Below are positions 1-41,875 of a stretch of DNA of 41,875 nucleotides, one piece after another. The stretch's first letter is position 1, and every line of letters starts with the position of its first letter. Both the position numbers and the translations under genes were made by a program. Source of the stretch: a virus; IMG/VR virus record IMGVR_UViG_3300037296_000020, positions 1-41,875 of that record; one strand, 5' to 3'. The notes below the pieces were generated by a model. The model was not told the origin of the DNA. It made no database searches and saw only the letters and a list, made by a program, of their open reading frames with translations.

Positions 1-127
1 CTGGCTGACCAAACATCTGCAACACAATCGGCTTGATGACTGTACTACAAACAGCGTATATATTACCGTCTACATCTTGCCAGTTAGCGTTAGTAAACGT
101 ATTGACATCATCAGGACTTTCGCCTGC
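1..127. repeat. Terminal direct repeat, copy 1 (assembly overlap)
   Basis: These 127 bases are identical to the last 127 bases of the window (41749-41875). The gene that runs off this end continues in frame at the other end, so the two copies are the overlap of a circular assembly. A length of 127 is also a common maximum k-mer of short-read assemblers, and the repeat lies inside a gene, so it is unlikely to be the physical terminal repeat of the virion DNA. Confidence 0.9.
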
Positions 128-205
128 TATTAGTGCAAGCTGGTTTGCTTGTGATATAAGCAGTTCAGGCACTACTATTGTCATTCTGTGCTTATATTCA
201 CTCAT
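1..205 (-). CDS. Unknown virion-region protein, 5' part (gene spans the circular join)
   Basis: This is the first 68 codons of a gene that continues at 41748 and stops at 41555, giving 132 residues when the circle is closed. ATG at 205 has an AGGAG 8 bases upstream, and its ATGA overlaps the stop of the LamG-like gene, so translation is probably coupled. The protein begins MSEYKHRMTIVVPELL and is mildly acidic, with no signal peptide, membrane segment or motif I recognise. It lies between capsid and tail genes in a cassette of four small genes, so a minor virion or assembly role is likely by position only. Confidence 0.8.
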   Translation of the reverse strand, partial: MSEYKHRMTIVVPELLISQANQLALIAGESPDDVNTFTNANWQDVDGNIYAVCSTVIKPIVLQMFGQP

Positions 206-969
206 AATGTGACTCCTGATTTCTTATCTAAATAATTAAAGATGTTAGATTTTTCTGCACCTGTCAATCTAGTTTCTCTTATCACGATGCCTGTCCAACT
301 CCCTTTAGCCGGAGCTACTAAGCTACCACTAAATGCAAACAAAAATATAGCAGAGCTTAAACCACTACTAGCACCACCTACAGCACTACCGATAGTACCT
401 TTTGAGTCTTGGTATTCAACAAGCTCCCCTGTTAAGTTACCTATTATTGACTGCGGTGATTTTACACCTACGCTTGAGTTGTTAACCCCACCTCCATTAT
501 TCCTCCCCCAGTAGAGCGCATTCATTGTTATATAGCCCCCCGAACCCCTTGATAAAATAGCTTGAATAGAACTTGTTGTTGTAGAATTTACCCTATGCCC
601 TAACGCAAAACTACCATTAGTTAAATTCAAACTTGGAATATTTAGATAATCATCTACACCATCTGTGCTAATCCAATTTAATACACCATCAGCCATATAA
701 GTAGGTCTACTAGCACTTACACTCTGCGTAGCATGGTTGCCATTACCTGACTTATCTAATATTAAACCAACAGGGTCACCACTAGCCGTGACTGGAATTG
801 TCATTGCAGCGTCTTGAAACAATGTACTTAAATCACTAGGGTCGTACCATACGCCTTGCTCACCGTTTTGGAATAGCTGAGTTGGTAGCCAGATAGAACT
901 CCATACTTGTGCTACACCTAAATATGCTTTAGTACGTTCTATACCTCGGTAGAATATTTGTTTTATCAT
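202..969 (-). CDS. LamG/concanavalin-like virion protein
   Basis: The 255-residue protein opens with a short N-terminal linker. Around residues 38-95 it carries the string GEQGVWYDPSD followed by LFQDAA and DKSGNGNHATQ, a combination typical of lectin-like jelly-roll (LamG/concanavalin) modules in phage decoration and fibre proteins. A Gly/Ser/Asn-rich beta-type C-terminal half follows. The start codon overlaps the stop of the 61-residue gene (ATGA). Placement right after the capsid terminator suggests a head decoration or minor adhesin that binds sugars; the family resemblance is from memory and the ligand is unknown. It could instead be a short tail appendage. Confidence 0.75.
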   Translation of the reverse strand: MIKQIFYRGIERTKAYLGVAQVWSSIWLPTQLFQNGEQGVWYDPSDLSTLFQDAAMTIPVTASGDPVGLILDKSGNGNHATQSVSASRPTYMADGVLNWISTDGVDDYLNIPSLNLTNGSFALGHRVNSTTTSSIQAILSRGSGGYITMNALYWGRNNGGGVNNSSVGVKSPQSIIGNLTGELVEYQDSKGTIGSAVGGASSGLSSAIFLFAFSGSLVAPAKGSWTGIVIRETRLTGAEKSNIFNYLDKKSGVTL

Positions 970-1151
970 TCGTCTACCATGTACAGCACGGAACTGTCCT
1001 TTGATATGATAGCATCATATTGTACCTTAGTACCTACCCATAACATCATGGGTGTACTATCTTGTTGATTAATGACAGTGTTAGATGTACCCACATCAGC
1101 TGCACCCTCTGGGTACAACACATCTACAGACACCTCACCTAAACTAGCCAT
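966..1151 (-). CDS. Small head-fibre-like structural protein
   Basis: A 61-residue protein with ribosome site GGGGAG 5 bases before ATG. It begins MASLGEV, the same seven residues (and nearly the same 20 bases) that begin the 88-residue protein at 41544. Its end, VGTKVQYDAIISKDSSVLYM, resembles the C-terminal repeat of phage head-fibre and minor structural proteins (GT-x-QYDAI-x-KD-x-LY). It is the first gene after the capsid terminator and is translationally coupled to the LamG-like protein, so the pair may form one appendage: this part as anchor, the next as binding domain. That pairing is inference. Confidence 0.7.
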   Translation of the reverse strand: MASLGEVSVDVLYPEGAADVGTSNTVINQQDSTPMMLWVGTKVQYDAIISKDSSVLYMVDE

Positions 1152-1184
1152 GATACTCCCCTATTATTAAATTACCAAACACAG

Positions 1185-1232
1185 AAAAACCCTAACTGAT
1201 AAACCCAACTACATGAGTTGGTACAGTTAGGG
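1185..1232 (-). terminator. Rho-independent terminator after the capsid gene
   Basis: On the minus strand a stem CCCTAACTG/CAGTTAGGG (9 bp) encloses a second stem CCAACT/AGTTGG and is followed at once by TTTTT. It lies directly after the capsid stop, the position of the late terminator T-phi of T7, where partial termination gives capsid mRNA in excess over downstream tail mRNA. Confidence 0.88.
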
Positions 1233-1240
1233 CAAAGTTG

Positions 1241-2272
1241 TTATACCTTTGGAACTTCAGTAACCAGTACAACACCAACAGTATCAGGACGACGTAAATC
1301 GACAGTGTACATGGTGTAGCAGTCAAGTACCCAAGTCATGTTAGATTGGTCATCATACATACGTGAAGTGAATGGCTTAGCAGTCACAGTAATCAAAGAC
1401 ATAGACTTAGAGAAGATGATGATTTCACCTTTAATGTCATCAGCAGTTGCGTTGAACGCATTACCGTTAACAGTAGTACTAAGAATGTGGTTAGTTACCG
1501 CAGCTTTAGGGAAGGCAGTGCTTTGTACAACAGTGATACCTTGTACGTGTACAACACGACGACCAGCGTAATCACCATTATCAGCAGTGAAGTCTTTGTT
1601 AAGTAATTTCGGATGCTCTAATAGCTCAGAGAATCGACGAGGTGTTACCAAGCAAATCATGTCATCTAGGGGTACATCACGTACAGTCATTTCTTCAATA
1701 AGTTTACCAATAGCTAAGTACAACGCTTCAGCGTTCTGTGTTAGGTCTTGAGCAGTTAGTGAAGCACCTGATTTAACAGACACAGCTACAGACATACCAT
1801 CGTTGAAGGCTGGCTTCAAGTGCGCTGGTGCAGTCCAATCACGAGCTTTCTGTAGACGGATAATATGTGCTTCGTCGTACGCCTTGGCAAATGCAGTACC
1901 ATTATTACGTGCCATATCTGGCAGATAATCTGGTGAAGTCCATTGGTCAAGGTAATCGATGGGATTTCTAATGTACATCATCATTTCGACAATAATGTTA
2001 ACCTTGTCTGACGTGACACGTTGTGCTAGGATATCATCACCAACACCACGACCTTTAACTTCAGAAGTATTCAGACGGTCAATACGGTAGTTATTGGTTT
2101 CATCAGCAACAGAACGTTGTGAACTGAAGGCTAGGAACTGTGAGGTGTATTCAAAACGTGAATCACGGATACCATCATACTTCTCTAGGTGTTGGTCTAC
2201 ATTAGAGAGTGCGCCTCCGTGGTGGGGACGTGTGGTAAAACCTGCGTGAATCGGGGTAATTGCTTGAGCCAT
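1241..2272 (-). CDS. Major capsid protein
   Basis: A 343-residue protein in the T7 gp10A-type position (after scaffold, before tail tubular genes) and of matching length. It contains the family pattern near the N-terminus (residues about 45-75, YTSQFLAFSSQRSV then NNYRIDRLNTSEVKGRGVGD) and an N-arm starting MAQAITPIHAGFTTRP. It forms the HK97-fold T=7 shell around the scaffold. ATG has AAGGAG 6 bases upstream. A strong terminator follows the stop. No slippery site or extended second form like T7 gp10B was evident. Confidence 0.93.
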   Translation of the reverse strand: MAQAITPIHAGFTTRPHHGGALSNVDQHLEKYDGIRDSRFEYTSQFLAFSSQRSVADETNNYRIDRLNTSEVKGRGVGDDILAQRVTSDKVNIIVEMMMYIRNPIDYLDQWTSPDYLPDMARNNGTAFAKAYDEAHIIRLQKARDWTAPAHLKPAFNDGMSVAVSVKSGASLTAQDLTQNAEALYLAIGKLIEEMTVRDVPLDDMICLVTPRRFSELLEHPKLLNKDFTADNGDYAGRRVVHVQGITVVQSTAFPKAAVTNHILSTTVNGNAFNATADDIKGEIIIFSKSMSLITVTAKPFTSRMYDDQSNMTWVLDCYTMYTVDLRRPDTVGVVLVTEVPKV

Positions 2273-2323
2273 TGTATTCTCCTTAAATCATATACGGTAA
2301 GAGTTATCTCCTACACGGGTTTA

Positions 2324-3163
2324 CTACTTACCTTGTTGTCGGCCTAAAGTGCGTCGTGCATCAATGTCAGCAATACGTTGTGCGAATTGTGGTGAACCTA
2401 GACTACGATTACCTGCTTCACGTTCAATCTTACCAATTTCAGAACTGTACTCAGCAGCAGACAAGCCTGTGCTTACGTTACCAGTACCACCGCCAATAGG
2501 TGCTTGTACTTCTTGATTCACATAACCTCCCTGCTTGTTGTAGTTAATTACATAGTTCGCAGCTTTAGTGATATCTCTATCAGCTAAGAATGATACGTAC
2601 TCTTGGATATCCTGTGGTGCATTAGCATTAAACGCGCCTACAGCAGTATTCCATTCAGCTTCACCACCAGCAACATTATAGGCTGTGTTCTTAGCGTTCT
2701 GGATACCTTGCTGTACCTCTTGAACTGCTGCCTGTGCAAGTTGCTGCACACGGATAGTCTGTTCAGGGGTCAGGTCTTTACCTAGGGCATGTGGATTAAT
2801 CAGTGAGATATCACCATGCTTTAATGCGTTCTCAATAACAGAATCAAAGGCTTCTGAGGTTACGCCTAACTCACCACTAAGATGTTTAATAGACGTTTCT
2901 ACATACGTGGCACCAGCTTCCGTACCAGTTGTGTCAGTATCTTTATAAGGATTGACTTGTACAGTCTCATTAGTTTTAAGTACTTCCTGACCCGCTTGGG
3001 GTACTTGAGGTACTGGTGCTGTTTGAGGCTCCTGTGCAGGTGCTACTGGGTCTGGTGTAGCTTGATACTGTGGTTGTGCTTGTGCTTGATTCTCTGCTGC
3101 ACCCGCACCACCTAATTGAGCACCTGCTGGAATACTTGGAATACCTGTAACTGAATCTGTCAT
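2324..3163 (-). CDS. Capsid assembly scaffold protein
   Basis: A 279-residue acidic protein whose first 100 residues are rich in Pro, Gln and Ala and low in complexity, followed by a helical charged C-terminal half. This is the composition and place (between portal and capsid) of T7 gp9-like scaffolds, which line the procapsid and leave before DNA fills the head. The ribosome site AGGAG precedes ATG by 6-7 bases. No catalytic motif is expected or seen. Confidence 0.88.
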   Translation of the reverse strand: MTDSVTGIPSIPAGAQLGGAGAAENQAQAQPQYQATPDPVAPAQEPQTAPVPQVPQAGQEVLKTNETVQVNPYKDTDTTGTEAGATYVETSIKHLSGELGVTSEAFDSVIENALKHGDISLINPHALGKDLTPEQTIRVQQLAQAAVQEVQQGIQNAKNTAYNVAGGEAEWNTAVGAFNANAPQDIQEYVSFLADRDITKAANYVINYNKQGGYVNQEVQAPIGGGTGNVSTGLSAAEYSSEIGKIEREAGNRSLGSPQFAQRIADIDARRTLGRQQGK

Positions 3164-3175
3164 ATAAATCTCCTA

Positions 3176-3689
3176 TTACATCATGCCCCGTGAGGCGTTA
3201 AGTGCATCAACTGCTGATTCTTGTCCTGCTAACTGTCCACCGCCACCAGCGCCTTGACCCATTGCTTGAGCTTGCATCTGGCTAGCTGCACTAGCTTCTG
3301 CTTCTGCTTCTTGCATCTGTATCATTTCTTCTTCAGTGTACTGTAGTGCTGTAATATCTACACCATTAGCTGCCATGATGAACTCTGCAATAGAGTCTAG
3401 CTTCCACTTCTTGGATAGACCTAAACCTGTAAAGGCTGGAACTACCGCGTTAATCTCTGAAGCTGCAATCACTAAGTTCTGGTTTTCAGATGAGCGTGAT
3501 AGTGCTTGTAGACCAGTTAGAATGTTTAGACTAATGTTACCACGGTCAATATCATTAATGATTGTGGGTTCTTCTTCATGTAGCAATAAATAAGCTAGTG
3601 GAAGGTGCATGTTCTGACTGAGTTGTGAGTACACACCACCTAAGACTTGCTCTGCTTCCTCAGCGTTCTGTCGAATCTCATAAGCCGTT
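3176..3689 (-). CDS. Portal (head-tail connector), exon 2
   Basis: This is the 3' part of the portal gene after the group I intron. The open frame before the first ATG reads TAYEIRQNAEEAEQVLGGVY and continues SQLSQNMHL, which is the normal portal continuation after the GERV of exon 1. Joining 5710-4665 to 3689-3176 gives 1,560 nt, 519 codons plus stop, the usual size of T7-like portals. The C-terminal tail is rich in Gln, Ala and Gly. Starting the protein at the internal ATG near 3634 would discard conserved residues and lacks a good ribosome site, so an independent gene is unlikely. Confidence 0.88.
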
Positions 3690-4664
3690 CCTTTATATTC
3701 AACTGGGTTCGTTAATTCCCAGCCCGTTCTCTTATGAACTGCTGCATGTCCCCATGCAGAGTAGACTAAATCTTGTACTTACAATAAGTACTTTAGTGTT
3801 TCGAGTCACTTGACCCTACTCCCTTTCGGGATAGTCGTTACAATCATTTCTTGGCTAAACGTATATTGCGTATATGAGCGTACGCTGTACCACTTGCGAT
3901 GTGGTTTAAATCTAAGTCTGTTAGTAATGCTTTTATAGATAAGCCTGTAGTACCACCATGCTGACGCAGACGGTGCATATTAGCTTGGAGTACTTCACTT
4001 TCTTTGTCTGTAATAATCTTATTGTGTACAGGTAAAGGTTCACGCAGTTCGCCTGTAGGATTGACTGCAATAGGAATATCACCTGATAGGGCGACTTTCC
4101 AAGTCTTACCTCTACGGATGTGTTTAATAGCGGTAAGCGACACAGGGAGCTTTAACCTATCCCGTATCTGTCTAGCAGTTAAGTCACTATCTTTTAAAGC
4201 ATGTACTTGCTGTGCTTGCTCAAGTGTAAGTTTAGATGTACCTATATCTGTACCGTACTGCCCACGATGCTGTAATTGCTTACGACTTTGTATTACGTTG
4301 GTACTATGAGTTACGTACTCTAAGTTATTAAGGGCATTGTTGTACCTATTTCCGTCAATGTGGTCAATAGTATAACCGACTGGGCATGTACCTACAAAGG
4401 TTTCCATAACTAGCTTATGAATTAAATAGAACTTATCTAAATGTGCTTTCACGTAACGGTTCTTACGTGTGATGGTAGTGCCTCGCATAGCACGACCTGT
4501 TGAACTGTTATATACGACACCATTAGTGTCAATCTCATATTTACTGTTTAGCTTAACTTTCTGATACATATAAATCTCCGTATCGTTAAAGTTGAAATTA
4601 TCACGGTATTATCTGTTCGAGACTTCCACCGTTTTAACTAAATTTTATAAGGGCTGTTATTTTA
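3690..4664 (-). ncRNA. Group I self-splicing intron in the portal gene
   Basis: The 975-nt insert breaks the portal frame. Exon 1 ends AAGGGT, and 10 bases into the intron GCCCTT can pair with it, ending in the U-G wobble that defines a group I 5' splice site (P1). The intron ends in G (AAAGG before exon 2 AACGGC). The 3' core on the minus strand reads ACGACTATCCC, GAAA, GGGAGTAG, CAAGTGACTCGAAA and later AAGATTTAGTC, matching the P7/P8 signature of T4-type introns (P7 pairing GACTA/TAGTC, GAAA-capped P8). A hairpin CTGCATG/CATGCAG fits P9. An HNH gene occupies the middle. Splicing restores GERV-TAYEI in frame. Confidence 0.9.
3844..4569 (-). CDS. Intron-encoded HNH homing endonuclease
   Basis: A 241-residue protein inside the group I intron. 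Residues about 1-40 look like a NUMOD4-type N-terminus (KYEIDTNGVVYNSSTGR). An HNH centre follows at about 65-100: HKLVMETFVG, then TIDHIDGNRYNNALNNLEYV, with the D-H pair and downstream N residues of the fold. The C-terminal half has helix-turn-helix-like segments (LTLEQAQQVHALKD, LTARQIRDRLKL) for target binding. Its role would be to cut intronless portal genes and spread the intron. GGAG lies 6 bases before ATG. It is bounded by 95 nt of 5' core and 154 nt of 3' core. Confidence 0.92.
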   Translation of the reverse strand: MYQKVKLNSKYEIDTNGVVYNSSTGRAMRGTTITRKNRYVKAHLDKFYLIHKLVMETFVGTCPVGYTIDHIDGNRYNNALNNLEYVTHSTNVIQSRKQLQHRGQYGTDIGTSKLTLEQAQQVHALKDSDLTARQIRDRLKLPVSLTAIKHIRRGKTWKVALSGDIPIAVNPTGELREPLPVHNKIITDKESEVLQANMHRLRQHGGTTGLSIKALLTDLDLNHIASGTAYAHIRNIRLAKK

Positions 4665-5710
4665 ACCCTTTCGCCATCTCTATTATTGCCCGTGTACATG
4701 AAGGCTACATCTAATCGAGCTTCTACTTGCTGTAGGTTCGCATTAATCTGCTGAATCTTCTGCCAATCACCACCCTCGTAAGGTGCAACCATATTAGGGT
4801 CACCTTGGATGTAATCGCCACTCACAGCATCATTAGCTGCTTGTGTATCAAAGATACCTGCGGGGTTAACTAAGTGGAGTAAGCGTAAAGATTCAAATTC
4901 ATAGTCAGCTAGTGACTTATTCATTTCAGATAGCTTGTATAAATCAGCAGCGTAGTCCTCTACATAACCACGACCATAGTTATCGCCATTGACGAAGTTC
5001 CATGTTACGGGGATGTACGGGCATAGCTTATTGCGGTATACTACATCTGTACCAATATCCTCACCATTAATCTCTTGTGTTACCCGCCAAGACTTGTTAG
5101 CTTGGAGTTTACAACGTGTGTACATCTTTACAACGTGGTCTACTGGGTGTTGCCCAATAAGTACCTGTACATTTTCTGGTAATTCTTCATAGAACTTTTC
5201 TTCACATATAACTATGTCTAAGACTTGTCCTACGTTATTGCGTTTAACTACATAATCGCGTAGACTGTAGACTCGAATAGCCTCATCAACACGGTGTAGT
5301 AAACACTCTCCTGTAATAATCAGTAAGCGTAACGCTTGTACTAATTGTGCGTAGGAGGCGTTTAAGAATATACGAGCACATGCTCTGTTCTCATACTGGA
5401 TGATATCATCAATCTGTTGCTCTTTGAACAAGTCCTTGAGTTCATCATTTACTTCAATACGAAAAAAGGATGTATTAGCAGGGAACAGTGTTCGAGCTAG
5501 TTTCGTAGCCAGTCTGTTCACAACTAATGCACCCTTACTTTGGCAGTCATATTCAATCTCTGCGTTATTGTATTGCCCTGCACTAACATCCTTTGGAAAC
5601 ACAGATGGGATAGTCCAGAGGGCATAACTCTCTAATTTGGATAGTAACACATCATCACGGTACTTGCTGTACAATGTTTTGTGTGACTGTTTTAACTCTG
5701 GATTAATCAT
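4665..5710 (-). CDS. Portal (head-tail connector), exon 1
   Basis: The first 348 codons and two bases of the portal gene, T7 gp8 type. It starts MINPELKQSHKTLYSKYRDD and carries family blocks such as KGALVVNRLATKLARTLFP (about 59-77) and the exon-end MYTGNNRDGERV. Twelve portals form the dodecameric ring at the head vertex for DNA entry and tail docking. Read straight through, the frame ends shortly inside the intron (KITALIKFS, stop at 4634), so unspliced RNA would give a truncated 358-residue product. It follows two small genes and precedes scaffold, as in phiKMV-like phages. Confidence 0.93.
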
Positions 5711-5726
5711 AGTGTCTCCTGAATAA

Positions 5727-6035
5727 TTATACCACTAAACCAATACCACTACCATAAGCACCAGCAGAACGTTTCTTGCGACGTGTATCAGAATCTAAAC
5801 CACCACCACCAGAGTCATCAAACTTGGTGACATTATCCACCTCGTTAGAAGCATCTAACTTAGCCTGTTCAGCCTGTTGTTTCAACTGAGCCTCCTGTGA
5901 CTTAGCCATATTCTTAGCAGCGGTCTTACCTGTTAAATTGTCCCATAGACCTTTAACGGGTTTAAGGACACTTGTAATACCTGTCAACTTGAGGACTTTC
6001 TTTAAGCCCTTCTTAATAGCACTAAAAATACCCAT
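5727..6035 (-). CDS. Small structural-operon protein with basic amphipathic N-terminus
   Basis: A 102-residue protein starting MGIFSAIKKGLKKVLKLTG, an amphipathic basic helix. A charged coiled-coil-like middle rich in Ala, Gln and Lys follows, then a Gly run (GGGG) and an Arg/Lys cluster TRRKKRS. AGGAG precedes the ATG. It is the gene just before the portal, where phiKMV-like phages keep small virion-associated proteins. The N-terminal helix could bind membrane or nucleic acid. Function is unknown; no enzymatic motif is present. Confidence 0.8.
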   Translation of the reverse strand: MGIFSAIKKGLKKVLKLTGITSVLKPVKGLWDNLTGKTAAKNMAKSQEAQLKQQAEQAKLDASNEVDNVTKFDDSGGGGLDSDTRRKKRSAGAYGSGIGLVV

Positions 6036-6043
6036 GTAACCTC

Positions 6044-6238
6044 CTATTTACTATTCTGTCGGATTCGTTCGTAGTACAGACTTTCAATACGCTTTACTAC
6101 TCTACGTGAACCTTGGCTACTAAATAACTCGTCAGCAGTAGCATTAATGTTTGTATTCTCAGGGAATGCTCTATTCAACCACTGTACCTGTTCTAAGGTA
6201 AATGCTGGTACTGTATTCTGTAATTTAACTGCACCCAT
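6044..6238 (-). CDS. Hypothetical protein, first gene of the structural operon
   Basis: A 64-residue soluble protein (MGAVKLQNTVPAFTLEQVQW...) with alternating charged helices and no motif I recognise. Its ribosome site (AAGGAG, 8 bases from ATG) is 3 bases beyond the TATAAG end of the promoter-like module at 6250-6295, so a phage-polymerase transcript would start almost at this Shine-Dalgarno and have a very short leader. Many T7-like phages have a small gene of this size ahead of the portal. Confidence 0.75.
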   Translation of the reverse strand: MGAVKLQNTVPAFTLEQVQWLNRAFPENTNINATADELFSSQGSRRVVKRIESLYYERIRQNSK

Positions 6239-6249
6239 GATTATATCTC

Positions 6250-6295
6250 CTTATACGTCCGACTTCTGATTTAAGCTATACTTATCATGTACTTA
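6250..6295 (-). promoter_or_regulatory. Candidate phage RNA polymerase promoter A (structural genes)
   Basis: Minus strand: TAAGTAC, 21 nt, then AGAAGTCGGACGTATAAG. The 18-base core is identical in four places in the genome and the TAAGTAC box is always 28 bases upstream of the core start. The core ends in a TATA-type melting element followed by AG, as T7-class promoters do. This copy lies between the RNA polymerase region and the structural genes. The first three bases of TAAGTAC are the stop codon of the small membrane protein upstream. Confidence 0.72.
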
Positions 6296-6472
6296 CGGGA
6301 TTAGAGGAACCAGTAGTAGAAATGGCATGAAAACCAATAATAAGAATACAACTGCACTGATAAAGTACATACCAATAAGTATAGGTATAGTCAGTACAGG
6401 GACAATTAAATCCCTACACTGTTTGAACTTAACCTTATGTAGTAAGTCTAATACGTAGTCTAAAAATGTCAT
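6293..6472 (-). CDS. Small two-helix membrane protein
   Basis: A 59-residue ORF with GGGAG 6 bases before ATG, starting 12 bases after the RNA polymerase stop. A charged N-terminus (MTFLDYVLDLLHKVKFKQCR) is followed by two hydrophobic stretches, about residues 22-45 and 46-58, ending LLLVPLIP. Its stop TAA is the start of the promoter-like module. The function is unknown; an inner-membrane location is likely. Confidence 0.65.
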   Translation of the reverse strand: MTFLDYVLDLLHKVKFKQCRDLIVPVLTIPILIGMYFISAVVFLLLVFMPFLLLVPLIP

Positions 6473-6483
6473 AGATTCTCCCG

Positions 6484-8961
6484 TTAGCCGAACATATAGC
6501 GTGCTTCAAGTACTGCATCTAAGTCTAGGTTGCCCTGCTCAGGTATTTGATATTCCCCTTTATCTATATTGTTCGAGTCTAAAAATGCTTCCATATCATA
6601 CTGTGAGTACAGTGTCACAAAGGTACTGCGTAATGAAGTGTGCATTGCTGCTACGTCAGATGGGTGTGTAGCGAATGAGTCATGGATAGGTAGTATGTCA
6701 CCATCAAAGTCATTGATAGTCATACATAGGTGGGCTGCATCATTAGAGTGCACAAAGTTTGGTACGATACCGTTACTAGCTATACGGGTATTGTACTTGT
6801 TATCACGTAGGGTGAATACAATCTCAACTACACCCATTGAACGTATCTTGATAACTTTAACCTCAGAACCTTCTGCCCAATTCACTACAGGCACACCTAC
6901 AGGACTTACCCACTGCATACAGTGCTCTTTGTGCTTACGTACAAGCCCTTGCAAGTACTGCATCATACGGGTAGCTTCTGGTACAGTTGCTATAACTCCT
7001 GCACGCAATGCCTTACCAACTGGGGTAGCTAACGCTGGCAAGCTGTAAACTACCTTACCGTCGGCGCCCTTAATCACATCCATACCTGAATCAGCCATTT
7101 CTAAAGCAATAGTGTCGATAGTACTTAATAGCGTACTACCGTATACATAAGTCATCACTGGTGTCTTAGCCATGTTACGGCTGATAGGTGTCTCCTTCCA
7201 GTAATGTTCTAACGTAGCGTCATGAACTACGTCTGTAACCTTACCGTCTACACGGGTCTTACGTGTACTGTACTCAGCTTTGTTAGCATCTGCAATAGAG
7301 GCTACGTGAGTATAGATATCAGACTTCTGCTCAGTACCATTATCTGTTAAGTTCGTATAGTACGCACCTACTGGGTCACGGGTTAGTGCTGATAGATGTT
7401 GTAGACCTGAACAAGTCGCATCCATAGCTACAGGTACGTGGCAGATGTAGTCACGTGGGTCTGGCATTGCCAATGCTTCTTGTAATGCTAAACCTGACTG
7501 CAATAACGTAAAGGCTGTATCTGCCTCTGGTGCATCTACTTCTAAAGGATTGTTAATAAAATCAACAATTTGTACCCAGTTATCGTCTGTCCACTTAGCT
7601 TTAATATCAGGGTCATGTTTATCAAAACCACAGCAGTTAGCCACATAGACTTTCAACCATTTCAGACCATCTTCACCTAAACGTTTACCATTAGCGAACT
7701 CAATACAACCTTTCACTGCATCTGAGGATTGTGGGTTCAAGTTACTACGGAAGTACAAGCGTCCACGCCAATCAATGAACGTCGGGAAGTATAACTCCAA
7801 CTCATCTTGGTAGCGAGATAGCTCTGTGAGTCTACTTAGGATACCTGTGTGACGACCTTTACGTTTGTTCTCAGAGGTATACCATGCAGCCATTTGAGTT
7901 TTCCAGAACTGGAACTGCTCAAGCTCATTAAGAGTAGCCTCATCCTTCTGCCAGTTATCACCTAAAGGGAACTCAGGCTGGACTAACGGTTGGAAGGATG
8001 GTAAGCCTAGGATACCCACACGCATAGCTGTAGCCTTGCGTAGTATAGCCAGCACGTCCTTATTAACTCTATAAGGTACTGACTGTGCTTTAGACATGGC
8101 AGCACGCACAGGGGCGCTTGTAGGGCTACCTAGTGTCTCAATAACCCACTGCTTGTGTTCCTTCTTGATGAAGCGTAGACCACACATAGGTGCATGGTGA
8201 CGGAACCACTCAGTCAGATAACCACCATCAAACTGATTCTCCCAAGCCATAGGCTTAATCAGCATAGGTGGGTGACGTACGATAGCACGTGCTGCACTCT
8301 GTACCTCTTGAAAGTGCTTAGCGAGTTCGTCAGAGGCTTGTAAGTAGTACATAGATGAACCAGTACTGTATTGGTTAGTACACCACTTGAATAAGCCTGT
8401 AGCCTCGTATAGTACAGTAAGTAACAATCTAGCTGTACTGATACGTTCAGGTAGTGACCACTGCTCCCAGTCCATACCCATGTTACGGGCACCAGCTAGG
8501 AATGTTCTGTATCGATGATTAACTGATTTAGTACCTGCTGAATCTAAGTACTCTACCGTTCTATCCGTATAACGACCGTTCACTTGCTCCATAGTCGCGA
8601 GCATACATTCAGATTCAATTACACGTCCGATACTACGGATAACATCCTGCATAGGTTGAGGTTCAGGTTGAGCACAACCATTGATAACCTCACGTAAAGC
8701 AGCCATTACCAGTACGTCTGCTGCTGCACCATGAAGTAACTTACGGTACTTGCCAGCTAACCCTGAAGCCTTCTTCTGTAAGAACGCTTGGAAATGTACA
8801 AGCCCAGCCCCATAAGCCTTAGCCAGTAATATACGACCTGCACCTACATCTGCTGCACGTCCTTGTTTAAAAGCATCAAGGATTTGTTGTTGTCCAGCGA
8901 TTAGACTATTGGTAGAGTATTCTTCTTCTAGTGCTATCTGCTTACTGTACAGGTCTGACAT
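6484..8961 (-). CDS. Single-subunit DNA-directed RNA polymerase
   Basis: An 825-residue T7-family polymerase that would transcribe middle and late phage genes. Catalytic motifs are present: first aspartate D514 in MDATCSGLQH, motif B RNMAKTPVMTYVYGS with K599 and Y607, and second aspartate D761 in IHDSF. The C-terminus ends RYMFG, compare the FAFA 'foot' of T7. Length is close to the 880-residue T7 enzyme, with a shorter N-terminal half. AGGAG precedes ATG by 6 bases. It is the last gene of the replication block, directly before the structural genes, the arrangement of phiKMV-like phages, and is downstream of candidate promoter B, which would give positive feedback. Confidence 0.97.
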   Translation of the reverse strand: MSDLYSKQIALEEEYSTNSLIAGQQQILDAFKQGRAADVGAGRILLAKAYGAGLVHFQAFLQKKASGLAGKYRKLLHGAAADVLVMAALREVINGCAQPEPQPMQDVIRSIGRVIESECMLATMEQVNGRYTDRTVEYLDSAGTKSVNHRYRTFLAGARNMGMDWEQWSLPERISTARLLLTVLYEATGLFKWCTNQYSTGSSMYYLQASDELAKHFQEVQSAARAIVRHPPMLIKPMAWENQFDGGYLTEWFRHHAPMCGLRFIKKEHKQWVIETLGSPTSAPVRAAMSKAQSVPYRVNKDVLAILRKATAMRVGILGLPSFQPLVQPEFPLGDNWQKDEATLNELEQFQFWKTQMAAWYTSENKRKGRHTGILSRLTELSRYQDELELYFPTFIDWRGRLYFRSNLNPQSSDAVKGCIEFANGKRLGEDGLKWLKVYVANCCGFDKHDPDIKAKWTDDNWVQIVDFINNPLEVDAPEADTAFTLLQSGLALQEALAMPDPRDYICHVPVAMDATCSGLQHLSALTRDPVGAYYTNLTDNGTEQKSDIYTHVASIADANKAEYSTRKTRVDGKVTDVVHDATLEHYWKETPISRNMAKTPVMTYVYGSTLLSTIDTIALEMADSGMDVIKGADGKVVYSLPALATPVGKALRAGVIATVPEATRMMQYLQGLVRKHKEHCMQWVSPVGVPVVNWAEGSEVKVIKIRSMGVVEIVFTLRDNKYNTRIASNGIVPNFVHSNDAAHLCMTINDFDGDILPIHDSFATHPSDVAAMHTSLRSTFVTLYSQYDMEAFLDSNNIDKGEYQIPEQGNLDLDAVLEARYMFG

Positions 8962-8970
8962 ATAAGGCTC

Positions 8971-9624
8971 CTATAATTTACGGATGCTATGGGCGTGTTG
9001 TTTGGCTGCACGTTCTAAATCTTCTAAAGTTGTATCCACATCGTTATCTAGCAGTGACATACAGGGCGGTAAATCAAGCCCAACATCGTACTCTAAATCC
9101 CATGCTAAGTGTTCAGAGGTATGTGTAGGTTTAGGTACACCTACTGCACGCATAACTAATATGTTATAATCACAAAGCTCATTCTCAAAGCGCACATCAG
9201 CCACGATGAGATTAGCGTCCTTGTTTTGCAAGTAGTCTACCCATGCAGCAGGTTTCACAGCACGTACTACATCCGTACCAACTCGCTGCTGGAACTCTCG
9301 TGGTGAGATAGCGCTAGCTGACCCGAGGTGTTCAAAGTATAGTTCAGAAGCCTTATCAAGCTCCGCATCTGTAAATAACAGCACACGGTCTAAGCAGTGG
9401 TACACAGAGTGCAGCATGTCGTCACGATTAACCTGCTGAGGGCGCTCCTTGAACACTCTGTCCTCCAGTTCTTCTAGGGTACAACCGTAAACTTTAGCAG
9501 TTAACTCTTTAAGCGGGGCTGCATAACGGTCAATAGTGAAGTCCGTTAGGTACTGCTGTAACAGCGTTGCGAAGGTGTCTTTACCAGCGCCAGCTAATCC
9601 TAAAATACCTACTTTAATACCCAT
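8971..9624 (-). CDS. Deoxynucleoside monophosphate kinase
   Basis: A 217-residue P-loop kinase of the T4 gp1/T5 dNMP kinase type. The N-terminus MGIKVGILGLAGAGKDT holds the Walker A (residues 8-16). A conserved central block TDVVRAVKPAAWVDY (about 117-131) and IVADVRFENE (about 140-149) match the family's substrate and lid region. It phosphorylates dNMPs from degraded host DNA for phage synthesis. AGGAG is 6 bases from ATG. It sits between a 22-codon membrane peptide and the RNA polymerase. Confidence 0.87.
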   Translation of the reverse strand: MGIKVGILGLAGAGKDTFATLLQQYLTDFTIDRYAAPLKELTAKVYGCTLEELEDRVFKERPQQVNRDDMLHSVYHCLDRVLLFTDAELDKASELYFEHLGSASAISPREFQQRVGTDVVRAVKPAAWVDYLQNKDANLIVADVRFENELCDYNILVMRAVGVPKPTHTSEHLAWDLEYDVGLDLPPCMSLLDNDVDTTLEDLERAAKQHAHSIRKL

Positions 9625-9633
9625 ACTAAGCTC

Positions 9634-9702
9634 CTATATTTTTAAAGATAACCAGAAAACTAAACAAGATAATACTACTAACATTATACGATTAAATACC
9701 AT
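9634..9702 (-). CDS. 22-residue hydrophobic peptide
   Basis: The ORF reads MVFNRIMLVVLSCLVFWLSL then KI, a single membrane-spanning peptide. GGAG lies 5 bases before ATG, the stop overlaps the ribosome site of the dNMP kinase, and it fills the gap between two genes exactly. Tiny membrane peptides like this are common fillers in T7-like genomes. Expression is likely from the ribosome site; function is unknown. Confidence 0.5.
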   Translation of the reverse strand: MVFNRIMLVVLSCLVFWLSLKI

Positions 9703-9710
9703 ACTAGCTC

Positions 9711-10646
9711 CTAATGATTAGCGTCGTAGACCTTCTGCATGTACTCTAATGATACAGGTGAAGGTAAAGCAAAGCCGTCTTTAACCTCAGTGAGCATCAC
9801 ACAGCCTCGGAAGTGATTGTTGCCTGTGAAGCCCTTATAGCCTTCATCATGCTGGTAACAGGCACCAACGATAACACCAATCTGGTGCTTACCATCTAGC
9901 GGTGTAGGACGTAGTGCAATATCAAGCACCTGCTTATGCCCCATCACAAAGGATGTACCACAGTTCTTTAGGATGTTCTGGACAGTACCACCATAAGGCT
10001 TACCAGTCATAGGGTTAGGTACAAAGTGAATGAAGTTAATACCATGAATAGATACAGGCTTCAGGAACGGATGTACTTCCCAATCACCGTTACCGAACTC
10101 AAGTAGCTCAGTACCCATATAACCTTCCAGCTCGGGGTGCTCTTGTACAAAGCGGTCAATGCGGTGCTCATGATTACCTAGTGTTACTACCTTACGAGGC
10201 TTGTAACCCTGCACCTTAGCAATCTCAGCATCAATTAGGCGGATACCTTCATCACCTGCCTCGATATCCTCACGTACACGTTTACCTTCTGCCTTCAGAG
10301 TACCTTTATCATAGCTAGATAGGCTCTGCATGTCATAGTGGTCACCTATATGTACAATGATATCAGGCTTCTTACGTGCAATGTAATGCCCAATCCATTT
10401 CAAGTACGCTAGGTCAATACCTTGCTTGACTTGTGTATCACCAATGACAAAGATAGTAGGTAGACGTTTCTGTGCTTCAATGACTGCTCGTGGGTACTCG
10501 GAACCTAGTCTCTGCACGATACCATAACACGTGTCATAAGCGATACCAGTCTGGGCTGCAATCTGATTATAACTCAGACCTTGTAAATTATAAAGCTCAA
10601 GGACTTTCTGTTGACTGAACTTTAATTTACTGTAATGCTTACTCAT
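9711..10646 (-). CDS. Calcineurin-like metallophosphoesterase with N-terminal HTH
   Basis: A 311-residue protein. Residues 1-50 contain a helix-turn-helix-like segment (LQGLSYNQIAAQTGIAYDTC). The rest is a metallophosphoesterase with the metal motifs in order: GDTQ (69-72), GDHYD (101-105), GNHEHR (157-162) and GH (236-237). It would hydrolyse a phosphodiester or phosphomonoester with two metal ions; substrate unknown (nucleic acid or nucleotide). The start at 10646 is chosen because GGAG lies 6 bases upstream; an upstream in-frame ATG at 10658 lacks this. It overlaps the preceding gene by 8 bases. The DNA-binding front end hints at action on DNA ends or branched DNA, but that is inference. 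Confidence 0.85.
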   Translation of the reverse strand: MSKHYSKLKFSQQKVLELYNLQGLSYNQIAAQTGIAYDTCYGIVQRLGSEYPRAVIEAQKRLPTIFVIGDTQVKQGIDLAYLKWIGHYIARKKPDIIVHIGDHYDMQSLSSYDKGTLKAEGKRVREDIEAGDEGIRLIDAEIAKVQGYKPRKVVTLGNHEHRIDRFVQEHPELEGYMGTELLEFGNGDWEVHPFLKPVSIHGINFIHFVPNPMTGKPYGGTVQNILKNCGTSFVMGHKQVLDIALRPTPLDGKHQIGVIVGACYQHDEGYKGFTGNNHFRGCVMLTEVKDGFALPSPVSLEYMQKVYDANH

Positions 10647-10872
10647 ATATTGCTCCATGCCAAGTGATGTTATTTATGATTTGCTCAGGATAGCGTGGGT
10701 AGTGATTCTGAATACCACTGTGCTCTGGGTGTTTACATAGCACTGTTACCTTCTTCTTCCCGATACTGGTTACCACCCCCTTCTTGAGCCACTGTGGGGA
10801 ACCACCAGCAATGATAACCTTCTGTCCCAGCTCTAACTCTAAACCATTAAAACTTTGCATAGTAGTACTCAT
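10639..10872 (-). CDS. Hypothetical 77-residue protein with small beta-barrel character
   Basis: The sequence runs GLELELGQKVIIAGGSPQWL then KKGVVTSIGKKKVTVL, a spacing typical of SH3/KOW-like small barrels. A His-rich tail follows (CKHPEHSGIQNHYPRYPE). GGGGAA precedes the ATG. It lies between endonuclease VII and the metallophosphoesterase and overlaps the latter. It could be a nucleic-acid-binding accessory protein; no name is justified. Confidence 0.7.
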   Translation of the reverse strand: MSTTMQSFNGLELELGQKVIIAGGSPQWLKKGVVTSIGKKKVTVLCKHPEHSGIQNHYPRYPEQIINNITWHGAIYE

Positions 10873-10873
10873 A

Positions 10874-11326
10874 TTATTTCCCCGTAGTCTTACGTTTAGC
10901 CATGGCTGTCTTAGCTTTTGCAGCAGCGTATGCTTTACGTCGTTTAAGTTTAGTTGCCTCAGCCTTCTGCTCAGGTGATTTATGGTCAGGATATTCTAAG
11001 CCAGTACCATTCTCAGCTACGTAATCGTAGTAGGCGACCACTTTCTTTAGGTAAGGTATAATATCCTCGTATTTCATAGACTTAGCACCCCACCTACCAG
11101 CAGCGTTATCTATTTTTCCAAGAGCTGCGTTGCATGACCTGTGTAGAACTCCGCGCACTTCCCCTGATTCATGACAATGGTCTACGACGTAGGCACTGGA
11201 ACGTCCTTGTGTACGCACATCAACTTCCTTCTCACATACTAAACAAACACCACCTTGTTTTTTAAGTAGCATCATAGTAACACTGTAGAGTTGTGACCTA
11301 CTAATTTTATTCAAGGGTCGCGACAT
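10874..11326 (-). CDS. Recombination endonuclease VII-type Holliday junction resolvase
   Basis: A 150-residue His-Me finger nuclease. The zinc knuckle and catalytic region read CLVC (28-31), VVDHCHESG (47-55) and RGVLHRSCNAALG (58-70), the signature of the endonuclease VII family (T4 gp49). It resolves branched DNA and debranches concatemers before packaging, replacing T7 endonuclease I. The Lys/Ala-rich C-terminus is probably a DNA-binding tail. AAGGAG is 6 bases before ATG, and this ribosome site lies inside the last codons of the upstream HNH gene, which overlaps it by 20 bases. Confidence 0.92.
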   Translation of the reverse strand: MSRPLNKISRSQLYSVTMMLLKKQGGVCLVCEKEVDVRTQGRSSAYVVDHCHESGEVRGVLHRSCNAALGKIDNAAGRWGAKSMKYEDIIPYLKKVVAYYDYVAENGTGLEYPDHKSPEQKAEATKLKRRKAYAAAKAKTAMAKRKTTGK

Positions 11327-11750
11327 GATGGACTCCTTTAATTACACGATGTATCTGTGATGCGCCTACACCAAACTGTCTAGCTAATGCTGGTAGACCG
11401 TGTTCACGGGAGTTCTTACGATATGAGGCTCGTATAGCACGTACATTCTCTGGGGTTAGCACTGTCCTACCGTTAGCTGCACCAAAAGTTCTAGTATCTC
11501 CCTGCCGTCCACGTTCTTTACAATCCCTCATATTATCCACATGAGTACCCCCTTCTAAGTGCTCAATATTAATACATCTAGGGTTATCACACTTGTGTCT
11601 AACTACCTCAGGTAACTCACCAGTAGCCTCATAGAATACTTTACGGTGCCGTGTACTGCTATATTTCTTACCGCAAGGTAGTTTAATCCACGCTGTAGCG
11701 TAACCTAAACCGTAACCTTTACATCCGTGGTCTATACATGCATCTAACAT
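11307..11750 (-). CDS. Free-standing HNH homing endonuclease
   Basis: A 147-residue protein with an HNH centre VVRHKCDNPRCINIEHLEGG (about 49-68) followed by THVDNMRDCKERGRQ. A C-terminal helix-turn-helix-like segment (ALARQFGVGASQIHRVIKG) would recognise the target. The family (T7 gp5.3/7.7-like free-standing HNH) cuts related genomes lacking the gene and so spreads by repair. AGGAG is 5 bases from ATG. It is inserted between exonuclease and endonuclease VII, and its 3' end carries the ribosome site of the latter. Confidence 0.88.
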   Translation of the reverse strand: MLDACIDHGCKGYGLGYATAWIKLPCGKKYSSTRHRKVFYEATGELPEVVRHKCDNPRCINIEHLEGGTHVDNMRDCKERGRQGDTRTFGAANGRTVLTPENVRAIRASYRKNSREHGLPALARQFGVGASQIHRVIKGVHHVATLE

Positions 11751-11758
11751 ACGTACTC

Positions 11759-12742
11759 CTATTCAAATAATTGAGCGTACTGCTCTGTACTCATATCGTT
11801 GTACTCATCTTGTGTTATACACCACTTACGGTTATAGAAACAATCTTCTAAGAAGGCTTTATTCTCAGACGTTAACTCATTACTTGTGAGGTACTTATAT
11901 ACGTTATCCTCACGGTTACGCAACAGCCACATTGCCTGACCTTCTGGCACGGGGTTTTGGTCTATGATACGGTAACCATCTAACACTATATTGACTGCCT
12001 CATGCTCACAAGTAACATGCTCTAGGGCACTCAATGCGCCTACCATACCACATAACTTATTATCTAACTTCAAGATACCTTTCACATTATCAGCAGTATC
12101 ACCCATCAACATTTGAGCTAAGAAAAAAGCAGTACCCTTACCTACGCACTTACTGTTCAGCTTACCAGAAGGCGTGTTCCAATCCTTACGTGCTATCCAA
12201 CCAAAACGCTCACCCTCAGGTAGCGCAATAAACTTACCTGTATCTGTCATGTACTGCTCTTTAGGGCTGATTAATAAATCCTTATCAGCACTTACTAGAA
12301 CACCATTAGACATACTGTAATGGTCTGACATTAAACCATCATCCGCCTCTATATCATAATGTGCAAGAACTTTAATATCTGGATGGTCACGGAAGTACAG
12401 CTCGGCTGTGTCTCGTAGAGGCTCTAACATTTCAGGCTTCTTACCACTCTTACGGTTAGCTTGGTAAGGTTGGGCACCCAGTAATAGATGCCTGTTATTC
12501 TTTAAGCAGCCTCTAGGGGTTAGGTGAACACGTGCTGTGCTACACTTGGCTAAGAACATCATAGTTAAGATATCCTTCTCTAAGCGACGTTGAGCTGTAG
12601 GTAAAGTCCTAACACCTGCTGTCTGTGCATAGCAAGCAATGTCACCATCGTATAGCAGCACACGGTCATCTGAACCACTAGGCTTGAACATATTAGAGGT
12701 TAGTGTCTCTTGCGAGATACCGAAGTTCGCCATGTTAATCAT
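11759..12742 (-). CDS. 5'-3' exonuclease (T7 gp6 type)
   Basis: A 327-residue FEN/PIN-fold nuclease. Acidic motifs appear in the family order: LLYDGDIACYA near residue 28, HYDIEADDG near 126-134, VLVSADKDLL near 147-156, and LMGDTADNVKG near 210-220. This is the flap-nuclease pattern of T7 gp6, which removes RNA primers and degrades host DNA. GGGGAG is 7 bases before the chosen ATG; a second ATG three codons in is the alternative. It lies directly before the HNH and endonuclease VII genes. Confidence 0.9.
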   Translation of the reverse strand: MINMANFGISQETLTSNMFKPSGSDDRVLLYDGDIACYAQTAGVRTLPTAQRRLEKDILTMMFLAKCSTARVHLTPRGCLKNNRHLLLGAQPYQANRKSGKKPEMLEPLRDTAELYFRDHPDIKVLAHYDIEADDGLMSDHYSMSNGVLVSADKDLLISPKEQYMTDTGKFIALPEGERFGWIARKDWNTPSGKLNSKCVGKGTAFFLAQMLMGDTADNVKGILKLDNKLCGMVGALSALEHVTCEHEAVNIVLDGYRIIDQNPVPEGQAMWLLRNREDNVYKYLTSNELTSENKAFLEDCFYNRKWCITQDEYNDMSTEQYAQLFE

Positions 12743-12893
12743 CTAAACGCTCCCCACAGAAATCACACTCAACTCTACCAGCTAATACATGACCGCAGTT
12801 ACCACAGGCACGTAGAGATTGCTCACGTTCCCAAGCCAAGTGCTCTAACGCATCGTCATCGTTGAAGTCATCAGCAGTATGTTCAAAACTCAT
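12735..12893 (-). CDS. Small zinc-ribbon protein
   Basis: A 52-residue protein with an acidic N-terminal half (FEHTADDFNDDDALEHLAWE) and a C-terminal zinc ribbon CGNC-x11-CDFC. The start at 12893 is used because GGAG lies 6 bases upstream; an ORF start 16 codons earlier has no ribosome site. It overlaps the exonuclease start by 8 bases. It is probably a regulator or adaptor in DNA metabolism; the function is unknown. Confidence 0.75.
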   Translation of the reverse strand: MSFEHTADDFNDDDALEHLAWEREQSLRACGNCGHVLAGRVECDFCGERLDD

Positions 12894-12933
12894 ATTGTTC
12901 TCCAGTATATTTATAAGAATAAGGTTGCTAGTA

Positions 12934-12953
12934 CAGGGCACCTAAGCACCCTG
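12934..12953 (-). other. Intergenic hairpin downstream of the SSB-like gene
   Basis: Minus strand CAGGGTGC TTAG GTGCCCTG forms an 8-bp stem (two wobbles) with a 4-base loop and no following T-run, so it is more likely an RNA-processing or mRNA-stability element than a terminator. Confidence 0.4.
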
Positions 12954-12989
12954 CCTAACATTAGGTACTACTATTTAGAACTGGATATC

Positions 12990-13862
12990 TTAATCATCAA
13001 GCTCAGGTACAGCAGGTACAGTGCCCGTAGGAACCTCTGTAGGAACCTCTGGTACGTCTGGAGTAGCTTCTGGTGCCGTAGGTAGCTCAGGCATCGTGTA
13101 CTCTGTACCTAGCTCACTCAATAGAACCTGCAATGCAGAACCCTCAAAGTCAACAGCAGCGAGACACTTCTCTTGTAAGAAGTTCTTAGAACGTGCAGGA
13201 TACTTAACCTCACCTGTTTTCTCATCTTTAACTTCATCCCATGCACCTTCAATATGGATACTATTCCACATCGCTTCACTTGGTTGGTTCCACAAGAACA
13301 CTTGGATATGTTCTTCTTTAAGCTCTGCTGCTTTACGTGGTAGACCTGTCTCTTGGTCTAGGGCAACCTGTAGTGCTGCGAAGTCAATGTCCTGTACAAC
13401 CTTACCTACGTTACGCCCACCTGTAGCAACCTTATGACCAATAGGTAGGGCATACAAGCATTGCTCTTGTACCTTCTGTACGAAGTGAGTAGCCTTGTTA
13501 CCTACACGGTTAAGGGCATTGAAGTACTTAACAGCCTTAGCCTTCTCATGTAAGCTCATGGTTGTATCAAAGGTAGTAATCATAGGGTACTTACCTTCTT
13601 CAAGTACGTACTTCTCTGGTGTACCATCTTCTTTAAGACCTACACCACCAACAATCATAAAACCTAGTTGGAAGATAGGTGCTGCTGGTTTAGCCTGACC
13701 AGCAAAGGTTTGGATATGTGAACCGAACTCGATGTACGAGCACAGACGTACTAATGCAGTACCTTTAGGTAGAAGTCCACGACCACCGCCACCAGTTTTA
13801 ACAGCAGTCATGTCAGATAATTGGTCTACGTTTACAGATGCAATCGCGTTTAGAATACCCAT
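12990..13862 (-). CDS. Putative single-stranded DNA-binding protein
   Basis: A 290-residue protein starting MGILNAIASVNVDQLSDMTA with a Gly run (GGGG) near residue 24. The C-terminus is a long Pro/Glu tail ending VPAVPELDD, resembling the flexible acidic tail with which SSBs bind polymerase and helicase. It is the first gene after candidate promoter B and sits between DNA polymerase and exonuclease, where phiKMV- and SP6-like phages keep an abundant protein of this size often called SSB-like. The central region should be an OB fold, but this is not evident by eye. AGGAG is 7 bases from ATG. The assignment rests on tail and position. Confidence 0.6.
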   Translation of the reverse strand: MGILNAIASVNVDQLSDMTAVKTGGGGRGLLPKGTALVRLCSYIEFGSHIQTFAGQAKPAAPIFQLGFMIVGGVGLKEDGTPEKYVLEEGKYPMITTFDTTMSLHEKAKAVKYFNALNRVGNKATHFVQKVQEQCLYALPIGHKVATGGRNVGKVVQDIDFAALQVALDQETGLPRKAAELKEEHIQVFLWNQPSEAMWNSIHIEGAWDEVKDEKTGEVKYPARSKNFLQEKCLAAVDFEGSALQVLLSELGTEYTMPELPTAPEATPDVPEVPTEVPTGTVPAVPELDD

Positions 13863-13912
13863 AAGTTATCTCCTAGTAATTAATTAGTTTATTTGTTTAG
13901 AGCTTGTACGTA

Positions 13913-13958
13913 CTTATACGTCCGACTTCTATTTAAAGTCTTTGTTTACAAGTACTTA
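13913..13958 (-). promoter_or_regulatory. Candidate phage RNA polymerase promoter B (nuclease/RNAP block)
   Basis: Second minus-strand copy of the module: TAAGTAC, 21 nt, AGAAGTCGGACGTATAAG. It is the only clear signal in the gap between DNA polymerase and the SSB-like gene. The TAA at its start is the stop codon of the DNA polymerase gene. It would drive SSB-like protein, exonuclease, endonuclease VII, kinase and the RNA polymerase itself. Confidence 0.72.
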
Positions 13959-16289
13959 GTGTACATGGTTCTTAATAGCCATACTAGCACCTTGCTCAGC
14001 TTGTGCTGGGAAGGGTACAACATCATAGCCCCACTCTTTTAGTGCAGGGATACACTCAGACAACCATCTAGGGGTGTCCTCCATAATCTCCCGTACTACC
14101 ACAGCAGCCTCAATAGCAAGCTCCTCTGTAGCAGCATCTAGGTAGATTGCATCATGTACAGTATTGATAAGTTTAACCTTACCATTGAAGTCGTTACGCT
14201 TCAGGAACTCTCTAGCAACACGACCACAAGCAGCCTGTACAATGAATGAAGCCTCACCTTGGCACCAGTAGTTAGCTATCTGGGTATCTTTGTAGTCTAG
14301 GACTTGCTGCCCTTCCCGCCATTGATTGTACTGTCGGAATGAGTAAGTGGTGCCAGACTTGGCTTGGAACGTTCCACGTCTGTAGATACTCCAGATACCA
14401 GCGTCACTGACTTCACGTTCAGGTAAACCCATAAGACCAGTACTCTCAACTTCTGGGCGAACAACCTCAGTAGGGTACGCATTGGATTGTGGGAACAGTT
14501 TGAACTCAATAGCCTTAAACTCCTCCGCTTCTTCAAGTGAGCAACCAGTGCTATATGAAATACCTGCTGCTGATGCACCGTACTGGTGGGCAAACGCCCG
14601 TGGTTTAATAGCGGTACGCATATTGGAATACCGTGCGTGCTCTGGGTGCGTCGCATCCTTACAATTCGCTTTGACTTCATCGTAATCCTCTCCTAATTTA
14701 GCTGCTAATCTGTAGCAGTGCATGTCGATACCTTCAGTAAGCATCTTCATGAGGTTGCTGTCGCCTGATATAGCAGCCAGTGCTACTACCTCCAGTGCAG
14801 AGTAATCAACCTCCACAATGCGCCCCTCAGACCCAAAGCGTGAAGTAAACATTTCCTTAACACGAGACTTCATATTACCTTCATCATCTTCATCTGCACG
14901 AGGTAGGTTAGTCATGTTAGGTCTAGTACCGCTTAGACGGGCTGTGATGGTAGCACAGTTATTTAAGTTATGGTGAATGATACTATCTGGCTCAACGAAC
15001 TGAAGCATACCCGTCACGTCACCATTAGCCTTCTCCATACGGTAGTACGTACCCGTATCCTTCTGTAGTGTAGCCAGTTGCTTGATAGGCTTAGCTACGT
15101 CAGTGAAGCTAGCTAGGATATCTAGTGAAGCTGCACCTGTACTGTAAACAGGGGTGCCACACGTGAGGTCACGCTTGCCCTTGAACTCTGCACGCTTGCC
15201 TAGGTACTGCTCAGATACGTGCTTAGGAAGTTCCTTGAGGTTAATTAAACCCTTGAACGTATAAGCATCTTTCTCCCATTTTAATTTCTCAGTAGCACTG
15301 TCCACTAAGAACTCTTTAGGCTTACCTTTATTCTTCCCCGAAACATAACGCACCAGATTAAGATAATCCTCTAGATTATCAGGAGCCTGTGCTATAGGGG
15401 TGTACACATCAGGCGAACCTTTAAATAAGTAACAGTTAACCTTCTCGAACTTAACAGGGTTATACGGTACTTTCTTACGGTACTTAATATCCCCACCAAA
15501 CAGGAACGCAGAACGATGGTACGCACTCGTGAACGAGAACTCTAACTCCTCTGGTAGGTCAGGGGGCAACTGCTTTAAGATGTTGTCCTGTAACCCCTCA
15601 ATAGCTTGTAGCTGTACTGCTAAGTTCTTCTCCGCAATAGGTTGGTTAACATATAACCCATTAAATGTAGCGATAGCATTGAACAGTAAACTATCCATAC
15701 GTATCTGAAACATCTTCCACATACCTCTACGCTTTAGCTCAGCTACCTGCTTGAAACATACACGTCGAGTATTCGCTATGTCACCATGTACATCATCACA
15801 TAGATAACTAAGTAGAAGTTCTTTATCGATATCAGCGGTGAGTACACCTTGCCCCCATAGAATCTTAACTTCATCAATCTTCTTAACGTCATGCTCACTC
15901 ATACCTTCATCACGGTACTTAACACTACAATCTTCTAGTGTAGGGTACTGATTAGTATGGTTACTTAGTAGAAATTCCGCATACTGGCTGCAATATAACC
16001 GACCACCTTGTTTAACCCAATCGAGTATTACATCTTTATGTCTATGTAACAACCAATGTAGTTCAAACGTAGCATTATGAGCTACGTATATCTTCTGACC
16101 TACTAAGCTATCAGCTAACCAAGTAGATGAGTCTGCTTCTTCTTTACTATCAAAGTACTTATGCTGTACTTCACCATTATCAATACACCAACCTGCTGCT
16201 ACTACATAGTTATCAGGACAGAACGGGGAAGCTACTGCCCCGAACCACTTATGATTCTGTGTCTCTAAATCATTTATATACCAAGACAT
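13956..16289 (-). CDS. DNA polymerase, family A with 3'-5' exonuclease
   Basis: A 777-residue T7 gp5-type replicative polymerase. Exonuclease motifs: NDLET (6-10), HNATFE (71-76), YLCDDV (162-167). Polymerase motifs: RLSGTRPNMTNLPR (451-464), motif A VEVDYSALE (D495), motif B RTAIKPRAFAHQYG (R558, K562, Y570) and motif C VHDAI (H712, D713). Length exceeds T7 gp5 (704), with extra sequence between exonuclease and palm. GAGG is 8-9 bases from ATG. It is the first gene after candidate promoter C and is followed by promoter B. All catalytic residues are present, so it should proofread and synthesise. Confidence 0.96.
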   Translation of the reverse strand: MSWYINDLETQNHKWFGAVASPFCPDNYVVAAGWCIDNGEVQHKYFDSKEEADSSTWLADSLVGQKIYVAHNATFELHWLLHRHKDVILDWVKQGGRLYCSQYAEFLLSNHTNQYPTLEDCSVKYRDEGMSEHDVKKIDEVKILWGQGVLTADIDKELLLSYLCDDVHGDIANTRRVCFKQVAELKRRGMWKMFQIRMDSLLFNAIATFNGLYVNQPIAEKNLAVQLQAIEGLQDNILKQLPPDLPEELEFSFTSAYHRSAFLFGGDIKYRKKVPYNPVKFEKVNCYLFKGSPDVYTPIAQAPDNLEDYLNLVRYVSGKNKGKPKEFLVDSATEKLKWEKDAYTFKGLINLKELPKHVSEQYLGKRAEFKGKRDLTCGTPVYSTGAASLDILASFTDVAKPIKQLATLQKDTGTYYRMEKANGDVTGMLQFVEPDSIIHHNLNNCATITARLSGTRPNMTNLPRADEDDEGNMKSRVKEMFTSRFGSEGRIVEVDYSALEVVALAAISGDSNLMKMLTEGIDMHCYRLAAKLGEDYDEVKANCKDATHPEHARYSNMRTAIKPRAFAHQYGASAAGISYSTGCSLEEAEEFKAIEFKLFPQSNAYPTEVVRPEVESTGLMGLPEREVSDAGIWSIYRRGTFQAKSGTTYSFRQYNQWREGQQVLDYKDTQIANYWCQGEASFIVQAACGRVAREFLKRNDFNGKVKLINTVHDAIYLDAATEELAIEAAVVVREIMEDTPRWLSECIPALKEWGYDVVPFPAQAEQGASMAIKNHVH

Positions 16290-16325
16290 TTGAGTATCCT
16301 CTGTTGTTTATATCGTTGTTTATAT

Positions 16326-16371
16326 CTTATACGTCCGACTTCTGATTTAGTCTAGCGATATCAAGTACTTA
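16326..16371 (-). promoter_or_regulatory. Candidate phage RNA polymerase promoter C (DNA polymerase)
   Basis: Third minus-strand copy: TAAGTAC, 21 nt, AGAAGTCGGACGTATAAG, in the 117-nt gap upstream of the DNA polymerase gene. Outside the core, this copy also shares TTGATA and TAAATC with copy A. The leader from TATA to the ATG is about 40 nt. Confidence 0.72.
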
Positions 16372-16406
16372 CACTATTCTAAATAGAAGCCTACGTACTA
16401 CATAGA

Positions 16407-16973
16407 TTATAGTTCTTTGAGGGGTAGTAACATGGCATCTAACGCTGCTTGGGCACCCTCTCGTGTAGCCCAGTAGGTAGTTATACTATCACCTACAAAA
16501 TCGCGCTGTACATTACTCCGACATATACACGGATAATATACCGGCGTACCCCGCTTCAATTTTACAGGTGCAAGTACAGTCACACCATTAATCTTAATGG
16601 TCTTAGGTACAGGCTTAACACGAAAGGTTATTTCACGCAAGTCCGCAACAGTCCATAAGTTAGGGTGCCTCACATCATACCACGTATCCTGTACATGGTA
16701 CTGTAACTGCTCTGTACCCTCGATTAGAAGCTCAGCAGCAGCGTTAGCAGTCAAAGGTTCTTGTGCGTCCTTAGTGACCTTCTCAAAGCCATTTAATGAC
16801 CACCCGATGCAACCTGTCGCCTTGAAGTATACTTTAGGCCGACAACATATATCATCAACAACGAACTCAGCACCTACCTGCATAATAGGGTAGTCTGTTT
16901 GTAGGCGCGTAGGCACCCATGCAGTTCGACGTACTGTATCACCTACTTTTAAATCGTTATAAACCTGAGCCAT
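16407..16973 (-). CDS. Hypothetical protein upstream of DNA polymerase
   Basis: A 188-residue protein with start chosen at 16973 (AAGGAG 7 bases upstream); a longer frame to 17042 has no ribosome site. The first 65 residues (VYNDLKVGDTVRRTAWVP, later FVVDDICCRPKVYFKATG) look like a small beta-barrel. The rest alternates beta strands, including TWYDVRHPNLWTVADLREIT, LPKTIKINGVTVLAPVKL-like segments and a terminal WATREGAQAALDAML helix common in phage proteins of unknown role. It overlaps the preceding gene by 17 bases and belongs to the helicase-polymerase cluster. Confidence 0.75.
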   Translation of the reverse strand: MAQVYNDLKVGDTVRRTAWVPTRLQTDYPIMQVGAEFVVDDICCRPKVYFKATGCIGWSLNGFEKVTKDAQEPLTANAAAELLIEGTEQLQYHVQDTWYDVRHPNLWTVADLREITFRVKPVPKTIKINGVTVLAPVKLKRGTPVYYPCICRSNVQRDFVGDSITTYWATREGAQAALDAMLLPLKEL

Positions 16974-17151
16974 CTTGAATCTCCTTTGTAAAGTCTTGTA
17001 AGAAACTGAATTGTCTAACCGTACGTACTGTGCGTTCTTCATCAGGGTGCTCTTTAGGGAACACGTAGCTTACTAACACGGTACTAACCCAATGTACCTG
17101 TACCAACTTACCTGTGGAGTTCTCCCTCCACAGACTGTCTAACTCAATCAT
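16957..17151 (-). CDS. Hypothetical 64-residue protein
   Basis: Start at 17151 (MIELDSLWRENSTGKLVQ) because GGAAGG lies upstream and it overlaps the helicase stop by 8 bases, typical coupling. The ORF could extend to 17211, but that stretch is the helicase C-terminus read in another frame. The protein is beta-rich with a charged stretch HPDEERTVRTVRQF. Function unknown. Confidence 0.65.
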   Translation of the reverse strand: MIELDSLWRENSTGKLVQVHWVSTVLVSYVFPKEHPDEERTVRTVRQFSFLQDFTKEIQDGSGL

Positions 17152-18484
17152 CTTCCTGACCCTTCCATATATTAGTCTCAGCAGTGAAGTACGTGAGTTC
17201 CTGTATCTCATCCTTCTCCCCGCTACGGGCTAGTTTAGACTTCGGGGTACTGATACCACGGACACCCTCTTGTCCCTCAGCAGGGGTACTCATGGCTCCA
17301 ATGTAGATAGCTAAGTCCCACGTTGTCTGCACACCCGTCTTACTGTTCTGGGCTGCACTGATAGGTGGATAATAGTTATTGAAACCCTCAGCACTAATCT
17401 GGATAGTACCAACATGGATGAAGCTATTGATAGCAGCTTGAACCCGCATGTTCTCCCACACTTCCTCAAGCTGCTGAACATCGTTAGCACCACTGTTAGA
17501 GTTAACACGTATGCGTCCAGTCATATCAGTAATGACTAGGAATGGGCTGTGTTGCTCAATCACACGTGCAATCTCACCAACGTTCATGCCATGAACATTC
17601 ACTAAGCGGATAGCATCACGTCTACCCATGACCTCTTGGTACTTAGCATCCAACCCACCCTTGGCACCCAAGTCAAACAACTGCTGTCTATTCAAGCCCA
17701 ACGCTGTTTGGTACACACGTGGCGTTATCTTACGTGCAGTACCCTCATTTACAAGGTAGAGTACAGGCTGCCAAACCATAGGCTTGAACTCATTAGGCTC
17801 TACCCACGCTTCATCCTGCACCATATCGAGATACTTCTGGTACATGACCTTGTGCTGCTTAGCAAAAGTAATAGCGATGTTAACTAGGAAGGACGTTTTG
17901 CCCTTGTTAGTAGGCGCACCGATACAGATGTTATCACCTACGTTGACACCCTTTAACTTCATATAGAACGTACGTGGTAAGAAGTCAAACAGGTAACCAG
18001 AGTTATCTGCATCCTCCTGCACCATCTGCCATACATCCCCATCCTCCCAAGCCCCACTATGCGTTATCTTACGACGCTTATGTGAGTCTTGGGCAACACG
18101 CAGTACCTCATACGAGAAGTCTATCTCGGCACCATCCTCGAACTGTTTGTGTAGCAGCCCAACCTCGCCTGCTAAACGACGTTCTTCTAATTGTTCGAGA
18201 ATGATAGCCCGCACACTAGGGTCAATGGGTACTTTTAACTGCTCAAGTATCTGCTTGGTTAATGCAAATGTCTTATCATCAGTACCCTTATCTAACTTCA
18301 TTAATGTAGTAAGACGCTGCACATTAATACTAGCATCGTCTTTATACATCTTGTAGTAGTGCTTAAACCACTTCAGCATGGTGGTTGTATCGATATCAAA
18401 CAACTCTTTAGGTAGCGTGTTATACGTGCTGCTGAACTGCTTACGCTGCATAAAGTAACGCAGTAAATCTATGTCGTATGACAT
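17144..18484 (-). CDS. Replicative DNA helicase, DnaB/T7 gp4 C-domain type
   Basis: A 446-residue RecA-fold helicase. Walker A is GAPTNKGKTS (189-198), the catalytic Glu is in LVNEGTA (E247), and Walker B is FLVITDMTG (D320). A later block AQNSKTGVQTTWDLAIYIG (about 378-396) fits the DnaB-family sensor region. The N-terminal 170 residues are helical and lack a primase domain, so primase is a separate gene upstream, as in phiKMV- and SP6-like phages. The acidic C-terminus (WKGQEDD) is like the polymerase-binding tail of T7 gp4. AAGGAG is 6 bases from ATG. Confidence 0.93.
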   Translation of the reverse strand: MSYDIDLLRYFMQRKQFSSTYNTLPKELFDIDTTTMLKWFKHYYKMYKDDASINVQRLTTLMKLDKGTDDKTFALTKQILEQLKVPIDPSVRAIILEQLEERRLAGEVGLLHKQFEDGAEIDFSYEVLRVAQDSHKRRKITHSGAWEDGDVWQMVQEDADNSGYLFDFLPRTFYMKLKGVNVGDNICIGAPTNKGKTSFLVNIAITFAKQHKVMYQKYLDMVQDEAWVEPNEFKPMVWQPVLYLVNEGTARKITPRVYQTALGLNRQQLFDLGAKGGLDAKYQEVMGRRDAIRLVNVHGMNVGEIARVIEQHSPFLVITDMTGRIRVNSNSGANDVQQLEEVWENMRVQAAINSFIHVGTIQISAEGFNNYYPPISAAQNSKTGVQTTWDLAIYIGAMSTPAEGQEGVRGISTPKSKLARSGEKDEIQELTYFTAETNIWKGQEDD

Positions 18485-18494
18485 TGTTGACTCC

Positions 18495-18752
18495 TTAAGT
18501 CATAGCTAGTTGTAACTGGCGTGCAACTTCATTAACAGAGCACACTTCTTCCACTTCTCCCCATAGGGAGTAGTAGTCTATCTGTGGACAGTAACTATTT
18601 ACATTAAACCAGATTAGGGCACGCACACCAATTTTAAAATTGATACTGTCATAGATTTTACGTGACCCCTGTAACACGGATATTAATTGATTAATATCCG
18701 CAGTGTCACGCGGTGTAACGTAAGCACACCGTAACTTCTTAGTCTGTCCCAT
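18495..18752 (-). CDS. Hypothetical protein between primase and helicase
   Basis: An 85-residue protein (MGQTKKLRCAYVTPRDTADI...) with start at 18752, which has AAGGAG 6 bases upstream inside the end of the primase gene. It is of mixed composition with two Cys (SYCPQ and EEVCS) and no recognised domain. Tight overlap on one side and 10 bases of spacing on the other suggest co-translation with the replication proteins. Confidence 0.7.
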   Translation of the reverse strand: MGQTKKLRCAYVTPRDTADINQLISVLQGSRKIYDSINFKIGVRALIWFNVNSYCPQIDYYSLWGEVEEVCSVNEVARQLQLAMT

Positions 18753-19569
18753 TGAGGACTCCTTCAAATAGGGTTAATAGTCCCGTGTGGTTTAAATCCT
18801 TGGGGTCTAGCCCATCAGGTACAACCACATGGGTAAAGGGTACAGCTCGAATACTAAGGCGCTTAGAGGCTGTACGGTATGCCTTGTGTCCTGCTACATC
18901 ACCGTCGAAGGCTAGGACAGGGTACAGCTCAACAGTGCGCTTAGGGTACGTTAAGAACGTAATGATAGCATCGCTGATATGTGTGCCTTTGCACCACAAT
19001 GTGCTTAACCCCGTGTACTTATGTACCTTAATAGCAGAGAATAAATCCTCGACTAATACAACAGGCTCCCGTGTACCTTGCGTAATTTCACCTTGTAAGT
19101 ACAGGAACTCCCTAGGTTCCGCAGTGTTGTGATAATGCAACCACTTAGCATGGCTGCGCTCAGTACAATCACGACCTACACTAGAACCCTTGAATGTGAA
19201 CACTAAACGGTCATCTGTTAGACTGTACACAGGGCTGTAAGGTGCGATTAGAGCACCACTCATGTGCTTCTTATGCAGTAGTAGCGTAAGTCTCTTGAAC
19301 TTCTCAGGATGACCTCTGGCAAGCTCTGGTAACGTTACACAATCTGTTGCACTGAGGCACTTATGAAATACAGGTGCGGACGTATCCACACGCTGCAATA
19401 CTTCTTTAGGTACATACCCTGACTTCTGGCAGGAATGACACCATGCGGAGTAACAATCAGGGTTGTTATATACTACTAGGTTGGGTCTACTCTCTGCCCC
19501 GTGGTATACCCTGCGGGATTGACCCACAGGTACACGTTGAGCATCTGCTAACCACTCATGCTTGTCCAT
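18739..19569 (-). CDS. DNA primase (TOPRIM type)
   Basis: A 276-residue primase equivalent to the N-terminal half of T7 gp4. The zinc-binding region near the N-terminus shows one pair, CHSC (44-47), in the context DCYSAWCHSCQKSGY; the first Cys pair of the T7 zinc finger is not visible. The TOPRIM core shows E174 in VLVEDLFSA (171-179), then FDGDVAGHKA (221-230) and GLDPKDLN (253-260). It would make RNA primers for lagging-strand synthesis. The start at 19569 (AAGGA 8 bases upstream) is preferred to a GTG 8 codons earlier. It overlaps neighbours on both sides. Confidence 0.92.
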   Translation of the reverse strand: MDKHEWLADAQRVPVGQSRRVYHGAESRPNLVVYNNPDCYSAWCHSCQKSGYVPKEVLQRVDTSAPVFHKCLSATDCVTLPELARGHPEKFKRLTLLLHKKHMSGALIAPYSPVYSLTDDRLVFTFKGSSVGRDCTERSHAKWLHYHNTAEPREFLYLQGEITQGTREPVVLVEDLFSAIKVHKYTGLSTLWCKGTHISDAIITFLTYPKRTVELYPVLAFDGDVAGHKAYRTASKRLSIRAVPFTHVVVPDGLDPKDLNHTGLLTLFEGVLNGTD

Positions 19570-20233
19570 CGTCCTGTTCCTTGGTAATCTCACCGACCTT
19601 AGTTAACATGCAAGTTTCTACAGTAGCTTGCCCCATACCCCCATGTATTGTATCTAGGACAACACAACCTTTATGCCCGGACTTACCACGTACTTCATAT
19701 AAACCTGCGGGGATATCTTCACCGTGCCGTGTTACATAACTAGCTTCTAACTTAACAATATCGCCTTCGGCAAGTACCTCCACAAAAGGCGTTAGGTACG
19801 CAACCTTAGATGTGTACCTTCTACCACACATAACATCGGGGTGTTGTATCTTTACTACATCACGGTTAGCATATAACGTTGCGATACGACACACCCTACC
19901 TGCGAACTCTTTAACGATTGCGTGATTACCTGCCCCCACAGCACCTACTAGAACTTTATCACCTACCTTGTACTGGTGTGCGGTGTCCGTTGAGGGCTTA
20001 ACTACGAGAGCCTCCTGTTCAGGATTGTACTTACGGAAGTTCTTAGCCTCCCCGTAGCCAGACTCATCCCCTAGGGTCTCACCAGATAACCGAAATCCAG
20101 AATCAGGGTCGCTGAATATGAACTCCACCGTAAATACAGCACCCTCGGGTAGTATTAAATGGGGGCGTGCTCGGCAAGTGCTGGTAAGTTTAGCTTGTAC
20201 TTCTGCACCAACAACTAGATTTGAATGTTTCAT
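19556..20233 (-). CDS. Hypothetical protein with repeated small beta-barrel modules
   Basis: A 225-residue protein with three barrel-like segments: NLVVGAEVQAKLTS...GAVFTVEFIF (1-45), YKVGDKVLVGAVG...AGRVCRIATLY (88-120), and LAEGDIVKLEASY...PAGLYEVRGK (154-186). The recurring V-G-D-x-V-x-V pattern suggests KOW/SH3-like or OB-like domains that bind nucleic acid or protein. GGAG is 6 bases before ATG, which overlaps the stop of the membrane protein upstream (ATGA). It precedes primase directly. The role is unknown. Confidence 0.75.
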   Translation of the reverse strand: MKHSNLVVGAEVQAKLTSTCRARPHLILPEGAVFTVEFIFSDPDSGFRLSGETLGDESGYGEAKNFRKYNPEQEALVVKPSTDTAHQYKVGDKVLVGAVGAGNHAIVKEFAGRVCRIATLYANRDVVKIQHPDVMCGRRYTSKVAYLTPFVEVLAEGDIVKLEASYVTRHGEDIPAGLYEVRGKSGHKGCVVLDTIHGGMGQATVETCMLTKVGEITKEQDDGQA

Positions 20234-20385
20234 TTAGTTCTCCAAAAGATAGGTAAAAGGATTAAAAGAGTAAACAGGACTACCAGTACCACCAGTGGGG
20301 CGAACACAATCCACCAACTGATGCTAATAAGTCCTAACAGTTTAAGGACTAACAACACAACGAACAGTAAGGTAAAGATTGACAT
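20230..20385 (-). CDS. 51-residue integral membrane protein
   Basis: This very hydrophobic ORF begins MSIFTLLFVVLLVLKLLGLI and continues through WWIVFAPLVVLVVLFTLLI to a short RTK end, so two transmembrane helices with a basic tail are likely. GGAG lies 6 bases before ATG, and the stop overlaps the next start (ATGA). Early placement away from the lysis genes argues against a holin; membrane takeover or exclusion roles are possible. Function unknown. Confidence 0.65.
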   Translation of the reverse strand: MSIFTLLFVVLLVLKLLGLISISWWIVFAPLVVLVVLFTLLILLPIFWRTK

Positions 20386-20394
20386 ATAGGTCTC

Positions 20395-20544
20395 CTAATA
20401 GGCTTGGCTGCGCTTGTTAGCACGTTTCTGTTTACGTCCAAGGTCTCGTGCTTTGACCTCAGCACGTCGCTGACGCTCAAGCTCTCGACGCTCAGCCTTC
20501 TCCTCAGCAGTCAATGCAACATTCACCAATTTTAAATCTAACAT
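20395..20544 (-). CDS. 49-residue basic helical protein
   Basis: MLDLKLVNVALTAEEKAE is followed by a run of charged helix (RRELERQRRAEVKARDLGRK) and QKRANKRSQAY. It is strongly basic in its last 35 residues, with near-continuous helix propensity, so nucleic-acid binding is plausible. GGAG is 5 bases before ATG. It is in line with the early genes. Confidence 0.6.
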   Translation of the reverse strand: MLDLKLVNVALTAEEKAERRELERQRRAEVKARDLGRKQKRANKRSQAY

Positions 20545-20566
20545 AAGAACTCCAGTATAATCAGGT

Positions 20567-20629
20567 TTAGGAAAATATCCCGCACGTAAGTACGCTACGG
20601 TAGTGGCTAAACTCGGGGTCTTCCCACAT
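20567..20629 (-). CDS. Possible 20-residue peptide
   Basis: AGGAG 6 bases before ATG opens a 20-codon ORF, MWEDPEFSHYRSVLTCGIFS, which otherwise fills a 90-nt gap between two early genes. Only the ribosome site and spacing support it. Confidence 0.3.
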   Translation of the reverse strand: MWEDPEFSHYRSVLTCGIFS

Positions 20630-20638
20630 GCTGTACTC

Positions 20639-21160
20639 CTAGGCGAATAGTGCGGGTTTACCTACACGTTTATAGTTATCAAGGATAGGTTTACTCACTA
20701 CACGTGGCTTACCCTTAACAATAGCTACCTTATGGTAATTAAAGGTGATATCTCTAGCACATTGAGCAGCAGCACAGTGCAGAACAACCAGCATATCATC
20801 TTTGATTGCAAGTACAGGCTCCCCGTTTAACTTCATCTGTGACAACCACAGCAGCACAGCAGTAGGATGATAACCTAAGGCAATCAACGCGCTATTACTA
20901 GCAGGGCTTAAACGGTAGCCTTTCGCATCAGCAATACCACACTCAATGTAATCATCAGGTTTGAATAAGGTTATCGCATGACCACCCACAGGTGATACTT
21001 GCAAAGAGTCAGGCTTATCAAAACCAAAGTAGATAGCACGTAGTACCTGCTCAACCTTTAGATTAACAACAGATACTTGCCCCAGCTTCTTACCCTCAAT
21101 CAACGGCTTAGCGTTGGTGTGGGTTGCCAGTGCTTTTGCTGCTTTAACGTTCTTAGTCAT
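20639..21160 (-). CDS. Hypothetical early protein
   Basis: A 173-residue protein. The start at 21160 has GGAG 9 bases upstream; the open frame runs further back but would cover the tRNA-like element and has no ribosome site. The N-terminus is basic (MTKNVKAAKALATHTNAK) and the centre hydrophobic-amphipathic (SNSALIALGYHPTAVLLWLS). The end is basic (HKVAIVKGKPRVVSKP). There is no known motif. It is the first gene after the tRNA-like sequence. Confidence 0.75.
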   Translation of the reverse strand: MTKNVKAAKALATHTNAKPLIEGKKLGQVSVVNLKVEQVLRAIYFGFDKPDSLQVSPVGGHAITLFKPDDYIECGIADAKGYRLSPASNSALIALGYHPTAVLLWLSQMKLNGEPVLAIKDDMLVVLHCAAAQCARDITFNYHKVAIVKGKPRVVSKPILDNYKRVGKPALFA

Positions 21161-21227
21161 AAACTTTATCTCCAACATTTGTAGGCATTTGGTAGTAGCA
21201 GCCCACGGTAAGCTACATAAAATAGGG

Positions 21228-21305
21228 TACTCTGTGTGGGATTCGAACCCACGTTTTTTTTTTGGGACAGCGCCCAATGTCCTAGTCTCGCTAGACGAAC
21301 AGAGT
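21228..21305 (-). tRNA. tRNA-like element, anticodon not assignable
   Basis: The minus strand folds as a cloverleaf. The acceptor stem ACTCTGT/ACAGAGT is 7 perfect pairs with discriminator A. The D-arm region TCGTCTAGCGAGACTAGGAC resembles tRNA-Glu/Asp types. The T-arm GTGGG-TTCGAAT-CCCAC is perfect. The anticodon arm is abnormal: TTGGG/CCCAA leaves only a 6-base loop (CGCTGT), or GGACA/TGTCC leaves an 8-base loop (TTGGGCGC, which would expose GGG). The variable region is a run of about eight A's plus C. CCA is not encoded (CCC follows). It may be a real but odd tRNA, a decayed one, or a tRNA mimic. The A run could also hide a sequencing error. Confidence 0.6.
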
Positions 21306-21318
21306 ATATTTAGACTTG

Positions 21319-21495
21319 CTAGTACAGCGTAACACCATCAACATCAACCTGCAACACATCGTATTCTTTAAACAACTCACTGAGTGTGTACCTCGGTACG
21401 CTAGTGCAAGTTTCAACGATACCCTCTACCGTGTACACGGTAGTCTGTACCACTGTTACAACGGTTATTATCAGCGCATAACCATGTTGTGCCAT
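21319..21495 (-). CDS. Possible overlapping small protein
   Basis: This frame reads MAQHGYALIITVVTVVQTTV and ends VLQVDVDGVTLY just before the tRNA-like element. It overlaps the better-supported 49-residue ORF in another frame and has no good ribosome site at any start, although its last 35 residues look protein-like. Either it is translated by coupling, or the two frames are one gene split by a frameshift. Confidence 0.3.
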   Translation of the reverse strand: MAQHGYALIITVVTVVQTTVYTVEGIVETCTSVPRYTLSELFKEYDVLQVDVDGVTLY

Positions 21496-21562
21496 TCGAG
21501 TTAAGCACGTTTGTTTGCAAAGTAGCATAGCAGTGTGCTTGCATTAATTCGTTGTAAGTCAT
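21413..21562 (-). CDS. 49-residue early protein
   Basis: AAGGAG 6 bases before ATG gives a short soluble protein beginning MTYNELMQAHCYATLQTNVL, with three Cys. It is preferred over the longer overlapping frame because only this one has a ribosome site. There is no known family. Its stop lies inside the overlapping frame that continues to the tRNA-like element. Confidence 0.55.
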   Translation of the reverse strand: MTYNELMQAHCYATLQTNVLNSNGTTWLCADNNRCNSGTDYRVHGRGYR

Positions 21563-21640
21563 GTTGTGCTCCTTATGAGCTTAGTTAAGTAATTAAATCA
21601 TGTGTACCACCGCCAGTGCTTGCATGGTGGCACAAGGTAT

Positions 21641-21949
21641 TTAACGCATTATAGCAATAGGCTCTACAAAAGGTTTAATAACCCCATCCTTAGTGTACCA
21701 TGCTAACCCACCCCCTTTTAAGTACACAGTCATACCTGTGCTAAAGGCGTGTAAAATAGCAGATAACCGAGACATTGTAGCACGTGTCAGCCAACCACAA
21801 TGTGAGATATGTAGTGCACCTGTTTCGTCTATCCACGCAATTTTATTACCATGTAAGTACACCGCCCTATCCTTTACAGTAGTATTAGTAATCGTAACAT
21901 TACGTTTATTAACAAATGCTAGCGCAATTTTATCATCTATCTTTGACAT
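21641..21949 (-). CDS. Hypothetical early protein
   Basis: A 102-residue protein, start at 21949 (AGGTGG 5 bases upstream); three extra in-frame codons upstream are unlikely. It is beta-rich with repeated short hairpins (VYLHGNKIAWIDETGALHIS, then VYLKGGGLAWYTKDGVIKP), which look like two copies of a V-Y-L-x-G-x-x-x-A-W unit. It probably binds nucleic acid or protein; unnamed. Confidence 0.7.
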   Translation of the reverse strand: MSKIDDKIALAFVNKRNVTITNTTVKDRAVYLHGNKIAWIDETGALHISHCGWLTRATMSRLSAILHAFSTGMTVYLKGGGLAWYTKDGVIKPFVEPIAIMR

Positions 21950-21950
21950 A

Positions 21951-22145
21951 TTAACCACCTATAAATTGAGTTATTAAGAAGAAGCCTACAATTAGTACAG
22001 CTATAAACGTAAGTAGCCACCTAAGCAACGTAAAGGCTGACAGGGACGCTTTAGACACGTACCCCGTAGTACCGCCCATGTAAGTGTTAAAGTGCTTGTC
22101 ACCACGCTTGAGTGCGCCATTAGTGTGCTTGTTACGTAGACTCAT
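21951..22145 (-). CDS. Small single-pass membrane protein
   Basis: A 64-residue protein with a basic N-terminus (MSLRNKHTNGALKRGDKHF) and one strong membrane segment near residues 40-62 (LRWLLTFIAVLIVGFFLITQ). ATG overlaps the stop of the preceding gene (ATGA). The N-terminus is probably cytoplasmic by the positive-inside rule. Function unknown. Confidence 0.7.
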   Translation of the reverse strand: MSLRNKHTNGALKRGDKHFNTYMGGTTGYVSKASLSAFTLLRWLLTFIAVLIVGFFLITQFIGG

Positions 22146-22795
22146 AACTCACCCCAGTGCACACCGCACGTATTTAGGTGTCCTATCATGATTAGACGTG
22201 CAAGTACAACGCCACCTTCCGTTAATGCTTTGATGCCCTCACATTCTGATAACAGCAGCTCAGTATTAGCACGTTGGTCTACACAAAAGTCATTGTTATC
22301 ACGGTAGTAATGCACCTGACCAACTGTATCAGCATAGACTGCAAAGAATGTCATTAAGGCTTGCGCCTCAGTGTAACCGTTATTGATAGCGTACATATAC
22401 ACACGTTTAGCCATTAAACAATTCAGGTACAGTTCATCAGCTAATTTAGTAGTACCACGCCCATTGCGGTACTCCCTTGCGTGGTCAACATCATGTAACG
22501 CTCGGTACGCAAGGTTAGTTTGAGGTGAGAAGTACAGCAACGCACCATCATTAGCACCATTGAACACTTTAAACGTGCTATCAGTGCCTAGGGCTTCCTC
22601 ATACATGGCGTAGATATCACGACCACATTCAGGTACATCCATAGCAGTGTACTCAAAGCGGATTGCGCTGTCTACGTCTTGAATACCACGTTGTAGGGCT
22701 GCAAAGAAGATAACATCAGCTAGCACACGGTCTACAGATTGAGTAGGACGTGGGCGTGCTGCTATAATGTTACGCATAGTTTTTGAGTATGACAT
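22142..22795 (-). CDS. Hypothetical early protein with H-D-x-x-H motif
   Basis: A 217-residue helical protein. The motif ALHDVDHAREY (about residues 98-108) plus further His residues (VHYYRDN, LIMIGHLNTCGVHWG) could bind a metal. It is the second gene of the early operon. Similar proteins occur in phages without an assigned role; a hydrolase is possible, but the spacing does not match a family I can name with confidence. Confidence 0.75.
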   Translation of the reverse strand: MSYSKTMRNIIAARPRPTQSVDRVLADVIFFAALQRGIQDVDSAIRFEYTAMDVPECGRDIYAMYEEALGTDSTFKVFNGANDGALLYFSPQTNLAYRALHDVDHAREYRNGRGTTKLADELYLNCLMAKRVYMYAINNGYTEAQALMTFFAVYADTVGQVHYYRDNNDFCVDQRANTELLLSECEGIKALTEGGVVLARLIMIGHLNTCGVHWGEL

Positions 22796-22851
22796 GGTTG
22801 TTCTCCGTTGGATATTCGATTAGGTCTAACAGTACCAAAATTGATACACTG

Positions 22852-22874
22852 CTGCTAACTCATAGAATTAGCAG
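22852..22874 (-). other. Weak intergenic hairpin
   Basis: CTGCTAA and TTAGCAG form a 7-bp stem with a 9-base loop in the 90-nt gap between the first two early genes. No T-run follows on the minus strand. It could be an RNA-processing or translation-control element. Confidence 0.3.
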
Positions 22875-22885
22875 GATGTATTAAC

Positions 22886-23182
22886 TTAGTAGTAACGCCC
22901 TACAATAACAGCCTCACAGCAGGGTGTGTACTTAATTAATGTACCACTTGACCATGTGCAATGGCTAGCAGCATCCCACCCCTTGAATGGGCTGTCAGCC
23001 TCAAGCGGTGCTACCCATGCACTATCAAAAGCAGGGAAGTCAGCAAGGGCATGTACTTGTCCACGGTACATGAAGTACGAACCTTCATCAGCACCTTCGT
23101 AATCAAAGTCAGCTTGCTGTGCTGGCGTTAGCTCATACCAGTCTAACAATGGGCGTGGTTGGTTATTAGTAATGATTTGCAT
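22886..23182 (-). CDS. First early protein, hypothetical
   Basis: A 98-residue acidic protein (MQIITNNQPRPLLDWYEL...). The pattern LLDWYELTPAQQADFDY then SYFMYRGQVHALADF is found in small early proteins of many phages and mobile elements, none with a role I can state. It is the first gene after the three sigma70 promoters, the slot T7 uses for host-defence countermeasures (Ocr), so an anti-defence job is a position-based guess. AAGGA is 6 bases before ATG. The mRNA leader is about 490-740 nt. Confidence 0.75.
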   Translation of the reverse strand: MQIITNNQPRPLLDWYELTPAQQADFDYEGADEGSYFMYRGQVHALADFPAFDSAWVAPLEADSPFKGWDAASHCTWSSGTLIKYTPCCEAVIVGRYY

Positions 23183-23242
23183 GGTTATTCCTTATATTAT
23201 GCTGGATTGCATACAACATAAACCCCCTAGAAGTCTATCTTG

Positions 23243-23275
23243 TATGCAAGCCCATAACTGGTACAGGCTTGCATA
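23243..23275 (-). other. Leader hairpin before the first early gene
   Basis: TATGCAAGCC and GGCTTGCATA form a perfect 10-bp stem around a 13-base loop, about 60 nt upstream of the first early ATG. No T-run follows, so RNase III cleavage, mRNA stabilisation or translation control are more likely than termination. Confidence 0.5.
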
Positions 23276-23601
23276 TATCCATTAACGTAGGTAGCACGCT
23301 GTATATTGAGAGCTGCTACGCCCTTTACCAACATACGAGAAATGTTGTTAAATAGTGTTTAACCCAAGCTGATAACAAGATACTACTACCTCACGAGCTA
23401 TGTTAGCGTTATATACGGTCAGTCATCACATGATGCTTACTGGTGATATGGTGCTGTATACATTAGACGTGTAGTCGGCGGTAAGTACAGGCTATCAAGT
23501 TGTTTAAATAGTAGAGTTATCAACATCGTCTGTTAACAACTGTATAACGTGACCTTATTCTATATCGTCCTATATACTGCTACAGGCATAAGGTGTATGC
23601 T

Positions 23602-23666
23602 GTTAAGGGACTAGGTATTGGTTGGCTTTATCAGTGTGCTAGAAGCCTGACCTTGTGTCCCTTAAC
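23602..23666 (-). other. Inverted repeat at the predicted 5' end of early mRNA
   Basis: GTTAAGGGAC and GTCCCTTAAC are perfect 10-bp arms separated by 45 nt. The predicted start of the most downstream early promoter is only a few bases upstream, so this RNA would begin with a closed stem, a common 5' stabiliser. Confidence 0.45.
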
Positions 23667-23675
23667 TTGCTTACT

Positions 23676-23703
23676 ATCTTATCATACTTTATCAGTATGT
23701 CAA
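23676..23703 (-). promoter_or_regulatory. Host sigma70 early promoter 3
   Basis: Minus strand TTGACA (perfect -35), 16-base spacer, TAAGAT (-10, 4 of 6). It faces the early genes. Confidence 0.65.
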
Positions 23704-23785
23704 ACTCTAAATTGTAACTGGTTTGTAAGTAGTAAGCAGTGATTTTAAATAGTGTACTAAGTAGTCGTCCTACCCAGTGATTCCT

Positions 23786-23813
23786 ATTATACAGCCTTAT
23801 CTACCCTTGTCAA
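23786..23813 (-). promoter_or_regulatory. Host sigma70 early promoter 2
   Basis: Minus strand TTGACA, 16-base spacer, TATAAT: both elements match the consensus fully. It faces the early genes and is the strongest of the three on paper. Confidence 0.85.
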
Positions 23814-23925
23814 TACCTTATTTAAATATTATTTAAACTATTTAATAAGTAAGTAAATAAGCTGTTATATAGTGTAGCTAGCCTCATCGGTCTAGCTGGT
23901 CGCTGTATGTTGCTGCGATAGGTGA

Positions 23926-23954
23926 ATGATAGAACATACGTACAAGCATGTCAA
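23926..23954 (-). promoter_or_regulatory. Host sigma70 early promoter 1
   Basis: Minus strand TTGACA, 17-base spacer, TATCAT (5 of 6). With the next two it forms a tandem triplet like A1-A3 of T7. Confidence 0.8.
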
Positions 23955-24090
23955 ATACTATTTAATAAATAAGTGCAATAAGATGAAATTAATTAATAAT
24001 CCCTGCTGAATCAAGGGCTTATAAGCCTAAATAGTTAAGTGGTTGATTTATATAGGATTAATCTACTAAGCAATCGTATTTCAAATCATA

Positions 24091-24136
24091 TAAGTGTATG
24101 ATTATAAAGGGATTAATCAGAAGTCGGACGTATAAG
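24091..24136 (+). promoter_or_regulatory. Opposite-facing copy D of the phage promoter module
   Basis: Plus strand: TAAGTGT, 21 nt, AGAAGTCGGACGTATAAG. The core is identical to copies A-C and the upstream box (5 of 7 bases matching TAAGTAC, followed by ATGAT as in copy A) is at the same distance. It points away from the early genes, toward the terminase end, with no gene on that strand. Confidence 0.65.
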
Positions 24137-24162
24137 AAATAAAGAAATAAAGATACCGAAGG

Positions 24163-24839
24163 ATACCTAAAGCTATGTTATATAAGTATACCTAGGCAAG
24201 TACAGATAGACGATGCATAAGGATAGGCAGTAGCTAGCTAAGGATACCTATAGCTATAGATAGAACGCCTGCGTGTGAATACCATAGTACGATATGAATA
24301 TCAATACATAATACATATAAGTACACATAAATAAATCTATACATACCTTATCAGTAGGATACCTAGCATACCGTATTAGTACATACAAGCGATATAATGT
24401 AAAGATATCTATATATATACTTATATAATAGTAATAGCCTAGCAATCCCTTATATACCAATACATCGGTACAATAGAAGATACACAGATATATCAATTTG
24501 ATGAGATAGAATACTTCTGATGCAATGGTAGCTGAATGATATACAATAGCTTAGAACGCAATACAGAGCGATATAGAACCTATTGACTTATATCATAGAA
24601 GTATGCTAGGAATCTCCTTAGAAGTCCCTGTACTATTGTTATAATGAAGTCAAGAGTATTCATTACTATCCTATCGATTAGCACAATAAGACAATAAAGG
24701 CAAGCCCACACAAGTATACATACAATCCAGCGCTACCCTATAATATCCTAGGATACTACTGAGTTACTCTATGTTATACCTATCTATATACCTATCGATA
24801 CCTATATAGTTATACTAATGTACTCTATGATATACCTAT
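24163..24839 (+). repeat. Dispersed ATACCT(A) short repeats
   Basis: The word ATACCTA or ATACCTTA occurs at 24163, 24188, 24244, 24343, 24359, 24776, 24788, 24798 and 24832, always in the same orientation, with 10-12 base spacing in the 24776-24805 cluster. One copy reads CCTAAAG, the sequence of the short repeats flanking T7 genome ends. This suggests a terminal short-repeat region used in packaging or end replication; by composition alone AT-rich DNA would not favour one strand. Confidence 0.5.
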
Positions 24840-24978
24840 GATGATACTCTATAGCTTCTCATTGGCTATCTAAGCGATTCTATTAGTACATGTACACGTA
24901 TGTACCTATATAATGCTAAGGACTCGCTAGCGGTATCCTATGGCTGTACAGTGCTATACAATTAATTGATTAACTAGT

Positions 24979-25008
24979 TTGACAATGATTATGTACCTAT
25001 GCAATAAT
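24979..25008 (+). promoter_or_regulatory. Possible plus-strand sigma70 promoter
   Basis: TTGACA, 18-base spacer, AATAAT (5 of 6) on the plus strand. It would read antisense toward the 3' end of the late genes. In AT-rich DNA this could be chance. Confidence 0.3.
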
Positions 25009-25248
25009 ACTCACATGTTAAGCAATCCCAGACGTACACACAAGCATTATATGTGTACTAAGGGTTCTCAGCAGGTCTAGGCTCTAATCAGGGGCTATGG
25101 GGGAACTCGGCTGCGCTCCAGTGGGGATACCCTCTCACAAATCTCTACCAAAAATTGAGTTGTGACATAGTACTCCCCGATGGAACCTCATAGCAATAGC
25201 CACAGTACCTACGATAACTTGATGTAGATACCTTCACGATACTTAATC

Positions 25249-25383
25249 TTACTCATCTTTAGGTTCCTTATGTACTAGGCGACGGAGAACCTCATTGAAG
25301 CTCTCCCCACCCTGCTTGAGTTCACGTAAAGCCTGATGAACATCGTTGGTTACTTCAATACGTACCTTAGCTTCATAGCTCAC
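25249..25383 (-). CDS. Small ribbon-helix-helix-like protein
   Basis: A 44-residue protein read from a GTG at 25383 that overlaps the stop of the upstream gene (GTGA), with GGGGG 7 bases upstream. The sequence AKVRIEVTNDVHQALRELKQ then GESFNEVLRRLV has one beta strand and two helices as in MetJ/Arc/CopG-type DNA-binding proteins. An ATG at 25470 in the same frame would add 29 unconvincing residues. It is the last late gene before the gene-free region and might bind the genome end or a promoter there; this is inference. Confidence 0.6.
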   Translation of the reverse strand: MSYEAKVRIEVTNDVHQALRELKQGGESFNEVLRRLVHKEPKDE

Positions 25384-25589
25384 TTCAGAACCCCCAGAGC
25401 TGTACGCAATGCTAGCAAGTCTAACTGCACACCCGTAAGCACTGCTGCTACACGAGGCTGGTACCTCCACTTAGATTTACTATTTACTGCCTGAGCAATA
25501 GCCACGGCACCCTGTACTTCAGGCAACACAACTTTAGCAACACGTGCTGCTTGCTTCAACTTATCGAATAGTACACTAAATTTACTCAT
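25380..25589 (-). CDS. Hypothetical late protein
   Basis: A 69-residue basic helical protein (MSKFSVLFDKLKQAARVAKV...) with a hydrophobic Val/Ala/Leu-rich middle and end but no clear membrane segment. AAGGAGG lies upstream, and the ATG overlaps the stop of the preceding peptide. It is part of a chain of four overlapping tiny genes after the large terminase. Function unknown. Confidence 0.65.
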   Translation of the reverse strand: MSKFSVLFDKLKQAARVAKVVLPEVQGAVAIAQAVNSKSKWRYQPRVAAVLTGVQLDLLALRTALGVLK

Positions 25590-25698
25590 TAATCTTATCC
25601 TCCTTAAATATCGTACACTCTTTATTTGTAAAGCTCCACATCCAGAGCACCCAACTGAACACTAAGAACGTCCATAGTGAAATCTGTACATACAGCAT
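25582..25698 (-). CDS. 38-residue membrane peptide
   Basis: AAGGAGG 4 bases before ATG. MLYVQISLWTFLVFSWVLWM forms one membrane helix, followed by a charged tail (KECTIFKEDKINE). The stop overlaps the next start. No separate spanin pair is visible in this genome, so these late membrane peptides are candidates for a lysis role, though the cytoplasmic or periplasmic part is too short for a classical Rz. Confidence 0.55.
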   Translation of the reverse strand: MLYVQISLWTFLVFSWVLWMWSFTNKECTIFKEDKINE

Positions 25699-25707
25699 AA
25701 TACCTCC

Positions 25708-25779
25708 TTAACGCTTAGGGCGTTTGATTCCCCATAAAAATAGTAGTAAACATGCTACTAACTGTATGATTACTTCCAT
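25708..25779 (-). CDS. 23-residue membrane peptide
   Basis: GGAG 6 bases before ATG. MEVIIQLVACLLLFLWGIKR then PKR: one hydrophobic helix with a basic end. It overlaps the end of the large terminase gene by 10 bases. It could be a lysis accessory or simply a small late membrane peptide. Confidence 0.5.
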   Translation of the reverse strand: MEVIIQLVACLLLFLWGIKRPKR

Positions 25780-27701
25780 CTTTTACTCCTACGTCTACGT
25801 GGCTTACCACCACCGAATTGATTAAGGATATTAATATCGTATCCCATTGGATTCTGCATGAACCCTTTAACGAACGCTTCATCACGTTCAACCTGTAACT
25901 TCTCCTCATCCCTACTTAACAGAGGGGAGAGTGTTTCTACTAGTCGTTGTATACAATCAGCTCTATCATCATGTACTAGGGAGTTCCTATCATAGGTAAT
26001 GTTACCCATCTGCTGAAACGCAGAGAACTGTAACCGCTTCTCAGGGTTATGCTTCTGACAGTACATCCAGTCATCTTCAATAGCTTGAACTGTTACTACT
26101 AATTTGTGCCTACGTGTAATCGGGGAGATAGTATCAATAATACGTTTCTCCTTCTGACCAGTGACGTAGTACTCTGTTATACCCATCAGAGAGAGCGTAC
26201 GCTCAAGCTCACGGTGATTTAGACCTAATCTGGTACACATGGGTTGCACTTGCTCGTGCTGCTGCTTAGCGAGGTTCCTGAGAGCTTCTAGACGTTCTAC
26301 GAATAGTGCTGCTACAGTACCATGACCCATGTTCTTCTCAATGTCAAGTACTTGGATATCTAGACTAATCATCTTCTCAATAACAGATTCAATGTTCGGT
26401 CTAGTTGTACCACCTACGAAACCACCTGTACTAAGTAAATAGATGTACGAGTTCGTGGCACCACCAGCAGCGAAGGATAGTTCATCACCACCTGCACCCG
26501 CAGGGTCAAGTGTCATAACCTTTCTATCGAAGCCAATGAAGTTATCCGATACACCACTCGCGTAGTACATACGGTTATCCTTCACGTTAGGCTTACTGTC
26601 CTTGATTAACTTAGTAGGCGTTGCAGCCCAGTGTAGCTTCTCTGGTACGCTGTTGTTGTCACAGTCTAGTACTATCATATCAGATAGCTTAATCTTAGTT
26701 CTGAGGGCATCTGAGAGCGTTGTATCTAGCATGTACTGTAATGAGAAACCTTCTTCTCCGTACTCCAGCTCCTTCTCTTGTAGGACACTCTCGTTGATGT
26801 GACCATCATCCGTAGGTTGTCCACGTGTACCTTCAATACCACCACCTGTCTGTAGTTCTGGGTCTTTGATAAGCCCCTGCATAATCATAGGCGCAATCGT
26901 TATACCTGCCCCGTAACGCTCTAGTTCTACATCAGTGGGATAACGCCCGCACCATACACGTACATCGTAACCACGGGCAGGTAGGAGCCGATAAATACTA
27001 TCCTTAGTCTGAGGTGTACCTAAGTACATAACCTCACCTGTAATACAGATAGCTGCGAACTCTTTAATAAGTACTTGTAGCTTTGCACGCTCAGTCTGTG
27101 TTGTACTGTTACGTTGAGTCTCTACGTCATCTGCTAGGATGAAGTCTGCACGCATACCCTGTAGGTTAGCCGTGATGCCCACACAGGCCACTGAAGCAGT
27201 CTTATCGATACCCTTGAGGCTGTAATGCACATCAAAGGAACTGATGGACGTTCTATCGCCTTTGGCAACGTCTGGTCTTAACCAGCACAAGATACTCCAG
27301 TTATTAATCATACGAATGATAAGTAAGGAGATATCGGATGCTTGCTTCTCACCACCTGATACAATTAGAATATTAGTTGTAGGGTCTTGTATAAGTAACC
27401 AGATGGAGTACAAGGCTGCTAGGGTGGACTTAGCCTGTCCCCGTTGTGCTTGTACCATCCGCTTAGCGCGACCCTTCTGCATGAACTCAGCGATATCTGC
27501 TTGGATAACACTGAGCTTGAACCCTAGGTACATCATACCCAGTTCAGCAAAAGCTCGGAAGTCAGTGAACGTACTACCGAACATCATGCTCAGTTCTTCA
27601 CGCTTAACTTTAGGAATCTCATGCGGGTATTCATTCCACACACGCGCCTCCTTAGTAAGCATCGTCAAACGACGAGCTACCTGTTCAGTAATAAAACTCA
27701 T
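25770..27701 (-). CDS. Terminase large subunit (packaging ATPase-nuclease)
   Basis: A 643-residue T7 gp19-type motor. Walker A is QRGQAKST (87-94), Walker B FILADDVE (187-194), and the nuclease domain begins with the acidic motif MTLDPAGAGGDE (D399), with further acidic residues in VLDIEKNMGHG (about 451-461). The Lys/Arg-rich end (GKPRRRRSKRWK) is typical. It docks on the portal and cuts concatemers into genome units. No inserts or frame breaks are seen. It follows the small terminase with 16 bases between them. Confidence 0.95.
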   Translation of the reverse strand: MSFITEQVARRLTMLTKEARVWNEYPHEIPKVKREELSMMFGSTFTDFRAFAELGMMYLGFKLSVIQADIAEFMQKGRAKRMVQAQRGQAKSTLAALYSIWLLIQDPTTNILIVSGGEKQASDISLLIIRMINNWSILCWLRPDVAKGDRTSISSFDVHYSLKGIDKTASVACVGITANLQGMRADFILADDVETQRNSTTQTERAKLQVLIKEFAAICITGEVMYLGTPQTKDSIYRLLPARGYDVRVWCGRYPTDVELERYGAGITIAPMIMQGLIKDPELQTGGGIEGTRGQPTDDGHINESVLQEKELEYGEEGFSLQYMLDTTLSDALRTKIKLSDMIVLDCDNNSVPEKLHWAATPTKLIKDSKPNVKDNRMYYASGVSDNFIGFDRKVMTLDPAGAGGDELSFAAGGATNSYIYLLSTGGFVGGTTRPNIESVIEKMISLDIQVLDIEKNMGHGTVAALFVERLEALRNLAKQQHEQVQPMCTRLGLNHRELERTLSLMGITEYYVTGQKEKRIIDTISPITRRHKLVVTVQAIEDDWMYCQKHNPEKRLQFSAFQQMGNITYDRNSLVHDDRADCIQRLVETLSPLLSRDEEKLQVERDEAFVKGFMQNPMGYDINILNQFGGGKPRRRRSKRWK

Positions 27702-27717
27702 ACTATCCCCTATGGAA

Positions 27718-28038
27718 TTAAGTTAACCATGATGCCTTCTCAATATCCTCATCTGAGGCTACTAGTAGGTTCGCTGCAATAGCAACACGCTGTGCCTCTA
27801 AGTCAGCAGCGAACTCTGCGTTGAGTTCAGATACTTCTTCTGAGTCTGGTGCTGCTGAAATGTTATTCATCTTTAGAAATGCGATGATGTTAGCCACCTC
27901 ACCAGTAGCTAAGGGTAACTTAAAGTCATCCTCATCTTCTGGGTTAGTGGTACTGTCCCGCACACGTGAGCTTAGGTACTTAGCGATATCTCCGTGGAGT
28001 TCTTCTAAGGCACCTACACTTGCACTTTTCTTACTCAT
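27718..28038 (-). CDS. Terminase small subunit (DNA maturase A)
   Basis: A 106-residue protein with start at 28038 (GGGAGG 4 bases upstream); an upstream in-frame ATG lies inside the endolysin gene. It is acidic and helical (LEELHGDIAKYLSSRV, GEVANIIAFLKMNNIS, SEEVSELNAEFAADLEAQ), matching T7 gp18-like small subunits, which recognise the concatemer junction. Its place right before the large subunit supports the call. Confidence 0.85.
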   Translation of the reverse strand: MSKKSASVGALEELHGDIAKYLSSRVRDSTTNPEDEDDFKLPLATGEVANIIAFLKMNNISAAPDSEEVSELNAEFAADLEAQRVAIAANLLVASDEDIEKASWLT

Positions 28039-28048
28039 ACTACCTCCC

Positions 28049-28612
28049 TTAGCTCCGTAGCGCCTTCTCAAAAATCATAGCATAACCTGCAATTAAGTCA
28101 GCCTTATCTGTGCCGTTAACAATCTTACGGGCGCGTACATAACTAGCTTTATTGTAGCGATATACAGGACACTTCCGATGGAAGCCTACACCAGTGAACC
28201 AACCGAACACCATACCCTTAATCATAATCTCTGATGCAATATCAGGGTCTAGTAGGCTGTTAGGGTCAGTAACGAGGTCAATACCTAACAACTTACCAAC
28301 ACGTACCTTGTTCTCTAACCAAGTTAGCTGGACATAGCCCATACCTACGTGTGGGTAGTACCGCTTACTACGTAAGTACGCCTCACCACCACGTTCTTTA
28401 ATAGGTAACATATCTCGAACCATAACACCATTCTGGACATAACCTGTTTCATGGTATGCTGTAGCTAATACATAAGCTGCTTCAGGGTAAGTAAGGACGA
28501 ACTCCTCACAACGTTGTACTAGATAATTTAATGAATCTACCTGTATAACACTCAGGGAACCACCGAACAACTCCTCACGAAGCACATCGAAACTACTCTT
28601 TGTTAGAACCAT
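28049..28612 (-). CDS. Endolysin, GH19/lysozyme-like
   Basis: A 187-residue protein. The catalytic-type motif AYHETG (52-57, E55) and the chitinase-like GMGYVQLTW (90-98) with downstream GMVFGWFTGVG fit the GH19-like endolysins that cleave the peptidoglycan glycan chain. There is no signal peptide, so export needs the holin. GGAGG is 8-9 bases from ATG, within the holin gene end (20-base overlap). The order holin, endolysin, small terminase, large terminase is compact. Confidence 0.88.
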   Translation of the reverse strand: MVLTKSSFDVLREELFGGSLSVIQVDSLNYLVQRCEEFVLTYPEAAYVLATAYHETGYVQNGVMVRDMLPIKERGGEAYLRSKRYYPHVGMGYVQLTWLENKVRVGKLLGIDLVTDPNSLLDPDIASEIMIKGMVFGWFTGVGFHRKCPVYRYNKASYVRARKIVNGTDKADLIAGYAMIFEKALRS

Positions 28613-28928
28613 TGCTCTTACCTCCTAGCTTACTCTCCAAGAACTCTACAGTACGAGTTGTACCGTACCAGCCAATAGCACCACCGATGCCACTGCTTAC
28701 TTCCAATGGGATATCCATAACTAACAGTACGCTTAGGAAACCTAAACTTACTGTAGCTAAGATAGCAAAGACACCACAAAGTAGTGCCTCTGACCATACG
28801 AATTTACCTGCACTCCGCATACGAAGCGATGCTACAACCATAGCTGTAGTACCACTCATAAGCGGAAATTTATCTAAACCTATCCACCATAGAACAGCAG
28901 CAGCATAGACCTGTTCTATAACAGACAT
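28593..28928 (-). CDS. Holin
   Basis: A 111-residue membrane protein with about three hydrophobic segments (near 22-38, 46-70 and 76-90) and a charged C-terminus (SKLGGKSNGSNKE). The end GAIGWYGTTRTVEFLESKLG resembles phage lambda-superfamily holins. It overlaps the endolysin gene, the standard lysis pairing. AAGGAG is 6 bases from ATG. It forms the hole that releases endolysin at lysis time. Confidence 0.85.
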   Translation of the reverse strand: MSVIEQVYAAAVLWWIGLDKFPLMSGTTAMVVASLRMRSAGKFVWSEALLCGVFAILATVSLGFLSVLLVMDIPLEVSSGIGGAIGWYGTTRTVEFLESKLGGKSNGSNKE

Positions 28929-28941
28929 AATTTCTCCTTAT

Positions 28942-31092
28942 TTATAAATCAACCCAAGTACCAGTTCTACGGAATTTAAAAGCACCTGTAGTTTCGTCCA
29001 CAAAAGAACTACCATTTTTACAGTTATTTGCACCCACGAAGTTACCAAATAGCTGGAAGGTGACCGTTTGTAAATTTACGAAGTTGTACGTGGGCGCACC
29101 TAAATTAGTACCTGCAAGTCTACAGGAGTTAATGGGTGCTACTATACCAGCGTCCCTATGTGCAAAAGGTGCGCCAATCACATTAAGCCCGGAACTAGAT
29201 AACCTACGTATAGTTTGACCATTAGCATTATATATACCAATACCTGCCACATTAGGCGTATTAATGGTGCCACCATTAATACTAATGTCATTACTGGCTG
29301 TACCCCAATAAGCTGTATCTGTGTTAGCAACATCAAATACATAGATACCATAGTACTTTGATTTTTCATTACGGAAGTTATTGATAGCACCATTATTACA
29401 CCCTACGATAGCAATACCATTATCACAAGAGTACGTTGGGGGTGTGCTATTTGGGGCGTTATAATAATCGGGTCTAGTTGTACGTACTTCACAATCTGTG
29501 ATTGTAAAACCATCAACTTTACCAATATTAAAACCATCAAAGTTGTTAGTGCCTGTACCTGTGCTAATAGGTGTGAATCGTGGATTAACGTCCTCCACTA
29601 AACAACTAATGTAGTGAATGTTTTGATGGTAACTATTATAGGATTCTGGCTCAGCAGTTGGTCTTGTAGAACCTAACGCCTTAAAACCAGAACCACCATG
29701 ATTCATTACTGTACCTACACCTGTATTACGAGTGTTACAACCAATGTAGTACACGTCACGTATAACTTTATCACCACCCAACCTGAAACCATGCTCACCA
29801 GTGTCATGCACTGTAATGTTTTCAAATACTAAAGAGCGTGAACCATTATGCTCTTGAGACTCTACTATAATACCATTCTCACCTGCAACCCCTGTAGAGT
29901 TCGGCGACGTTAATTTTATAGTACCTGCACGCACGCATGAATAACTTACATTACTTAACCACCCACCTTGACGAAAGTTAGTAATCTCTAAGCCTAGAAT
30001 ATTTAATCCCTTAGTATTGTGTACCATAAAACCATAATCCCAGTTATCAATAACTAGATAACCTATTTTAATATTATGTAAGTACTCACCAGCCTCAATA
30101 CCAATCTTTAAAGCTCTACGTCGTAAGTTAGCTACACCTGTTGTGGTATTAGACTTTAAAGATAGATACCCAACCTGTGTATCAGAACCCTCAATACCTA
30201 TACCACGATTATTATCAGAGGCAAATGTTTGTATAATTAATCTATCTACCTTAACACCCTCCTCTGTAGCAAAACGGTAATCACCACCAGCATTTAGTTC
30301 TTTAAAAGTAACACCACCTGTGTGTACAGTAGTATGTGCCTTGATGACAATACGTTGTGGGATAGGATTGTAACCTATCACCTTACCTATACCTGTATCA
30401 AAAACAATAGTCTTACCTGCACCTGCTACAAACAAATCAACAAGTTTAGAACTCTCGTCTGTAGCGTTACCTAAAATACCATAATCACTCGCGTAAATGT
30501 ACTTTCGGTTACGCTCTGCTAATGTACTACCTGACCAAGTTATAATACCTGTATCATATCTCTGAGCATCTAAAGAAGCCAGAGTGGTTATATTAATAGA
30601 CTCTTGAGTTAAACCTTGAGGATTTAAGACATTAGTTGTACTAACTTTACCAAAGATAGCAGCATTAGCAGCATCGGCAGCAGTATTAGCCCTATCAGCA
30701 GCAGCATTAGCATTAGCTACAACACTATAAGTACTATCAGCTAGGAAGCCAAAACCATCACTAACTTCTTGTTGTGAGTGCCTAATCTGCTCAAAGTTCT
30801 CATCCATACTTTTAGCAGTGAATAAGGCACCTGCTGTGTACTTATGAAAAGAGTTATCGATATCTGTAATGCGTTGTAAGCGTACTACACCCGCCTCGAC
30901 AGCAGGTGTTAATTCAAGTACTTGGGCGTTCTTTAGGCGTAGTGAGTAACCTAAGTTCTCTACATTAACACCATCAAGCGTGACCTCAATCATATCTTTA
31001 GACCCCACACCATAGTTATCGAAACCTATGGCGAAGTCTGTGGTAGAGCTTGTTATGTTGTACTCTGTGTAAGAGCGTTTGGTGTTAATCAT
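28942..31092 (-). CDS. Tail fibre/tailspike with T7-type anchor and beta-helix
   Basis: A 716-residue protein. Residues 1-120 are a T7 gp17-like tail-anchoring domain (SYTEYNITSSTTDFAIGFD, later DIDNSFHKYTAGALFTAKSM). A short Ala-rich coiled coil follows (about 125-150). Most of the remainder is rich in Asn, Gly, Ile and Val with repeating short strands (INGGTINTPNVAGIGIY), as in right-handed beta-helix tailspikes of the pectate-lyase-like class. It probably binds and may cleave a capsular or O-antigen polysaccharide; the active site is not identifiable by eye. It follows the last internal virion gene with no gap. Confidence 0.87.
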   Translation of the reverse strand: MINTKRSYTEYNITSSTTDFAIGFDNYGVGSKDMIEVTLDGVNVENLGYSLRLKNAQVLELTPAVEAGVVRLQRITDIDNSFHKYTAGALFTAKSMDENFEQIRHSQQEVSDGFGFLADSTYSVVANANAAADRANTAADAANAAIFGKVSTTNVLNPQGLTQESINITTLASLDAQRYDTGIITWSGSTLAERNRKYIYASDYGILGNATDESSKLVDLFVAGAGKTIVFDTGIGKVIGYNPIPQRIVIKAHTTVHTGGVTFKELNAGGDYRFATEEGVKVDRLIIQTFASDNNRGIGIEGSDTQVGYLSLKSNTTTGVANLRRRALKIGIEAGEYLHNIKIGYLVIDNWDYGFMVHNTKGLNILGLEITNFRQGGWLSNVSYSCVRAGTIKLTSPNSTGVAGENGIIVESQEHNGSRSLVFENITVHDTGEHGFRLGGDKVIRDVYYIGCNTRNTGVGTVMNHGGSGFKALGSTRPTAEPESYNSYHQNIHYISCLVEDVNPRFTPISTGTGTNNFDGFNIGKVDGFTITDCEVRTTRPDYYNAPNSTPPTYSCDNGIAIVGCNNGAINNFRNEKSKYYGIYVFDVANTDTAYWGTASNDISINGGTINTPNVAGIGIYNANGQTIRRLSSSGLNVIGAPFAHRDAGIVAPINSCRLAGTNLGAPTYNFVNLQTVTFQLFGNFVGANNCKNGSSFVDETTGAFKFRRTGTWVDL

Positions 31093-34000
31093 TTAGGACT
31101 CCTCATCAAATGCGTTATTTAGTAGACTAAGTATTAAGAAGGAGTTTAAAGGGGAGTCTCTTTGAGCATCCTTTAGGCTGTAATCCTCATCTGTAGTTAT
31201 ACCTTTAATTAAATTATGACCTTTAGCGAAAGGCACAGTAGCGATAGCACCCCCCTCACCCATACCTGCAAAAGCCAACTCAGCAAAGAAGTTCATAGAC
31301 CCGAAACCACTAAGGGCGCGTAAGGCATTAATCTCAATATCCTCATCTAACTCCTTACCACGACGTACATTAACAGCACCCCCAATGAGAAATGCTGTAG
31401 GTAACTGTACTGCCATTAATAGAGCAAAACCAGCATTACCGTCACGTCTGTGTGTTCTACGCATAACTTTATTCTGAGCTGAGAAAGAGAATTGCATAAA
31501 TGGTAAGATAACGTTACCTACAGCAGAGTGTTCCATTAGGGCTGGAGTCTCACCACGCTGTATAGATAGTGCCATGTTATCTGCATTATTAAATACTTGA
31601 CGCTCAAAAGGTACACGTACCCCCTGTGCCCACGCATCGACGTTAGTGCCATGCGTACTAAATTCTTTACGAACACCTTCAATAAGTGAATCACTTAATT
31701 TAAGTTCATCAGTTAGAAATTTAAGGTCACGTACTGAACCGCCCATAGCTTTCTTTAAAGTACTTGCATAAACTGACGCTAAAATACCCACTTGAAATCT
31801 GCGGACATATTCAGATAAGTTAGCAAAACGTGTAGCCTGTCCTGCAAACTCAGAGGCTTCAACTAGACCTGAGGTCACTGCAAAGTTATCCGATGTACGT
31901 GTCGTAAAGTTCTTCCACTGTGAAGTGGTTAGAATCTTACCAGTAAGTATATCTTGAAGTTCTGTAGCTTGTTCATAGTTAAATTTACTTAGTGGTTTAA
32001 ATACAGCCTTCATACCCTGTCGCATAGCTGGGATGCTTCTTAGTAGTCCTACTTTCTGTGTCTGTGTAGCAAGTTCCATTAAGCTCAGTATACCACCGTT
32101 AACTAGAGTATACAATCCAGCTACGGATTGCGCGATACGTACACCTGTGGGTAACTGAGTACCCTCAATAGCCTTGTCCTGCACAGAGTCAGCTACATTC
32201 TTTAGAAATGCTCTAGCCTCACCTGCACTTGTCCCTGCTGGTAGAGCATCCATAACCTCATCCAGAGCATTAAGTAACTCAGCCTCAGATTTAATACCTA
32301 CGGCTGCTAGTGCATTAGAGTTCGCAACCCCCCTAGTATAATCTTCTAGGTTAAGCATAACGTCATCATTAATGAAGTCACGCATACTTAAATCATAACC
32401 TGATTCAGTTTTAAAGGTTGTATCCCAATCCCACTCAATACGTCTACGTAGATGCTTAGGTAGCGAAGTGCCAGCCTCGTGCATACTCTTGAACATATCC
32501 TCTGCTATTCTTACAGAATCTTTAACACTAATCTCACCTGTCTCTGTTAACACCTTAGCAATCTGCTCAACACTTAAACCTGACGCAGTAACATCAGCTA
32601 AACTTCTAGCTGTATCCTTCTGTGTAGCTATGTAGTGCTGCCCTAACTGTGTCTCTGTGAGCTTGAAGTTAGGGTTAGAGCGTATAGGGTTTAATAAGGT
32701 AGGGTACATCTTAGCTATTTGGTGCCCAATAAAAGAAGCTGCCTCATCTGCGGTAGCAAGTCCTTTAGTAAACACTGTTTCAAAGTACTTCTCATAATCA
32801 TGCTTTAAAGGTAGATATGTTGGTCTAGTTATAATATCATCCATAAGATTAACCATAGTTTTATTGCCCAACTCGTCCATCTGCTCCACCATATACTTAC
32901 CTGACGCTAACATATCAGCATGAGTTTTAATTGCTAAGTCCGAGTTTATGTACTTCTGCATTAGGATTTCTATCTCGGGCGAACCTGCATTACGAGCAAC
33001 CATTGCATCTAGTGTAACCTTATCAGGATACTGTCCAGTGCGTGAACGAAAAGCTAAGGCTTCTGAATCTGTTTTCTGCATAGCAACTTGGAAATCTAAA
33101 CCAACCTCTTTACGTGCCTTAGCGAAATCTCCTTTACCCCGACTGAATAGACCAGTACCCACCCCACGTGCTTTAATAGCCTGTATGAACTCATCAGATA
33201 TCGCGCTCATCTTGTGCATGTAGTCATACTGGAATACGTTGCGTATACTTGTCGCATCAGCACCATCATGTTTTGCTGGGCTACTGAGTAGGCGCTTAAC
33301 AACGTGGTCATCTGGTAGGTTCTGGGCATAGTGGTCAAGCCTATCAGCCACACTAAAGAACTTGTTATACCACTTGGTCTTTTTAATCTGGTCAGTAGGT
33401 GTACCTGTAGGTCTAGGTGCAGCTAAGTCATCTAAAACCTCCTGTGCTGCCCTCTCAGCAGATGTAGATGCAGCAGGTGGTACTGTAGTACTATTCTTAA
33501 ACTCCAGCTCTATAGCCTCTTGTGCAGCCTTGTACTCTGTCTCCAATGCTTTGATAGCAGCACTGTCAGTACTAACAATAGGGGTAGTAGGCACAGAGGG
33601 TACAGGTTTAGTAGCCTCCACCTCAGCTATAGCCTCTAAACGTTCCGCAGCACGTGCTTGTCGTAACTGTCCACGTATGTGCTTAGGCTCTAACAGTATC
33701 TCCGCATCTGTACGCCCAGATACTTTAGCTGCTGCTAAAGCCTTCTCATAAGCCTCCATACTAGCTGTATCTGCTCTAGTACTACGTTGGGCTGCCTTAG
33801 CAGCTTCTATACTTTCTCCACGTAGTACTACATCCACAGCTTCATCGTGCTGGCGTGCAGCAGCAGCAAGTGCTACTTCTCGTGCAGTTGTAGCGTCTGT
33901 TAACCTAACAGCTCCAGCAGCATCTACCACAGGAGCAACCGTGTTACCTTTAGCCATAGGTCTTAGCATACCTGACAAACCCATAATAGCAGTATCCCAG

Positions 34001-34692
34001 AATATCTGGTCATCTGTACGTGTGGTGTTCTCCCCAGCAGCAGCATAGAAACCAGCAGTAGCGCCACCAACAACTACACCACTACCTACACGAGCTGCTG
34101 TGCGCCCTACCTTAGAAGCATTAACAAGCGCCTTACCTACTTTAAAAGGTGTAGCACCAATAAGTATATCTACATCAATAATAGAGGCTAAGGCTCCTGT
34201 AACAGGGTTATGCCTAGTTGCGTTATCTCTATCTCTAACATCTAACATATTAGTAATCTTCTGCTTGTAATCAGGTTCCGATACAGAAGATGCTAAGTAT
34301 TTAATCTCCTTCTGTGATAGACCACCCATCTGCTTACCTAAAGTATCAATGAATGGTGTAGGGTTCCAGTTATAGTCTGTCTCTTGTTGCCAAGACTCAA
34401 CGGTCTGCCAAGCAGCAATACCACCACGCCCCATGTTAGCACCTATAGTAGCCAACACAGAAGCACGTTCTTTGGGTACAAAAGCCTCATCCGCTAGAAC
34501 ATTAGAAGATTTAGGTACAACACCCGTAGGTGTTTCTGGAGCATAGGCTGTGGTGTACTCCGACGCAGCAGCTGCCTCTGTAGTACTAGCCTCTAAAGTA
34601 TAGTTATCATCTAAGTTAGCACCTGCGTTAGGACTCTGAGTAATACCTGTTTTAAAAGGCATACCTAGAGATTGTCGAATTTCACCTGCCAT
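31093..34692 (-). CDS. Internal virion protein D, ejectosome (T7 gp16-like)
   Basis: A 1,199-residue protein, the largest in the genome, in the gp16 position just before the tail fibre. It has a low-complexity Thr/Ala-rich N-terminus, Ala-rich helical regions (for example around 270-420) and a hydrophobic segment near the C-terminus (ALLMAVQLPTAFLIGGAVNV). In T7 this protein is ejected and spans the envelope during DNA entry. The N-terminal lytic transglycosylase of T7 gp16 is not recognisable here. AGGAG is 6 bases from ATG. Confidence 0.82.
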   Translation of the reverse strand: MAGEIRQSLGMPFKTGITQSPNAGANLDDNYTLEASTTEAAAASEYTTAYAPETPTGVVPKSSNVLADEAFVPKERASVLATIGANMGRGGIAAWQTVESWQQETDYNWNPTPFIDTLGKQMGGLSQKEIKYLASSVSEPDYKQKITNMLDVRDRDNATRHNPVTGALASIIDVDILIGATPFKVGKALVNASKVGRTAARVGSGVVVGGATAGFYAAAGENTTRTDDQIFWDTAIMGLSGMLRPMAKGNTVAPVVDAAGAVRLTDATTAREVALAAAARQHDEAVDVVLRGESIEAAKAAQRSTRADTASMEAYEKALAAAKVSGRTDAEILLEPKHIRGQLRQARAAERLEAIAEVEATKPVPSVPTTPIVSTDSAAIKALETEYKAAQEAIELEFKNSTTVPPAASTSAERAAQEVLDDLAAPRPTGTPTDQIKKTKWYNKFFSVADRLDHYAQNLPDDHVVKRLLSSPAKHDGADATSIRNVFQYDYMHKMSAISDEFIQAIKARGVGTGLFSRGKGDFAKARKEVGLDFQVAMQKTDSEALAFRSRTGQYPDKVTLDAMVARNAGSPEIEILMQKYINSDLAIKTHADMLASGKYMVEQMDELGNKTMVNLMDDIITRPTYLPLKHDYEKYFETVFTKGLATADEAASFIGHQIAKMYPTLLNPIRSNPNFKLTETQLGQHYIATQKDTARSLADVTASGLSVEQIAKVLTETGEISVKDSVRIAEDMFKSMHEAGTSLPKHLRRRIEWDWDTTFKTESGYDLSMRDFINDDVMLNLEDYTRGVANSNALAAVGIKSEAELLNALDEVMDALPAGTSAGEARAFLKNVADSVQDKAIEGTQLPTGVRIAQSVAGLYTLVNGGILSLMELATQTQKVGLLRSIPAMRQGMKAVFKPLSKFNYEQATELQDILTGKILTTSQWKNFTTRTSDNFAVTSGLVEASEFAGQATRFANLSEYVRRFQVGILASVYASTLKKAMGGSVRDLKFLTDELKLSDSLIEGVRKEFSTHGTNVDAWAQGVRVPFERQVFNNADNMALSIQRGETPALMEHSAVGNVILPFMQFSFSAQNKVMRRTHRRDGNAGFALLMAVQLPTAFLIGGAVNVRRGKELDEDIEINALRALSGFGSMNFFAELAFAGMGEGGAIATVPFAKGHNLIKGITTDEDYSLKDAQRDSPLNSFLILSLLNNAFDEES

Positions 34693-34704
34693 AATAATCT
34701 CCTG

Positions 34705-37512
34705 TTATTTCTTACCTTGCGATTTATAGTGTTCACGTAACTGTTCTAGTAGAGCCTTGTTACGATTAGCTTGCCCACCTGTAGGGTCATACAACTTAGT
34801 CTTTTTAAATAATGCCTCCCCTGCTTTATAATTAGGGGCACTCATAGCAGCAACAACTCCCTTAACACCTTTGTTGTTTCCATAAAGACCTGTGTTACCG
34901 TCGAAGTAGGCTGCTGCATGTAGTAAACGTACAGCAGGTAGGTTCTTCTTAGGGTATAGGTTCTTATCGGGAGCTTTAACCCCTACACGTTGAAAGGCTT
35001 GTTTCATATCTACAGCTCGGAATCTAGACTCAAACAGTTTAGCTTGTACGTCAATAGCAGCCTGTGGCTTACCGGACTTACCTGCATTTATGAACTCTTG
35101 CTTTAAGTTATCGTGTACCATCTTGTCGTTGGCACCAATACCGTAAGACATACCTGAATCTGTCTCTACAGGCGTACTTCTAAAACCCCACCAATCACCT
35201 AAGAAACTGGTTAAGTCTGTACCTACATCAACATTATCCCCTACCATCTTTGCATAAGGTACTGTTAGTTTAATCTTACTAGGTTGCTTAGTCGTCTGGT
35301 TGTAGATAGTACCAGTACCTACTGTAGTGGCTGCTTCCTTCTCACGTTGCTGTTTAACAGTAGGTTTAAGTTTACGTTGGCTGTCTGAATTATATATACG
35401 CTCAGCACCATCTAAGATGTGAGTAGTAGGTACTTCTATAGTACGCACTAACTTACCTTTACCATCTACCAGTCCCATCTTGTTATCTGTAGTAGTATCA
35501 TATAAGCTGTATGTAGCGAACTCCCCTGTACTATTAAAACGTACAATTACATCGTCAGGTAAGACCTGCGCAGTAGCATCGCTGTACTTCTCTGCTAACT
35601 GTTTACGTACAGCAACATCAGCTTGCGATATGAACTCTAAGCCTAAAGGTGCGCCATTAGCAGTCTTAGCTTGTTTTAACTGTGTGTACACACGCGTATT
35701 AGTTAGGGGTGCAGTGTACCCACCAGAGGAAGGTAATTGGTACTCTTGTATAAGTACACCTAACTCCTCAGAGTTGGTACTTGCACCCATACGTGTTACT
35801 AAGTCAGGGAATGATTCAGCAACAATTATATTCATACCATCCATATAATTCTGTTGTATCTTCTTAGACATAGACTTCCTACCAGCAAATGTATCCCCAA
35901 TAGGACTCCCACCCAACCCAAACATATCCGCTTTTAGACCCCCTGCTGCTTTACGTATATTATCATACGAAGCTGCATTAGCTACTGGTGATTGTGCTGC
36001 GATACGTACATCTTCAAGAGAACCCCCAGATTGCATAGTAGTAATAAAAGCGTTACGTAAGTCATCTGGGATACCTGCCATTAAATCAGCAGCAGCACTC
36101 CCGTTAGCTGAGACAGTACTTCTATAAAGGTCAGAGAAAGTCTTAAAGTTAGATTCTCTTAGTGTAGTATACCTATCACCTACAACCCCCTCTGCACCCA
36201 TCTTGACATAACCAATGAAAGGTCTTGCAAAGAGTTCGGCACCTGCCTGTACACCAGCAGAGTCATATTGACTACCTAAACCAAACTGGTTAATCATTTC
36301 ACGACCTGCTAAGAAGTTATCACCATCAAACTTCTGTAGGTACTCGGTACGTGCCTCAGATATTAATTGGCTAGAGGATACACCCATACGTTCTGCATCT
36401 GTAACAGATAGTTCCGTAGGGTTGTATAACTTCTGCCCCGAACTTAGAGCTTTATATCTACTTACAAAAGAACTGCTTAGTTGTTTCTTCATAGCAGTTT
36501 TAGCGGATGGGCTAATATTGTCCATAGAATTAATATTATTATCTAATGCCTGATAATCATCACCGCTCACAGAATCAGGCTGTAACTCTACACGTTTAAG
36601 GAAATCATCAACTTCTCTAGCTATCTGTGTGTCATTAATAGCAATAGCCTCTGCCTTGAACTCCATGTTCTTCTTACTAATAGCTGTAGCTGTCTTTAAA
36701 GAGACCCCCTCCATTAACTCTACAGTAGCAGTTAAATCATCCATAAAAGCAATGTTGGCTGCACCATCTTCACCAGCTTGTGCTGTAGTCAGTGCGTAAG
36801 TCATTACTGCAAGAACATCCTCTTGGTATGCTGCATCCATATCCTCTACAGATACCTCGGAATCAACTATGCGCATACCTGCCCACAGGCTGTCTCTATG
36901 TGCTGTAAGCAGTACTACACGTTCTTCTGGTGTGTACTCCCCACGTACAATATTCTTAGTTAACATAGCTAAAGAGTTCATACGTGTAACAGCTACGTTA
37001 TCCGCAGTAATACGCTTCAACTTAGTATCAATCATTTTAGTGTACACAGCGTTCTGTTTTAATTGTGCGCCATAGAGTTGCTTCTTCATGCCTACAGGTA
37101 ATTTAGATAGGTGTATATTATCTACAGAAGCATTATTGTACTCGGACTGTAACTGTATAAGTGCATCGGGGTCTGGATTAGTTCTATCTAACTCATCTAC
37201 TTTATTTTGAAAGTCTTGAGCTAGGAGAATCTGTCCATTAAGTGCATCTTGATAAGACCTACCATGTTGATATGCTTGGCGGTCTAGTACACTAACCTCA
37301 CGGTACATCTTATTTAACTTATCATTCTGACCTAAAGCTACCAATCTATCCTGATTAGCCTCTTGGTATATATCAATTTCTTTATTAACTGCTGGTAAGA
37401 TACCCTCTAAAAAAGTACCTAAACCACCACCACCCGCAGCAGGACGGTCTACAGGAGCTAAGCCCCCAATCTCTACATTTGCACGATTAGGTGCTTCTAC
37501 TAAAGTTCCCAT
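34705..37512 (-). CDS. Internal virion protein C (T7 gp15-like)
   Basis: A 935-residue mostly helical protein between the gp14-like and gp16-like genes. The N-terminal region contains DIYQEANQDRLVALGQNDKL and LNGQILLAQDFQNKVDELDR, long amphipathic helices as in ejectosome tubes. The C-terminal block (LPAVRLLHAAAYFDGNTGLY) has an ordered, Gly/Tyr-containing segment that could be a separate domain. Length is greater than T7 gp15 (747). GGAGG precedes the ATG. The assignment is by order, size and composition. Confidence 0.8.
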   Translation of the reverse strand: MGTLVEAPNRANVEIGGLAPVDRPAAGGGGLGTFLEGILPAVNKEIDIYQEANQDRLVALGQNDKLNKMYREVSVLDRQAYQHGRSYQDALNGQILLAQDFQNKVDELDRTNPDPDALIQLQSEYNNASVDNIHLSKLPVGMKKQLYGAQLKQNAVYTKMIDTKLKRITADNVAVTRMNSLAMLTKNIVRGEYTPEERVVLLTAHRDSLWAGMRIVDSEVSVEDMDAAYQEDVLAVMTYALTTAQAGEDGAANIAFMDDLTATVELMEGVSLKTATAISKKNMEFKAEAIAINDTQIAREVDDFLKRVELQPDSVSGDDYQALDNNINSMDNISPSAKTAMKKQLSSSFVSRYKALSSGQKLYNPTELSVTDAERMGVSSSQLISEARTEYLQKFDGDNFLAGREMINQFGLGSQYDSAGVQAGAELFARPFIGYVKMGAEGVVGDRYTTLRESNFKTFSDLYRSTVSANGSAAADLMAGIPDDLRNAFITTMQSGGSLEDVRIAAQSPVANAASYDNIRKAAGGLKADMFGLGGSPIGDTFAGRKSMSKKIQQNYMDGMNIIVAESFPDLVTRMGASTNSEELGVLIQEYQLPSSGGYTAPLTNTRVYTQLKQAKTANGAPLGLEFISQADVAVRKQLAEKYSDATAQVLPDDVIVRFNSTGEFATYSLYDTTTDNKMGLVDGKGKLVRTIEVPTTHILDGAERIYNSDSQRKLKPTVKQQREKEAATTVGTGTIYNQTTKQPSKIKLTVPYAKMVGDNVDVGTDLTSFLGDWWGFRSTPVETDSGMSYGIGANDKMVHDNLKQEFINAGKSGKPQAAIDVQAKLFESRFRAVDMKQAFQRVGVKAPDKNLYPKKNLPAVRLLHAAAYFDGNTGLYGNNKGVKGVVAAMSAPNYKAGEALFKKTKLYDPTGGQANRNKALLEQLREHYKSQGKK

Positions 37513-37527
37513 AGTATCCTCCGTTAG

Positions 37528-38250
37528 TTAATATACTCGTGGACGTTCACCCACACCAAAAGTTTTCATAGTGTCTTGTACTACACCGCTATTTAAGTTC
37601 TGCACTGTAGTACCTTTAGGAGTATCCCATAACGTACTTAACTGTCCCATTAATGAGTACCCTGCGTACTTAACTTTATTCTTTGCTATGTTAAAATCAT
37701 CTGAGGTTAAGGCACTCCCACCCTTAGACGCATTGTACACCCCCACAGCCCCACTCACAAGGGCACCTAAGTCCTCTTGTCCAGCAGCGTTCTGTCTCTT
37801 GAACTGCTGATTACGTTGGTTCTCTGCTCTGTCGATAGTAGTGTTGTAGTTCTCAATACCAGTCTCCCAGTTCAACATAGCCTCAGCTTTAGCCTCTTGT
37901 GTCTGGAAGTCCATTACCTGCTTTAAAGCCTGTGCAGAACTACCAATGATATCAGCAGCCCCTAATGAGGCTGTGATAGCACTGTTCTGTACTTGCTTAT
38001 TAGATTGGTAAGCTGCCAAGGCTTGAGCAGTGCGTACGTTCTCTACGTTCTGCTGTCTACGTAAATCGAATAAGTCTTGTGCAGCGTACTTAACTACTTG
38101 GTCATTATATTTCTTAGTAGCTTCATTAGCTTCTTTTGTAGCTTTAGAACCTGCAAGGAAACCCAAGATAGCACCACCAGCAGCGCCATAGGCACCACCG
38201 AACTTACCGCCTAGTTGTGCCCCCTGCATTGCTGTTGATAGTGCGCTCAT
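37528..38250 (-). CDS. Internal virion protein B (T7 gp14-like)
   Basis: A 240-residue protein. The N-terminus has a Gly/Ala-rich hydrophobic stretch (GGKFGGAYGAAGGAILGFLA, about 14-33) typical of gp14-type core proteins that insert in the outer membrane. A long Gln/Asn/Ala-rich coiled coil follows (about 40-160). GGAGG lies 5 bases before ATG, and the ATG touches the end of tail tubular B. It is the first of three ejection proteins. Confidence 0.85.
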   Translation of the reverse strand: MSALSTAMQGAQLGGKFGGAYGAAGGAILGFLAGSKATKEANEATKKYNDQVVKYAAQDLFDLRRQQNVENVRTAQALAAYQSNKQVQNSAITASLGAADIIGSSAQALKQVMDFQTQEAKAEAMLNWETGIENYNTTIDRAENQRNQQFKRQNAAGQEDLGALVSGAVGVYNASKGGSALTSDDFNIAKNKVKYAGYSLMGQLSTLWDTPKGTTVQNLNSGVVQDTMKTFGVGERPRVY

Positions 38251-40568
38251 TATAACCTCCGTCGTTTCTGTGCTATACGTAAGACATACTCTGTACTTAC
38301 GAGATTCATATCAGTTGTACCTGTAGTGCTAACTGTACACTCTGTACTAGCTAAACGTGTTCTACATGGTATAGTAACTGCCCCTATACTGTTTACCCAA
38401 GAGTAACCTAAGTCTACTTCTGACCAAGTGAGTGCTGTACTCCCCTCACCTATGTACGCTGTACCCATAGTATCTTTAACACTAACATCAAATGACCCTG
38501 TATTCTTGAAGGTCATACGTAACTGTTGTATTGTGCTGCGTGTACCTGCAATTACCTTACCTGCGTCATCCTTAATGAATGGCGGTGTTAGGGTGAATGT
38601 GCTAGGGTACACCTCACCAAAAGCTACACGACCCTCGTAAGGGCACTTGAAGGTAAATATATCTACCTCGAACTGTACCTGCTTATGTCGTTGTGTTCTG
38701 GAGTCATAGATGCTTGCAACCATATCATTAAAGTTGGTTACAGGCGAAGTGACTTCATGTACATCCAGAGTAGCCTCGCCGTCTACAACATCGATGTAGT
38801 GGTATAAATCTAAGTAAGGTATAGGTTTATTATCTAACTGATTAAGTTGGACATTTAGCGTACCTATTACAATCTTACCTGCACCATCATCCATATATAG
38901 AACAAGAAACTCCTCTAGGAATTGTACGTGCACTACCTTACGATTGAACACCCACTTATGGAAAGCCATGTGGGGTCTATCGTCACCCTGCCACATGTAT
39001 TGATTTATTAAGACAGAGTACCCGTCAGAACTCATGACTACCATATTGTTAGTTGAACTAGCAGCCATAGATGTACAGATACCCTCAGCATATAGCGGAA
39101 TGTGGTCTGTGATGTTCTGTGAGTAGTACTGTGCTTCCGTATAGGTATTAGGAATGAACTCACCTATCTGGTAGTAATCAGTGCCTCGTTGATATGCGTA
39201 GTACATCGTACGAGAGACTACCACAGGCTGTACAGCGAGAGATAAGTCAATCTTGGTACTAGGGTATATCACGGCAGTCTTAGGGGTCAGTACAGTCGCA
39301 TTGGCAGGTATTACAGCCTGTTGTCCCTGTGCGATTAGTACTAAATCCTTATTATAAGCTAGTGCGTACTCATACTGAGCAGAACTAGAAGCTGCACTGG
39401 CAATCTCAATAGCATCATCATCTAGTAACTCAGTAACAGATGTACGCATGTACTCACTGTAGTCTGTAGTTTTACTGAGATTCACATAAGAACCATTCAG
39501 TATAACCAACCTAGATTGATAGGAGGAGATACCTGTAATACCGTAGTCAATAAACTTAGGTAGCGGATTATTATCTTCATCACCAGCACTACGGGACTTA
39601 ATACCTAAAGTTTTTAACTCAGGAACCCCCGCAGTGTCTAAAGCAATGTACATAGGTTCATTAGAGATTTTATATGGTATTTCGTACACACCTACCTCTA
39701 CCCACTGCTTAGCATTATGCTCATATTGGTAGTACGCACTATTACCTGTATTACCTACAGCCATAGTGTAACCATCTAATGATGCTGGTAGTACGCCTAA
39801 CAACTCAGACTTACTATCTAATCTAGAGTTACCACTGGTTTTCATGTACCCACCTGTAGTAGTAGACTCAACACTAACTATACCTGTAGAGTTCTTATCT
39901 TTAACTTCAATAGCCACAGTGTTACCGTCACGGGTAACATTAAATATAGCCATGAAGGTAGGGGTATTAACTAAGCCTGTATAAAACCTTTGGGCAATAT
40001 ACTCTGGTGCTGCGGTTGCAGCCGTATCAGCACTCGCAGTCTGTGTAATTGTAATTGTAAAAGCACCATACGTAATAGTGGCTGTAAACGTCTTACTGAA
40101 CTCTGTACCTCTAATACTCAAGTACCCAAACTTATCTGGATGTTTGCGGGTATTAACTGCTAAGGCTGTTTTAGTAGGTACTTTCTCTGTATTAACTATA
40201 AAGTACTTCTCTCTAGCAACTGTAGTACGGATAACCTTCTTACTAGATGCCTTGAAGTAATCATTCTGTTTCTCTAGACGTAGAACTGTATCTGTAGCAA
40301 ATGAACTGTACACACGTAAAGTACCCGTCACAGTATCAATAGTTACCGTTAGTGGGTCACCGTTGAACTCTACAATCTCGATATACGCAGTAGCAGGTAC
40401 AGCAGATAGGTTCTTAACGAACTTCACACCGCCCCGTCTACGTAGACCTGTAACTGGGTCAGACAGCATATTAATCTGTTCACCTAACTGACCGTCTGTA
40501 CGCTCTTGAGGGGTCTGTTGTGATACCCCTTGTAGGAACGATTTGTATACACCTTCATAGACTGACAT
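38250..40568 (-). CDS. Tail tubular protein B (nozzle)
   Basis: A 772-residue T7 gp12-type nozzle protein. The N-terminus YKSFLQGVSQQTPQERTDGQ is diagnostic, continuing to a mainly beta-strand propeller-like protein with a basic end (RIAQKRRRL). Six copies form the tail tip and the valve for DNA exit. GGAGG is 5 bases upstream. Length is close to T7 gp12 (794). Confidence 0.94.
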   Translation of the reverse strand: MSVYEGVYKSFLQGVSQQTPQERTDGQLGEQINMLSDPVTGLRRRGGVKFVKNLSAVPATAYIEIVEFNGDPLTVTIDTVTGTLRVYSSFATDTVLRLEKQNDYFKASSKKVIRTTVAREKYFIVNTEKVPTKTALAVNTRKHPDKFGYLSIRGTEFSKTFTATITYGAFTITITQTASADTAATAAPEYIAQRFYTGLVNTPTFMAIFNVTRDGNTVAIEVKDKNSTGIVSVESTTTGGYMKTSGNSRLDSKSELLGVLPASLDGYTMAVGNTGNSAYYQYEHNAKQWVEVGVYEIPYKISNEPMYIALDTAGVPELKTLGIKSRSAGDEDNNPLPKFIDYGITGISSYQSRLVILNGSYVNLSKTTDYSEYMRTSVTELLDDDAIEIASAASSSAQYEYALAYNKDLVLIAQGQQAVIPANATVLTPKTAVIYPSTKIDLSLAVQPVVVSRTMYYAYQRGTDYYQIGEFIPNTYTEAQYYSQNITDHIPLYAEGICTSMAASSTNNMVVMSSDGYSVLINQYMWQGDDRPHMAFHKWVFNRKVVHVQFLEEFLVLYMDDGAGKIVIGTLNVQLNQLDNKPIPYLDLYHYIDVVDGEATLDVHEVTSPVTNFNDMVASIYDSRTQRHKQVQFEVDIFTFKCPYEGRVAFGEVYPSTFTLTPPFIKDDAGKVIAGTRSTIQQLRMTFKNTGSFDVSVKDTMGTAYIGEGSTALTWSEVDLGYSWVNSIGAVTIPCRTRLASTECTVSTTGTTDMNLVSTEYVLRIAQKRRRL

Positions 40569-40579
40569 AGTGCCTCCTG

Positions 40580-41134
40580 TTATCTAAACTGTACAGCACC
40601 AGTATATCTACCACGTGCACGTCGTTGTGTGTTGTACTTACGCTTCCGTAAGTCCTCTTGATGCACCAGTACCCAACTTCTATCAGCCATACGTTGTAGC
40701 TCCTCTACGGAGTTCTCACGACCATAATCTTGTAGGTACACTTCAGCACCAGCAGCATACGTAATAGCTAAGGCGACATTAATAGGTAGCTTATCAAAGG
40801 CAATGTCTCTAATAAGTTTAACTTTGATAGGTGCAGTAAAGTAGGCAGTTCCATTCAGTAAGTCAAAGAAGTTCTCACCTTCAATCTCTACGGCACAATC
40901 TATACCGTACACTGCTATCGTACCATAAGGCACATCAATCTGCCCATCAGTATTGACGGGTAGAGTGACTACTAATTCGTTGAACCATAAACCAGTGGAA
41001 AGTACAGTTAAGCGTTGTCTCTCAATAGCTGCCATAATTAAGTCTACTGTAGGATGCTGGGCACCCTCAATACGTGTTGTTACGTGTTCACCTAAATGAG
41101 GTAGAACAGTGTTTACCGCCTGTAATAATTCCAT
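40580..41134 (-). CDS. Tail tubular protein A (adaptor)
   Basis: A 184-residue T7 gp11-type adaptor that joins portal to nozzle. The start MELLQAVNTVLPHLGEHVTT and the segment IERQRLTVLSTGLWFNE are family hallmarks, with a basic C-terminus (RRARGRYTGAVQFR). GAGGAG lies 9 bases from ATG. It follows the structured 100-nt intergenic repeat and precedes tail tubular B by 11 bases. Confidence 0.94.
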   Translation of the reverse strand: MELLQAVNTVLPHLGEHVTTRIEGAQHPTVDLIMAAIERQRLTVLSTGLWFNELVVTLPVNTDGQIDVPYGTIAVYGIDCAVEIEGENFFDLLNGTAYFTAPIKVKLIRDIAFDKLPINVALAITYAAGAEVYLQDYGRENSVEELQRMADRSWVLVHQEDLRKRKYNTQRRARGRYTGAVQFR

Positions 41135-41158
41135 AGTACTATTCTCCTCTTAGTTAGA

Positions 41159-41258
41159 TTTACTTTGAAGTACCATGTGTCACGCTCATGCCGTTACAAC
41201 CTTTACCCATAAGGGCAGCCGACGGTAGGACAGGATTATCATAGTACTTCAAAGTAAA
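41159..41258 (-). repeat. 100-nt inverted repeat between accessory gene and tail tubular A
   Basis: Arms TTTACTTTGAAGTAC and GTACTTCAAAGTAAA (15 perfect bp) extend by a U-G wobble and ATG/CAT to 19 bp, enclosing 62 nt. Just upstream ACCC-GCAA-GGGT makes a small GNRA-capped hairpin. On the minus strand one frame through the repeat stays open and ends with TAA in the last arm (VDPQGFTLKYYDNPVLPSAA, then LMGKGCNGMSVTHGTSK); it is +1 to the preceding gene and has no ATG until MGKGCNG. It may be a structured RNA element, a frameshift extension, or a gene remnant. Confidence 0.65.
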
Positions 41259-41277
41259 CCCTTGCGGGTCTACCTGT

Positions 41278-41544
41278 TTATTTAGCAGTTGTCTTAGCTT
41301 TAGTTGGTGCCTTCTCAGGCTCCTGCTCTGGTACTTGCTCTGGTTCTACAGCCACAGCTTGCGCTTCTAAGAACTTAGTGAATGCCTCTGTAAGTGCATC
41401 GACCTTAGCATTAACTGCATCTACACCAGCAGATGTATTGGACGATTGTTTTTCTAGCGCCTTAATCTCTTTGGGTGTACTGTTGAACACTGGTGAATCG
41501 CCACCTGTTAATGCTGTTGAAACTACTTCACCTAAACTAGCCAT
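41278..41544 (-). CDS. Accessory virion-region protein with shared MASLGEV start
   Basis: An 88-residue protein. Residues 1-7 and the coding bases match the start of the 61-residue protein at 1151. A coiled-coil segment (IKALEKQSSNTSAGVDAVNA then KVDALTEAFTKFLEAQ) suggests a trimeric or other oligomeric helix bundle, followed by a Pro/Glu/Lys tail (VEPEQVPEQEPEKAPTKAK). AAGGAG is 7 bases from ATG. It is the last of four small genes between capsid and tail tubular A; probably a minor head or tail component. Confidence 0.75.
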   Translation of the reverse strand: MASLGEVVSTALTGGDSPVFNSTPKEIKALEKQSSNTSAGVDAVNAKVDALTEAFTKFLEAQAVAVEPEQVPEQEPEKAPTKAKTTAK

Positions 41545-41554
41545 ATAAATCTCC

Positions 41555-41875
41555 TTAATTAATTCCTACTTCATTTTGTATAGGTGTTAAACCCATAGCT
41601 GCGAACGCTTCCATAGGGTCAATATCAACCGCTATGATAATACTCTCAGGAGTGATTTTAACACCCTCTGAGTACATGACAGCTACGTCTAGTGCTTGCT
41701 GTGCTAATGCCGTATCAGCACCTTCTGCTGTTAATATGCTGTCTGCCACTGGCTGACCAAACATCTGCAACACAATCGGCTTGATGACTGTACTACAAAC
41801 AGCGTATATATTACCGTCTACATCTTGCCAGTTAGCGTTAGTAAACGTATTGACATCATCAGGACTTTCGCCTGC
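41555..41875 (-). CDS. Unknown virion-region protein, 3' part (gene spans the circular join)
   Basis: This is the rest of the 132-residue protein that starts at 205. The window end falls on a codon boundary, and the 107 codons here (the first 26 of them within the 127-base overlap) run in frame to a stop at 41555. The C-terminal half contains ALAQQALDVAVMYSEG and SIIIAVDIDPMEAFAAMG, helical with no recognised motif. A GTG at 41773 should not be used as the start. The next gene begins 10 bases after the stop. Confidence 0.8.
   Translation of the reverse strand, partial: AGESPDDVNTFTNANWQDVDGNIYAVCSTVIKPIVLQMFGQPVADSILTAEGADTALAQQALDVAVMYSEGVKITPESIIIAVDIDPMEAFAAMGLTPIQNEVGIN
41749..41875. repeat. 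Terminal direct repeat, copy 2 (assembly overlap)
   Basis: Exact copy of bases 1-127. See the first copy; removing one copy gives a 41,748-bp circle in which the split gene is intact. Confidence 0.9.

Follow-up and report, generated by a model that had tools for sequence, protein, structure and literature searches.

T7-class single-subunit RNA polymerases are regarded as needing a promoter of roughly 23 bp alone, with no further factor, and the footprints of T7 RNA polymerase reach only near -21. In the mitochondrial relative of this system, the protein TFAM bends DNA into a U-turn directly upstream of the T7-related polymerase POLRMT. Known sites for the bacterial DNA-bending protein IHF act with the multisubunit host polymerase, with recombinases and at replication origins, and the promoters at the ends of the T7 genome have been linked with replication priming or end maturation. 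Core promoters of the type considered here are already known. Specifically, three promoters each were predicted with MEME in the Friunavirus phages AS11 and AS12, where primer extension to map the RNA 5' ends is reported to have confirmed them, all predicted promoters being rightward (PMC5537680). A screen of phage polymerases paired the enzyme of Acinetobacter phage Acibel007 with the promoter CTGTACTCACAGCTCAATTT and reported all 16 enzymes with low similarity to T7 in the DNA-binding domain as non-functional (PMC11475235). A literature search that lay mostly among papers open without subscription returned no report of a distal box at such promoters, of its match to IHF, of its sharing with the T7 promoter phiOR, of an outward promoter in these phages, or of IHF acting with a single-subunit polymerase or at these promoters.

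The window, by which we mean the whole stretch of 41,875 nucleotides that was analysed, is classified from its sequence as a complete phage of Beijerinckvirinae type (Autographiviridae). Its closest relatives and its gene order agree on this placement. The main genes lie on the minus strand and run from early genes, primase, helicase, DNA polymerase, nucleases, a helix-turn-helix (HTH) phosphoesterase, dNMP kinase and RNA polymerase to portal, scaffold, capsid, tail and terminase, an order common to the Acinetobacter phages Petty, Acibel007, Fri1, AS11 and Aristophanes and to Vibrio phage VH-5. The RNA polymerase is 63-69% identical to those of Petty, Acibel007, AS11, VH-5 and Aristophanes, 46% to that of Aeromonas phage PS, 37% to that of a KP34-type phage, 30% to that of a phiKMV-type phage and 26% to that of T7; a scan of genome contigs with the polymerase alignment found no relative. 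The two window termini share 127 identical bp, which we infer to be the assembly overlap of a circularised genome. The relevant genes and the predicted promoter elements are as follows.

13956..16289, minus strand: DNA polymerase, family A (PF00476, 9e-33)
9711-10658: HTH metallophosphoesterase, encoded shortly before the RNA polymerase
6484..8961, minus strand: single-subunit RNA polymerase, 825 aa (PF00940, 2.5e-74; phrog_414, 5e-240)
16326..16343, minus strand: core promoter copy D, exact 18-mer before the DNA polymerase; relatives have orthologous sites before their DNA polymerase
16359..16371, minus strand: upstream box of copy D, TAAGTACTTGATA, perfect IHF consensus
13913..13930, minus strand: core promoter copy M, exact 18-mer before the block whose last gene is the RNA polymerase
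13946..13958, minus strand: upstream box of copy M, TAAGTACTTGTAA, 2 mismatches to the IHF consensus
6250..6267, minus strand: core promoter copy L, exact 18-mer before the structural block; orthologous to late promoters
6283..6295, minus strand: upstream box of copy L, TAAGTACATGATA, 1 mismatch to the IHF consensus
24119..24136, plus strand: core promoter copy O, exact 18-mer facing outward, opposite to the genes
24091..24103, plus strand: upstream box of copy O, TAAGTGTATGATT, 1 mismatch to the IHF consensus

The window contains the 18-mer AGAAGTCGGACGTATAAG at four places and no others; a search allowing up to 3 mismatches returned the same four sites and nothing further, against 0.05 expected in shuffled sequence. 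This bears out a preliminary description of the window, which had listed four identical modules (6250, 13913 and 16326 on the minus strand, 24119 on the plus strand), had placed the three minus copies before the structural, RNA polymerase and DNA polymerase genes, and had taken them for the cognate phage promoter. All four cores end in GTATAAG, with a TATA-like segment at -4 to -1 as in T7-class promoters; for copy D the predicted +1 lies near 16327. Copy M precedes a 290-aa gene (12990-13862) that is the first of the block ending in the RNA polymerase, and copy L precedes a 64-aa gene (6044-6238) ahead of the portal and structural block. The genome carries a single-subunit RNA polymerase together with a repeated core before its middle and late genes.

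Searches with cores alone showed that 11 further genomes or contigs have equivalent sites, and the core differs along with the polymerase between phage groups: GAAGTCGGACGTATAAG in the window and contig L006, GAAGGGACACTTATAAG in Petty, GAAGATAGACGTATAAG in Acibel007, GAAGTTACACGTCTAAG in VH-5, GAAGTTRYACTAATAGAA in Friunavirus, GAATGCTACACGTATAAG in Bhz21 and AATCATGCGTATTAA in Aristophanes. Relatives of the same type that lacked the module upstream of orthologous genes would have spoken against a promoter, and those with polymerases 63-69% identical to that of the window have equivalents there. AS11 and AS12 in particular share with the window an orthologous polymerase, the genome order and the places of the promoters, and their 20-bp core aligns with the window core. 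Because of this orthology to confirmed promoters, the modules are, as read from sequence, almost certainly promoters for the phage's own T7-class RNA polymerase. For polymerases that were unusable in screens, such modules also provide promoters that are likely to be the right ones; in the case of Acibel007, the module identified here gives AGAAGATAGACGTATAAG, unlike the CTGTACTCACAGCTCAATTT of the screen.

Upstream of each core in the window lies a second element, whose initial TAAGT starts exactly 28 nt ahead of the A of AGAAG in all four copies. In two of them it doubles, as had been proposed, as a stop codon: the TAA of TAAGTACTTGTAA (13958-13956) ends the DNA polymerase gene, and that of TAAGTACATGATA (6295-6293) ends a 58-aa ORF. 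The preliminary wording of a TAAGTAC-like box at 28 nt holds for the spacing and less well for the motif, in that the plus-strand copy reads TAAGTGT; TAAGTnnnTGATW is the better statement of the box.

We surveyed 39 core-defined promoters from 12 genomes for this box (TAAGTNNNTGATW) at its fixed register and found it with at most 1 mismatch at 28 sites and perfect at 22, compared with rates per site of 0.0015 and 0.00004, respectively, in shuffled upstream DNA. Measured from where the box starts to the first core G, the distance is mostly 28-29 nt (27-30 overall) and is often 1 bp shorter at late promoters. Among the 39 sites the box was lacking at the Friunavirus tandem late promoters, where a terminator with a T-run takes its place, and at one promoter each of Petty and contig L007, and hence not every promoter requires it; one Aristophanes site has a weak box. 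When one promoter each from seven phages was compared, pairwise identity was 1.00 for nine box positions (a value partly due to selection, since these promoters were chosen for having a box), 0.56 for the core and 0.36 for the spacer. In Aristophanes, moreover, the core differs considerably, yet the box and its distance are unchanged. The box is very probably functional, and its constancy while the core drifts with the polymerase suggests that something other than the polymerase reads it. In AS11 and AS12, where the core alone has been described, no mention was made of the box that precedes the DNA polymerase promoter (PMC5537680).

De novo promoter searches found repeated cores without the box in the phiKMV-type phage PNM, the KP34-type phage IME337 and Aeromonas phage PS, and no clear promoter repeat in Vibrio phage R28Z or Pectobacterium phage CX5; the hosts of the box-less PS, KP34-type and phiKMV-type phages also have IHF. 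A scan of viral contigs with an exact 16-mer gave one true relative, L006, and five unrelated chance matches, and a scan with box plus core gave only the Acibel007 and Petty records. At several gene promoters, inverted repeats enclose the box (L017, 19839-19866; L056, 7880-7926; L016, 11500-11549) and are perhaps the terminators of the upstream transcription unit.

The sequence of the box points to a host protein. The IHF consensus appears in a review as TAAnnnnTTGATW, in the orientation of the box (PMC10380432), and the reverse complement of the box, WATCANNNACTTA, fits the consensus WATCARNNNNTTR at every specified position in register; the four window boxes deviate from it by 0, 1, 1 and 2 mismatches. 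When the columns of the box profile were permuted, none of 4,000 permutations fitted IHF as well (p=0.00025), which made IHF the best of 24 consensi, with the next best at 0.07. An A/T-rich flank lies on the side that is correct for IHF, that of the WATCA end of the consensus: an A/T run of 5 or more is present in 30/30 spacers, and the spacers are 85% A/T against 59% for the genomes, although intergenic DNA near the end promoter already has about 70-79%, which makes the flank weak evidence for IHF. Since no HU or IHF gene was found in the phage, the IHF involved would be that of the host. Departures from known IHF sites are the G and T of TAAGT, which are nearly invariant where the IHF consensus has N and which may point to an additional contact or to some other protein, and the Y position of the consensus, which is often A in the boxes. 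On these sequence features we regard host IHF as the probable reader of the box.

As a negative control we scanned all 17 T7 promoters, and 16 of them have 3-6 mismatches to the IHF consensus at the fixed register, whereas phiOR alone has 1, with a box (TAAGTTACTGA / TAAGTTACTGAAA) starting at -43. Leaving conservation aside, the chance of one box with at most 1 mismatch among 17 promoters is about 0.025 (17 x 0.0015). The phiOR box is kept in Bas104, Yersinia phage WX2, Tarrare, Ebrios, Aeromonas phage KFSA9 and Edwardsiella phage PVN09, lies 25-26 nt ahead of the promoter in these relatives, and is a perfect IHF match in Ebrios and KFSA9; at phiOR of ICP3 we found no IHF-like match. This speaks for a separate reader of the box, since the polymerase that reads phiOR is only 26% identical to that of the window. 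What T7 shares with the window is a T7-class promoter near the genome end that has the box and keeps it in divergent relatives; they differ in that T7 has the box at 1 of 17 promoters, with phiOR facing as the genes do, while the window has it at four of four, with the end copy outward. The distal box had been expected to be unusual for this polymerase class. It is real and conserved across genera, and its presence at phiOR qualifies the expectation. Beside phiOR of T3, F2M1C, Patroon, Ayanbimpe and phiEap-1 (L073, L065, L072, L067 and L069), an IHF-like AATCA(A/G)nnnnTT lies in the opposite orientation; these matches could be due to chance, which gives one with at most 1 mismatch in 14% of search intervals.

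Other readers of the box have to be weighed against IHF. A phage-encoded DNA-binding activator might recognise it, for instance the HTH metallophosphoesterase, which every box-bearing genome checked was found to have and which is not annotated in the box-less Aeromonas phage PS, and the G and T that go beyond the IHF consensus would suit such a reader. We nevertheless disfavour the phosphoesterase and think a phage activator rather unlikely, given that its recognition helix varies widely (YDTVYG, SDRTIRD, YFTIATH) over an invariant box and that T7, which to our knowledge encodes no such protein, has the box at phiOR. The strictness of TAAGT relative to the IHF consensus would equally suit another host DNA-binding protein with a consensus near TAAGTnnnTGATW, and our comparison covered 24 consensi only; however, IHF matches in register wherever its consensus specifies a base and is well clear of the runner-up, which leaves a different host protein with a low probability. 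Readings of the box as a sigma70 -35 or extended -10 element, as a site for FNR, Fis, DnaA or CRP, or as a class II terminator gave no fit.

The polymerase itself could contact the box as an extended promoter element, with the upstream DNA bent back and no other protein involved, as the box-core distance, fixed within about 1-2 nt in all groups, might suggest. Set against this are the invariance of the box while core and polymerase diverge, the 16 T7 promoters that have no box and the short reach of T7 RNA polymerase footprints, and we consider direct contact quite improbable. Alternatively, the box could be a boundary signal (termination, pausing or a roadblock) that shields the promoter from upstream transcription instead of activating it. 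Some boxes do lie within terminator-like inverted repeats (VH-5, Aristophanes), and the terminator of the Friunavirus late promoters stands where the box would be, but the outward promoters have the box without evident hairpins and the T7 class II pause sequence does not match it (p=0.25). A boundary signal of this kind seems very improbable, though a boundary role could also be open to bound IHF and in this respect overlaps with the IHF reading.

Returning to IHF, we hypothesize that the modules are promoters built from two parts. The part nearer the start site (about -16 to +2, AGAAGTCGGACGTATAAG), which differs from genus to genus, would be read by the phage T7-class RNA polymerase, and the distal part (TAAGTnnnTGATW, about -44 to -32) would be a binding site for host IHF. 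Together with its A/T-rich side, IHF would occupy roughly -48 to -17 and abut the polymerase, and its sharp bend may wrap the upstream DNA about the enzyme and aid loading or promoter melting. Three copies would serve as promoters for the DNA polymerase, the block from nuclease to RNA polymerase, and the structural block. The remaining copy, which has additional IHF-type sites and a leader made of purine repeats, would transcribe outward through the genome end and act in replication priming or end maturation. We lean towards a TFAM-like bending of DNA by host IHF beside a single-subunit-polymerase promoter. The two systems have in common a T7-related polymerase with a DNA bender bound directly upstream, but TFAM belongs to the HMG-box proteins, has no relation to IHF and also tethers the polymerase, and the likeness is an analogy only. 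As to the effect, the choice between stimulation through bending and insulation is close to evenly balanced, with stimulation slightly on the weaker side. More generally, we tentatively suggest, as a possibility that we hold with some doubt, that this phage group has adopted IHF as a permanent component of its promoters, the bacterial equivalent of TFAM-assisted transcription in mitochondria, and that T7 employs the same device at phiOR to give this end promoter preference in replication or packaging. If true, T7-class transcription would in some phages, and at a single T7 promoter, include a DNA-bending protein of the host, which predicts in a model system that T7 phiOR depends on E. coli IHF.

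The outward promoter forms a further conserved feature of the subfamily. Copy O points in the direction opposite to the genes and lies within a stretch of 2 kb (23183-25249) where no gene is evident and which would be expected, by analogy with relatives, to hold the genome ends. Its surroundings include the following elements.

24009..24021, plus strand: perfect IHF consensus AATCAAGGGCTTA, at -111 from the outward core, first of an inverted pair
24036..24048, minus strand: perfect IHF consensus AATCAACCACTTA (TAAGTGGTTGATT on the plus strand), at -84 from the outward core
24135..24159, plus strand: purine-rich tandem-repeat leader of the predicted outward transcript, AGAAATAAAGAAATAAAGATACCGA

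Each of the ten complete genomes has an outward copy, whose box differs from TAAGTNNNTGATW at no more than 2 positions. In the five relatives with annotated terminal repeats, the outward start lies 212-335 bp inside the repeat and 519-688 bp from the left end. The promoter is thus near a genome terminus in these five, and by analogy in the window, as phiOL and phiOR are, though it runs against the direction of the genes in all ten. Similar A/G repeats follow every outward promoter, the leaders being always purine-rich tandem repeats (AATAAAG, AATAGAATAG, GATAAGATAA). The inverted pair of IHF consensus matches has the same place and orientation in VH-5 (-112/-84) as in the window (-111/-84), and 12 exact matches, about half of them the promoter boxes themselves, lie upstream of the ten outward promoters against 0.7 expected. 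By analogy with the T7 end promoters and from its location, the most likely role of the outward promoter is in priming replication or maturing the genome ends. Friunavirus has it at 663 (minus strand) in AS11 and 580 (minus strand) in AS12, and it is absent from the promoter study of these phages, in which all predicted promoters are stated to be rightward (PMC5537680).

Outward copies also appear in box-less phages. In PNM (L055), with sites at about 808 (minus strand), 20622 (plus strand) and 20808 (plus strand), TATGTCACCCACA repeats lie after the RNA polymerase gene and an outward copy with 1 mismatch lies near the left end; the outward end promoter may thus extend to box-less phiKMV-type phages. 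Aeromonas phage PS (L058) likewise has an outward copy at 36799 (minus strand). The terminal repeat of Aristophanes (L056; 1-184 and 43322-43505) is largely built from tandem copies of the 11-bp unit TTCTTCAGGAG.

Elsewhere in the window, a tRNA-like gene (21225-21306, minus strand; 41.9 bits in Rfam) has an odd anticodon that ARAGORN cannot assign. The portal gene (3176-5710, minus strand) is split into an N-terminal part (4634-5710) and a C-terminal part (3176-3634), with an HNH endonuclease ORF (3844-4569) between the two. A segment of 214 nt (3629-3842) has 82% DNA identity to Pectobacterium phages, and the interruption, which gives a weak Rfam match to Intron_gpI (19.2 bits, E 0.03), probably represents a group I intron that encodes a homing endonuclease.
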